DNA of 64,000 nt from Hamiltosporidium tvaerminnensis (lineage: Eukaryota > Microsporidia > Dubosqiidae): positions 1-64,000 of the forward strand of contig JAKIMF020000005.1 in NCBI GenBank assembly GCA_022605425.2. The letters run 5' to 3'. The notes below the pieces were generated by a model. It saw nothing but the letters and a program-made list of their open reading frames with translations. It ran no database searches and had not been told where the DNA came from. Position numbers and translations under genes: made by a program. This document shows, piece after piece, positions 1 to 64,000 of this stretch (position 1 is its first letter; the number at the start of each line of letters is the position of its first letter).

Positions 1-3000
1 TATTCTTTTGTTCAAACAAAATTCTACAAATAATTCTTAAAATAGTTTAATTTTGTTTAGTTTCGGTGTTAAACTTGTTTATGAAGTCGTACATACAATA
101 CAAAAAATATTTGAATTATTAATATTTTACCTGATATTTTAATTTTATTTTAAAAATAGGTAAATCTTAAATAAATTTGTTTATTTCAAACTAAATTAAA
201 TACTCGTTTTTTACATATGCTTAATTTATATTTTTATTTTTTCTATGTAAAGCTACGAATTAATTTTCAAACTTTTCAGAAATTCATTTGAATAAAGTAA
301 TATACTAGAATCAATGATACATTGATTTCAAAATGTATTTATAAACGAATATTATATTATAATAATTAAAAAATAAAGTATTTTTGTGAAAGTAGACGTC
401 TATTCTAATTCACTAAATAAAATTTTTAATTGGGCTTATTGATTCAAATATCATATTATCAAATTACGATTTGTATACTTAAAATTTAAAAAGAACACAA
501 TTAGACATTCAAAACTTTAATAGGTATGATTAATTTTGGATTTTTTAAGTTTTGGTATCATCTAAGTGTGACTTAAGACTATCTTATTATTGAACTTCTA
601 TTACCTAATGAACTGTAAAAGATTTAATCTAAATCAGAGCAAAATAACTGTTCCACAATACTAAAATTTATTTTTCAAAAAAATCGCAGCAAATTTATAC
701 TTTTTACACTACCTAAGCTGATTAGTATTATGACAAGAGTATAGAAGATTTTTTATGTTTAGCTCTTATGGGGTTCAAGAGCAATGTGTAAAAACTCATG
801 AGATTTTATGCAATTGGATTTAACGAAAAAATTAAAGTCGAGCACTTAATAAAATTTATAAATAATTTTACAAATAACAGACACACCTGTTTCATGAACT
901 CCGGGACCAAAAGTTACCTTCAAATACAGATTTACCCATTCGCAAATTCTCGGAGTAAATAACTATATGAAAATGAAATCCAAAGACAATTTTATTTATG
1001 TTTAAACTTATACCCAATTAAACGCCAATAACTATAGTTTAGCATTAATCATAATACTTTTTTAGTTAAACTATCGCTTTCATTTTTTTTCTATAACTAC
1101 ACAAGCAATAGTTATGATATATAAATGACTCTGGGCTTATGAAAAATTCCGGTCTTTTGAATAAATGGGTAATTTCTACGATTTATTTATTCCGCAGTGA
1201 AATTTGAATTATCTATCTTAAGATATATCAAACCTTATTGAATATATTAATGAATTAAAACTTTACCAACATGTATTATAAAGATCGATTGAATTTCTTT
1301 GGTTGAAATGGAAGACTTTTGTTTTGCTAAACAAAATATTTTTCGTGAGAATATTTCAAAAATAATTCAAGAATCAAGAGATATATTAAGGCGTTTAATC
1401 CAAGGAATTAAGAATGTTAAATTTAATAAAAGAAATCTTCGCTTTTAAAACTTATAAATATAGATTAACCAATTGCGACGGATTGAAATATTTAATTAGA
1501 TACGAACGAATAACAAAGAGAATAATTAAATAAACCAGGGTGTGTAAAGATTAATTTAGAAATTAAATTTTTTATATATGAATCCAGATATTTCAAAGAT
1601 AATATAAGCCAAATTTTAAAATATTTTATTAACTTGTCTCAAAACATAAAGATTCTTTTAATTCATCTTCATTACAAACCCAGCCAATATTTCAGCCTTT
1701 TCTGAAATCAATTCCAAGGGGTTCTAAAGAAATTTTCTTCAATTAAAATCTTCTAGCCTTTAAAATATATTCGATTTGTCTTTTTAATTTCGATTTATTG
1801 AAAATATTCGATTAAGTATTTCGATTTCATCGCTAAAAAATATTTCATAGGAATTAGATTACTTGACATACCAAACTTCCTTTTTTACATCTCAACAACG
1901 ATACATGCTTTTGGTTCTACCACCCCCAAAAATTTCCAAATTGTGTTAGGTTTTAGCCGAGATTGCAGTGTGATCTTGCTAACTGTTGATATACATTTCA
2001 AAATTTTTCAAAATTTCCAAATACTTTTCATAAAACCCTAGCTTTGATTCTAGGCCAATATAAACGGCCGTGTGTATCAAACTGCTTACTCGCCCCTAGC
2101 CATGCCTCTTTCGTCTTTTCCGAGTAAGTGGTACGAGAAATTTTGTCCAAATCAAAAAAAGAACTCTTTTGAATAAATTCAATATTATATAAAACTGCTT
2201 CAAGGTGTAATATAATCAGAGATCAAACTAAATGTTCCAATCATTTGTTACATACAACTTTAACGATGTTGTACTAGATATCTAGCAACATAACAATATA
2301 ATCTAATTATTTTATATCTTAACTACAACTACGAATAATTCGTAACAACTTCATTTTGATCGACAATTCATTAAGAAGCAGAGAATATAATAAACACCTT
2401 GCATACTCACTGATATAGCCATTAACCCGTTTTCCTCCTTTTTGTTCGTATTTCTTGAGTTACCTCTTCATTCCAATTTCTTCAATAAAAAATATTTTGA
2501 TATCAGAAATATAAGGTTATAACTTGTTAAAATATATAAAGAAGTTTAATTGTTTTGAACTCATTCTTTTTTTGCTTTAAACCCAAGGAAAAACACAAAA
2601 GATTAAAACATAATCGCAGACCATGTGAATATCTCATATTTTTGTTCTCCTGTTTCTAAAATTGAAAAACGTATCATTTAAAATTTCATTTCAGTAGATT
2701 TAGTTTTAATATATGATTATTAAAACATTTTAAAAAATTTTTATTCTAAATTTTATACATATATTTTTCCTCAATGATTTTTCTGTTAAAACGTTTTATT
2801 TTTCAATATTATATGGTTACATTATTCTAATACTTCGATTTATTTCTAATTCATCAAAAAACCAGTAGCTAAATTTATAAAAACCTTTCATGTACTTTTA
2901 CTATGCTGGAATCATAAATATTCAAATGTTTTTATTTGTAGCGTAAATAATGAATTTAAATTGTATTTTTAGTAGCGTGAGGATAGTCACAAAAAAACAT

Positions 3001-3620
3001 TCTTCTTGGCAATGAGTAGGTTAAACTGGTGTGAAGACAATATTTTGGATTTTTGGTGTGATAAAAACCACACTACGTCTACGTTTGTTACATGTGTGTT
3101 TGTATGAAGAGGAGAAGTTCATAAAATCACGAAAATTTTATATTAATATATTTTTTCTTTTTTCTTGTGCTCAATTGTAGACTGCACTTGAACTTATAGA
3201 TAATATCCATAGAAATTTAAAAATCTAGTCTTAAACACTACTTTAGAAGACTCTGCGAATTGGAAATAGAAAGATAAACCTTTCTAAAACTGAAAAGGGA
3301 TTGCGTGGGTTATTTATGTTGGTATGGCATTGCATCTTCGCAGGTTTTTTAGTGTAATTCGCCGAAATATATCTTAGCTAGCTGTTAGTTTATTCGGCAC
3401 GTGTATATTAAGTTAAAATGCTACAGGGTATGCAAAGGTACAATTCGAGTCGGGTTCTATATACAATCACACCTCCGCAACAGATATTAACAAACTCGAA
3501 GCAACTAAATTGCTTATTAAATGGGTTCTTAAGCTATTATATATGAAATGCTTTGGGATTTAGGTATTCTAAAGGTAACGATGGAGTGTTAGGTCCAGTC
3601 ACTGATGTCAAACCTAGAAC
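1..3620 (+). repeat. Type II long repeat unit, copy A (left part outside window)
   Basis: This non-coding AT-rich segment aligns by eye with 13180-16830 (copy B2) over its whole length, and its first part with the start of C2 near 44170. Anchors include TATGAAGTCGTACATA near 80 (also 13250 and 44245), a segment near 2440-2520 containing TTCTTGAGTTAC (also near 15670), and GTTGGTATG near 3328 (also 16533). Its first ~1.2 kb is also related to the type I units, for example the CTAAGCTGATT region near 713 and its partner near 6720. No open reading frame is shared between copies, and insertions and deletions are scattered through both, so it is unlikely to be coding. The unit's expected opening motif would lie left of the window. 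Confidence 0.7.
3290..3620. other. GC-richer end segment of copy A, with a hairpin
   Basis: This end of copy A is less AT-rich than the rest and remains recognisable in B2 (about 16500-16830). It contains a perfect inverted repeat, GCCGAA at 3361-3366 and TTCGGC at 3393-3398. In B2 the left arm is lost but TTCGG remains. It could be the remains of a gene or an RNA element. No protein or known RNA is recognised. Confidence 0.35.
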
Positions 3621-4680
3621 TAAGCAATTTTATGAAAGAGTACAACACTTACTCCTTTATTAAAAATATTGTATAGTTTTAATTCATTTAATGTGTTTTG
3701 GTTTTTGTAATTATTATATATTTTTCGTTAACGCTGATATTCAGTTACTTTAAACTTATGTAATATTATTTTTCATTTTACGGTTTATATCATTTAAATT
3801 ATTATTCTATTTATTTTCAAAATTTAAGTTATTTCACTAAAAAATATGTATTCTAATAAAGAAAGTTCTAGTCGTACTATTTATTTATCGAGCATTATTT
3901 CGCAAATAAAATAAATCCTATCGAACTACACTGTCGTTCTTAATTTGAATATCTCATAGATTCTTTTAGCTTATGGATCTAATTTTATGTCTATTAGCAT
4001 TCTATTTTTTTTATCTAATCTAACTTTTTATGTTTAAAATATATACTTTTCTTACATATTGTTTGTATTAATTTTGTTTTTATACTATTTTTCTTGATAA
4101 CCCAATTTTAAAGGCGTGTAAGATGTGATATAAATCTTTAAGCTAAATATTGCTTATGTGTTTGCTTTGATTAATTCACAATAATTTTTTTGAACTTTAA
4201 AATTTTGATTTTAAATTCTTTCATATTATGTAGAATACTATGGAGATTTGCTAAATGCATATTTTTTAGATATAATACTTTAGTAGGGTTTTTTACTCCT
4301 TATTTAATTACCTTTTCTATAATTTGTATTAAGTCATGTATATTTTTGTATTTTTATGTTTATTGTATATTAGTTTTGGAATTGTAATGTGCCTTACATA
4401 CTTAAAAAATGTACTTAATTTTATTATATATTTGTTTCTAACTATTTTCATGTGCTTTTAATTAAATTCAAATATTTTCGTTCAATCGTTCTATTGAAAT
4501 TCTAGTCCTAGTTTATCCTTTACTTGTTTTGAGTAAATTTATGTTATATAAAATTTATAAAGTCGTTACTTTAATGTAAATTGGTATATAGTTCGTTATT
4601 TATGTTTAAATAAATACTTTTGTTTATAGATGTTAAAATATAATATTTTTCTTGCATAAAAAGAGATTATATGTTAGATT
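3621..4680. other. T-rich spacer without genes
   Basis: The + strand is strongly T-biased and has no coding signal. A 65-codon open frame at 4190-4387 has the Phe/Ile/Leu/Tyr-rich composition expected of translated AT-rich DNA and no recognisable domain. Nothing else is seen. Confidence 0.6.
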
Positions 4681-5130
4681 ACAGTTACCGATATTTCTTT
4701 CGTACATTTTTTTAGTTTATTATTCATTTTGGCTGTGTTTTCTTAATTTAAAAATTTACTTATATCAAATTTTTTTTGCTAAAACTCATTTTAGTTATAG
4801 CTGTATATACATTTTTTAGTTTTTTGGTTGTTTTTTTTTCGAAATGACTTTTTTTAATTCTGTTACATTTATTTTACTTCATTCTTTTCTTATTCATTTA
4901 CAAATTCAAGTCGTTACTTAATCAATCACTTGTTTGGGTCATGTAAAATAATTCAGGTCATTTCAATGAGTAATTTATGTTTCAAAGTAATATTTATGGC
5001 TAAATAATGTATAAAATTTCTGTTATTTATTCATTTTATATTCATTTAACTTCAAATTCATTATTTAATATCAATATGTAATATTCGTAAATATAAGTAA
5101 GTATTTTCTCTTCTGATATTATATTAATAT
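4681..5130 (+). repeat. T-rich leader preceding type I unit (partner of 35700-36160)
   Basis: This stretch resembles 35700-36160. Both share a GTTACATTTNTTTT...CATTCTTTT.TTATTCATTT string and both lie directly before the opening motif of a type I unit. The duplicated block therefore starts upstream of the unit motif. No genes are present. Confidence 0.5.
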
Positions 5131-8113
5131 GTTAACCCTAATAAACTTATAAAATTTACCATAATTGGAAGTTTTTGTGTATAAGGTATTGGATGTTTTT
5201 TTATGGTTGTTTGGAACATTCGTACTATTAAAACCTTCACTCACTATTTAAAAACAAGGTTTTATAATCTTGGTCATAATAAGTTGTGTTCAGCCTAAAC
5301 ATGGCTGGATTAAATTTGGTTAACTCGTTTTAAAAAGCCCGCAGTATATTGTTGGAAGCATTAATCATATAAGGGATTCATACGTAACTATAGATTTTAA
5401 AATAACGTTTTACTATTTACCTTTCCTTAAATTAATCAAACAGTTATAGCGCATATTATATATGCATTGTTACAACTTCTTAAACACAATATAAACCTAA
5501 TTAAAAAAAGATATAAATGTGAAAAGTATTCAAATATCATGTATAATACTTTCGAGTAATTAATGAGAAATGTAATACTATCGCTTTCGTTGAAATATAT
5601 ATGATATTCTTTGGATTTTTAATGGCTTTGATTTACTAATATGTAATACAACTTATAGTATAATGAACTCTGATATTTGATTCATTTAAGTATATCCATA
5701 TAAATAAATATTTCATTTTAAAATATGTAGTGAGATTTCAATAACTTAAATCATTATAATTATACATATATTAATTCGATTTAAATATGTTAAGTATATT
5801 TTTGAATTATATATTATTTTACATTAAATCAGACTTTTAAATAATATATATAGTACAATAAAATGTCTGAAGTGATACAGAAAACTTTTTATCATGCTAC
5901 TTCTATATTCAAACAAATTCTAATAAATACTTTGCATCCAATTCTTGTAAAATTAAGTACTCTTAAGTTATTTGCCTAATTGAAAGACAATTGTTACAAT
6001 ACTTTTTAAAATAGTTCGTTTTATATATTCTTTTTAGTCTTTAGATTGTAACTTTTTTTATTAAGTATATATTTTAACAAAAAATAAAGCCAAAATAAAA
6101 AATGTAAATAATATTTTGATATGATTATAAGAAAGTTACACTTTAATTAGATTTAGTTCGGCTCAAACCTAATTAATATAACTAATTTTTAATATACTTT
6201 CTCGTAATTCTATATTAATCTAGAATCAAATCTTCAAAAATTAATGAGCTATCTATACTAGTCCGAAATATGCAAGGGTTATATCATTTTAATATCTAAA
6301 TATATTTATAAGTGAATATTAATTTAGAAAGATAAGTATAAATAATAGATACTGATTTGAAAGATAGGTATAAATTGTCTTATAATTAAAAGAAGCAAGT
6401 ATTTATAATACTACAAATAAAATTTCGATGAGTTTCTTTGTCGATTTATAGCTAATTATATCGAATTACGGTTTGTCTGCTTAAAATGTAAAAATAGAGA
6501 CAATTAGGTATTAAAAATCACTTAAACTATAAATGGGGCTGAGTTCTAAATGTTGTGGCATCTTTTACAAATAAATTAGTACTTTTCATTTTTAAACTTC
6601 TGATTCTTCCTTATATGAATAAAGATTAAACTAATTTAAAGGAATAGAACTTATGCCACAACCAGCTGATATATTTTTACTATAATATTTGCACCTGTAA
6701 TATATTATCTCAAACTATCCAAGCTGATTCGAATTATGGAATGGCATATCTAAGGTTATTTACACATTTTACCTTTGTTTAAAGGGTATTCTCAAAGAAC
6801 TCATCTGATCTTGTTTGAAGTCAAAATTAACTAAATAATTTAATGAATTCACTCATAATATATTGGTAGATAAATACCCAATATCATTAACTGGAATTTT
6901 CATAACGCGAAGGCAAATAACGCAATTATGAGGCGCATTTGCCTATTTCAAAAAATTCGAGGTAAAGTTGTATATTATAAAGAAAAAGATAAAATAATAT
7001 AATTTAATTTATAAGTTATAATTTTAAAAATTAATAGATTTTATTTACTTTACATCAAAAAACATTACTTTTGTATATTTGCTCGACTATTTCTTTTAAA
7101 CTTTAAGAAAATTTATTTGTTCCTCATGATATATGAGTGAATTGTTCTCTATGATTGAATTTTTTTCTTCTTGATAAAATGTGTTCTTCTTATTATAGAA
7201 ATCTTCGTAAATGGTTTGAGCTATTAACGCTTAAATAAGCCGTTTGGACTCAATACAAAGTTTGTATTATATATTATCTTCTATCATTTTTTGGTTTGTG
7301 TTAGAAGATTAAACATATTTTATATTTTCTAAAAATTTAAAGGTAATGCTGTTTTGAAGAAATATTTTTAAATGTATATTTTTTTAGTACTTTTTGCGTT
7401 AAAAAAATTCCAAACTCATAGGTCTATATGCTTCTTTTTGTTTGAATACTATTTTATTTATATTGATTTTATAGAAAACAGAGAATAAATAATGTGCCTT
7501 TTCTCATACTGACAATATTACAATAAACAATAAAAAATTAGAATTTTAGTGAATGTATATTCGCTCATCCAAAGCTTTCCTGGTTTTAGTACTTTTGATA
7601 AAAATAAAACTTTAGTTAAATGATATGCATCTTAACAAATAAATATTTTAATTTTTTTAAATTATTATTACTAATTTAGAAGATTCCATGTAGCAATTAT
7701 TTTAAATATATCTCTATACGTATTAAACAATAAATTTTTTTAGATAATACATGGTTTGAAATTAATTCATTTTACAGCTATTTTTATAATTTCTTTCTTT
7801 TTTATTTAAATTTATGCAATGTAAAAATTCGGACATGAAATAGAATCTGAAGAAAATTATATATGTAGGGATATACTAATAAAAATATCTTAGTATGATT
7901 TAAAAGAAGCCAAGAACATTATTTAAATAAGTATTGTTATACATTAAAATAGTTTCGAAGGGTAAGTTGTAAATGATGTAATTATCAATTGTGACTTTAG
8001 ATAAATCAAATTATGATTGGATAGGAATCGTTTAGGAATGGTTTTTCCAGATGTTGAACTAATTAAATTTAAATACCTGTTTAAATGAGATTAGTTGTAG
8101 CGAAGTGTAAAAG

Positions 8114-8123
8114 TATAAATATA
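8114..8123 (+). promoter_or_regulatory. TATA box of the B1 RNA candidate
   Basis: TATAAATATA starts 29 nt before the GGCAGC that opens the conserved element. The same motif and the same 29-nt spacing are seen in C1 (39125) and D (56113). Confidence 0.45.
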
Positions 8124-8142
8124 CAAAGTTTTCTCATTTTGT

Positions 8143-8575
8143 GGCAGCTTCTAAGGCTCACCTTAAAGAATACTTTTGAAATATCGGATGCTCTATAGGA
8201 AAAGCTCTTCATCCTTTAAACTACAAGAGCTATGACTGTACTGAAGTGGAAGCCAAATATACCAAATGTCACCGTTCACAGATATCCATTCTCTGTAATA
8301 TTTGCAGCTAAATTTGCTGCATCTGTATATCCTAATTGCTGGATTATAGAAAGACTTATGCAAATTTATTTACGTAATTCTATACTTGCTTCAATATAGA
8401 TGTCCTGAACAACAATCGATTTTGTTAAAAAATCAAAGAATTCGAAATGCATGGTTTTAATCACTTTAATATGCTAAGATACACTTACGAACAACATCAA
8501 TTGTATTTAATTAACTTTAAGGCAATGAGCCAAATACTAGGACAACACTACCTATTTAGTTAGAAAAGTCGTTTG
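8143..8575 (+). ncRNA. Candidate structured non-coding RNA, copy B1
   Basis: This ~430-nt element is shared with C1 (39154-39585) and, more distantly, D (56142-56589), although the surrounding AT-rich DNA of D has largely drifted beyond alignment. Visible inverted repeats are AGCTCTT 8203-8209 with AAGAGCT 8225-8231, ACAGAT 8278-8283 with ATCTGT 8321-8326 enclosing GCAGC/GCTGC at 8304-8320, and GACTTATG with CGTAATTC (one mismatch). The last hairpin, AGGCA with TACCT, has lost a pair that C1 and D keep. No open frame is shared between copies. No T-run terminator follows. I do not recognise a known family: there is no telomerase template, no snRNA signature and no tRNA fold. It may be a decaying copy of an RNA gene, or simply a conserved DNA element. 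Confidence 0.45.
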
Positions 8576-9659
8576 GAAATATTTACCCACTACAATGAAA
8601 TTATATCAAAATACTGTTCAAAAAAATCTTTAATCATTTTACGAACAACCGTAATTTATTGTTTACAATATCTACAATTTTGATTGTATGATTTTAAGTG
8701 CTTAATTCAATCACAATCTAAAACAATAGGTCTTTTATAATATTTTGCATATGTGTGATTCTTATATATTTACATTTCTATTTAAATAAATGTGTTCGTT
8801 TCATCTTTCTAAAGGTATTACATACTTTGTTGCTAGCTATGTTACAGAACTTATATAAAGACATTGAAAAGTTAATCGAAACGTATATTTCTTTAATGTT
8901 TTTCTAAACCAACTTTCTCAAGTATTTCACTGCTACAGATTAGGTAAATATTATTTTCTTTACTATATTTCTCAAGTATTTCGCTCACCCAGGTCAGTAG
9001 AAGCAAAAATTTTAAATTAGAATGGTATTAAGTGCTTTATGCACTTTCTAATAAATTAACTCTTAATTTTGCTTTTCTGAGCTAGCTATTGTGATTTGCA
9101 TGAAATATTTCAATTCTTTTCAAATTAAATTAAAATGGCTTTTTTTTGGCTCGAGCATAGAAAATTTTAGTTTCTCTTTTAGTAAGAATATACAATAAGT
9201 AGAAATAGAACGAATATATGCCTAAATCTCTATTGAAATCGCTTTTTTTAAAGTTTTTTATGATTTTCGTACTTTTATCCAAGTAAGTAAAATATCCAGA
9301 CATTGTTTTTACATTAAAAACCCTTATGAATAAAATAGCGACATTTCTTTTGAATATAAAAATAAAAGAGCTTCGAAATGCAAGGCTTTTAGCATTTTTT
9401 ATTAAAATAAATTTAACAATAAAGAAACAAGTATTGAGTTTATTCATTTATAATTTAAAAAAAGTAAACTCCTAATATTAAATAATTTTTTACGTGTAAT
9501 AATTTGAATTTAGCAGAATTCTTAATTTTTTCCTGATAAAACTACTCTTGGACTTTGGCACCAATAATATTTACGTTTTAAAAAAGAATTTTCCAAATGA
9601 AAATTAAAAAAAATTAAAAAGCAGCTGAATATTAATAAAAGAAAGAATTTAATTGTAAT

Positions 9660-10740
9660 TAGACCAAAATAGTTCCCCTAACCAAAATCTTTAAACTGTT
9701 GCTCTGCTCTACAATATTTTAGGAGCATAAGCAGAATCAAATATTTCTAAAAACCAAACACGCTTTAAAAAATAGCAAAAATTTTTTTCACTCAACTAAT
9801 TAATTTCATACACTCCAAAAAAGTTTTCCCTACCCTAATTTTTAGTCCCCCACCCCAATCCAAACATTTTTCTCCAACATTATTATTATTGCCCTACCTC
9901 GATTCTTTTTACCCTTGCGCCTGTTCTACATAACAGAATATTTTTTCCCCTAAATTTCTTTATTTTAAATATATTCTCGAAAAGCTCCATCATTTCCACG
10001 ACATAATCATTTTATCTTTAAATATATTTTTTCGTCAACTAATTTATTTCCGCCCTAATTTACTTTTTGCCATAAACTTGCTCTTCCTCTCAGACAATTA
10101 TTTTTTTCTCAAGTTTTTTTAATTATTCTGTTCAAATTATTTCTTTTTTGAAATTTTGTATCTTTAAAACAAATATTCTATTAATTATCCGACTCCATTG
10201 ATTTCAACTAGATATTTTATTTCTGCCGGTTCTTTTTCTTAAAAACGGATTCTTTTCTAAAGATTTTAACTTTCCTTGGTCTTTTTTACATTTTAAAAAC
10301 CAATACTTTATTTCTTTAGCAAACCTTTTCACTTTAACTAAACACCATTCCCCAACCTGTTTTTATAACCAATTCTCCTTTCCCATACGTAATTTTCTTC
10401 CTTTATAACCCTTTTTTTCGCTATCTTAAATCTTTTTCCGAATCAGAATCTTTTCCCTAACTACTGTCTTTTTTCCCAAACTATTTTTTTTTACTTGCTG
10501 GCCCCGATCTACTCATCAAAAACAGATTTATTCTCCTGACTTAATTCCTAATCTTTTTTCGTCGAACAGATCTTTCTTCGCTAACTACAATCTTTTTTTC
10601 CTTGGCTAATTTTCTTTCCCTCTAATTTTTTTATTCTTGTTGAATAAAATTTGGGGTAAAAAAAATAGAAATTAATTGAGAAAAATAATTCTCTTATGTA
10701 AAAGTTGATTTTATTTTTTCCTACCCTATCGTAAGAAACC
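9660..10740. repeat. C-rich, G-poor tract of type I unit B1 (telomere-like, decayed)
   Basis: The + strand is rich in T and C and nearly free of G, with many CCCTAA-like pieces (CCCTAATT, CCCTACC, CCCCTAACC). It aligns with C1 40680-41740 and with the cleaner telomere-like block 44990-46100. All share a GGGGTAAAAAA-like switch followed by CCTACCCTA near their right ends. It is best explained as an old interstitial telomere-like array scrambled by mutation. No gene is present. Confidence 0.55.
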
Positions 10741-11184
10741 ATGTTTGTTTTTCCTTATAAAATTGGTTTCGTCAATAATTCACGAGTAATAATGTGATTG
10801 TAATGTTTGCCACCAATCCTTTTCTACTTAAAATTTTTATAAATAAAAATTATTTTGCTTTTAAATTTATTTTGCTTGAAAATTTACTTTTTCTTAGATT
10901 CTATAACTATGAAAAGACACAAATTTAGATTTAAAAATGATTTGTGGAATACTATTATTTATCTAATAATATATTCAGATTTCTTTTTGTAATAATATAA
11001 CTCTGGTGAAGTTAGATAATTCTAAACTCCAAAAATTTGAAAAATTAAGGTAAATTCAATTATAGTAGATATAATAATCAAAAACAGTTTCGTAAGAATT
11101 TCTTCTAAAGTTGTTCAGCAAATAAATTTGTATAAAAATAAGAATAAAATAAAAAAAAATGTTTTACTAAAAAAAATTTAATGT

Positions 11185-11240
11185 GTAAATTCGAATCGGT
11201 TGTCACGGAGAAAATAAAACTTGCCTTTCCATGTAATCCT
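11185..11240. other. Highly conserved short block in type I units
   Basis: About 55 bp around GAATCGGTTGTCACGGAGAA is almost unchanged between B1 and C1 (42187-42241), while the flanking DNA differs by many substitutions and indels. A weaker relative may lie at 46440-46475. The function is unknown. It could be a protein-binding site or simply a block that has escaped mutation. Confidence 0.4.
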
Positions 11241-11399
11241 AAAACCTAAAACGAAAAAATTAATGAAAACTCTAACTTATATAGTTATGTAGATGTTTTT
11301 AGTATGTTTCGTAATCTTTCTTTTAATGTAAATTATGTATTCAAATTCTGTATTTAAGAGTAATGTTTATAAAACACTTGGTCTGAAATAATTTATTTG

Positions 11400-11560
11400 C
11401 GTTGAATGGGACAGATTGCAGTAGTGGTATGGTATATAGAGATACATTTTTAAGGTTAAAGTGGAAGAAAGGAACCTAGGGGGAAGTAAAATGTAGATTA
11501 GGGTAAAAAACGTGTAGCAAAAAGGTTGATCGGAGAATAAATCTGAATCAAAACAGCTAT
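11400..11560. repeat. G-rich block of type I unit B1
   Basis: The + strand is purine- and G-rich here (GAAAGGAACCTAGGGGGAAG, TTAGGGTAAAA), the opposite bias to the C-rich tract 700 bp to the left. It aligns with C1 42395-42550 and with 46600-46760; all three share an AAAAGGTTG...GA.AATAAA stretch. Confidence 0.5.
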
Positions 11561-12340
11561 TAATTTTGTTTCGCTTTCAGTTTTCAGTTTTTTTTTAATT
11601 TGATTTCATTCGTATTATCTCTTAGAGTGATCACCCCAACCCTGAAGGGTTTTGGGTGAATTACACATTTGAGTTTAAAAATATCTCTATTCTATCTGTG
11701 GATGTTTAAATATTTAAATCAAAGTTACTTAGAAATTGTCTTTTTTTGAAAATTTGATCCTATAAAAGTTCCGAATGTTTACATTTTTTTATTTTGTGTA
11801 TATTTTACATTTTAAAGAAATGTTTTTTCTTTGTTATACATTCAAAAAAAAACGTTTTTAAAAACATTATATGGTTTTTTCGAATCTCTGAAATTTTTTA
11901 TGCTTTAGTATTTTACAACTTTTATTATTAGTTACTATTTTTTCAAGCCAGTTCTATTTTTTTCTGTATGTTTTGTATAGATTTAAGCGTATTATTTATA
12001 TTTTCAAACCTATGTATAAATTATTATGTTTTCTACATTTTTTCATTTAATTTTGGAATTGTGTACTATTTTTATGGATTCATTTTATATTTATTTAGGT
12101 ATCAAGTTTTTTAAAAATCTATAATTTAGCAATTTTTTCACATCCCATATAATTTTTAAAAAGTTTAGCTTTTTTTTCTTCAAAAAATAATTTTTTTTTA
12201 AAATTTTACAACTTTTTTGAATAATTATGAAATGCTATTTATTTTTAGTAATTTTTCAAAAAATTCTTTATTTATTTTTAAATCGTTAAAAATACGCATA
12301 TGCTTTAATGGTATTTCTTCTTATAGCATTTTAAATGACC

Positions 12341-15300
12341 AACCTTAATAAACTTATAAAATTTACCATAATTGGAAGTTTTTGCTGGTAAGGTATTAGG
12401 TCTTTTTTTTGTTTATTTATTACATTGGAACTATTAAAAACTATAATCACCATCCTATAAATATAATTTCTTATCTTGGTCATAATACGTCGTATTCGAT
12501 CTAAATATAGCCTTATTAAAATTTCCGAAATTGTTATTAAAAGCCTTCAATATATTGATTGAGACATTTATCATATAGGGTATTCAGAAGTAACTTTTGA
12601 TTTCTCAATAACCTCATATTAGTACTTTCCGAAAATTGAGCAAAATGCCACCTATTATATATGGATTGCTTCTTTGGCTTTAAAAGAATATAAAGCTAAG
12701 GAAGAGAAAGTACTTGATCTGAAAAAGTATTTAAAATATCTTGTATGCTATTTTGAAGCGAAAAGAAGAGAAATGTAAAAATATTGCTTTTAATCTAATA
12801 TATTAAATATTGCCTATATTTATATAGACATGCATTTATTATTCATATACATATATCTATATTAGCTGTGTTAATATTTAAATCACCTTAATATATCCAT
12901 ATAAAAAAATGGTTTTTATTTTAATATTTGCCCTATTTGACTGACTTAAATTGTTTTTATTATAAGTATATTGATTCTTTTAGATAATGCTAAGTTTTTT
13001 TAAAAAAATTATATATTATATGGTAGAGATTTACGGAATTGAAGTTTAATAAAATTGATACTAAATAAAATATCTTGAGTCATAAATGTGTTTATATACT
13101 AATAGAATAATAAAACCAAATTTAAATAGATGTTTTTACGCTAAGTATATCAATTTTAATTTTCTTAACCCATTTCTGTTTTTTAAAAAAAATTATACAA
13201 CTTATTCTTAAAATAGTTTAATTTTGTATGCTTTTAAATGTTACAATGGTTATGAAGTCGTACATAAAAGATAATATTTGAATTATAGAATATTTTACGA
13301 GATACTTTATTTTATTTTATTTTAGCGATAGGTAAACCTTAAATAAATTTGGTTTATTTTAAACTAAATAAAATACTCGTTTTTTACATATGACTAATAT
13401 ATATTTCTCTTAGTTGTATGTAAAGCTAGAAATTAATTTCAAACTTTTCAGAAATTCATTTAAATGAATGAAATAATAAAATCAAGGATACATTGATAAC
13501 AAAATGTATTTATAGATGAGTCTTATATTATAATTAATTAAGTTTGTTTGTGAAAATAGGCGTCTATTCTATTTCACTAAATAAAATTTCTATTTATTAA
13601 GTTCGTGGATTTATATTATACCATTAGTTATGGGTTATATACTTTAAATATAAAAAAAAGAAGATGGTTTAAAATGTAAAAAAATAATATGATTATGCTT
13701 GGATTTTTTATATTCGGTATTCTCTACACGTAACTTAGCACTATCTTGTTCTTAAACCTCTATTAGCCGATCCACTCTATAAAGATTTAACTTAATGTAG
13801 AACGAAAGACACTAGTTCCACAATCAACTACTGTATATTTTCCGAAAAATTCGCAGCAAATTAATACATTTTAAACTACCCAGGCTTGTTTTTATCATGG
13901 AAATAGTATGTAAGGCTATTTGCCTGTGTAAATTATTTAGGATTCAAATGGGGTGTCTAAGAACTCATTCGATCTTGTTCAAAATCGGATTTACGAACAA
14001 AGTAAATTCGTTTACTTAAAATTTATTTAAAAATAACTCTACCAATATCAGAAACGCCTTTTATATACTAAATGGTTAAGAATTACATTCATAGACGGAT
14101 TTGCATATTCGCAAAGTTTCAGAGTGGATAACTATACCATAAACAATCTATAAAATATTATTTTGTGTTTAAATTAAAACCTTTTAAAAAACCAACAACC
14201 ACACTTAAGCTGTATCATAATACTTGTTTCATTTAAATCATCTATTCGTCTTTTTATCTACAACTACAATCGTGATCTTTATGATATATAATGTGATTTA
14301 GGCTCTTTAAAGTGTTGTATTCTTGTTGGAAGATGTTTATGCTTAAGCTATATATATTCTAATATGAATATGTATTATCTATCTTTAGATATACCTTAGC
14401 GGAAAGTCATTAAATATATTAATGAATTACTTTGTCCCCACTTGTTTTATAAGGATCGATTTTATTCTTTGCATAATAAAAGACTATTGTTGTAAATAAA
14501 TAAAATATCTCAAATGTAATTTAAGACACCATGAGATATAGTAACTCTCTTAAATTGTATTATATTTAGAAAGTAAATTTTATAAAATAAAACCGGATTA
14601 TTAAACTAAGAAATATAGATTAACTAATTGCAAAAGATTTAAATGTTTATAATTTGATTTGAAGGAATAACAAAGAAATGTATTTAATAAACCAGGAGGT
14701 ATAGAAATTGATTTAAATAAATTATAATGTTTTTTTTACATAAATATAGACATTTAATAGATAATATAAACCAATTTTACAACATTTTATTTTTTTATAC
14801 CTTAAAATCATTAAATTCCTACAAATTCGTATTTCTTAGAAAACAAACGAACATTTCTATCTGTTCTCAAGTTATTACAAGGAATTCATCCAAAGTAATT
14901 TTATAGATATAAACAATTCTGATATTCAAAATATATCAAATAGCTATTTTTAATTTCACTTTAAGATAAATATTTGAATTTAATATTTAGATTTCATCAC
15001 TTAAAATACATATCTGATTCAATCAAAACCACTTAGGTTTTTTTCCTCCTCATAGGCCAATAAAAAAATATTTTTTCGGAATTAGATTAGGTAACACATA
15101 AAATTACCAGAATTTGCATCTTAACAACGTTCCATGCTTTCTAGTTCTACAAGGAAAAGAATTTCTAAATTGTGCTCAGTTGTAACTAAGATTGCAAATG
15201 TAGAAGTCTACTGTTAGATACAATCCAAAATGGCTCAATGTCTTCCAAAAACTCTCCATAAAACCTCAGCATCGAATATAACCTACTTAACAATGCTTTA

Positions 15301-16830
15301 GGTATTAAACATCCCCTATGCTTCTTTCTTCTTCTCCAAGGGTAATAGGAAAAACTTTGTTCATATTAAATAAAAAGAACTTTTTGGATAAAATTTTCTT
15401 ATAAAAAAATGCTTTAGGTAAAAATATAATACGGAAATAAACTGAATAATCGAATCATTTGCTTCAGAAAACTTTCACGGTGTTGTGGCCTGATATCCAA
15501 CAGCATCACAATATAATTTAACAATCATATATCTGAACTGTAACTGAAAACTATTTTTAAGATAATTCAATTTGCTGGGGAATACATTGAGATGCAAATA
15601 AAAATAATTAACATCATACGTCATCACTTTTATAGCCATCACACACTTTTTCATCCTTCCTGTTCACATTTCTTGAGTTACTTCTTCATTCCAACTTCAT
15701 CAATGAAAAATAATCTTTTGATATCAGAAACATAAGGATAGAAATTTTTAAAATATGTAAAGAAATTAAATTGTTTTAACCACAATCTTTTATTTGATTT
15801 AACACCAAAAGAAAAAATTAATAATTAAAACATGTGAACATCTCTAATATTTGTTTTTCCTGTTTTCAAAATTAGTAAAAGTTCAGTTAAAATTTCATTT
15901 CATTAGATTTTGTTTCAAAATATGATTTTTAAAACATTTCTGCAATTTTTTATTCTAAATTTTAAAAATATGTTTTTAAATAGTGATTTTACAGTTAAAA
16001 CGATTTATTCGTCAATATCATATGGTTACATTATTCAAATATCTCGATTTATTTCTAATTCATTCGAAAAACGTCTTACTAAATTTATAAAAAAATTTAA
16101 CCCTACTTGTACTATGCTAAAATCATAAATATTTAATTTTTTCTATTTTGAGCGTAAACAATAAATTTAAATTGTATTTGTAATTTTTGGTGAAGGGAGG
16201 ATTGCCACAAAAAAAATTTCTGGTGGGCATTGAGTATGTGAAACTGGTATGAAGATCATTGTTTGGATTTAGGATGGGAATTAAAGCACACTATATTTTC
16301 TGTTTTCCCGTAAAGGTTTGTATGAGGAAGTCTACGCAATAGTAAGACTTTTCTAAAAATTTATTTGTAGTTTTTTGTGTGGCAGAATGGAACCTCAGAC
16401 GAACTTGTAAGCCATTGTCATAAAGAAGAAGCATTGAGCCTTGGCCTTGCTTACTCGTGTTATAAGATTAGCGCCTGTGATATTAAAATAAAAATTATTT
16501 AAAGCCATAAAAGCTAACTAGCAGGTTGTATCTGTTGGTATGACACCGCACTGTCTAGATAGATTAGATGTAAGTCTCTAAGATATAACTTAGCCAGACG
16601 TGAATTAGATTCGGTAGGCGCTGCGTTAGTGGAAACGCCGCATAGTCTTGGGAGAACTAAAGATGGGCTTGGCTCGTGAGTACACATAATGAAATCGACA
16701 TTAACGCACACCGAGAAACCGCCTCGTCTATTAATTAGGTCTTCACATTTTTTAGATGAAGGGCTTGGGAACGTGGGTATCGTAAAAATACTGAAGGTGT
16801 GTCGGGTAGCATTTATTTATTTATGTTAAA
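12341..16830 (+). repeat. Type II long repeat unit, copy B2
   Basis: It starts with the same opening motif as type I (about 12345) and directly follows B1 in tandem. It aligns with copy A from 13180 onward and with the truncated C2 (43326-44756) over its first 1.4 kb. Its first ~2 kb is related to type I, after which the two types differ. No open frame is preserved between A and B2. A 72-codon frame at 15910-16128 has no counterpart at the homologous place in A. Confidence 0.7.
16370..16830. other. GC-richer end segment of copy B2
   Basis: This is the least AT-rich stretch of the left half. It aligns with 3160-3620 of copy A (shared GTTGGTATG near 16533, and a pair of related segments around AAGATATAACTTAG near 16580). 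It contains GGCG/CGCC inverted repeats around 16617-16640. A reverse-strand open frame of 65 codons (16711-16514) starts only with GTG and is not preserved in A, so a protein is unlikely. A decayed RNA or gene remnant is possible. Confidence 0.35.
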
Positions 16831-19800
16831 CCTTAACTACGTTGAAGTCACAAATACAAATTGAAAACTTACCATTCTTAGTAAAAAAAAATGTAATGTT
16901 TTGAATAAGATTATTGTTTTAGTCATCTCCCTCTAAAAGTAAATATGCCTTGGTATTAAAACTATATCATTTTTAGAATAATTAAGAAGATGTAAAATTA
17001 TATTTGTTATCAATAGCACTTCTAAACATTTCAAAAGATGTTGATATATGTATTCATTATAAGTATAACATGCCCTATATATGCGAATGTTAATAAATGA
17101 AAAAAATATAGATGTTCCTTCGGTTTTCAGAATAATCGATCTTTCGTTTTCTTAAAGAGCAATTTCAATATGATTTCTTAATTCGGGCATCATAAGGCTA
17201 ATACTATATGTCTTAAATAGTAATATAATCAACGAAAAATTATTTTCAATTTAAAAATTGTAATTTAATAGAAGGATAGTATTGTGCCTCTTTTCGTTTT
17301 AAATATTTCTGTATGTTTTTAGCACATAGTTAAAATTTGAAGAGAGTAAATTTAAGAAATTCATCGCAAATTGCATTTTTATTCTTCGTATATTTCTAAG
17401 TACGATATATATTGATCGTGTTCTCATATCGTTTATACATTATTTCACGAAAAATTAATAAAATACCTTAAAAATAGATAGATGATGTATAAACCGTATT
17501 CAGTTATCTAAAATTATATTTACTGCTGTAGCTTACGGTGTGTCAAAAAAAAATTTATAATCTATGTGAATTGTTTGAAGCCAGTCAGAAATTTATATTA
17601 TCAGGAAACTAAGAAATTCTTCTCTTTATTTTGCAACAAACAAATTTAATTTAAACTTTTACACAAAAGAGAGTCGGAAGGTAAAGTTTTTTGATAAATT
17701 ATATCTATTTAAGCATTTAAAATAATCAATCGTCAATCATTTTTACACATTTAACTATTTAAACCATATGTTTTTAAATGAATAAGCAGTTCAAAGATCA
17801 GGTTTCCCATGCGATCTCATATTACACACATTTATATAAATCTTAAGTTATTATCTTGGCATTTATATTCTAATAATATATGCAATTTAGAACAGAGATG
17901 TTTATCCAATTGGTTGGAATGTCGAAAATACATCCAGTAAGACGTATGTTTTTGTGTTTTTCGTAAAAGATAATAAAGAGTATCTATATTTGATGTCTAT
18001 TTGGTAAGCGTACGCTTCTATAAGAGCATAAATATATGAATTTTTTTTTCTCTAAATCTAAAAACCAGGTATGACACAAATACGGACAATAATGCATCTA
18101 AACATATAATGAAGCGAAAAAACATAATAAAGAATGAAAATATGAATTGATAATAGAATATTTTCAAATAAAGATAAAGTACTAAAAAATCAATATATAT
18201 TTTATACTATACTTGATTAACATTATTTCAGTATGATTTAGAAATCCATTGTTTTGTGAGTGTGATCCCAAAGTTTGATTCTACATTTTTAAGGAATCTT
18301 CTAAAAAATTTCTAAAGATTGCCAATCTATTTCCGATTCACTCTAATTTAATACCTCTTTTTCTAGGCTTATTAAGATTTAATAATTTAGAAAAAACATA
18401 AATATATTTTCTTTATTCATCTATCTTTAGAAAAATTATGTTTCAGATTAAATCTAAAAATTGAATTGATAAAGTCACAGAAAGTAAAAGAAGTAATACC
18501 CGCTAACTTAGTCAAAAATTTTATACAAAAATAAAAAATTTAAAACCCTATTTGCATCATGAACTAGTTCTATATTAATTTCCTTAAGAGAACAATTGTA
18601 AAAAATATTAACGATAATTGCAATTTAAATAAAAAAAATTGCTATTTATGCTGAGCACAAACGCTACTTGGTAAAGATTCTTTTTCTGTTTCATTTACTT
18701 ATACTTTTTTCGCTAGTTTTCAAATAGTACTACTTTTTTCCTGTATATAATGATAATCTAGAAACAACGCATATAATAAAAATTCAGTTTAAAAATCTAA
18801 TTTATCTCTAAAATAAAATATTCATAAACAGATATAAAGGATTCCTATTAGAGGACTTCGAATAAAAAAATTAGTTAAATCAAATAAAAATACTGGTCAA
18901 TAACCTCTATTATAAGATATATTATTTCGGGTTTTCACTTAATTTTATACTCAATTCTTATAAAAAACGCTAAATATATTCCTTGTAAATCTGTCTTTTT
19001 TTAGTAACTTCATCGTTATACATCATACTATTATATAGTCGATTAAAGTATTGAGTAGAATTTTTATTGCTTTTATCTTTTTTTAAAAAATCCCATCTGA
19101 ACTATAATAGATTGTTATAAAAAGAAAAGGAATATATATACTTGTAAGATTTTATTAAGCCATAATAACTATTCAGAATATTTAGTTAAGATACGAACGT
19201 TCTACCTGTCTTATTTCACCATATTGCGCCGTGCTTTATCGAGTAAAGTTCGGAATATAATATGTCTTCCTTTATTATGAACCTCTCATTGTTCTTTTTT
19301 TATTAGAAAACTCAATTGTAAACCTTTAAAAATATCCCGAATAAGAACAACTTGGCGCCTATGCTAACAATTTATTTTGAGAACAAGTTACAGCGAATAT
19401 AATAACCAAATATATTTTAATGATCAATATTTGGTTGCTATAACATTTTTCTCTAGTATTATTACAAATAACCTTATCTCTATTATCTTTCTTATCAGAA
19501 CCTTTATAATTTCCATATATATAATAAAATCCCTCTCTTAATCATTTATCAACCATGCACTAGTTTCTATTATACATATAATTAAATATACCTGCCTATA
19601 ATCTATATAAAAATAATACCTCTCTTTATTTCTTAACCTTTATCCTCTATTCATTTTATATTTAACGTTTTTTGATTGTCTAAACCTGAAATAGTCTCTG
19701 AGCAATACATTATCTTTATTTCTTTATCAATATAAAAAGAGTTACTATTTAGAATTCATAAATATTAAAATAAAAAAGTTTTTTATCTTCTCCAATATTA

Positions 19801-20850
19801 CTTTGTCCTATAATTTATTTCTGATTGGTATTTTTATTTCTTTTGTTCATTGATTATCCTTCTTGTTACGTTAAAAATTTATTTTAAACGGTTGCTAAGC
19901 TAACAAGCACCAAGTTTACCAAAGCCCTATATATGGTGAAAAGACTCAAAATATAAATGAGATGTTAAAGTAAAGAAAAGAAAATATTAAAACTATAAAG
20001 CCAACAAAATCAGTGCAAATATATCCGATAATAATAACATATATTAAATTGTATTTTGATACATTAAATAAACTTTCTTATATTCATTATTTCTTATTAC
20101 TTTGTTAGATGGTAATAACATTCTTAGAATTCGGATATTTCATTTTACGTCTTAAATTCATTATAATTTTACGTTTTATCTTTAAACTGTTTTCTTATTT
20201 CTATTTCATGCTTTTGTGTAAGTCGTACTTTTTATCTCTTTTTCATTTTTTGACTATATTTCCAAAATTATTTTTAAATTTCTTAATTTTTTGCAATTAA
20301 ATTTCATATCACCATAATAATCAATTTCCGCGTATTGTACACATTCTTGTTTAATTAATGTTAAATTATAGAATTTATTTTCATGCTATATCTATTTAAT
20401 ATGACTTAAATAAGATTTGTGTAAATTTCATACTTTAATAGAAAATCTAAAAATAAGGTAGGTTATCTTAGAAATATTTAATTAAGTTCACAGAATATAC
20501 ACTGTGAAAGTAAGTTAGATCTAGTGTGAAGTATGTTATGTCTTTTCTATATTCTTATTTTTTGATTGATTATATCTTTGAAAATTATCATTTAAAAATA
20601 AAATAAGTTTTTTTAAGAATATTACATTTTAATATAAGCAGAAAGGTAGCGAGAATGTCTCTTTATAGGAAAAATATTGTGTCTATGAAGATTTACTAGG
20701 TTTTATAATCTTTTATGACTTCTAATTGAAAAAAACGAGTTAAAAGAACATATAATTTGTGCTAAGAATACTGTATATTCATAGGTATTTTATATAGTTT
20801 AAAAATCTTCGTTTAAAACAAAAATTATTCTATTTTAATGTGATATGTAT
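16831..20850. other. AT-rich spacer without recognisable genes
   Basis: No open frame with a protein-like composition is seen, and neither a tRNA-like fold nor a tandem repeat. A G-poor subregion (about 19480-19680) has scattered CCCT and ACCT strings. A 63-codon frame at 20109-20300 is Phe/Leu/Ile-rich and looks like chance. Confidence 0.6.
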
Positions 20851-23800
20851 TTTTTATTTTTTAGTTCTGTTGACAATATCTTAAAGTGTATGGGAACGCT
20901 TCTAAAATTACTAAATATTGAGTTAAAAAACATACATACTAATTAGAGTTTTAAAATTAAAACTTGCAGTATTTATTGTAAATTTTTGCGTGTATTTTTT
21001 TTGATTTTTTTAAGTATAGTCTCGGACTAGTTTTCGTATTAACATTTAAAAAATTGTAAAAAAAAATAAATTCTAAAAATATATAATAGCTAATGTCTTA
21101 AAAATTTCTGCAAATACAAAGCTAAATTTATAATAACCTATTAAGTTACTTAGGCCTAAACTATATTATTTGTTCTTACTAAGATTTATTAATAATCTTT
21201 TTTCATTAGTTTCAAGTTTTTCGGTCTATAATGCATGAAGCAATCAAGTTTTATAAATAAAAGATTAGATATATAAATTTACTAAAATTGCAACAAATTC
21301 TCGGATAAAAACATAATGAGTCTATATATTTTTAAATTAAGTCATGTTTTCTATTAAATTTTTTTATTATTTTTTATTCAAATTTATTTAATTCATTTTA
21401 CTATAGTGGTATTTACAATTCCAAAACTATGAAAAATACTGCAACCGAAATATATTTTATTTTTTTAAAAAATTTCTGCAAACACTACTAATAGGTGTGC
21501 AATAATATTTTTTGTCTCCTTTAGTTTTATATTTGGAATTTTTTTCAATATTTTTTATTACCTAAATTTTTCAATTTTTTCATTACATTTTTCTATAGTA
21601 AATTAACGATTCAAAAATATTAAAAAAAAACGATTTTAAAAATATTTGTTTAATTAGAAGTATATTTTCTTAAAATATATCAAATGCTTGGTTTTAAATA
21701 TTATTTTATAGTTTGAAATAAAATTTGATCCTTTTTTCTATTAAATTTTGTTACCTAATTTAGTCTGATTTTGTTCGGTATATTTTCTATATAATATATG
21801 AAACGATCTAAAAATTTGTAAAACTGTGGTTAAAAAAAATATTGGCTCAGTACTTTAAAAATAATTTTAATATTACGAATGATATTTTGTTGAGTCGATA
21901 GTTCTATTTGTATAAAATTTGATTATGTTTTTTGTAATCTTTAAATACCTATGTTTTTAAATTCGTGCAATTCATTTTACTATAGTAGTATTGACAATTC
22001 CAAATCTATGAAAACTAAGACAAGAAAATATTATGTTCTAATACTTTAAACCCACTAAAGATATAACAATTTATCTTATAATAACTATATAAATGTATTT
22101 GAAATAAAATTTTATGCAGTTTTCTTTCGAATATTGGAACTTTATTTTTTTCGATTGAGCTCGATATATTTTCTATATAGTATATGAAACGATCGAAAAT
22201 TAGAACAAAAAAAAATAAAAGAAATTAAAAGAAATGTTGGTTTTAATCCTTAAAGATACTTTTAGCACTAGCAATTATATTTTAATGAGTTAATGGATTT
22301 GTTTCATATAAAATTTGTAAATGTTTTAGTTTATTTTTAAATACCTACTTTTTTAGATTTTAGTTGATCTAGTTTCCATATAATCGTATGTAAGATTCTA
22401 AAGTATTACAAAAAAATTATACTGAAAAAATATATTATTAAAATATTAGAAAAAGCAGGAAAAGTTTCAGATATTTATTATATAATTTTATGTTTTGATT
22501 TATAATAAAATTGGCTTATTTTTTGTGTGAATTTATACTACCAATTTTTTTTCTTTTGTTAAAATAGTTTCCGTATATAGTATGTACAATTCTAAAATAA
22601 ACGGAAATTTAATTTTTACAAAAAAATATGTTTCATTGTTTGAAAAACATTAAAATATATTAAATAGTTCGTAAATACTATAATTTTATGATGTTTAATG
22701 TAAACTTTATTACTTTTATTTTTCTATCTTGCTAGACATCTTTTCTTGTAACTTTATAAAATAATTCCAAAATACGTAAAAAAATAAATTCAAAAAAATA
22801 GTTTTTAATTTTAAACTACTTACAAATACTAAATATGACTTTAAAATAAAACATTAACATTGTTCAATATAAAATTCGTTTATTGTTTCTTATAAATTTT
22901 TAATACATATTTTTTCAAAATTATTCAATATAGTTTACTATAGTGGTATGAAAGATCCTGAAATCTGTAAAAAAAAGTCAAAAAGAAATATGATTAAATG
23001 TTTAAAATTTATTTTATAGTACAAATGAGTTTATAAATTTAAGTGGATTATCTAATATAAAATTTAGGCTAGTAAAAGTAAATTTTTCTAAATCTATTTT
23101 TTTAAATTTTATTCAATACATTTTACCATAGTAGTTTGAACGAATTGAAAATTGTACGAAAATGGATTAAATATATATATGTTTTTAAAAGATTAAAAGC
23201 AATGAAAATATATCAAATCTTCATAATAGAATCTATTAAAATGTTTACAACAATCTTTCTTGATTCGCTTGTGGTTTTTCTAAATCTATTTTTTTTTACT
23301 TTTATTTGATTTGGTCTATATAGTCGTATAGACGTTTATAAAATTTTGAGAAAATAGATTTAGAAAAATATATGTTTTATTAAATAAGAAATGCTAAAAG
23401 CATTGGATTTGAGGCAACTAATTTTATTTTATGCTTGACAATAAAATCTGTTCATATTTTGTATTAATTTTATTTTATTTTTACTTTGTTCAATATATTT
23501 TGCATATAATACATGAAACACTTTGAAAATGATTAAAAAATTCAACTCAAAAGATATATAATCTAATGTTTCAAAATTTCTGTAGTGCTTCAGATTAGTT
23601 TATGATAATATAACATATTCTGTTTATAATTGTATCTGTTTATATTTTGCCAAAGTAGCATTACCTAATTTTTTTCTATTTTCTTCAATATATTTTCTAT
23701 ATATTGTATTAAGCAATCAAAAAACTTTAGCAAGATGATCTAAAAAAATATTCGAATTGTACTTAAAAAATTCTTAAATACTAACAGAAAGTTTATAATA

Positions 23801-24480
23801 AAACCAATACGTTTCTTTATTTTACAATTAGGTGATGTTTTCGTCAATCTTATTACCTAATTTTTTCGATTTTGTTAGATATATTTTCTATTATATCAGT
23901 ATAAGATATTCAATAAAAATGAAATTCATAAGAAATAAGATTAACTTATTAAAAATATTATAATATACTACGAATAGTTTATAATGAATCTATAAGATTG
24001 TTTAATATTTAATTAAGTCATTTTTAGTGTGAAATTCTGTTTCTTTATTTTTTTAGATTTTTTCAATTCGGATTACTATAGTGCAATGAAAGATCCAAGA
24101 ATAATGAAAAAAATTAAATCTGAAAAAATGCATTAGGTTTGATATTAAGGAATGATATACATATAAAAATATCGGGTTGATATTTTTTTTAATTGATTTG
24201 CCTTTGAATTTAATTATTTTTATTGTAATTTAACACCAATTTTTTCTTTAAATTATTTTAATATATTTTGTATATACTGTATAAAACGATATGACAAGTA
24301 TGAAAAAATTCTTTTAAAATATATAAGATTTTATATAAAAAAACTTCTTGAATACTAAGAGTAATTTAACAATAGTTAATTATGTTTCAGAAATAAAAAG
24401 TACTTATATTTCTTTTAAAATTTTTCCTAGATTTTGTTTGGTATAGCTTCATTATATATATCAGTAACAATCCAATTTTT
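20850..24480 (+). repeat. Satellite array 1, period about 190 bp
   Basis: A diverged tandem repeat is marked by a recurring box like TATATTTTCTATATAGTAT followed by GAAACGATTC and A-rich DNA. Boxes are seen near 21215, 21395, 21590, 21775, 21975, 22158, 22365, 22560, 22740, 22930, 23112, 23308, 23490, 23683, 23875, 24065, 24257 and 24440, with spacing mostly 180-200 bp. Each monomer also carries a TTACCTAATTTTTT-like string before the box. About 19 monomers are present. The period is close to a nucleosome repeat length, as in many centromeric satellites. This is an inference, not evidence of a centromere. Confidence 0.7.
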
Positions 24481-26490
24481 TTAAGTATCCATATAATTAA
24501 CACCCTTTATTTAGTAAAATATATCCGTATAATTAACACCCTTATTTTGTTTATTATTGTCTTATTACTAACACACTTTTAAATTTTAAATATTTTTTCT
24601 TATCAATAACACCTTGTTATTTATTCGTATAAATATCTATTATACTTAGACCCTTTTGTATAGATTTAACCCTATTTATATGGTAAGGCCTTTCTATATA
24701 TATCCTTTGAAATTCTATTTTCAATAAAACCCTGCTATCTCATCAACCAATCACTTTATTTACAAACTCCCTGTTATTTATATTGAAGTATTTCTTGTTT
24801 ACTAACATTTTGTTATTTATTCCTATAAATTCTAAGATCCAGTAAAACACCCTTCTAGCGCAAATTATAAGTCTCTATTATTAACACCCTGTTATTTATT
24901 GTATAAATGCCTAGATTTGTAACAGCCTTTTATATACTGCTTTAAATATTATTATTAACACCCTGTTATTTATTCTATAAATGCTTAGATTATTAACACC
25001 CTTTTATATACTGTTTTAAATATGTATTATTAACACCCTGTTATTCTTCATTATGAACATCTCTATAAATAACACCTAATTTATTTATTTTTTACTAACA
25101 CCCTTTTATTTTTCATTTCGTTTTTTATTTTCTTAAATCCCTATTATCCTTTCCTATAAATTTTATAATTATTAACACCCTCTTATATATCTGGAGATAT
25201 TTCATAAATTAACACCCCGTTATCTATTTTCTGAAGCTTATTTACTAACACCCTGTTATATTTAAATAGGAATATTATATAAATTAACACCCCTTTATTT
25301 ATGTATATAAATAGCTTTATATTAACACCCTAATTATATATCTATCTTTATAATAACACCCCTTTGTTTATCTATATAAAATGCTTTATTATTAACACCC
25401 TAATTTTATATCTATCTTTATAATAACACCCCTTTGTTTATGTATATAAATAGCTATACTACTAAGACTCTTTAAAGTATAACCTTAATATAAATAACAC
25501 CCTTATAATTTCATCTTAATCACTAACACCGTAATAACACTTTATAACATTAACACCCCGTTATTGATACAGCCTATATTAACACTCTTTATCCACTACA
25601 ATTTGTCTAACACCCTTTATCTACTACCATGTATATTAAAACCCTTTTATACATCTGTCATAGAAATACTACCCTTTATCTAATATAAATAGTATTAAAA
25701 CCCTGTTATTGTTATGTTTTTCAATAAAAAACTTTATTAGTTACTTCGTGATTAACACCTTTTTATACATATGTCTTGAAAATAACACCCTTTATTTAAT
25801 ACAAATGTTGATTATCACCCTTTCTTTATCACAATTGTGATTAACACCCTTTTATACATATGTCTTGAAAATAACACCCTTTTTTAGTTGCAATTGTGAT
25901 TATCACCCTTTATTTATTACAATTGTGATTAACACCCTTTTATACATATGTCTCGAAAATAACACCCGTTATTGGCTATAATGTGATTATCACCCTTTAT
26001 TAGTTACTTCGTGATTAACACCCTTTTATACATATGTCTTGAAAAAAACACCCTTTATTAAATACAATTGTGATTATCACCCTTTATTTATTACAATTGT
26101 GATTAACACCCTTTTATACATATGTCTTGAAAAAAACACCCTTTATTAAATACAATTGTGATTATCACCCTTTATTTATTACAATTGTGATTAACACCCT
26201 TTTATACATATGTCTTGAAAAAAACACCCTTTATTAAATACAATTGTGATTATCACCCTTTATTTATTACAATTGTGATTAACACCCTTTTATACATATG
26301 TCTTGAAAATAACACCCTTTATTAGTTACAATTGTCATTATCACCCTTTATTTATTACAATTGTGATTAACACCATTTTATACACCCATATTAATATTAA
26401 AACCCTTATAATTTCTTGCTTTACCACTAACACCTTGTTGTTTACACCCCCAATCAATACTACCCTTATAAGTTACACCCTTTAATTGTT
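24480..26490 (+). repeat. C-rich AACACCC satellite with nested higher-order repeats
   Basis: The unit AACACCC followed by TTTTA or TGTTA recurs along 2 kb, always with C on the + strand and with almost no G. Elementary spacing is about 30-40 bp on the left. Dimers of about 75 bp appear near 25320-25450, and perfect 88-bp trimers appear at 26013-26364. The left end abuts satellite array 1. An open frame at 26303-26485 is only a reading of the repeat. The complementary strand reads GGGTGTTAAT, which resembles G-rich telomeric or Rap1-type DNA in style, but no binding protein can be inferred. Confidence 0.85.
26013..26364 (+). repeat. Four 88-bp units, the youngest part of the C-rich array
   Basis: Units begin at 26013, 26101, 26189 and 26277, exactly 88 bp apart, and the first three are essentially identical. 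Each consists of three subunits of 29, 30 and 29 bp, beginning GATTAACACCC, AAAATAACACCC (with an A/T change at the fourth or fifth base) and GATTATCACCC. The fourth unit varies slightly. Near-identity shows recent tandem expansion. Confidence 0.9.
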
Positions 26491-29400
26491 TTCCTAAATT
26501 TATTTCCTTTAAATCCCTTCTTGTCTTATTATCTCTAAAATCAATGATAAGCAGATACTTTTTTTAAATAAATAGATTAGAAAGTATGGTTGCTTAAAAA
26601 CATTAAGTCTTCATTTGAAATACTTTGTTACAATTAATTTTAAATACAATTCATTTTTGATATTTAAAATATATATAAAATCATTGTTCATATATATGCT
26701 TTATTGAATAGTAATTACTTATATCTTAATTTTAAAATAATAAATTCTAGTATATTATTTACAGATTTGCTAATATTTATTGAATTAGAAAAAGTATTTT
26801 TCTAATAATAATAAAATGTTTGTAAGAGAAGTGGAATTCTCAGTACTTTTGTTTAGTACATTATAATTATTAAAATAAATTCAATTGCGTTAATTATATC
26901 TATTTCTTTATTTTATTTTTTCTATTATATTTTCATTTTATTTTAAATCACTTATATGTAATTTTAATTTTATTCGGTTTTTAAAGCTAAGAATTTATTA
27001 TAAACAACCATTTAAAGATTTGTTAATCTCAATCAAGAATAAATAAAAAGAAAAGTGAATATTTTATATTTCAAGTTCTTAAATTTTATTTTTTATTTGT
27101 AAAACAGAAAAAAATAAAAATTTGAAAAAAATTAATTAAAAGCTTTTTTATGTTAATATGACGTTATTCTTTATTTAATAAGTTGTAATAATTGTTTAAG
27201 TTCATATAAGTAAGTATTATCTAAATATTAAGCATTTTAACAAATTGAAAGATTATTCAGGATAGTGTATATTAAAAAATTATATAAATCAGATCTCTAA
27301 ATCAAATAAAGAGATTAAGTCCAATACTAACGATCAATAATAATTTTTAAAATGAAATTTGTTAAAGGTGGAATGACATATAAAAAATTATTTCTTCAAT
27401 TTTCTTTAGTATATATTAGGCATAAGGCTTTATTAACAATGAAAAATTTAAATTCATTAAAAAGCAACTCATTGTTAATTTAAATAAATAAATTGTCGAT
27501 TGAAAAATTTAAACAAAAAATAACGATTTAAACATATATTCGAAATATCAAGGTTGAGGCATAAATAAAACCAAATTGATTAATAAATTAATATATTTTA
27601 AAAAAACTTTTAAGTATTTTCACTCAGTTTTTTTCTTTAGTATGAAAATGCTGTTTAATTATCCTAAAATTATTTGAATTATTTGAATATTTTATGAGCA
27701 ATTTTTATTCTTAAATATAATTTCTAAATATTTTTTTTGACATTTCACAAGAAAGAAAAGTAGTTTTATATATTTTAAAATACTTTTTTTTTACTTTTAG
27801 ATGTTTTACATTCTATTTATATTTATATATTCATTACTAGGTTGAAATTCCTGTAAAAGGTTATAATAATACATTCTTCTTCATATAGATCGTTATATAT
27901 TACCTTGTTTGGTTTAAAAATAGAATTAATTGTGATATTTATTCATGAATTCAAATCATAAATAAAAAACTAATTTAAATATAAAATTTTATGAAATAAA
28001 AGAAGTTTATTAGAATTTATCTTTTTCTCGGGTGATTTAATAATTTAAAATTTTTCTATAAGATTCGTGATAACTACTTCTATATTTGCGAGCTTTTTTA
28101 GTATTGAATTGTAATTCTTTAGTTAAGAAACTGATTTAATTTTTTAAAGCTTTATTATTCGTTATATCTTTTTCATATAAAATATCTAATATATATCTAA
28201 ACTTTTTCATTTGGCTGAAGAAACTTGTATTTGTTAACTATCAAATAAATTCTTTACGATACTAAAATTTGTATAACATAGTTTAAAGCATTATTTTTAA
28301 TTTATTTGAAATGAACTATATGTTTTTCATAATTTGGTTATACTAGCAAAATTCAATAATATAAAAAATAAACTGAAACTATTTTTTTTAAATATAGACT
28401 AAAAAGCTATGCTTTTATAAGTTATGAAAATTAGTAAACCCACCATAAAAATGAATAGTAACTGTAAAAAATAATTTTATTAACAATATTTCTTGTATCT
28501 AATCTAGTTCGATATACAGAAATTTGTATTTCAAATCATTTTAGTTAAATTTTTTAAACTAGAATTGCATACAATTTATAATGTAAAAACTGTTTTTTAT
28601 TTTAAATTTATGTATCTCAGGATGATATACCGATCTTATATAGAAATAAGTGTAAGATTTTCTGTTTTTTATAGATTAATTCATATAATAATTGATTATT
28701 GGATAACTGAATGATTTATTGTATCACTAAAATATTTTTAATAATTCTTGAATTTAAAGATATAATTTATCCGTTTATTTAAAACTTAGAATTATGAGGC
28801 AACAAATCTGTTTATTTTGCACAAAAAAATATTCTAAATATATATTGTTGAAAAATTATGTTCAACTTAATTATTTTAGTAAAGAATAGATTGTTTCATA
28901 ATATTTAATTAGTTGCTCAAATTTATTTACAGTAAATTAATTATCATTAAGGAAACGTTATTATCTTGATATATCAAATTTTTAATTTAGAATTTGTTTT
29001 TACCAAAGAAAATGTGCATTCAGTCCTTATATTCTATGAAAAAAGCTTTTTTAAATGAATTCATAATACAATGAAATTTTTAAACCTGTTTTCAAGTATA
29101 ATAAAGTTATTTCAAATTTATTTTCTTTACTACGATAAAATCTTAATTCTTACATAAATCTAGATCAATAAGTTAATTTACTATTTTTGTTTGGTAATTT
29201 CTTTTTTGGGATATTTTTACTGATGTTACAACGAATATTTTTTTTCAGAACCTTGATGCAATTTTTTGATATTTATATGTAAATGTTTGTTCTAATAAGC
29301 TTTAAACGTAAATTTATTCATTTAAACTATAATTTATGTTTTAGATGATTATAACTCTGAATTCTACTAAAAAAAAGTAATTTTTTTTTATGGCTAAATC

Positions 29401-31350
29401 CTCTGATAAAAATTTAAGGATAATTAAATCCTAATTTTGCTGACTAATAGTTATCTCAGAAAAATATAAAACTATGCTAATCGAGATAAAATTGTTTTTA
29501 CACGAAATTTAAATTTATGGAAATTATTTTAAAATAACTCGGATTTTATTGTGTCTGAAAATACTATTTGTAAACTATAATAAAATAAATATTTTTTAGA
29601 ATTAAAAACAATGCTGAATTAAGCTTATATATTAAAGACTGTGTTAATATTCGTTTTAAATACTGTTATATTGAGAAAAAGGTGAATCGCATTGGGTCCT
29701 TGAAATAGTAAGTCAGAAGCTAAAATATTTTTGGTTTTATGCTTAGATTTCCATTTAAAGTGGAATTCGAAAACTTACAATACGAAAAAAAATAAAATAT
29801 TTCTTTTTAAATGGCAAAATAGGATTCCTGTATTTAAAATAAACATCATTGTTCTGATACTGTATCAGAAGACTAAAATATGTTTAAAATCTTTTTCAAA
29901 ATAGTTTAATATTCTAAAATCAATATAAGAATAAGATCTATTATAGTTACATATTTTGGTTGCTTTTAATTTACTCTTATTATATTATTCGAAATAATTT
30001 TGATTTTATTGTCTCTACTAAAGTAAAATATTTAAATTAATTTATATAATTTTATTTACAGTCTAAACCTTTTACGCCGTCATTTTTATAAGATCTCAAG
30101 TATAATAGTTAGAAAAAATTAAATTTAGCATTCGAAAATTATTATACGCAATAGATCGAATTTGTTTTACATTTTAACCTGCTATTATTTGATCAGGTCG
30201 AAATGAAAAATATTATTAAAAATATGACTGAGAACCATATTATAAATTTTCTTGATATGTTTTTAGCATATTTCATTTTAGATCAACATAGTAATTTATT
30301 ATCGTGTTAGAAATAATATATAAAATTGGCTTTCTATCATTTTTTTACTTTAGAAAATGTGTGCTACATTCTATGTTCTGGTTATATAGATTTTTGTATA
30401 ATACATTGATATTAAGTGTTAATTCACTCCTGGTTTTTATGAAATCAATATTGAATATAGGTATTAAATTCACGAGTGAATTGGAGCTTCGTTATGTATA
30501 TATAGGCGTTTTGAGCATTTTTTATTTTAAGGGTCTGCGAGGTAAATGCAACACTAAACCATTGTATTGGAAAGAATATTGAGTTTAACCATTGGGCTTA
30601 TTTCTTTTACTTTTATTATTTATACTTTTTTTAATGTAAAAGACCTATAGATGTTTTTAATAGAGATAATATAAAATAAATGATATCCAAATTAATTATA
30701 TACTTAGTGATTCGGAAAAATTAAACTAATCAATGGTAATAATATTTAACCTCCATAATTTGGAATACACAAACATGAAAGTATACTTCGATTGAAAATA
30801 AGCAGAGAAATAGAATTTAAAATACGGATTTAAGGAAACAGATAGTAATATGAAGAAAACAATAAAAGTTACATTAATTGGCATGGATTATATTTGAAAT
30901 AAATAAATTAAGTCATTTCACGTTGTTTTATTTTTATATAATTATTTTTAGTTCCGTCTACATTTCATACTTTTTTTTTCTTTGTTTTAAATATTGACTT
31001 TTCCTATGTGTTTTTTTCTATTTGCGTTGTTTTATTTTGTTACATTTTAAATAGCTCTTTAATTCAGTACAAAGAGACTTTTATCCTTGGATAGATAGTT
31101 TTCTATTCATATATTTTATTGTTTCATATTATTTCTAATTAACTAGAATCGTTATAACTTAGATATTTTTGCAGTATATTTTCTAATCATTTATTCTTTT
31201 CCTTATTCTTTAAGAAATATTTTAAAGTTTATTAAGAAGAGTAGATAAAATAATCAAGTAATATTAAAAGTACATAAAAGCATTCTAAATGTTCTTTATA
31301 CTATCTATTTCCAAAGTTTAGAATTAAAACATTCATATTTTATGTAAATT
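26490..31350. other. AT-rich block between the satellites, no genes seen
   Basis: No periodic box, C-rich tract or unit motif is visible in this 4.8 kb. A 92-codon frame at 30304-30582 begins with GTG, is hydrophobic and has no recognisable family; there is no second copy to test it. I treat it as chance. Confidence 0.55.
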
Positions 31351-34300
31351 TTTTAACTAATTTTTTTTCTTTCATACAATAATATTTTTATATAGTGTAT
31401 TAAGAAATTTAATATTTCGAAAATCGAATTTCAAAAATATATGAATTATTATTTGAAATATATAGAAAGGATATAAAAGATCTTGTATTAGTTTGTGGAT
31501 TTCGTAAATATTAAAATTTATCGCCGTTTTGTGCTAATTTTTGTTACCTATTTTTTTCGATTTGTTTATGTATATTCGTATTGAAGGCTTTAAAACTAAG
31601 AAAAAGTTAAGCTTATAAGAAATAGAATTTAATACTTAAAAAATCACGAGAATAGTACATAAATGTTTATAATAATATAATTGGAGATGTTTAATTTCCC
31701 TTTAGCCATGTTTCCGGTATATTTTTTTTATTTTATGTTTTCAGTTTTTTTATATAGTTTAGTATATAGGTATAGACAATCCAAAATTATTAAAAAAAAT
31801 GATTTTAAAATATATAGTTTTTAGTAGGAAAGAATCAATATAAATCTCTTGGACGGTTAATATAATTTCTTTCTATAGTCTAGATTAAAATTTTCGTATG
31901 TTTTGGATTTTTTTTAACCTATTTTTTTTTAAAATTTGTTTTATATATTATGTATATAGTGTATGAAACGCTTTGGAAAAATGTAAAAAATAATTCAAAC
32001 ATAGTTAGATCCTAAGGTTGTAAATATATTATAATAGAATAGATATGTGTAAATAAATATTATATTTTTTTATATAGTATATCTTTATATTTTATGCAAT
32101 TTTTATTCTATCTAATTTTTTTAGATTTTGGTCGATCATCTATGTATAGTCGAATGGAAATTAAAAAATTATCAAAAAATCGAGCTATAAAAATATAAGA
32201 TTACATATTTAGAAATTACTGTAAATAGAGTGAATAGTCTTATAATAATTAAATAATGATGTTTACTATTTAATTTGGTCATTTTTATAAATTTTGTCAT
32301 TTAATTTTTTCACTGTATTTTTTTGAAATCTTTTGTTCATAGTGTATGAAACGACTGAAAATCGGAAACAAATTGGTTCAAAAATATACAATTTAATAAT
32401 TGAAAATCCCATATCTAAACGCTTTAAATTATCTAAATTGTGAAAATTAATTTCTTTAAAATAAATTTCTTAATGTTTGGTGTTATTTATGTACATTTTT
32501 TTTCGATTTTATTCAAAGCTAGTGTCCGCTTGAGTCGAATTGACAATACAAAAATTTTGAAAAAAATAAATTTAGAAAAATATATGTTTTATTGAATAAA
32601 AATTGCATAAAGCACTTCGGATGTTAAATAAATAATTTAATTTTCTAGTTTTAAATAAAATTATGATTATCTTCGATGTCATTTTTTCCTACCTAATTTT
32701 TTGAATTTTGTTTAATATATTTTTATATAGTATATGAAACACTTTAGAAATCTTGAAGAACTTGGACTCGAAAGATATAAGATCTAATGCTTTAAAATTG
32801 TTATAAATACATCAGATAGGTTTTTAACAATATTTCATGCCTTTTTTATAATTAAATATAGCTATGTTTTATCAAGTTTTTATTACCTAATTTTTTACGA
32901 TTTTATTCGATATATTTGCTGTATACAGTTATGAAGCAATAAAAAAATTTTAAAAAATACATTCGATTAATTACTTAAGAATTTATTAAAATACTTCGAA
33001 TCTGTTATTAATAATGAAATAAGATTGTTTATAATCAATTTATTCATGATTACACGGATTTTTATTACCTAATTTTTTTTAAAATTTTTCGTTTTTTTTC
33101 TATAGCAGTATTAAACACTCGGAAAATTAATAAAAAAATAAATGAAATATATAATATTAAATGGTTAATAATCACCCAAAATGGCTTAAAAGTTCTTAAA
33201 ATAATTTAAAAAGATCGTTTAATATGAAATTATTTGTTTTTAATGTAAGTTTTTTTAACTAATTTTTAGTAATTTTTTTCAATATAATTTGTATATAGTC
33301 GTATTGACGATTCGAGATGATGAAAATATCAGTAAAAAAAAGAAAATCTCGAATGATTAAAATTCTCTGAAAATTATACAAAACTTCTTATAATAATCCA
33401 ATATAATTAAATTTTACGAAAGATTTAGGAATGTTTCTGAGTAATTCCATTTTCCAAATTTTCATATTTTTTTTCTATAATATTTTCTATATACTGTAGG
33501 AAACGATTTTAAATTAGAAAAAAAAATTCAGAAAAAAACATTAGTTATAATCTCAAAGAACACATATAATAAATGTTCTTAGGATATCATTAATGTTATG
33601 TTTATGTTAAATTTTCTGAGATTCTAAGCAATTTTTTTTACTAAATTTTTAAAGTCATTTGTTATATTTATATATACTATATTCAATTATTCGAAAGTTA
33701 TCACAAATTCAAAATATAAAAAAAATTATGTTTATTTAAATAAGAATTATTCGAAATACTACCGGGTAGATTCTTAACCTAATATATTTATTCTTAAATT
33801 TGTATTTGATTTACCTATATTTTTTATATTTTTTAATTTTGTTAGATTAGTTTCAATATAGTTGTATAAATCATTGCAAGATTCTAAAAATAAACTAAAA
33901 AAAAAATATATGATTTATTATCTAAAGAATGTAAAAACATTCCATATAGATTTATAAAGTTCCGAATGAGATAATAAAAAATTTGGTCAATTTATTAATT
34001 TTTTTGATTTACTTAGTCAGTTTTCGTACAGTCGTATATGCGATTTAAAAAATATAAAAAAGCTGTTCTTAAAAAATAAACGCTTCAATGAATAGGAATC
34101 TATAAAAATACATCAGGTGTGATTTTAATAATTTTATTTTTATGTTTACTATAAAATATAGCAGTTTTTCTATTAAATCTTTATTACTTATTCTTGCAAT
34201 GTTGCTTAGCATATCTTTTATATGTGTATGAAGAAATTTAAGAATTATGAAAAATTCAAGTTGCCCAAATAAACCTTAAAATAATTATAACGCTCTAAAT

Positions 34301-35660
34301 AGTATAAAAAAAGTCGTCTATATACTTAGATTATGCTTTATGATAATATTAAGTCATTTTGTGTGTTTGTTTCAATTTTCAATTTTTTTGAATTTTTTAG
34401 GCATATATACCTATAAATATGTCGCGTTTGAAAATTGAAAAAACATCAACGAAAAAATATATATTCAATGCACAAATTTTAATTAATCTATAGAGGAGTC
34501 TTACAATACTCTAAAAGGTTGCTTCTGAATAAGCTCTGATGTTCTGAAAGTAAATTTCTAAATTAATTTTTTCGAATTTGTCAAACTACATAGTATATTG
34601 TGAATGAAGAAATTTAAAAAAAGGTGAAAATCTTCTTAAAAAAAATTTAAGAATTATATTACGAAAATATCGCAACTATCAAATTCTGTATAGTGTAACA
34701 GAATATTTTTCTTTAATTATAATTTATAGTATATCTTTCTATTAAATTCGAATGAATTGATTTATTCGATTTGTTTTATGTATAGTCGTTAGAATGATAT
34801 GAAAAATGGAAAAAAATATAATTAAAAAAATAGATGTTTCGTGGAATAAAAATTGGTATAGATACATCAGATGTTTAGTAAAAAAAATTTATTTATAGTT
34901 AAGAATAAATTTAGTCTTTTTCTTAGCTTTTTTTATTGCTTGATTTTTTCTATTTTGTTTAATAGAGTTACATGTATCAGAATTGAAGATTTTCAAATTT
35001 TTAAAATACTGTGTAAGAAAGAAATACTATTTAATGCTCAGAAATTGATACAAATTCTACTAATATGCTTATAAAATATGACTGTTTATTTTATATAAAA
35101 TTTGGGTATGCAATCTTCATTACAATTTTTTTTTTTGATTTTTTTCGTGATATATTTGTACATGTAATGAAACAAATCGAGAATTATCGAAAAATATCGA
35201 TGACAAAATAAAATTTTTAAATAGTCAAAAAACAGCAAAAATACAAGAAATTAGCTAATAAGGAAACAATATTGAGGTTGTTAATAAAATTTTCCCGTTT
35301 TTAAGAACATTATTTCATAAATATTTTTTTTTTTCATTTCGATCAACCTATCTCGTATATAGTGTGTAGGTTATTCCAAAATTTTTGAAAATATTTTACA
35401 AGATATATGTTTTAATACCGAAAATTACTTTTAATATAATGAATAATTGTTTAATAATTAGATATTGTATGTATAATAAAATTTCTAGGTGCTTTTTGTA
35501 AATTTCTGTACTCCAAAATTATCGAATTTAGTCGATATAGGTACTTATAGTCGTATTGAAGATTCTAAAATATGAAAAGCAAATATAAAAACAAATAAGA
35601 TTATATACATGAAAAATAACCAGAAAAAGGACCAGAAATCTTTTAATTATCAAATATGGT
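31350..35660 (+). repeat. Satellite array 2, period about 190 bp, same family and orientation as array 1
   Basis: The same box (TATATAGTGTATGAAACG and variants) recurs near 31385, 31565, 31755, 31950, 32140, 32335, 32520, 32710, 32905, 33085, 33280, 33470, 33660, 33850, 34020, 34210, 34400, 34590, 34780, 34970, 35150, 35350 and 35545. That is about 23 monomers. Monomers have diverged a great deal and no long identical stretch remains, so the array is old. Short open frames inside it, such as 34871-35074, are chance readings. Confidence 0.7.
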
Positions 35661-36160
35661 TTCTAAAAATTAAATCAGCTATTTTTTCTTTAAATTTTAA
35701 TACTTGTTTATTTTTTAAATTTTATTTAGCTTCGTTTCCTTTTTAAGTTTTTTTAACTGAAATATTTTATGTTTTTGTAATTATTTTTCTTCTTTTTACT
35801 ACATTAAAAATTTCTTGTTGTATATACTTGTTTTACTTAAATTCATTTTGCTTAACCTTAATCGACTTTTTAAATGTGGTTACATTTTTTTAGATCATTC
35901 TTTTGTTATTCATTTTCTAAGTTAAATGCTCCCTTATGTAAGCGTTTTTCTACAAATAAACTATTCTAGCTCTTATAATGTTGAATTTTTTCAAAAAGTA
36001 CTATTTTTTCTTTAATAATGTATTATGTTATTATATTTTTATGGAATTTTTATAAATTTAATGTCAATTTTATCTTCATTTAGCTAAAAATTGAGTTTAA
36101 TAACATCAATATGTTACATTTGAATATATACTTAAGTTTTTTCTCTTTTTATATGATTTA
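35661..36160 (+). repeat. T-rich leader preceding type I unit C1
   Basis: This region aligns loosely with 4681-5130, the leader of B1. No gene or other structure is seen. Confidence 0.5.
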
Positions 36161-39124
36161 TAAGTCTTAACCCTAATAAGCTTATAAAATTTACCATAAT
36201 TGGAAGTTTTTAAGTGTAAGGTATTGGATGTTTTTTTATCCTTATTGGATATAGTTGGACTATTAAAACCTTTACTCAATATCTCAAAATAAGACTATTT
36301 TATCTTGGTCATAATACGCTGTGTTTAACTTTATTATGGCCTTATTAAATTTTATGAAATCGTTTGGAAAAGCTCTCAGTATATTGTTAGAAACATATAT
36401 CATATATGGGATTTATAGATAACTTTCGTTTTCATATAACCTCATATCATTTACCTTTTATAAAATTGATTGAAATGCCAGGTATCTATTACAAATGTAT
36501 TGTTTAGGTTTCTTAAAAAAAATATAAATCTATTTGAAAGAAAGATGTATATGTGAAAGATATTTTAATATCATGTATAAAACTTTTAATCGAATTAATG
36601 AGAAAATTAATATTATTACCTTTTGTGAAATGGATTGAATTTTATAGATTTATAAAGAGATTAATTTATTATGTGTAATACAATCTATGGGCAGTAGATC
36701 TTAATATTTCATTCATCTCAATATATCATATAAATAAATATTTCGTTTTATAATATATAGCCAGAGTAAACCAACTTAAATTGTTATATTCATAAATGTA
36801 TTAAATTTTTTTATAATTTGTAAACTCTTTTTATTAGACTTATATACTATCTTACTGCAAAGTACTAAAGAATTAACTTTAACTAAATAGGATAGAATAC
36901 TAAAATGTCTTGAACTATTAACTTTATTTTATTTATATTACTTTTATACTAAAACCACATTATAATGAATGATTTTACATTAACTATTCGTACATTTGAA
37001 TGCTTTTGAATTATCTACCTAGTTTAAAGGCGATTTCTATAACTATGTTTTAAATGCTTAGGATATCTGCTATTTGGGTTTTTTTGATCTTTAACTTTCA
37101 CTGTAGCAATACGGATTCACTCAAAAAAACAATTCAACTAAAAAATAATTTTGATAATATTTTATTTTGTAAAAGATAGATTGAATGATCAATATATAGT
37201 TTAGTATAAACTTAATTTTACACCACATTTTTTTAATATATATTTTTTATAGCTTTACAGCTACGAACAACTCTTTACATAATAAAGAAATACTTATATT
37301 AATGAAATCATAAGATATTGATAACATTTTTATATCTAGATATATTTATAAGAGGACATTAAATGAAAAGATTGAAAAAACATATTTTTTTTACTCAATA
37401 AGTCGTGTATTATAATTTAACAAATAAAATTTCGATGATCTTGTTTGTCGATTTATAGCTAATTATATCGAAAGTATTATTTTTCCAATTAAAACGTAAA
37501 AATAAAGATACTTGGGTATTAAAAATCACTAAAACTATAAATGAGCTTCAGTTCTAAATGTTGTGGCATCTTTTACAAGTAAATTACTACTTTTTAATTT
37601 TGAAACTTTCGATTCTTCCTTATATGAATCAAGATTAAAACTAATTTAGAAGCAATAGAACTTAGCTACAACCAACTAAAATATTTTTACTAGAATATTA
37701 GCACCTTTAATATAATATTTCAAACTATCCAAGCTGATTCGGATTATGGAATGGCATATCTAAGGTTATTTACATATGTTACCATTGTTTAAAGGGTAAT
37801 CTCAAAGAACTCATCTGATCTTGTTTAAGGTCAAAATTAACTAAATAATTTAATGAATTCACTCATAATATATTGGTACATAAATACACAATATCATTAA
37901 CTGGAATTACAATAACGCGAAGGCAAAGAGCTCAATTATGGGACGCATTTGCCTATTTGAAAAGATTCGAGGTAAAGTTGTATATAATAAAGAAAAAGAT
38001 AAATTAATATAATGGAGTTTATAAGTTATGATTTTAAAAATTAATAGATTTTAATTACTCTACACCACAAAACTTTACTTTTGTATATTTAATCGACTAT
38101 TTCTTTTAAACGTTAAGATAATTCTTTTTTCCTTCATGATATATGAGTGAAGTGTATGCTCTATGATTGAATTGTTTTCTTCTTGATAAAATGTGTTCTT
38201 CCTATTACAAAATCCTAAATCAATGTTTTGAGCTATTAAAACTTAAGTAAGCCGTTTGGACTCAATACAAATTTTGTACTATATATTATCTTATATTATT
38301 GTTTGGTTTGTGTTAGAAGATTAAACATATTTTACATTTTGTAAAAATTAAAAGGTAATGCTGTTTTGAAGAAATATTTTTTAATGTATATTTTTTTAGT
38401 ACTTTTTGCGTTAAAAAAATTCCAAACTCATAAGTCTATATACTTCTTTTTGTTAAAATAGAATACATATTAATTTTAATTGAAAGGTATCTAAAAACTA
38501 ATGTGCCTTTTCTCATAATGACAATGTTACAATAAAGAATAAAAAAATATAATTTTACTGAATGTATATTCGCTTATACAAAGCTTTGCTGGTTTTAGTA
38601 CTTTTGTTAAAAATAAAACTTTAGTTAAATGATATACACCTTAGCAAATAAAGATTTTAATTTTTTTTAAATTAGTAAATAATAATATATAAGATTCCAT
38701 GTAGCAATTATTTTAACTATATCTCTATACGTATTAAACAATAAATTTTTTTTAAAAGACATGGTTTAATATTAATTCATTTTACAGCTAGTTTTATAAT
38801 TTCTTTTTTTTTATTTAAATTTATGCAAGTTATAAATAAATTCAGATATGAAATAGAATATGAAGAAAATTATATATGTAGGGATATACTAATAAAAATA
38901 TCTTAGTATGATTTAAAAGAAGCCAAGAACATTATTTAAATAAGTATTGTTATACTTTAAAATGGTTTAGAAGGGTAAACAGTGGATTTTATAATTAATC
39001 ATTGTGGCTTGAGTTAATTTATATTGTAATTAGATAGATTGCTTTGGAAGAATATCTATCAAGCTACTGAACGAATTAAATGAAATTTGATTCTAAGTGA
39101 CATTGATTGTAAAAAATTTAAAAG

Positions 39125-39132
39125 TATAAAAA
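39125..39132 (+). promoter_or_regulatory. TATA box of the C1 RNA candidate
   Basis: TATAAAAA starts 29 nt before the AGCATC that opens the element, the same spacing as in B1 and D. Confidence 0.45.
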
Positions 39133-39153
39133 GGCGAAGATTTTTCATTTTTT

Positions 39154-39585
39154 AGCATCTTCTACGGATTAGCTTCAAGAATATGTTTGAAATATCGGAT
39201 GCACTATAGGAAAAGTTCTTCATCTTTAAAACTACAAGAGCTATGACTGTAATGAAGTGGAGGCCAAATATAACAAATGCCACCCCTCACATATATCAAT
39301 TCTCTGTAATATTTGCAGCTAAATTTGCTGCATCTGTATATATCCTAATTGCTGGATTATAGAAAGACTTATGCAAATTTATTTACATAATTCTATAATG
39401 CTTAAATATTGATGCCCTGAACAACAATCGATTTTGTTTAAAAAATCGAAGAATTCGAAATTAATGATTTCAATCACTTTGTAATGCTTTTAGATAATCT
39501 TAACTGCAACATCAATTGTATTTACAAGAACTTTAAGGCAATGAGCCAAATACTAGGACAACACTGCCTATTTAGATAGAAAAGT
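39154..39585 (+). ncRNA. Candidate structured non-coding RNA, copy C1
   Basis: Colinear with 8143-8575. It opens with GCATC, which can pair with GATGC about 45 nt on, as in D. AGTTCTT at 39214-39220 pairs with AAGAGCT at 39236-39242: relative to B1, one left-arm C has become T, which keeps pairing as a G-U wobble. The TGCAGC/GCTGCA hairpin is unchanged. GACTTATG with CATAATTC keeps all but one pair. The closing hairpin AGGCA 39537-39541 with TGCCT 39565-39569 is intact. As in B1, no T-run terminator follows. Its function is unknown; the case rests on conserved architecture and is not a family match. Confidence 0.45.
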
Positions 39586-40679
39586 TGTTTGAAAATATAT
39601 ACCCTATACAATAAAATTATATCAAAATACCGTTCAAAAAAATCTTTAATCATCTTACGAACAACCCTAATTCATTATTTACAATATCTACAATTTTGCT
39701 TGTATGCTTTTAAGTGCTTAATTCAATCACAATCTAAAACAATGGTTTTTTTATAAAATTTCGCATATGTGTAGATTCTTATATACTTACATTTCTATTT
39801 AAATAAATGTGTTCGTTTTATTTTTCTAAAGATTTTACATACTTTGTTGCTAGCTAGGTTACAGAACTTATATAAGGACATTGAAATGTTAATCAAATCC
39901 TATATTTCTTTAATGTTATTCTAAACTTACTTTCTCAAGTATTTCACTGCTACAGGTTTGGTAAATAATATTTTCTCTACTATATTTCACAAGTATTTCC
40001 CTAACTTAGGTTAGTGAAAGCAAAACTTTTTAATTGGAATGGTATTATGTGCTTTATACACTTTCTAAATAAATTAACTTTTTTTATTTGCTTTTCTAAG
40101 CTAGTTTGTGTGATTTGCATGAAATCTTTCAATTCTTATCAGATTATATTAAAATGGCTTTTTTTTGGCTCGACCATAGAAAGTTTTAGTTTCCCTTTTA
40201 TAACGAATTCACAATAAATAGAAATAAAACGAAGATATCCTTAAATGCCTTTTGAAATCGCACTTTTTAAAAGTTTTTTATGATTTTCTTGCTTTTAAAC
40301 AAGTAAGTAAAAAATGCAGACATTGATTTTTACATTGAAAACCCTTATGGATAAAATAGCGGCATACTTTTGAATATAAAAATAAAAGAGCTCCGAAATA
40401 CAAAGCTTTATGCATTTTTAATTAAAATGTATTTTCAACTATAAAAAAGTAAGTATTGAATTTGTTCACCTAAAATTTTAAAAAGGTAAACTCTTAATAT
40501 TAAATGATTTTTTACGTTTAATAATTTGAATTTAGCAGATTTCATAATTTTTTCCAAATAAAACTATCTTGAAACCTTGGAACCAAAAATATAATGTTTT
40601 AAAAAAAAATCCCCAAACGAAAATTAAAAAGCAGCTGAATATTAATATAAGAAAATTTTTATTTGTAATTAGCAGAAAT

Positions 40680-41740
40680 ATTTCCCCTAATCAAAATCGT
40701 TTAACTGTTGTTCAACAATATTTTAATAAGTATAAGCAGTATAAATACCTCTAATAACCAAACTCACTTTAAAAAAGGCAAAAACTTTTTTCACTCATCT
40801 AACTAATTTCATATCACTCCAAAAAAGTTTTCCCTATCCTAATTTTTAGCACCCAAACCAAACGTTTTTCTTCAACCCTAAGATGATTATTTCCCTACCC
40901 CGATTATTTTTACCCTAATTTCTTTTTTAAATAGCAGAAAACCCCCCTCCCCTAAATTTCTTTATATTTTAAATATATTTTCTAATATATTCATCATTTT
41001 CCTGACCAAATCATTTTATCTTTAAATTTATTTCTTCGTCAACTAATTCTTTTCGCCTTAACTTTCTTTTTGCCATAAACTTGCTTTTCTCACAGAGAAT
41101 TATTTTTCTCAAAGATATTTTAAAATTCTGTCCAAATTATTTTCTTTTTTGAAAATTTGTATCTTTAAATAAATTATTCAATTACCTACCCAACTCCATT
41201 GATTTCAACTAGATATTTTCTTTCTGCCGGTTCTTTTTCTTAAAAACAGATTCTCTTCTACAGATTTCAACTTTCCTTAGTATTTTTTTTTAATTTTTGC
41301 AACCAATATTTTATTTCTTTGACATACCTTTTCATTGAACCTAAACCCTAGTTTCCAACCCTGTTTTTATAGTAATTCTCTTTTCCCATCCGCAATTTTC
41401 TTCCTTTATAATCCTGTTCTTCTCTTTCTAAATCTTTTTCAGAATCAGAATCTTTTCCCTAACTACTATCTTTTTTCGCAAACTAATTTTTTTTTACTTG
41501 CTGGCCCCGATCTACTCAACAGATAATATTTACTCTTCTGACTTAATTCCTAACTTTTTTCGTAGAACCATTCTTGCTTCGCTAACTACAATCTTTTTCC
41601 TTGACTAATTTTCTTTCTCTCTAATGTTTTTATTCTTGTTGAATAAAATTTTGGGTAAAAAAAATAGAAATTAATTCAGAAAAATAATTCTCTTAACCAA
41701 ATGTTGGTTTCTATTTTTTTCTACCCTATGGTGTGAAAAA
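40680..41740. repeat. C-rich, G-poor tract of type I unit C1
   Basis: Counterpart of 9660-10740. CCCTA-like pieces are frequent on the + strand (TTTTCCCTATCCTAATTTT, CCCCGATTATTTTTACCCTA). A 63-codon frame at 41335-41526 is a reading of this biased DNA, not a gene. Confidence 0.55.
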
Positions 41741-43325
41741 ATCTTTGTTCTTACCTGTAAAAAGTGGTTTTTCTAATTATTCACTAGTAATAATGGGATT
41801 TTATTCTTTTAACCAATCCTTTTCTACTTAAAATCTTTATAAATAAAAATTTATTTTGGTTGTAAATTTACTTTTTAAAAAATATATTTTTTTCTTAGAT
41901 TCTATAACTATGAAAAGACACACATTTAGATTTAAAAATGCATCTTAAAATACTTTTAATCTAAGAATATATTTAGATTTCTTATTGTAATAATATACCT
42001 TTTGTGAAATTAGGGAATCGTAAACCCCAGAAAGTTTAAAAAAATAAGGTGAATTCAACTATAGTAGATAAAATAAACGAAAAACTGTTTTATAAGAATA
42101 TCCTCTAAAGTTGTTAAAAGAAAATTAAATTGTTTAAAAATAAGGAAAATAATAAAAAAACTGTTTTACTAACAAAAATTTAATTTGTAAATTCGAATCG
42201 GTTGTCACGGAGAAAGTAAAACTTGCCTTTCCACGTAATCTCAAACCAAAAAAATAATAAAGAAAACTCTAACTTATATAGTTTAGTAGATTTTTTTAGT
42301 ATGTTTTGTAATCTTTCTTTTAATGGGAATTATGATATTGAGATTCCGTAGTCTGGGTAATGTATATAAAATAGTTGGTCTGAAATAATGCAGGGCGAGG
42401 GATATGACAGATTGCAGTAGTGGTATGGTATATTGAGATACATTTTCAAGCTGCAATTGTTAGAAAAGAACTTAGAAGGAAGTAAAATGTAGAGTAAGGT
42501 GAAAAATGGGCAGCAAAAAGGTTGATCGGAGAGTAAATCAGAATTAAAACAGCTTTTAATTTTATTTTACTTTCGGTTTTTAGTTTTTCTCTTTTAATTT
42601 GATTTTATCGTATTATCTCTTAGAGTGATATCCCAATCCCAAGGGTTTTGGATGAATTACACATTTGAGTTCGAAAATATCTTTATTCTATCTGTGAATA
42701 TTTAGATATTAAAAACAAATGTGAATTTGAAAGTGTCTTTTTGAAAATTTGATTTTACAAAATTTCTACACGTTTACTTTTTTTTAATTTTGTGTATATT
42801 TTACATTTTAAAGAAATGTTTTTTCTTTTTTATACATTTTTCAAAAAAAAAATGTTTTTAAAAACTTTATAAGGTTTTTTTGAAATCTCTGGAATTTTTT
42901 ATGCTTCAGTATTCTTACAACTTTTGTTATTCGTCACTATTTTTTCGAGCCTTTATGTTTTTTTTATGTTTTATATGGATTTAAGCGTATTTTTTATATT
43001 TTAAAAATCTTGTATAAATTTTTATATTTTCTACATTTTTTCATTTAATTTTGGAATAGAGTAGTATTTTTACGGATTCATTTTATATTTATATATCTAT
43101 TAGGGTTTTAAATATCTATAATCTAGCAAATTTTTTCACATCCTATATACTTTTGACAACTTTTAGCGTTTTGTCAAAAAATGAAAATTTTTAAAATTAT
43201 ACAAATTTTTTGCGGAATTATAAAATACAATTTATTTTTTAGTAATTTTTCTAATAATTTTCTAGTTATTTTCAAATCTTCAAGAATACGCATATGATTT
43301 AATTGTGTTTCTTCTTATAGCATTT

Positions 43326-44756
43326 TAAGAGGCTAACCTTAATAAACTTATAAAATTTACTATAATTAAATTTTTTGGGTGTAAGGTATCGTGTGCTTTT
43401 TTTGGTTATTTATTACATTTTGACTATTTAAAACCAACTCATTATCTAAAAATAAGATTTTTCAATCTTGGTCATAAAATTTCGTGGTTGACCTAAATGT
43501 GGCCGTATTAAATTTAGTGAAATCGTTTTGAAAAGCATAAATATATCTATTTAAACATTAATCATATAGAGTATTGAAAAGTACCTTTGGATTTCTATAT
43601 AACCTCATATTAGTTACTTTTTCGAAAATTGAGCAAACTGCCGGGTAGTATATATGCATTGCTCCTTTAGCTTAAAAAGAATACAAAGATAACAAAAATA
43701 AAGAAATACATCTGAAAAAGTATTTAAAATTTCTTGTATACTATTTTAAAAAAGAAGATGAAAAATGTTAATTGTATCTTTATTGAAATATATTTCATAG
43801 TCTCTATATTTATACAGACATGCATTTATTATGCATTACTATAATCTATATTAGTTGATCCAAATTTAAATCCCCTTTATATATCTATACAAAAAAATTA
43901 TTTGTTTTTCTACTGTGTAGTCTTATTGTATTGACTTAAATTATTTTTATTATAAGTATATTTATTGTTTTTAAATAATGTTATTAAGTCTTTTTTAGAC
44001 TTATATATTATACAGTAAAGATTTATAGAATTGAATTTAAATAAAATCGATAGTACAATAAAATATCTTTAGTGATAAATGTGTTTCTATACAAATTATA
44101 AATTAAAACCAAATTTAAATAAATGTTTATACGTTAAGTATATGTCAATTTTAGTTTTCTTAATCTATTTCTCTTGTTTATTCAAAATTCTACCACTAAT
44201 TCAAAAAATAGTTTAATTTTGTATTTTTTCGAGTTAAACTTGTTTATGAAGTCGTACATATTAAACAAAGAAAAAATCGAATTATAGAATATTTCATAGA
44301 ATATTTTAATTTAGTTTAACAATAGGTAATCCTTAAATAAATTTGGTTTTATATTAAACTAAATATTTTCTTATTTTTTAACTATTTATACATATTTTTT
44401 TCTTGTTTGTATGTAAAGCTACAAATAAATTTTTAAACTTTTTTGAAATTAATTTAAATGGAGTACTATAAGAGAATGAATGATACTTTGATATCTAAAT
44501 ATATTCATAGATGAATATTATATTATAATAACTATAAAATAAAGTATGTTTATGAAACGAGGCGGGCATTCTATTTCGCTAAATAAAATTTCTATGTATT
44601 GGGTATGTTGATTTATATTATATCATTCAATTATGATTTATTTACACAAAATATAAAAAGAAAGATAATTAATCATTAAATTTAAAAAACTTGGATTGAG
44701 CCTTAATCTATATGTTGAAGTATTCTCCACATGTGAACTAGAACTATTAGCCCTAT
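43326..44756 (+). repeat. Type II long repeat unit, copy C2, truncated
   Basis: It begins with the opening motif at about 43334 and follows B2 12341-13790. It stops near 44755, where the partner copies continue for another ~3 kb, and CCCTAACCCC begins at 44762. The unit has therefore been cut and joined to telomere-like DNA. Confidence 0.65.
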
Positions 44757-46760
44757 AATTTCCCTAACCCCGGTAGGGAAATACAATTTAATGCTTTAAA
44801 ACATTTATATAAATAATTTAAAATCTTTCTAGTTGGATTTCCCTACTTTACTAACCGATTTAAATATAGTATTATTACCGACGCATGCAAAGTAAAAAAC
44901 CCTAATAATACAAGAGATTTCCCTAACCTAAAATTAAAAAAATAAAGCATTATAAGTAATTATAAAAGAAAAAATTTATTAAATTATGCCTAAAGAATTT
45001 AGGGAGTAAAAAACGTCCCAACGAATAAAGCTATATATTTAATGTAAAGACAGTTTACATTCTTCAATTATAGAGAGCCCTTATCAAAATTGTAATTGCA
45101 AAAATCAAAATTTTTTCCCTATACAATTCCGCTTCCCCCTAACCCTATCTTTTTATACTCTAATACTTCTCTTGAATTACACAATTTAACTATTGTCAAC
45201 CAAATATGTTACCTACCTTTTTTTAGGAAAAAAATTATTTTTAATTTTCCTAACCCTTCTCCCTAACCTGTCCTTTTTTTCCACTAAAAAATTATTTATA
45301 GTTCCTATGCTGTTTTTACTCCTTATTTTTTTTACCAAAAAAGTTTCTGAAAATTCCCTACCAATTGATTACTTCTTTTACCCTAACCCTTCCCTAACCC
45401 TTTTCCTTTCCCTAAACTCAGTAGCTCTTTTCCCTACCAAATGATTTATATTCTACTCTTTCTCTCCAAAAAAAAACTTATTTACCCCTAACTAACTTTT
45501 TCCTATACATATTTTGTTTTTCCTAACTTCCCTAACTTTCTAAACCTTCTTAAATACTTATTTTTTCCTTAACTTTTACTCGTAATAACCTATTGTTTTT
45601 TCTTAACTAGATGTTTTTCTCAATCCTACTAATTTTTCCTTAACCCCACTTGAAGTTTCCCTAACCTAATTATTGTATCAAACATTTTTCTATTTAACAA
45701 ATATTATTTCTAAAACTGATTCTATCTTCTATTTAAAATCATTTCTTTTCGTATAAACAAATTTTCAACCTAACACAATTCTGTTTTCCCAAACCAGGAT
45801 TCTGCTTGCCCTAACTTTATGTTATAACAGACTTTCTTTTTTCCTAACTTTTTTCTTGTTTCCCTACTTTTTTCTGTTTCCCTTAACTTTCCATTAATTT
45901 TTTTTACCAACTGTCCTTTCCCCAACCGATCTTGCAAAAATAGCTGGGGTAAAAAATATAAAAATTTATAATGAATAATTTCCCTACTGAAAAAATAAAA
46001 AAGTGTTTTACCCTAACCTATTGTTATTAAGCGAAGTATTTTCCCTAACCCAAGTACTATCCTAAAGTATGGCACTTCTTTCCTAATTTGTGGCTTATAA
46101 ACATAGTAATTTTTTTTACAAAAAATTTCTTTCATTTTCCCTAACTTATTATAAGAAATTTAAAAAATTTACGTTAAAAACTTCGTTTTTAAAAATAAAA
46201 AGACCCTACGGACACGAAAAAAAAATATAATTAACCTAACTTGCTTTATTAAAAACATTGGGCGAAAGTAGGGAAATATATACCCTAACAAATTTTTAAA
46301 CAGTGAATTATATGAGTAAAGATAAAAAAGGAAATAAAAGAATAATAATGAATTTTTAATTTTCTTCAAAAAAATTCGAGAAAGTTAATAAAGAATTAGA
46401 GAAAATGATTTACCGAATAGAAATATTTAAGAAAACTAGAGATGTCCGTACTGGGAAAATAAAACAATCTCCTATTTAGACAATACCAAAACTTGACCCT
46501 AACCCTAACTGAATTGGTTAGGGGATTTTCTTTATCTTTCACAGGTTCTGAGTTAGGGTAAGGGCCAAACTGATTATTATTGACTTGCTTCTGTAATAAG
46601 TCAAGTGTAAAAGTGAAATTTTTGAATTTTTGGTAGTTATGAGGTTGGGGTCTTCAGATTGTGTTGGGTGAAAAGGTTGGCCTGATAATAAAATAAATTC
46701 AGAATAATGAAAAGATGTTATTGGGTCAGGGTAAAGGGTTGGTAGTTATAATTAAACCGT
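44757..46760. repeat. Telomere-like C-rich block with inverted right end
   Basis: CCCTAAC occurs many times on the + strand between 44762 and 46510, usually preceded by a T-run (TTTCCCTAAC) and separated by AT-rich DNA. From about 46517 the bias flips to GTTAGGG and GGGTTGG. The block is colinear with the C-rich and G-rich parts of the type I unit (9660-11560), sharing GGGGTAAAAAA near 45953 and AAAAGGTTG near 46672. It has kept its telomere-like words better than the copies in B1 and C1. No genes are seen; open frames at 45193-45444 and 46369-46169 read the repeat. Confidence 0.65.
46497..46523. repeat. CCCTAAC/GTTAGGG hairpin at strand-bias switch
   Basis: CCCTAACCCTAAC at 46497-46509 is followed, after the 7 bases TGAATTG, by GTTAGGG at 46517-46523. 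This gives a perfect 7-bp inverted repeat. C-rich words lie left of it and G-rich words right of it. Confidence 0.8.
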
Positions 46761-47520
46761 TCTTATGAATTCTATCATTTTTAGGTTTTTTTTGTTGATA
46801 TTTATTTTTTCTTGTCTATATAGCTACAACATATAATGTTACAAATTGTTACAGACTTTTAACGGTAGTAAGTCAAAAGAGTATCTGAGAAATTTAATTT
46901 ACCGGTATAAAATGTATTGTTTAAATAATTTTGATATCTGTTAGGATTCAAAATCTAAATATAGAATTATTATTTTTTAAAAAAGTTAAAGTTTAAAAAT
47001 CCCAAGGTTTAAATGTCTTTCGTTTCTAAAAACAATTCTAACTTTTTTATTTTAACTATTTTTCAAAATAAAGCCACCATTGGTAAATTAATTCAAAAAA
47101 AATGATTTAATATTATTTATTGGTAAAAACTTTTTATGCCATATCGTAAATCATACAAAAAATTGTAAAACATTGTCTAAGCTATATTTAAAAAATGTGT
47201 TAGTCTAATTACACATATTTACTATTTCTACTATTAAAATAAAAGTATAATATTACTTTAAAAATTCTTTAGTAGAAGATATTGCTACTATACGTTATCA
47301 CCGTATATTTGAATCTAAGCAGATTACACACAATTTCTGAGAAAGCAATAAATTTATGTAAATAAGTCAAAGCTGCTAGAAACAGAAAAAAAATTTTTAA
47401 GACTTCTTTATGAGATATGTTTTAATTAACGGAATAAAAACACGCACTAAAAAATCTAAAGATCTTTTCTTTGTTTCCCTAAACCATAAACCTAAAAATT
47501 AAAAAAAGCAAGAAGCATAT
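46761..47520. other. AT-rich spacer
   Basis: No gene, tandem repeat or RNA is recognised. A single CCCTAAACC string lies at about 47477. Confidence 0.6.
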
Positions 47521-47529
47521 ATAAACTAG

Positions 47530-47860
47530 ATAGGAGCACATATAAAAGACTTTTTATGATCCCTGTACCTTTACAGGACTTGTTTATTTGTTAAAGGTGA
47601 ATTTGTACCATTTCTTTTACACCCCATTTACGTTGCTCCTGAATTTCTTTCGCGAAATAAACTATATTTGGTGACTTAGAATAATCTTAAATAGAAATTT
47701 TATGGCTTATATAAAACAGAGCCTTTAGACTCTAAATTCCTGCCTGTGCCCCGTTTGTTTTGTTTTAAAAAATAATACTTGTCGGTTAATCTTTGGCAAA
47801 AACCGCTAATCTCAAACTAGGTCAGGGAATAGAAAGAAAAATATGGGAGATACATTGCGT
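47530..47860 (+). other. GC-richer island with TATA-like box and inverted repeats
   Basis: TATAAAAG lies at 47541-47548. Around and after it are AGGAGCA 47532-47538 with TGCTCCT 47634-47640, a tight hairpin CCTGTA 47562-47567 with TACAGG 47572-47577, and CGGTT 47783-47787 with AACCG 47801-47805. The base composition is clearly less AT-rich than its flanks. It could be an RNA gene or the distal 5' region of the retrotransposon that follows. There is only one copy, so conservation cannot be judged. Confidence 0.3.
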
Positions 47861-48427
47861 AATACTTTCTTTATATAACAAATCCTATGTAATAGCATTC
47901 AAATTAATTAATTGAAGGAATTTAATGCTTTTCTTGCAAGATAAAATGTAAAAAAAGAAAAATGTTTTTTAAATGGAAATTTAATTAATTTTTTTGGAAA
48001 AGTATATTCAGATAACGAAAAACAATTTCAATGAAAATGTTTTATTTAATCATTTTGTTTTTTTTTGATTAAATTCCCTGTTTTTACAAAATTCTATTTT
48101 TACAAGTTTAGCTTTCTATTCTGAAGTCCGTTTGAATACAGGTATATATCTATTGGATAAGATAAGGTATCTTGGTTCTGCTGAATCTTTTTTTAGTATT
48201 CGGAAAACAAAAAATAATTTGCTATGATTGTAAAGTTTTTAATTAAATAATATTCCTGCGATATTATTTCTGTAACCGTTTGATTTATATTTCTTCAATT
48301 AATATATTACGATATAATGTATTCTTCTTGTTCGTTGTATCTAATTAAATTTATTCGGCTTTGGATTTGTATGTTTCGCTTTTCAAAACTTAGATTACTA
48401 CTGTCGAATCAAAAAAATTCATTAAAC
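47861..48427. other. AT-rich stretch upstream of the retrotransposon
   Basis: No feature is recognised. The 5' end of the retrotransposon may lie in here, but no target-site duplication could be seen by eye. Confidence 0.4.
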
Positions 48428-48435
48428 TATAAATA
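48428..48435 (+). promoter_or_regulatory. TATA-like box of the retrotransposon
   Basis: TATAAATA starts 28 nt before the ORF1 ATG. It is followed by ACGTA, giving ATACGTA, a string also present just upstream of the secreted-protein gene (57401-57407 region, reverse strand). If used, transcription would begin almost at the start codon. Confidence 0.4.
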
Positions 48436-48455
48436 CGTAGCGAATTTCAGTATTT

Positions 48456-49362
48456 ATGAAAAAAACCGAGAGCTCGGAGTCAGACAATGATCCCACTATT
48501 CCAAGAATCAAATATGTGATTGGGAATCAGGCACCGAAGCTTCCCCATACGCCTAGAAAAAAGAGGGATCCGAATAAACCAAAACTACCCTGTCCGTATT
48601 GTTTCTCGTTAAATACATCGAATAAGGGTACGGGGAAGAACCTTAATGATCCCCGTACCTATTGCAACAGCTGTAAGCGATCTTATAGCACACAAATCGC
48701 TGAGAATTTTGCTTATGCGTTTCAAAATAAAAAGGGTGAAATAAACGAATCGGATAAGTCAAATATCAGTGTAACGAAAAAGACTAGCGATCCGGCTATT
48801 ACTAAGCTTGTGAATTCCCCGCCGGAGGAAGAGTTTACTAATCTAAACCAGTCGAAATTGACCAAAGAACAGATTGCGTTGGTAATTTCAGGTGAATCTC
48901 CGTTTCCTATTACAAAATATATATTTGTTTATTTTACAGGAATCAAACGTAATAGGACAAGGCTGCAAACTTTCCCTGCAATCAATTAATCAAGAAGTTT
49001 CGAGATATATAATAAATTTAGACTTCATAGGGGAAAGTACGCTGGAAGTGATTTGTATAGATAAATACAAATCAAAAATTGTTACATTAATTGAAGGTTT
49101 GCCAGCGACCTACCTAAAAAACAGTCCTGAAATTAATGAGCAGAAACATCTAAATGTTTCTGCTCTGAAAGAACGAATGAAAAAAATCTACCAAAGAAAA
49201 GAAAACAAAAATTTAAGATTAAAAAGATTTGCAGTTCGCTTAAACAAATTAGATGGGGAAGAACTGCTTGAGTTTCTCATGAGCGCCAATATAATGGCCA
49301 AAAGTATTGGCTCGGAAGAGAAACTCAACCCCAATAAAATAAAAAAAAATAATGTTGTATAG
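48456..49362 (+). CDS. Retrotransposon ORF1, zinc-ribbon nucleic-acid-binding protein, probably spliced
   Basis: ORF1 proteins of LINEs bind the element RNA and act as chaperones in the ribonucleoprotein. The first segment (48456-48881, 142 codons) has a basic, proline-rich N-terminus and then a four-cysteine zinc ribbon, CPYC at residues 46-49 and CNSC at 70-73. A charged linker follows. Frame 1 then carries the rest (48940-49362, 140 codons), including a Lys/Arg-rich stretch. That second part has no ATG of its own at its start; the only upstream initiator-like codon is GTG at 48892. A 58-nt GT-AG interval (48882-48939) joins the two frames exactly. Without splicing, the first frame ends at a stop after 177 codons. 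The stop overlaps the ORF2 ATG by 11 nt. A plain frameshift mutation is the alternative explanation. Confidence 0.7.
48882..48939 (+). other. Putative 58-nt spliceosomal intron in ORF1
   Basis: The interval begins GTAATT directly after codon 142 and ends in TTGTTTATTTTACAG, a pyrimidine-rich canonical acceptor. Its length is 1 modulo 3, which is what is needed to join frame 0 upstream to frame 1 downstream. It is more AT-rich than the coding DNA on either side. An alternative donor at 48892 (GTGAAT, after CAG) would keep frame 0 and lead to a stop. Length and form fit the short introns of compact genomes. Confidence 0.5.
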
Positions 49363-50560
49363 TATTGGCTTTTTGAACGTAGGAGGACTTTCGGTTAAAA
49401 AAATAGAAATTATAAATTGTGTTTTATTGGATAATAAATTAGATATATTGGCTCTGGCAGAAACCTGGCGTGATGATATTGATAACTTAAATACAAACTA
49501 TAGGATAGTTGCCAGATTGCTTTCTAAAAAGGTCAAGAAAAGATACTCAAATTCTGAAGGGATACTTATTTTGGCGAGGAAATCTATTTACCCCCAAATA
49601 ATTCCTTCAATCACAGACTTTGGTATCTGTATAAAGATGAATGATACATTACTGATATTCATATATAAGTCACCAGCGGTTTCTGCCTATAAAATTATCA
49701 ATAAAATACCAAGTAAATATGAGGGCTTTGATGTCTTAGCATTGGGTGATTATAATTTGGAAAACTCTGTTGCTTACGAACAAATTGTTCTCGAACAGCA
49801 CGCGGAATTGGGCTTATATGAAACAAAACTGGCACCATTCACATATAAGCACGGCTCCAAAACCTCAACCCCCGATAAGTGCTTTTCCAATTTTAATGTT
49901 TCACCTGTTGTCATTGAAATTGAAAGAATGAATCATAAGCTAATAAAAGTGCAAGTTGGGCGGGTTGGAACGCAATTGGAAACAAATTATAATATAAATT
50001 TTTTGAAAAACGCCGACACACTAAGCGAAGTAAGGAAAAGGATTGAAACACTGACAACTAAGAACGAATTCTTTTTAAATACTCTGCCAATTGACGAAAA
50101 ATTGAATTTGCTGCATAAGATTTTGCTAAAAGCGGCAAGAAAATTGCAAATCAGAAAACAGGTACAGAGGGTATCACATAACCCTATTTTGTCACACTTG
50201 AAAAGATTGAAAAGAAACAAGTCAGCAAATAAGGATGCACATTCGGTGCAATTGTTGAGAAAGGAAATTAGAAGGTTAAGTAGGAAACTTAAACGATTGG
50301 GTGTGGAAGAAGGTAAGGTCAAACATAGTAACTTACAACCTTCCGAGCTGCATAAATTAGTTTGTGGTAGCAGTACAAAAAGAAAAATTTCTGAGAGACA
50401 AATAAAGTTTGCGGAATTGCAATTTAACAAAGAAGACTTGGTCCCTGTGTCTGAAACGAAAAAGAAAATTGAGAAATTCTATTTTAGTATTAACAAAAAA
50501 CAAGACACAAAATGTGACAAATTGACAGGGATTACAATGTGGAGCTATTGGATGAAATAA
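49352..50560 (+). CDS. Retrotransposon ORF2, N-terminal part: APE-type endonuclease
   Basis: This is an exonuclease-endonuclease-phosphatase domain, which nicks target DNA to prime reverse transcription. The catalytic landmarks are in the family order: N9 in LNVGG, E37 in LAETW, G70, Y105 in IYKSP, D133 and N135 in GDYN, T164, S172 and D175, and H195 in a degenerate final motif (NH where most relatives have SDH). A basic, helical connector follows (about residues 205-385). The ATG overlaps the end of ORF1 as ATGTTGTATAG, which would suit stop-start coupled translation. The frame ends at TAA 50558-50560, inside what should be the lead-in to the reverse transcriptase. In an intact element this would continue into that domain. 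Confidence 0.85.
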   Translation: MLYSIGFLNVGGLSVKKIEIINCVLLDNKLDILALAETWRDDIDNLNTNYRIVARLLSKKVKKRYSNSEGILILARKSIYPQIIPSITDFGICIKMNDTLLIFIYKSPAVSAYKIINKIPSKYEGFDVLALGDYNLENSVAYEQIVLEQHAELGLYETKLAPFTYKHGSKTSTPDKCFSNFNVSPVVIEIERMNHKLIKVQVGRVGTQLETNYNINFLKNADTLSEVRKRIETLTTKNEFFLNTLPIDEKLNLLHKILLKAARKLQIRKQVQRVSHNPILSHLKRLKRNKSANKDAHSVQLLRKEIRRLSRKLKRLGVEEGKVKHSNLQPSELHKLVCGSSTKRKISERQIKFAELQFNKEDLVPVSETKKKIEKFYFSINKKQDTKCDKLTGITMWSYWMK

Positions 50561-52089
50561 GAAATCTAAAATTGGGTAAGTCGGGGGGTTTGTCGGGCAT
50601 ACGAAATGAACTAATTAAAGCTTGCCCGATGAATTTTATTGGACATTTGAGTGTACTTTTTAACCAAATTATATTGGAGAAGAAAGTACCTATGGCATGG
50701 AAATGCCATAGAATAAGACTTATCAGAAAAGAAAAGAAAAGTTATAGGCTTATTGCGTTGATTGAAGAGACGCGAAAATTGTTTGAAAAGTGTATTCAAA
50801 GAAAGCTTTCATTTAGGCTTTCTACTCGACAGACTGGTTTTAGAGAAAGACATTCTCCAATAGATAATGCTTTGGGTGTTGATCATCTGTTAAGAAAGGG
50901 AGCTGGTAAGTTAATTTGTGTTTCATTAGATATAAAGTCGGCGTTTGATACAGTGTATAGGTGGAATCTTTATAAGAAACTAATTGTTTACCAATGTCTA
51001 TCACTAAATGATACCCTTCTGATAGCGGAGCTTATTGAAAACAATTCGTACGTCTTGGAACATGGAAACAGAAAAATCGATTGTTTTACGGCTTCAAGGG
51101 GTATACCACAGGGAAGTGTGCTTTCACCTAATTTGTATAATGTTTTCATTGATGACCTATTGTTGTATATTCCGCAGAATCTAAGAAAAAATCTGTTTAT
51201 CTACGCTGATGATATTTTTCTATTTGGTGCCACACTAAAACAGATAAGGAAAATTATCAGATGTATACAATTGCATGCATCTGATAACAAGTATGAGCTT
51301 AACCAACAGAAGTGTTTCTACAACGCGAATAAGAGATGCCGTATAGTTGTAAATGGTTCCCCTATAGAAAAACAAAGCCCTATGCATTATTTGGGGTATT
51401 ACTTTAATTTGATGGGAACGGATACCAATTCATCAATAAAAGAAACAAGAAAAAAAAGTTTGAAGGCGGCTATTGTTATGAAGAATGAACTTATTAAAAA
51501 AGTCGGCATAGGTAATAGTGGATATTATAGGCTTCTTTTGAAAGGATATGTGACGTTTATTAGACCACATTTGGATTATACAATGTTTTTATTGGCTGCT
51601 AATAAAACCTATGTTTCAGCAAGTGATAGAATCCAGAAGTCAGTCGTAAAGTATTTGTTTGGTTTGAATCAGAAAATTCCGAGTGCTTTCTTATATGCCT
51701 TGTTACCAATCGAAACGATGATACAAAGATCCAATAGACTTACACTTTCACTTGGTTTGAGACTAATTACGAATATTGATACTGGCTTGTATACTGATTT
51801 GATGCAAAACAATACAAAGAATTTTAAGCATATAAAGAATACCTATGAAAAATATATATATGATACAAGAATAATCCCTATGAAACTGTTGAAAGATTTA
51901 AAAAATAGTTTTCTTAAAGATAATAGAACACTACTGGAACAAATAACTCCCCTTAGATTTTATGATTTCAAAAATATTAGATACAATGATTTTACGAGAT
52001 TATTGAATATTTTAAAGGAAGAAAAATTTATCGAATTACAAGATATTGTTGCGTTTTTTATTGAACAAAGCCGAAACCCTCCTATGTAA
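50539..52089 (+). CDS. Retrotransposon ORF2, C-terminal part: reverse transcriptase
   Basis: RNA-dependent DNA polymerase of the LINE type. Motifs are in order: KSGG lead-in (14-17), YRLIAL (69-74), motif A LDIKSAFD (130-137, Asp131), motif B GIPQGSVLSP (188-197), motif C YADD (222-225), motif D with K258, and motif E YLGYYF (284-289). A thumb-like region with RPHLDY follows, and no RNase H is present. The frame is open from 50518 with no ATG before the polymerase fold. The GTG at 50539 is unlikely to be a real start, because the first ATG (about 50629) would cut the domain. It lies one base back (-1) relative to the endonuclease frame, with an overlap of 43 nt. Expression would need frameshifting, or the copy carries a one-base lesion. 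Confidence 0.9.
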   Translation: MELLDEIRNLKLGKSGGLSGIRNELIKACPMNFIGHLSVLFNQIILEKKVPMAWKCHRIRLIRKEKKSYRLIALIEETRKLFEKCIQRKLSFRLSTRQTGFRERHSPIDNALGVDHLLRKGAGKLICVSLDIKSAFDTVYRWNLYKKLIVYQCLSLNDTLLIAELIENNSYVLEHGNRKIDCFTASRGIPQGSVLSPNLYNVFIDDLLLYIPQNLRKNLFIYADDIFLFGATLKQIRKIIRCIQLHASDNKYELNQQKCFYNANKRCRIVVNGSPIEKQSPMHYLGYYFNLMGTDTNSSIKETRKKSLKAAIVMKNELIKKVGIGNSGYYRLLLKGYVTFIRPHLDYTMFLLAANKTYVSASDRIQKSVVKYLFGLNQKIPSAFLYALLPIETMIQRSNRLTLSLGLRLITNIDTGLYTDLMQNNTKNFKHIKNTYEKYIYDTRIIPMKLLKDLKNSFLKDNRTLLEQITPLRFYDFKNIRYNDFTRLLNILKEEKFIELQDIVAFFIEQSRNPPM

Positions 52090-52113
52090 TGTTAGTACTT
52101 GGCCATACTAACA
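52090..52113 (+). other. 3' UTR hairpin of the retrotransposon
   Basis: TGTTAGTA (52090-52097) and TACTAACA (52106-52113) form a perfect 8-bp stem with loop CTTGGCCA. The hairpin starts directly after the TAA stop. LINE reverse transcriptases often recognise a 3' stem-loop in their own RNA, so a template-recognition role is a reasonable inference. Confidence 0.65.
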
Positions 52114-52160
52114 AGAATACTATATAACATTCTTTGGATAAAGTGAATTACATGTTATTA

Positions 52161-52166
52161 AATAAA
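52161..52166 (+). terminator. Polyadenylation signal
   Basis: AATAAA lies 72 nt after the stop codon and is followed by a T-rich run. It marks the probable 3' end of the element. Confidence 0.5.
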
Positions 52167-52170
52167 GTTT

Positions 52171-55100
52171 TTTTATTTTATATGCTTTTAGTTTTATTAT
52201 AAATTTATTTTTTATTTAATTATAAAGTTTTTTTAATCTTATTTTATTGTTATATTATAATTTCAAATTTTTTATATCTTAATGTTAAATTAAAATTGTT
52301 TCCTATCTAAAACATTTTTTAATATGTCTTGCAACAATACGTACCTCTTTTTTATTTTTTTTAAACGAAAATTTGAATTTTTTTACTAAGAACTTAATTT
52401 GAATTTTCATTAAAAGTTTTTACCTGATTTTTATATTATCTATTTTGCTTGTTATGGAAATATTGAACTTTTGCTGGTCCAAGGGTTATACCTAAGCTTT
52501 TTTTTCTATTTAAGATAAATAGTGTTATACTCAAATTTCGTTTTTTTTTATTTACTTGAAACAATTTTTTATATTTAGGTATATGATCCATTATTTACAT
52601 GTCTAAAAAGCATTTTTGTTTGTTACCTAAGTCCTTAATTCGGAAAACTTTGGTTTTACTTTTTTTTGGAGAGCATTCTTGATGTTTTTCTTGGATTAAG
52701 TTTAATTGTATTGAAATTAAAATTTTTTATCTGAAAGCAATAAAATAAAATATTTTAAAGGCTTTTATAATAAACTACCTAATTTTTTAGTCAGAAAATA
52801 TTACATTAAACTTTAAATTTTACAAAAAATAAAAGTAAAAACCATATTTTATTTAATTACATTCTCTTCGTCTGGTTTCAGTTATGGAATCTTCTTAATT
52901 CGACATATAAATCTTTAAATTTGTAATATGTAAGATCGAAGGCTATTTACTCTCTAAACTACTATTTTTCTTGTTATATGAACCTTCTAACATTTACGTA
53001 ACTAATAATCTCTTTTGGCATATTTTTATATTTTAGTGTCTTTGGTTTGTTGTTAAATTTAGAATGTCAATAGATTTTTTGTCTTTCTTAGATTTTCTAT
53101 ATAATATATACATTTTTAAAAATAAGTTCTAAAAGTGTTTGCTAAACGGAAGGTTTTGAACAATCTTTATAACGTTACTATAGTCTAAATTGGTGCCTCG
53201 TAATTCAGTTTGTGTCTTTTTGCAATATCTTGGATTTATATTCTTTTCTTTCTTAATCAGCCGGTATTTCTTTCTTAGAACTTGTAAGTATTTTTATTTA
53301 GTTATTAGCTTATCTAATACATGGTTTACATTATTTTTCAAAATTTTATTTTTTTAAACTCAAGACTGGTTTTTTATAACAATTTTATATTTTATAAGAC
53401 GGTTCGAATTTGGTTTTTAAATTTGTTGTCAAAGAAGTTTTAAAGAATGCCTAAACTTTCGTTGGTTTTAGGTGTTTGTAATTTTTTTAAAAGAATTTAC
53501 TTTTCTTAGAAGGTTTTATATGTTTTTTTTAATTTTTAAACTATTTTCTAAATTTATTAGAATGATTTTTACTTATTTACTGGAATTTTTTAGTCGTTAA
53601 GTTTTTTATATCTTTTTACCTGTACTTACAATTTTTTAAAATTTTTTATATGTTTTTACATGTTGCTTTTGTAGTTTTTTACGTTTTCTCTTAAATTTAG
53701 CTGTTTTTTCGTGTTTTTTTACAGCTTTTGGAATTTCCTAAATTTTTTATTTTTTTTTTAAAACTTTTTAAATTTTCAATTTTATAATATTTAGAATTTT
53801 AGACTTGCTTTATGTTTTATCAACTTATTTATTGATAGGTATATCTTCCGAGTGTCTTTTAACGTATTAATAAGATTTTTTTTGTAAAACTGTATACTAA
53901 ATGAACAATTATTTGTTTTTGACAAAAATCTGAAGATTTTTTTAAAAAAATTATCATTTTTGAATTATAGCTCGGTAAATTTAAAATAATTACGCCCGTA
54001 AAATTATCAAAGCCTAAACCTTGTTCAAATTACTTTTAAAAGTGGGTACTTTCACTTTTATAATAAATTATATAAGTTATATATTAGTTTTTTTTTATTA
54101 TATATTTTTTTTATCTTTTTAATAGAGCTAGAATTTTATTCTCGCTACGAAATTCGAAGAATTTCTATAAAAAAATATTTTTTCCAAAAATATTTTATGT
54201 TACCATTCTTAATTACTATTTTCTGTTTTTAGTAAGTAAAAATTTTGGAAAAATTTTTTCAATAGAGTAAATAAAAATATAGATTTGGAAGATTTATGTT
54301 TGGTTTAATAAATTTCGAATAACTTCCATCTTTCAACAAAAATTACTGTAAACTCTTAATTAAGATTGAATTATCCTTTTTTATAACTTAAATTTTAAGT
54401 TCTTTACTCAAAAATAGAAAAGTTAAAGCAAATATTTGCAACTAAAGGTGATATCTCTTTAAATTTAAAATATTGTAAGATTTTAACTTGATTCTGTATG
54501 TAATAGTAGTTATTTTTTGCTGGTTTAAATTTAATTTTTTTTTTATAAAAAATTACTTTTTATTTTTATATCCTATTAAATATGTATTAAACTAACTGAC
54601 AGCATTCATCTTTAAGGAAATTGAATAAAATATAAATCGTAATTCAAATAATGGTAAAAAACATATGTTTTTTGACTATAGTAAAAATAGAAACTTATAT
54701 TTTTATAAGTATTATTAATTTACCTAAAAAGGAAATACATTTGTAAATCTGTAAATATCTTATAAATCTTACTTATATCTAGTTTTTCCAACTTAATAAC
54801 CCTATAGAGAATCAGTAATAAATTGTACTTATAAAATTTTGATTCAAATTTAGGTTTGTTTACACAACGAAAGAAATTTTGGTTTTCTAAAAAAGTAAAT
54901 TTGGTTTTGCATGTTTTGAGTTAAAAAGTTACTTTTTTTTTGAAAGTTATTTTTCTTTAAAAAATTCGAAGAATGTTTTTTGTAGTATCAAATTTTTGTT
55001 GAAAAACTTTTAATGTACGTCAATTTTGAAATAAATCAACAAACCTCTAGATTCTTATGTTTCTTTTCGAAGAAAAGAAAGAGAAGACAAGTAATATAGA

Positions 55101-55384
55101 CCCTTTTTGTATTAATTTTCTAAACATTCCTTATTAAATTATTATTTATCATTTAAGCTAAAGAAAATAAGTTTAACATATGAAGAATAAATAAATTTTT
55201 TATTTTTTCACTTGTTAGATACGGATTATAAACGTATTTTGGATATCTACGGTTAAAGCATTTCTTGATATACCTTGGAATTTTATTTTTATATAAAATA
55301 CAATTTATTGACTTTACTTTTCGAAACCATATACTTATTTTTTCTTTCATACTTTTACTTTTTCTATTTATTATATTTTGAATA
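52171..55384. other. T-rich non-coding DNA
   Basis: The + strand is T-biased, especially 53500-53780, where TTTTTTATAT and TTTTTACNTGT strings recur irregularly. One degenerate TTTTCTATATAATATAT box near 53093 resembles the 190-bp satellite, but no array is visible. A reverse-strand frame (55407-55153) begins with TTG inside the palindrome array and looks like chance. Confidence 0.55.
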
Positions 55385-55777
55385 GATATTCTCGAAGAGA
55401 ATATCAAAAGTGTGGTTTTTGTAAGGCTTTTATAATGGATATTCTCAAAGAGAATATCAGAAGTGTCTCTTTAATTATTTTTCTAAAATAGATATTCTCG
55501 AAGAGAATATCAGAATCGAATTTCATGTAATAGGCCTAAGATAAATACGTTCAAAGAGAATATCATATATGTCTCTTTAATTATTTTGGTAAAATAGATA
55601 TTCTCGAAGAGAATATCAAAAGTGTCTCTCTAATAAAGTTAAAGTAGAATTTGGATTTTCGAAGAGAATATCAGAATTGAAGTTCATTTAAAAGACATGG
55701 AGGGATATTCTCGAAGAGAATATTAGAATTGTATTATATTTATTGTATTATTAATGTATATTTATGAAGAGAATATC
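55385..55777. repeat. Array of eight palindromes, about 53 bp apart
   Basis: The repeated core is left arm GATATTCTC, centre GAA (AAA in one copy), right arm GAGAATATC. Perfect or near-perfect copies lie at 55385-55405, 55438-55458, 55491-55511, 55597-55617 and 55704-55724. Copies with a decayed left arm end at 55564, 55672 and 55777. Spacing is 52-55 bp. The DNA between cores is also repeated in part (AAGTGTCTCTTTAATTATTT). The core contains TTCTCGAA, matching the heat-shock-element half-site pair nTTCnnGAAn. The right arm is better kept than the left. This looks like an array of binding sites; it is not CRISPR, since the spacers are themselves related. Confidence 0.85.
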
Positions 55778-56112
55778 GGAAATGCAAAACTTTTATAATT
55801 TTTCAAAATTTAAAATGATTTTACACTATTATTTTTTTTGATTAAGCAATGACATATGTAAAAGAAATTTAAAGAAATATAGCAAAAAATTTATTTGTCT
55901 ATGCGAATTCATGAAATGATATTTTTGAAGATAGTCCTATATTTGTATAGGCGAAAGTTGTTTTAAATAGGTAAAAGATGATTTGTAGGGTATTTATTTT
56001 TTTACAATATATTTTAGCTTCTCTCTTAGAGTTTATTAGATATCTTATCAAGCTTTAGGAACGTATCATTATTATCTAAAAATTTGCAATTGGTTCAAAA
56101 AAAATATAAAAA

Positions 56113-56122
56113 TATAAATATA
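56113..56122 (+). promoter_or_regulatory. TATA box of the D RNA candidate
   Basis: TATAAATATA starts 29 nt before GGCATCT, the first stem of the element. This spacing matches B1 and C1. Confidence 0.5.
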
Positions 56123-56141
56123 GGTGAATTTTTAATATCGT

Positions 56142-56589
56142 GGCATCTTCTACTGTGGTAATCTTACTTTGTCTATGGGTATGGGATTATCTATCTCTTA
56201 GTAGTAATCCTCAGATGCCCTGATATATTTCTTTTTCACCATACTAATGTAGAAGCAATGAAACACATGCCACAAATACTGAACGATTTCGTTCTTACTT
56301 TGATATTCGCAGCGGAATGTACTTTTACTCTTACTATCTACGCTGATATGGTTTGTTAAAGGACTTATGTAAGATTATTTGCATAAGTCTGGACATAAAT
56401 CCATAGGGTAGTAAACAACTAACTCGTTCGATCTCGTAAAACAGTCGAATATACTTAAATAAGTGAATTTATTCACTTATGAAAATGTTGATATATAATC
56501 GTATTAACATCAATACCTGTTTTACAGTATCTCTAAGGCAATGAGCTCGATAACGGGACAATATTGCCTATTTAGATAGAATATTTTTT
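56142..56589 (+). ncRNA. Candidate structured non-coding RNA, copy D (most complete)
   Basis: Six stems are visible. Stem 1 is nested: GGCATCT 56142-56148 with AGATGCC 56213-56219, CTACT 56150-56154 with AGTAG 56200-56204, and GGTAATC 56157-56163 with GATTATC 56185-56191. The others are GAACGA/TCGTTC at 56281-56294, CAGCG 56310-56314 with CGCTG 56341-56345, GACTTATG 56362-56369 with CATAAGTC 56382-56389, ATAAGTGAA 56459-56467 with TTCACTTAT 56472-56480, and AGGCAAT 56536-56542 with ATTGCCT 56563-56569. A T6 run (56584-56589) follows and could be a Pol III terminator. With the TATA box, this resembles a Pol III gene with an upstream promoter. GTTCGATCTC at 56426 is near a B box. No known RNA family is recognised and no protein frame fits. 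Confidence 0.55.
56584..56589 (+). terminator. T6 run after the D RNA candidate
   Basis: Six T residues lie 15 nt after the last stem. In AT-rich DNA this alone means little, but it falls where a Pol III terminator would be expected. B1 and C1 lack it. Confidence 0.35.
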
Positions 56590-56812
56590 AAAGAATGTAA
56601 ATACAGCAAGTATTTTTAGATTTAAAAACTTATAACACATTAGGGCCTCTTCTATATGAAACTAAATAGAAAATTCGAATTATCTATTTCTCTCTATCTT
56701 ACCCCTAACTTGCTCTTTATGTATCTAACCCTCTCCTCATAAACTTTAAATCAAAATCAAATATAGTATATGTCTTTGGAAAAACTAATTTCTGTTTAAA
56801 TAAATGTGTTCG

Positions 56813-56822
56813 CCCTAACCCT
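56813..56822. repeat. Short interstitial telomere-like junction
   Basis: CCCTAACCCT joins fragment D to the broken end of the reverse-strand gene. The last codons and stop of that gene are read from this string (AAG GGT TAG). The orientation is that of a telomere added to the gene side. Confidence 0.6.
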
Positions 56823-57382
56823 TAGAACATAATGTAGATAGATCGTTTATTATTGGTTGAGAGCATGTAGTTTCTGTGGTAAATTGTTTATTTACTACGT
56901 CTCGTTTCATGGATTCCTCTTCAAAATGTTCCGAAATTCGTTCTTTTCCTGCCTTTTCGGAAAACGCAATATGGAATGCTGGTATTGGAGTAGGTGAATA
57001 GATTGAACTTACAGTTTTATTAGCATCGCTGCATGTTATATGTAGTGATGCATTGTCAAAAGAACTTATTTCTATGTTTTCTTCTGGTATGTAATTTTCA
57101 TGTAAATAAGATGTCTGAGGATTCGCTTGGAAAGATTCTTGTTTATTTTGAAGAAATTCGGTCGTTGATGTTTCTATTTCTTGAGGTTGAATTGGATCAC
57201 TTTGTATCAAAAAAACCTTTGCAAAACTTAAATAGTAAAAATCAATCAATTCTGGGATAATAATCGTTATTTTCAGCTATAGAATTTGGTTCCCAAACTC
57301 TTTTGTTGTTTCTTTGGTTAGTTGTAGCAAAAAGTTTTAATAAGAAAGTAAAAGTTGCGGGAAAACTAAATGAAATTTTCAT
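56815..57382 (-). pseudogene. Truncated and frameshifted gene for a probable secreted protein
   Basis: Reading leftward from ATG at 57382-57380, the protein starts with MKISF and a hydrophobic stretch typical of a signal peptide (about residues 1-20). It is then hydrophilic and rich in Ser, Thr, Glu, Asn and Pro. The first frame stops after 46 codons at TGA within ATTGATTGATT. The neighbouring frame takes over there and runs to 56815 without a stop. The switch coincides with a tandem 4-bp duplication, ATTG twice, which explains the shift. The C-terminus is lost: the stop is formed by telomere-like bases at the junction with fragment D. Amino-acid composition is balanced, unlike chance frames in this DNA. 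No family is recognised. A secreted or surface protein of a parasite is an inference. Confidence 0.6.
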
Positions 57383-57400
57383 GGTTAACTTTTTTTGTAC

Positions 57401-57407
57401 GTATATA
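57401..57407 (-). promoter_or_regulatory. TATA-like box of the secreted-protein gene
   Basis: On the reverse strand TATATAC starts 25 nt before the ATG and continues into GTAC. The spacing is close to that of the retrotransposon ORF1 (28 nt). Confidence 0.4.
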
Positions 57408-60400
57408 ATTTTTCATTGTTCTATCGATTCTTTTAGAATTTAAAAATTTTCATTTTTTTAGATTCTGGGTCATGTAATACAAGAACCATAAAAATTTTAG
57501 AAATTTGCATTTTCTGGTAGAATATTTTTAACTAAAAGAAATTTGATTCAAGCAACCCGAAACTTTAAGACATACAGATTAAAAAATGACAGTTTTAGAA
57601 AATTACTTTACAAGATGAAAGTTTTATATTTCTGGTTATTTACGGTTCGTACTTTTTATCATCTAAGAATATTAATTTCCGATCTTTTGTATTATTGAAT
57701 TAGAACCATTATATTTGAATTTAATAAAAAATACAACCATTTATTATAATATCAAGATACATTTTAGTTTTAGTGATAATTTTTTATAACTCTTAAATTT
57801 TTGTTTAGTTGACCAAAGAAATGTTCTAGAAAATTCAAATATCATAAAATTTAAAAATATTTCCAGCGATTTGATTTCGAATTTTCAAAGCTAGCAAGTA
57901 CCGTATAAATCCTCTTTTTTTCGGTTTCATATTTGTTCAATTTTGCCATCATGTTTTTTTGGGTTACACCTAATACATTATACTTTCTCTTTGAAAGTAA
58001 ACTCGGATTTTCATGACCACTGGGCCATCGGCATCAACACTTTTTGATGAATTATAATTAGAAAATAATTATATAAAAGAACAATATGGCAAAATTTACG
58101 CCTTTTCCTTAAATTAACATACATATTTTAATGAAAATTTAAGTTCAAATGTTCCCAGAATGCAGGTTTTTACATTTTTTCATATTTTCATTATAGTTCT
58201 TCGCTGCTCAATATGTTTTGAAAAAATAAATCACATCAAATTATTAGATACAAAACCAACACTATATAATAAAACTCTGCATCTTTTTTCTTATTTAAAT
58301 AATGAAATATATATGTTGACAACCAAATTATTTGTTTATAAATAAATCACAATCAATTGAAAAACGGTTGTAATTATGAATACAATTCGATGATTTTGAC
58401 TAAGAAATTTTTTATATATATAATTTTTAATATTGTAATTATTTAATAGGTTAACATATGGTAGATGGATAAGTTCTATTTTGAGAATTATTTGAATTTT
58501 TGTAATTTTATGTATATCAACAAGTTTAATCAGTTTTTAAGAAATATTTTTTTCTATTTTTAAGCAATTCATTTTTATAGTTAAAATTTTTCGAATTTAT
58601 ATCTCTACTAGAGATTTTTTTCTTTAAGAAACTTTTGTTTCAGTAATTTTTTTAAATTTTAATTTATATCATTGGAATTTAGTTAAATTGTACTTTTTCA
58701 AGAAAAGGCTTTAATTGTTTTTATTGGTTTTCAGTAATTGATGCGTTTATTTGGTTTATATTTTAAGATTTTATCACCTAAATTATCATAAATTTCGTGT
58801 CTATCTACGTATTTACTGATAACTAAATCTTCTATTATATAATATATATTAGTATTTGCAATTAATTGGGCAAGTTTATAAATAGTTTCCATAAATATTT
58901 ACTACTATTCATTTTTACAGGTAGGGATGATATTTTTTGCCTAATTATTATATCAAACTCTCAATCAATAACCGTTGATTTCCAAAATATATCATTAGTA
59001 AAGATTTAAAAAATACCGCGTATTAGAATTCTTACTCAATTTATATACATCTGATCGTAATGATGTTCTATCGGTTTATAAACATAATTTATTGCATATA
59101 AATTTTAATGTAAAAATATTTCCTAATTTTCCAAATTAGTTGTGGAATCGATTCTTTTTTTAGGATAAAAAATACTTCTTTAGTTTTACTTGCTTTATAT
59201 TGGTGCAAGAGAAACCATGAAAAATTTATATGTATTTTATTATTCGAATTTATTTATTTAGGAAAAATTCTCTTTTACCTGTCCCTTGTATTCTTGTTCA
59301 GAAAGAAAGTCACCAAACCCTAAAAAATTCAAACTTCACACCGGGTATAGAAATATATGTTAAAATCATAATAAAAATATTTTGACTATCTAAATTAAAT
59401 ATAGTTAAGCCCAAAAAAATGTATAGAGCAACTATATCTTAATATAATAGAAAATTAAATAACTTCTTTTTAACACAAATAGTATTTGTTTTGTCATATC
59501 AAGCGGTTTACATTAGAGATATAACCATAGCTTATCATCATGTGAAGAACTAACTATACAAAGAATACAGCGCATGAATCTTTACATTTTATTTCTTTAG
59601 GTTGATTTACCCTAAAAATTTTTTTTTGTACAATTAATTAACCTTGACCGATTTTCAGACGGCTAAAAATTTATTTTTGATCCGAATAGGCTATGATTAC
59701 ATACCGTTTCGAGGTTTTATACAAAGTTTTTAGTTCATTTATTTTACCAGCGACAAATAAAAAAATAAATATATTGTGCTAAGTTGTATAAACTAGAATG
59801 CATATGGGATATACATAAAAATTCTTCTTTTTAAACCTCTTATACTTATGCTTAATACAACATTTTTGACAAGTTATTGTTTAAGTATTAATTTTTTTAA
59901 AACATTAATTTGAGTTATTTATTCGCGTAATATAATTTCAATTCATTTCTGATTTTTTTTGAAACTTCTAAAGCAATCATAGGTTCTAAAAAAATATAGT
60001 CTAAGTGAATTAAAGCTGTGTATAATTATATTTTAAAATTTTCAAAAAGTTATTTCCTAACTAAATTTTTTATAAATTAAAACATTGAACTGTTTGGACT
60101 ATTTTTTTGAGAAAATATTGATCACTTGGATTTTATAAATTGTTAAACATTCGAAGGAAGATCATTCGGTTATAATATTATACATAATTGATGTTTTTAG
60201 GGTATATCCGAATAATAGAAAATCTTTAATTAACTACATATTTTCTTATAAACTATAAAGCAATTTAACAATATATTAATCTTTTTTTCTTTTTTTCTGA
60301 AATAAAATTTGAGAATATTTTCTTTCATTCTTTATTTCTATTTTGATTGTCTAATTTAAATGTATTTTGGAATTGTCTATTTATCTTCTATTAAGAGGCA

Positions 60401-61080
60401 ATCAATACAAATAAATGGTAATAATATCATTATACTATTTAGTATTCAGAATAATTTCATAGCCAATTCATTGGTATCTAAAATCTTGCAAAAAATCTAT
60501 TTTCATTCGATTTTTCAAGTTTATTATTGGAGTTTACGTAGGAAGACTGTTTAAATTTATTGGTGTTTTAATTGCTAAAATATAAATTTATATAGTGAGA
60601 AAATATTTTCGTTTTTTTTGCTGATTTGAAATTGAAACTTTAAAATATAAGCTCTGATTCAAAAGTATAACCAAATTTTCAAAAAAAAAATATTTCTTAT
60701 TATATTGGTTTCTAATTTAACTAAAATACTGCTTAAACCACAAATTCACAAGAAATATTTTTTAAGTGTTAATTTCTAGATTTCTTACAAGTAAAAAGAT
60801 ATTTTTTAATTTTTAAGCCTATATGATAGCTAAGAAAGTGAATAAATTTAAATTAAAAATAGTCTATTATCTAATAAATCGTTGCTTAAAACTGCTAATT
60901 TGTTATTTACTATTAAATATTGTTTATAATTTCAAATGTTAATCAACTAATATTTTCTTTGAGAGATAGTAAGGTTAAACAATCTAATTCACTATATTTG
61001 CATATAATATTAATAATTCTGGTAATATCTATGTATATATGATACAAAATATTATAATAATACGGTAAAAGTTCAGTTTT
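57408..61080. other. AT-rich DNA without recognisable genes
   Basis: Open frames here (58160-58345 and 60360-60554 on +) are short, have no family resemblance and have an AT-driven composition. No tandem repeat, unit motif or satellite box was noticed. Slightly GC-richer patches occur near 58000-58040 and 59640-59730. Confidence 0.6.
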
Positions 61081-61400
61081 GATTTACATGACTACATTTT
61101 GAGAGTCTGGTGTGTAAAAACAATTCGTTTAGCTGATACTAGCGTGAATATATATAAAATAAAAATTATTCCTCATTAATCAGTGTAACTCTAGACCTCT
61201 TATGTTTTATGCTTTTATTAAAGGTTCGATATTAAAGAAGGGATTATAACGGCTTTTGTAATATTTGGGTATCTGTGTACACTCTTTTCGTTGAAATAAT
61301 CGGGTTCTCAGATTAATCCGGATTTGGCTCTTTAGATTTTGTTTATTAGCCACATTTTGGGTTGAAGCTTACAGTTAGAGGAAAAATATAAAATCTAACT
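61081..61400 (+). other. GC-richer patch with TATA-like box
   Basis: TATATATAAA lies at about 61149. A stem CGGGTT 61301-61306 with AATCCG 61315-61320 (one G-T pair) is visible, and AAGGTTCGATAT near 61221 is B-box-like. There is no second copy in the window. It could be an RNA gene, but the evidence is weak. Confidence 0.2.
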
Positions 61401-64000
61401 CCCTATAATAATTAATATTAATTTCTCAAAAAGATATTTCAAAATCTTTTTATGAACTATGTTCTAGATATATTTAAATAATCTACTACAACTTTGAATC
61501 AAATCATAGAAAAAAAACCGAATGGTTCAAAATTTTATCTCTATTTTTGTTTATTTAGAAATATATTTAAATACTGGCTTGTTCATTGAATTAACTTTTT
61601 TTGTCAGGAAAAAGCCAAAACAAAAAATTTATTTCTAAACCAAGAACCATAAATTTTAAATTTCTATTTTTTTCTATTTGTTCCAAAAAAATTATATAAG
61701 TCCCTGAGCATCTGGTAATATTAAAAGGAATCATTTACATAGTTTAAAAACTTTAATGTACGGTTTTACACTCATATAATTTTTATTTTGCAAAAAGTAA
61801 GATTAAGATTTTTAGAATTCAACGGATATTTCGGATTATCTACCATAGAAAAGGAGAATAACCTCTAGAAAGCAAAAATAATAAGAAAGATAAGAAAAAA
61901 GTAGTGTATCATTTGCGCCATATAAAATCAAAAAAATATTTTAAGAAATAAGCGTATATGTTAATCATTTTTCCTTGCTGAAATTAAATATACGCATTGT
62001 AATAAAATCTATCTTTAAAAATTTATAATACCTAAATAAAATGTTTTTATCTTTGTCTCTAGTAAATAATACAAACACACATAGAGGAATCTAATACAAA
62101 GAAGTAATAATCTATTAATTCGACTTTATATATTTCATTTGCAAAATCCAAATTTATAGGATTCTTCAAAACATTCAAATGCTTATAAAGTCTGTAAATT
62201 TTTTTAGTTTTCTTAAATACTGCGAGGTACAAAAGGCCGTAATATATAAGCTTTTTTGGTTTCTGAACAAAAATTTGGTCTTATAAATAATAGGATTCGT
62301 TTCTCATCGATGTTTATTTTTACTGAATTCACATTTTTATAAATAATAGAATGTTTTTGATTTGCTTCATTTAAACTCCTAGAAGCCTTAGCATACTTCC
62401 TATTCTAATGAATCACTAAAAATTCAATTGGTATTATTCGAACTTTCATTTAAGAAAACTTTCAAGAGAATGTACATAACGAAAAAGATTCGGGTTGGGC
62501 TGGTATTAACTATCATTTCCTTGATCTAGATTTTCGATCATTTTTAATTGATTCGTCTTGGAATTTTACTTTGTTTATATGCTTATTAAATTTTAATATT
62601 TCTTATTTTTTTTAAATTCGAGATTTTGGAATTTCTGTATCTGTTTGATAAGTATATTCTTTTTAGATTATCCATTTTTTAGATTTATGGCCCTCTAAAT
62701 TCAAATTTTCGTCTGCATTGATCAAATATTTTTTTAATATTTTCTCAGATAGAAATTAAATAAGAAGGCTTGTTTTAATGTATAAAACTGAAATATTTAA
62801 GCCTAGAAATTACTTAAGAATTAATCAAATATGTTTAAATATGTAGTATATAACGCATTTTTAAGCACCAAAAAAATTGTTGTACAGATCTATTGAATAG
62901 TGAAATTTAAAAGTTTATTCGAACTGGAGCATAATGTTCTGTTTTATAATTTTTAAAAAATAAAACAGTTGAATCGACAATTGCTTTACGAAAAGAGCAC
63001 TTTCTGAAACTCCAGCAAATAATATCAAATCCATCAACTATTATTAATCTCTTTCCTAACTAAGGAACAAGCAAAACGGATATAGCTAGATATTATATGA
63101 AATATTTTATTGCAAGAAAACTTCTGAATTAAAAATCAAGTGTTTTTTTGACATTCTGCAGTATGACACATGAAACTGTTACATACAATCAAACTAATAA
63201 ATTTCATAACCCTTTGTTTAATATAAACGAAATCTGCGTCAAAAGATTCTGAAGAAGTCAAAAAAAATTCTGATTACATTAAAATAGAAAGTATTATTTA
63301 CTCTACAATATATGTTATACTATGGAAAGTTTCTTGTGAAAAATATTAAAAAAATAGCGTAAAAACATTGAATATACAGGAAGAATATTCGACCAATATA
63401 TAAATGAGAAAATAATAGAATTTTATATTTTTAGATTAAATTAACTTATTTTTAATAAACTTATCATAAATATGTTGGTTAACTTTCGAATATTTATGTT
63501 CTTTTTGATTTTTTAATTGCATTCTAATACTTCTTACGTAAATATGCAAAATAATTCAATCTCTAGATATATAACGCATATTATGTACGATTGAGACTTG
63601 TTTGTTGCTATTGTAGCTTAATACTCACATTTTGGACCAAATCAAACAAAAATAAAAATATCGTTTTAGTTTTATATTTTAAAATTATTTTAATACCAAA
63701 TATAACAAGAAATTATTAAAAAAATGTTTCATATTTTGTTATTTTATGGTAAAATAATTTATTACAAAAAATATCTTTTTTATTAAAAAAAATGTGTATT
63801 TTCGTGATATATTTTTTTAACAGAATCAAATCGTTTACGTCTTATAATAAGCCATAATGCAAGAAAAAAAATATTGAATAATTTCAATCTTTATTTATAT
63901 ATACATAATATTTATCAAATTCTTGAGAAAATATTCTTCTGCATTTAAGATCCAATAAAAAAAAAGTAAAAATTAACCAAATAAAATATTGATTAACCCC
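61401..64000. other. AT-rich DNA without recognisable genes
   Basis: No open frame of protein-like composition, tandem repeat or RNA is recognised up to the window end. Confidence 0.6.

Follow-up and report, generated by a model that had tools for sequence, protein, structure and literature searches.

What is the element of roughly 450 nt that starts at position 56142, near the left end of a contig of Hamiltosporidium tvaerminnensis? A preliminary description had proposed a TATA-led, structured and possibly new RNA, present in three separated copies. We examined this proposal in the window, that is, the whole stretch of 64,000 nucleotides analysed (C14:1-64000, the left end of contig C14), and in the genome searched, which comprises 21,638,905 bases in 17 contigs. 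A published H. tvaerminnensis assembly totals 21.64 Mb; both telomeres are present on 11 of its 17 contigs, and the telomeres have the form (TTAGGG)n (PMC10542269). We tentatively favour the reading that the element is the promoter-plus-structured-RNA module at the centromere-facing 3' end of chromosome-end units, that it works like the corresponding part of HeT-A, MoTeR or FoTeR, and that its copies are mostly decayed.

The three copies reported before are present, at 56142-56589 (448 nt), 39154-39590 (437 nt) and 8143-8574 (432 nt). In each, TATAAA begins 29 nt upstream of the start (at 56113, 39125 and 8114), and the inverted repeats quoted for them, GCATC/GATGC, GACTTATG with its partner, and AGGCA/TGCCT, can be found as described. 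These real copies are neither all that the window holds nor a single set: strong copies also start at 37565 and 6557, two relics accompany them, and the original three fall into two subfamilies, with 56142 in B, and 39154 and 8143 in C. We distinguish subfamilies B (56142-like, 20 long copies), C (39154-/8143-like), E (37565-like) and D (diverged). The features of the window are as follows.

56113..56119, + strand: TATA box TATAAAT, 29 nt before the start, identified by the spacing pattern
56142..56589, + strand: predicted structured RNA core, subfamily B, based on fold z score, conservation and cross-family pairing
56590..56798, + strand: tail of the predicted transcript, little conserved (B against C identity 0.27-0.45; z of the B consensus +0.7)
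56799..56812, + strand: AATAAATGTGTTCG, poly(A)-signal-like 3' end, the same or similar in most B, C, D and E copies
56813..56821, + strand: CCCTAACCC, telomeric-repeat junction; the sequence past it is not common to other B groups
52201..56817, + strand: subfamily B repeat unit of about 4.6 kb, with the element at its 3' end
39125..39815, + strand: subfamily C copy (TATA 39125, core 39154-39590, AATAAATGTGTT at 39802)
8114..8798, + strand: subfamily C copy (TATA 8114, core 8143-8574, AATAAATGTGTT at 8785)
37536..38197, + strand: subfamily E copy absent from the preliminary description (TATA 37536, start 37565, ATAAAATGTGTT from 38186)
6528..6980, + strand: second subfamily E copy (TATA 6528, start 6557)
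13993..14117, + strand: older relic of the 3' domain (covariance model E 0.0036; sequence-only model 25.4 bits)
849..950, + strand: possible 3'-domain relic at the matching place of a repeated unit (covariance model E 0.22)

A covariance model of the 3' domain had seven matches in the window, each on the + strand, and none in two interior 6-kb samples. The relic at 849 was not listed by the sequence-only model at E values up to 10. For relics outside the training set, the structured model scored 31.6 against 25.4 bits (13993) and 38.2 against 34.1 bits (L022:7699), a gain that is small and that we do not count as evidence. The latter is one of three near-identical 3'-domain relics (L022:7699, L023:1496 and L024:7696; E 0.00068 each), which lie about 2.9 kb downstream of B copies on the same strand.

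BLAST searches of the whole genome with 56142-56589, 39154-39590, 8120-8580 and 37480-38050 returned 32, 28, 22 and 40 matches, respectively, which merge into at least 84 separate loci distributed over 23 contig arms; the number is a minimum because the 37480-38050 search scored 40 of 56 candidates. The orientation is uniform: in this BLAST set, the TATA end faces the closer of the two contig ends at 84 of 84 loci. The median distance to that end is 43 kb and the largest 190 kb, both measured to contig ends, not all of which are telomeres. Many of the loci are block duplicates, as on the C14-left, C13-left and C2-right arms, and hence do not represent 84 independent events. These three arms are duplicated subtelomeres: they are 95-98% identical in the surroundings of the 56142 copy, their copies follow one another in the same order, and about 17 kb separates the B from the C copies. 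The exact pattern TATAAA-23-GGCATC has 26 matches in the genome, 23 in known B, D and E copies and three elsewhere, against four for the reversed control pattern; the C copies, most of which begin with AGCATC, do not match it.

The 3' end had been placed at 56589, which is too early: the conserved module extends from about 56100 to about 56817 and closes with AATAAATGTGTTCG. Upstream it reaches to about -42 of the start. From -432 to -43 the mean identity between B and C is 0.33-0.54, and the two are not clearly homologous there; it is 0.59-0.63 at -42 to +18, 0.28-0.37 at +18 to +108, mostly 0.48-0.70 with one window of 0.38 at +108 to +438, 0.27-0.45 in the tail, and 0.70 at +648 to +678, the last peak corresponding to TTTAAATAAATGTGTTCG. 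Between subfamilies, then, conservation is higher in the stretch from +108 to +438 and at the module ends than elsewhere in the module.

Past +678, that is, just after AATAAATGTGTTCG, the B groups lose their mutual similarity while the C rows stay alike (0.76-0.95). Since all C rows are alike past the poly(A) motif, C has no 3' limit of its own. Most E rows also end in an AATAAA-type motif and their groups part shortly after it, as judged by eye; the 22 E rows form about nine groups that diverge near the same point (by eye, among the rows listed). A 3' limit is thus present in B and between the E groups. The poly(A)-like motif is lost in the C3-right/C16:189576 group. RNA 3' ends of H. tvaerminnensis are preceded, at a mean distance of 20 nt, by the hexamer A[A/U]UAAA (PMC10542269), and AATAAATGTGTTCG contains this hexamer. 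Together, the hexamer and the similarity limit suggest a likely transcript from about 56142 to about 56817-56830, and not to 56589. No ATG-initiated open reading frame of at least 50 aa in the ORF list overlaps the 56142 module, and the longest between 52201 and 56142 has 65 aa, where 52201, the 5' limit of the B unit, is an approximate position taken from one comparison (with C9 left).

The sequence beyond the poly(A) motif was read in 13 of the 20 B copies together and in others separately; the copies so read form ten groups. CCCTA follows TTCG directly in at least one copy of seven of these ten groups, an eighth has CTCTAA and two have neither; a CCCTAA junction is therefore found in most B groups. 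What comes after the CCCTAA junction differs from group to group. The units at C12 left and C9 left wholly diverge after CCCTAAC, although a comparison over 2.8 kb shows 99.3% identity between them, and in C6-right and C5-left the sequence past the junction resembles part of the reverse transcriptase ORF of the LINE described below (68% over 128 nt for C6-right). The motif AATAAATGTGTTCGCCCTA, searched with up to two mismatches, has 12 genome matches, all in known B or D copies, and its reversed control has none. E junctions are mostly without CCCTAA, and C copies are without a telomeric junction. There is no A-run at the 13 B junctions read together, which counts against an RNA route because a polyadenylated template would be expected to leave one. 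On the other side of the element, the upstream flanks differ between copies, and the C9-right group combines an E-type upstream flank with a B-type element, the switch lying inside the conserved TATA-start region. At the right contig end of C7 (L047), a telomeric array of about 0.67 kb joins the middle of an element copy with nothing in between, which would fit the healing of a broken end.

The proposal of a structured RNA holds in that the element is TATA-led, non-coding and without an Rfam family; the evidence offered for it from the original three copies is not supported in the form given. The predicted fold of young B copies is solid. The 56142 copy has a minimum free energy of -119.5 kcal/mol against -85.2 for shuffles (z -6.4, reached by 0 of 100 shuffles), and its antisense strand has z -3.2, also with 0 of 100. 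In a survey of 24 non-redundant copies, where the 56142 copy had z -7.1, the strong folders were all from B (-7.1, -5.5, -4.1, -3.9, -3.1 and -2.4), and 17 of the 24, four of them from B, ranged from -1.0 to +2.1. The 8143 copy (z -2.2 in this survey, -2.9 in another run) was the only C copy to reach -2.2. Over the whole survey the mean z was -1.0 and the median -0.1, while flanks averaged -0.45 upstream and +0.17 downstream; individual E copies (n=22) had a mean of -0.5.

Majority consensus sequences were folded as well. On the sense strand, the B consensus gave z -5.9 and -4.9 (B1 alone -6.1, B2 alone -2.4) and the E consensus -3.6 and -3.7, with -5.8 in a less redundant set, -2.3 and -3.5 in two sub-clades, and -0.1 and -2.4 for the halves of the E core taken alone. 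The C consensus, at -0.9 and -1.0, behaved like shuffles. Antisense values were -1.9 (B), -1.0 (E) and -2.0 (C), so that the sense strand folds better than the antisense strand for B and E, and not for C. The flanks gave -1.0 (B upstream), +0.7 (B tail), -2.4 (E upstream, a short stretch), +1.8 (E tail) and -1.3 for both the upstream and the tail of C. The cross-copy support claimed earlier is not borne out as described, since 39154 and 8143 belong to C, and the G-U wobble change that had been cited in favour of a structure also lies inside C, where there is little sign of one. The structural evidence, which is moderate, comes from the B copies and from the comparison of B with E. In our reading, the ancestors of B and E were folded RNAs, and decay has since affected the majority of copies: those of C and E and the relics look decayed, and young B copies retain the fold.

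Whether this pairing is conserved across subfamilies was assessed at several levels. In 41 aligned rows, the structure derived from 56142 forms in 66.1% of cells against 35-41% in slid versions, and its covariation score is 0.167 against 0.132 in shuffled alignments (0 of 500 reach it). For the 3' domain, in 34 rows, the corresponding values are 76.0% against 34-43%, and 0.208 against 0.151 (0 of 500). Two of the five measures, rated by the tool as least affected by relatedness, did not exceed the shuffles in these 41-row and 34-row tests: pairs changed on both sides numbered 67 against 71.7 (457 of 500 shuffles reach) and 17 against 17.8 (375 of 500), and further pair types 185 against 208.5 (500 of 500) and 52 against 54.1 (408 of 500). 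Alignment-shuffle z scores, which ignore relatedness, were -6.0 for B1, -3.4 for B2, -2.9 for B, -1.1 for C, -2.9 for E and -12.9 for all rows.

With a tree-based null, the rows outside B1 beat 200 of 200 nulls on three measures. When the structures of five B rows were placed on E, the observed pairing was reached by 0, 0, 5, 15 and 9 of 200 nulls, and on C by 13, 10, 4, 118 and 134. For four E-row structures the counts were 7, 7, 6 and 0 on B and 84, 159, 113 and 53 on C, and three C-row structures were not transferable to other rows (16 to 196 of 200). Slid and shifted decoys stayed below an absolute z of 0.85 in this test. Stricter decoys were stems complementary in the source row but absent from its structure. 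Against these, the 56142 structure paired 0.593 of cells on E rows (decoy stems 0.525) and 0.611 on C rows (decoy stems 0.493), with 0 of 60 decoys reaching the pairing in either case and one of 60 reaching the z on E and one on C. The numbers of decoys, out of 60, that reached the pairing and the z were 1 and 9 on E and 0 and 2 on C for the C12 structure, 0 and 0 for the structure of E row L058 on B, and 11 and 11 for that of the window copy 37565 on B. The tree-based null is lenient for complementary decoys (mean z 1.6, E rows), and the raw z of 3.2 is therefore overstated; we claim only the excess over complementary decoys.

Several covariation analyses were negative. An R-scape-like all-pairs test had no pair with E below 0.05, whether in B, in C or in all rows together, and a default RNAalifold run on the mixed 41-row alignment gave 0 pairs and no consensus structure. 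At branch level, pair-breaking substitutions equalled those of slid decoys (67-68% against 67-71%). In the family-consensus comparison, 0.74 of B pairs were kept in E and 0.66 in C, against 0.59-0.78 and 0.53-0.71 in slid versions, and G-U was not preferred over A-C beyond the decoys (1.20 against about 1.2, leaving out pairs that are G-U in 56142). The best-supported helices are those at columns 362-371/379-388, 336-344/349-357, 421-435/440-455 and 232-243/251-262 of alignment A1. In the 56142 copy, five helices with better support would pair 56147-56153 with 56249-56255, 56361-56372 with 56379-56390, 56459-56467 with 56472-56480, 56485-56494 with 56501-56510, and 56536-56543 with 56562-56569. 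On these models, conservation of the pairing across subfamilies is likely but not proven.

How might such a module operate? The units would be attached to the chromosome ends of H. tvaerminnensis with the module at their centromere-facing 3' end. Its own Pol II-type TATA box at -29 would drive a start at 56142. Next would come about 430 nt of folded non-coding core, then the poorly conserved tail and, about 657 nt after the start, the poly(A) hexamer of the species. From TATA box, start and hexamer, we infer that the module is transcribed and expect a polyadenylated RNA of roughly 670-690 nt. The fold of this RNA may mark the 3' terminus of a template that is copied onto a chromosome end carrying TTAGGG; alternatively, the promoter may drive the chromosome-end units, as in HeT-A. 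An RNA that stops at the poly(A) signal, next to CCCTAA, might base-pair with the overhanging TTAGGG strand. It seems to us quite doubtful that chromosome ends receive copies of a short non-coding RNA by this route, through the reverse transcriptase of another element or telomerase, in a species that keeps ordinary TTAGGG telomeres as well.

Comparison with known systems informs this proposal. HeT-A, TART and TAHRE of Drosophila are oriented relative to the chromosome end. Sense transcription of HeT-A begins in the 3' UTR of the immediately upstream element (PMC3235214). This 3'-located start is comparable to the TATA box, a putative promoter, in the 3' end described here. The differences are that the telomeres of H. 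tvaerminnensis consist of TTAGGG, that about 670 nt separate the start from the end, with a poly(A) signal downstream of the start, and that no Gag-sized ORF was seen in the unit. For MoTeR1 and MoTeR2 of Magnaporthe and FoTeR of Fusarium, the reports state that the 5' ends always face the chromosome end, that FoTeR 3' ends run into the C-strand telomeric repeat TAACCC, and that MoTeR units are parted by short telomeric tracts, truncated copies being healed by new telomeres (PMC12857005, PMC7367193). The orientation is shared with our element (84 of 84, relative to the nearer contig end). The 3' end on a telomeric repeat is matched in B, is mostly not visible in E, and is not found in C. MoTeR2, like the unit described here, is without a reverse transcriptase region. 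The present unit differs from MoTeR/FoTeR in having neither a reverse transcriptase ORF nor a B-type partner, and in having a TATA-led folded 3' module.

By analogy with the orientation and junction of FoTeR/MoTeR and with the start site of HeT-A, we propose that the module acts like such a 3' end, as a promoter with a folded RNA that would be either the template end for copying onto a TTAGGG terminus or an independent RNA. The ORF lists contain no reverse transcriptase ORF in the window's unit, where no ATG ORF exceeds 65 aa, and, for this unit, no Gag-sized ORF; a partner element sharing the B-type 3' terminus was not found either, all 12 genome matches being known copies. For these reasons we do not place the module in the MoTeR/FoTeR or HeT-A families. 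In Plasmodium falciparum, lncRNA-TARE comprises multi-copy non-coding RNA loci in subtelomeric repeats (PMC3218844). The module is likewise multi-copy, subtelomeric and non-coding; however, transcription of lncRNA-TARE and TERRA runs toward the telomere, and the order of TATA, start and poly(A) signal here would read away from it at 84 of 84 loci. The Y' and X subtelomeric elements of yeast have a uniform orientation and telomeric seams and are spread by recombination, and Y' encodes a helicase. Our element resembles them in its orientation and seams, and recombination may spread it too; its unit has no ORF comparable to the Y' helicase.

The main rival to the reading we favour is recombination. 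The module would then be a stand-alone non-coding RNA gene family with a function at chromosome ends, spread only by subtelomere recombination (break-induced replication at short internal CCCTAA tracts) and without reverse transcription. We consider this somewhat unlikely. Uniform orientation is also expected from subtelomere recombination alone, the same copy order recurs on C14 left, C13 left and C2 right as in a block duplication, CCCTAA seams follow most B units, and the switch from E flank to B element in C9-right resembles gene conversion. The better conservation of parts of the module than of the rest between subfamilies also agrees with a gene of its own, but most copies fold no better than shuffles, and recombination alone leaves unexplained why the E groups reach their limit near the poly(A) signal, mostly without CCCTAA. 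Subtelomere recombination is clearly also at work and could account for most of the copying. It is improbable that the element is simply a dead AT-rich subtelomeric repeat whose TATA box, inverted repeats and AATAAA were inherited by descent and are now inactive. The mean z of -0.5 among E copies (n=22), the C consensus near -1 and the negative covariation at pair, branch and family-consensus level agree with decay; the strong fold of several B copies, the sense-strand bias of the B and E consensus sequences and the exact TATA-start spacing in 23 copies do not.

TATA spacing of this kind fits external Pol III promoters, and the 56142 copy ends in T6 (56584-56589) and carries a B-box-like GTTCGATCTC at 56427, as would suit a Pol III gene of about 448 nt with a TATA box at -29. 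But several B copies have a short T-run or none, the C and E rows have none at this position, most copies of every subfamily have a poly(A) motif instead, positions 56232-56236 form an internal T5, and ARAGORN found no tRNA gene; for want of a conserved terminator T-run we rejected this very improbable reading. The B-box-like sequence itself (GTTCGATCTCG, 56427-56437) occurs in most B copies and not in that form in C. That the module is the promoter and leader remaining from a lost coding gene is less probable again: TATA box and start are conserved, but no ATG ORF of at least 50 aa overlaps the 56142 module, copies differ by single-base indels, and conservation between subfamilies is best at +108 to +438. 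A telomerase RNA, or its pseudogenes, we regard as barely conceivable, in spite of the subtelomeric place, the fold, the TTAGGG telomeres and the CTAACCCT or CCTAACCCT in the tail of seven of nine B1 copies. The subfamilies have no common template-like stretch of at least 8 nt: B1 has one in the tail, three C copies carry another permutation elsewhere, and 22 of 22 E rows have at most 6 nt in the stretch examined. There was no Rfam match, and telomerase RNA was rejected because a conserved template of about 1.5 telomeric repeats is missing. In the window, positions 56700-56735 of the tail contain CCCCTAAC and CTAACCCT, and CTAACCCT or a longer form is present in seven of nine B1 copies and not in E.

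The suggestion that the element may belong to no known RNA family agrees with our searches, as Rfam at gathering threshold gave no match, either in the window or in 13 further loci; when 56050-56850 was searched permissively, two matches came up far below their thresholds, and these are not credible. None of the papers listed in searches of open-licence PubMed Central literature describes the element, judging by the title or the shown start of the abstract, and the accessible parts of two H. tvaerminnensis genome papers (PMC10542269 among them) do not mention it. Long non-coding RNAs have been reported in another microsporidian (PMC13359526).

Several other features surround the element. A LINE occupies 48456-52250 (48456-52089) and has a cysteine-rich ORF, a second ORF that we liken to an endonuclease, although it has no Pfam match, and a reverse transcriptase ORF (PF00078). 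The latter (50629-52089) is 84-90% identical to three protein fragments of Hamiltosporidium magnivora/H. tvaerminnensis and 44% to a fourth, and the reverse transcriptase stretch has five full-length genome matches at 96-100%, itself included, three of them in duplicated blocks. We considered whether the LINE (48456-52089) and the element make up a single retrotransposon, and abandoned this idea: the copies of the reverse transcriptase ORF on C3 and C16 match it at 96% and 98% identity, while identity in the following unit is 0.60-0.84 (150-base windows). LINE copies are thus more alike than the units that follow them, and the LINE is a separate neighbour. Scattered degenerate CCCTAA motifs with negative GC skew are found at 44740-46550, 9660-10620 and 40660-41660, the last two stretches lying downstream of C-type copies. 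Units that contain TAACACCC are repeated in tandem at 24876-26384, with periods from 29 to 88, and a tandem 53-nt repeat with an inner palindrome, whose extent varies among copies, is located at 55381-55636, just upstream of the 56142 element.

If the module is transcribed, H. tvaerminnensis, a microsporidian, would possess many related folded RNAs encoded in its subtelomeres. The layout would then unite a promoter in the 3' end, as in HeT-A, with the telomeric 3' junction and outward 5' end of MoTeR/FoTeR, and would offer a concrete route for the growth of large subtelomeres in an expanded microsporidian genome. The orientation away from the chromosome tip in all copies found may show how repeats join chromosome ends.
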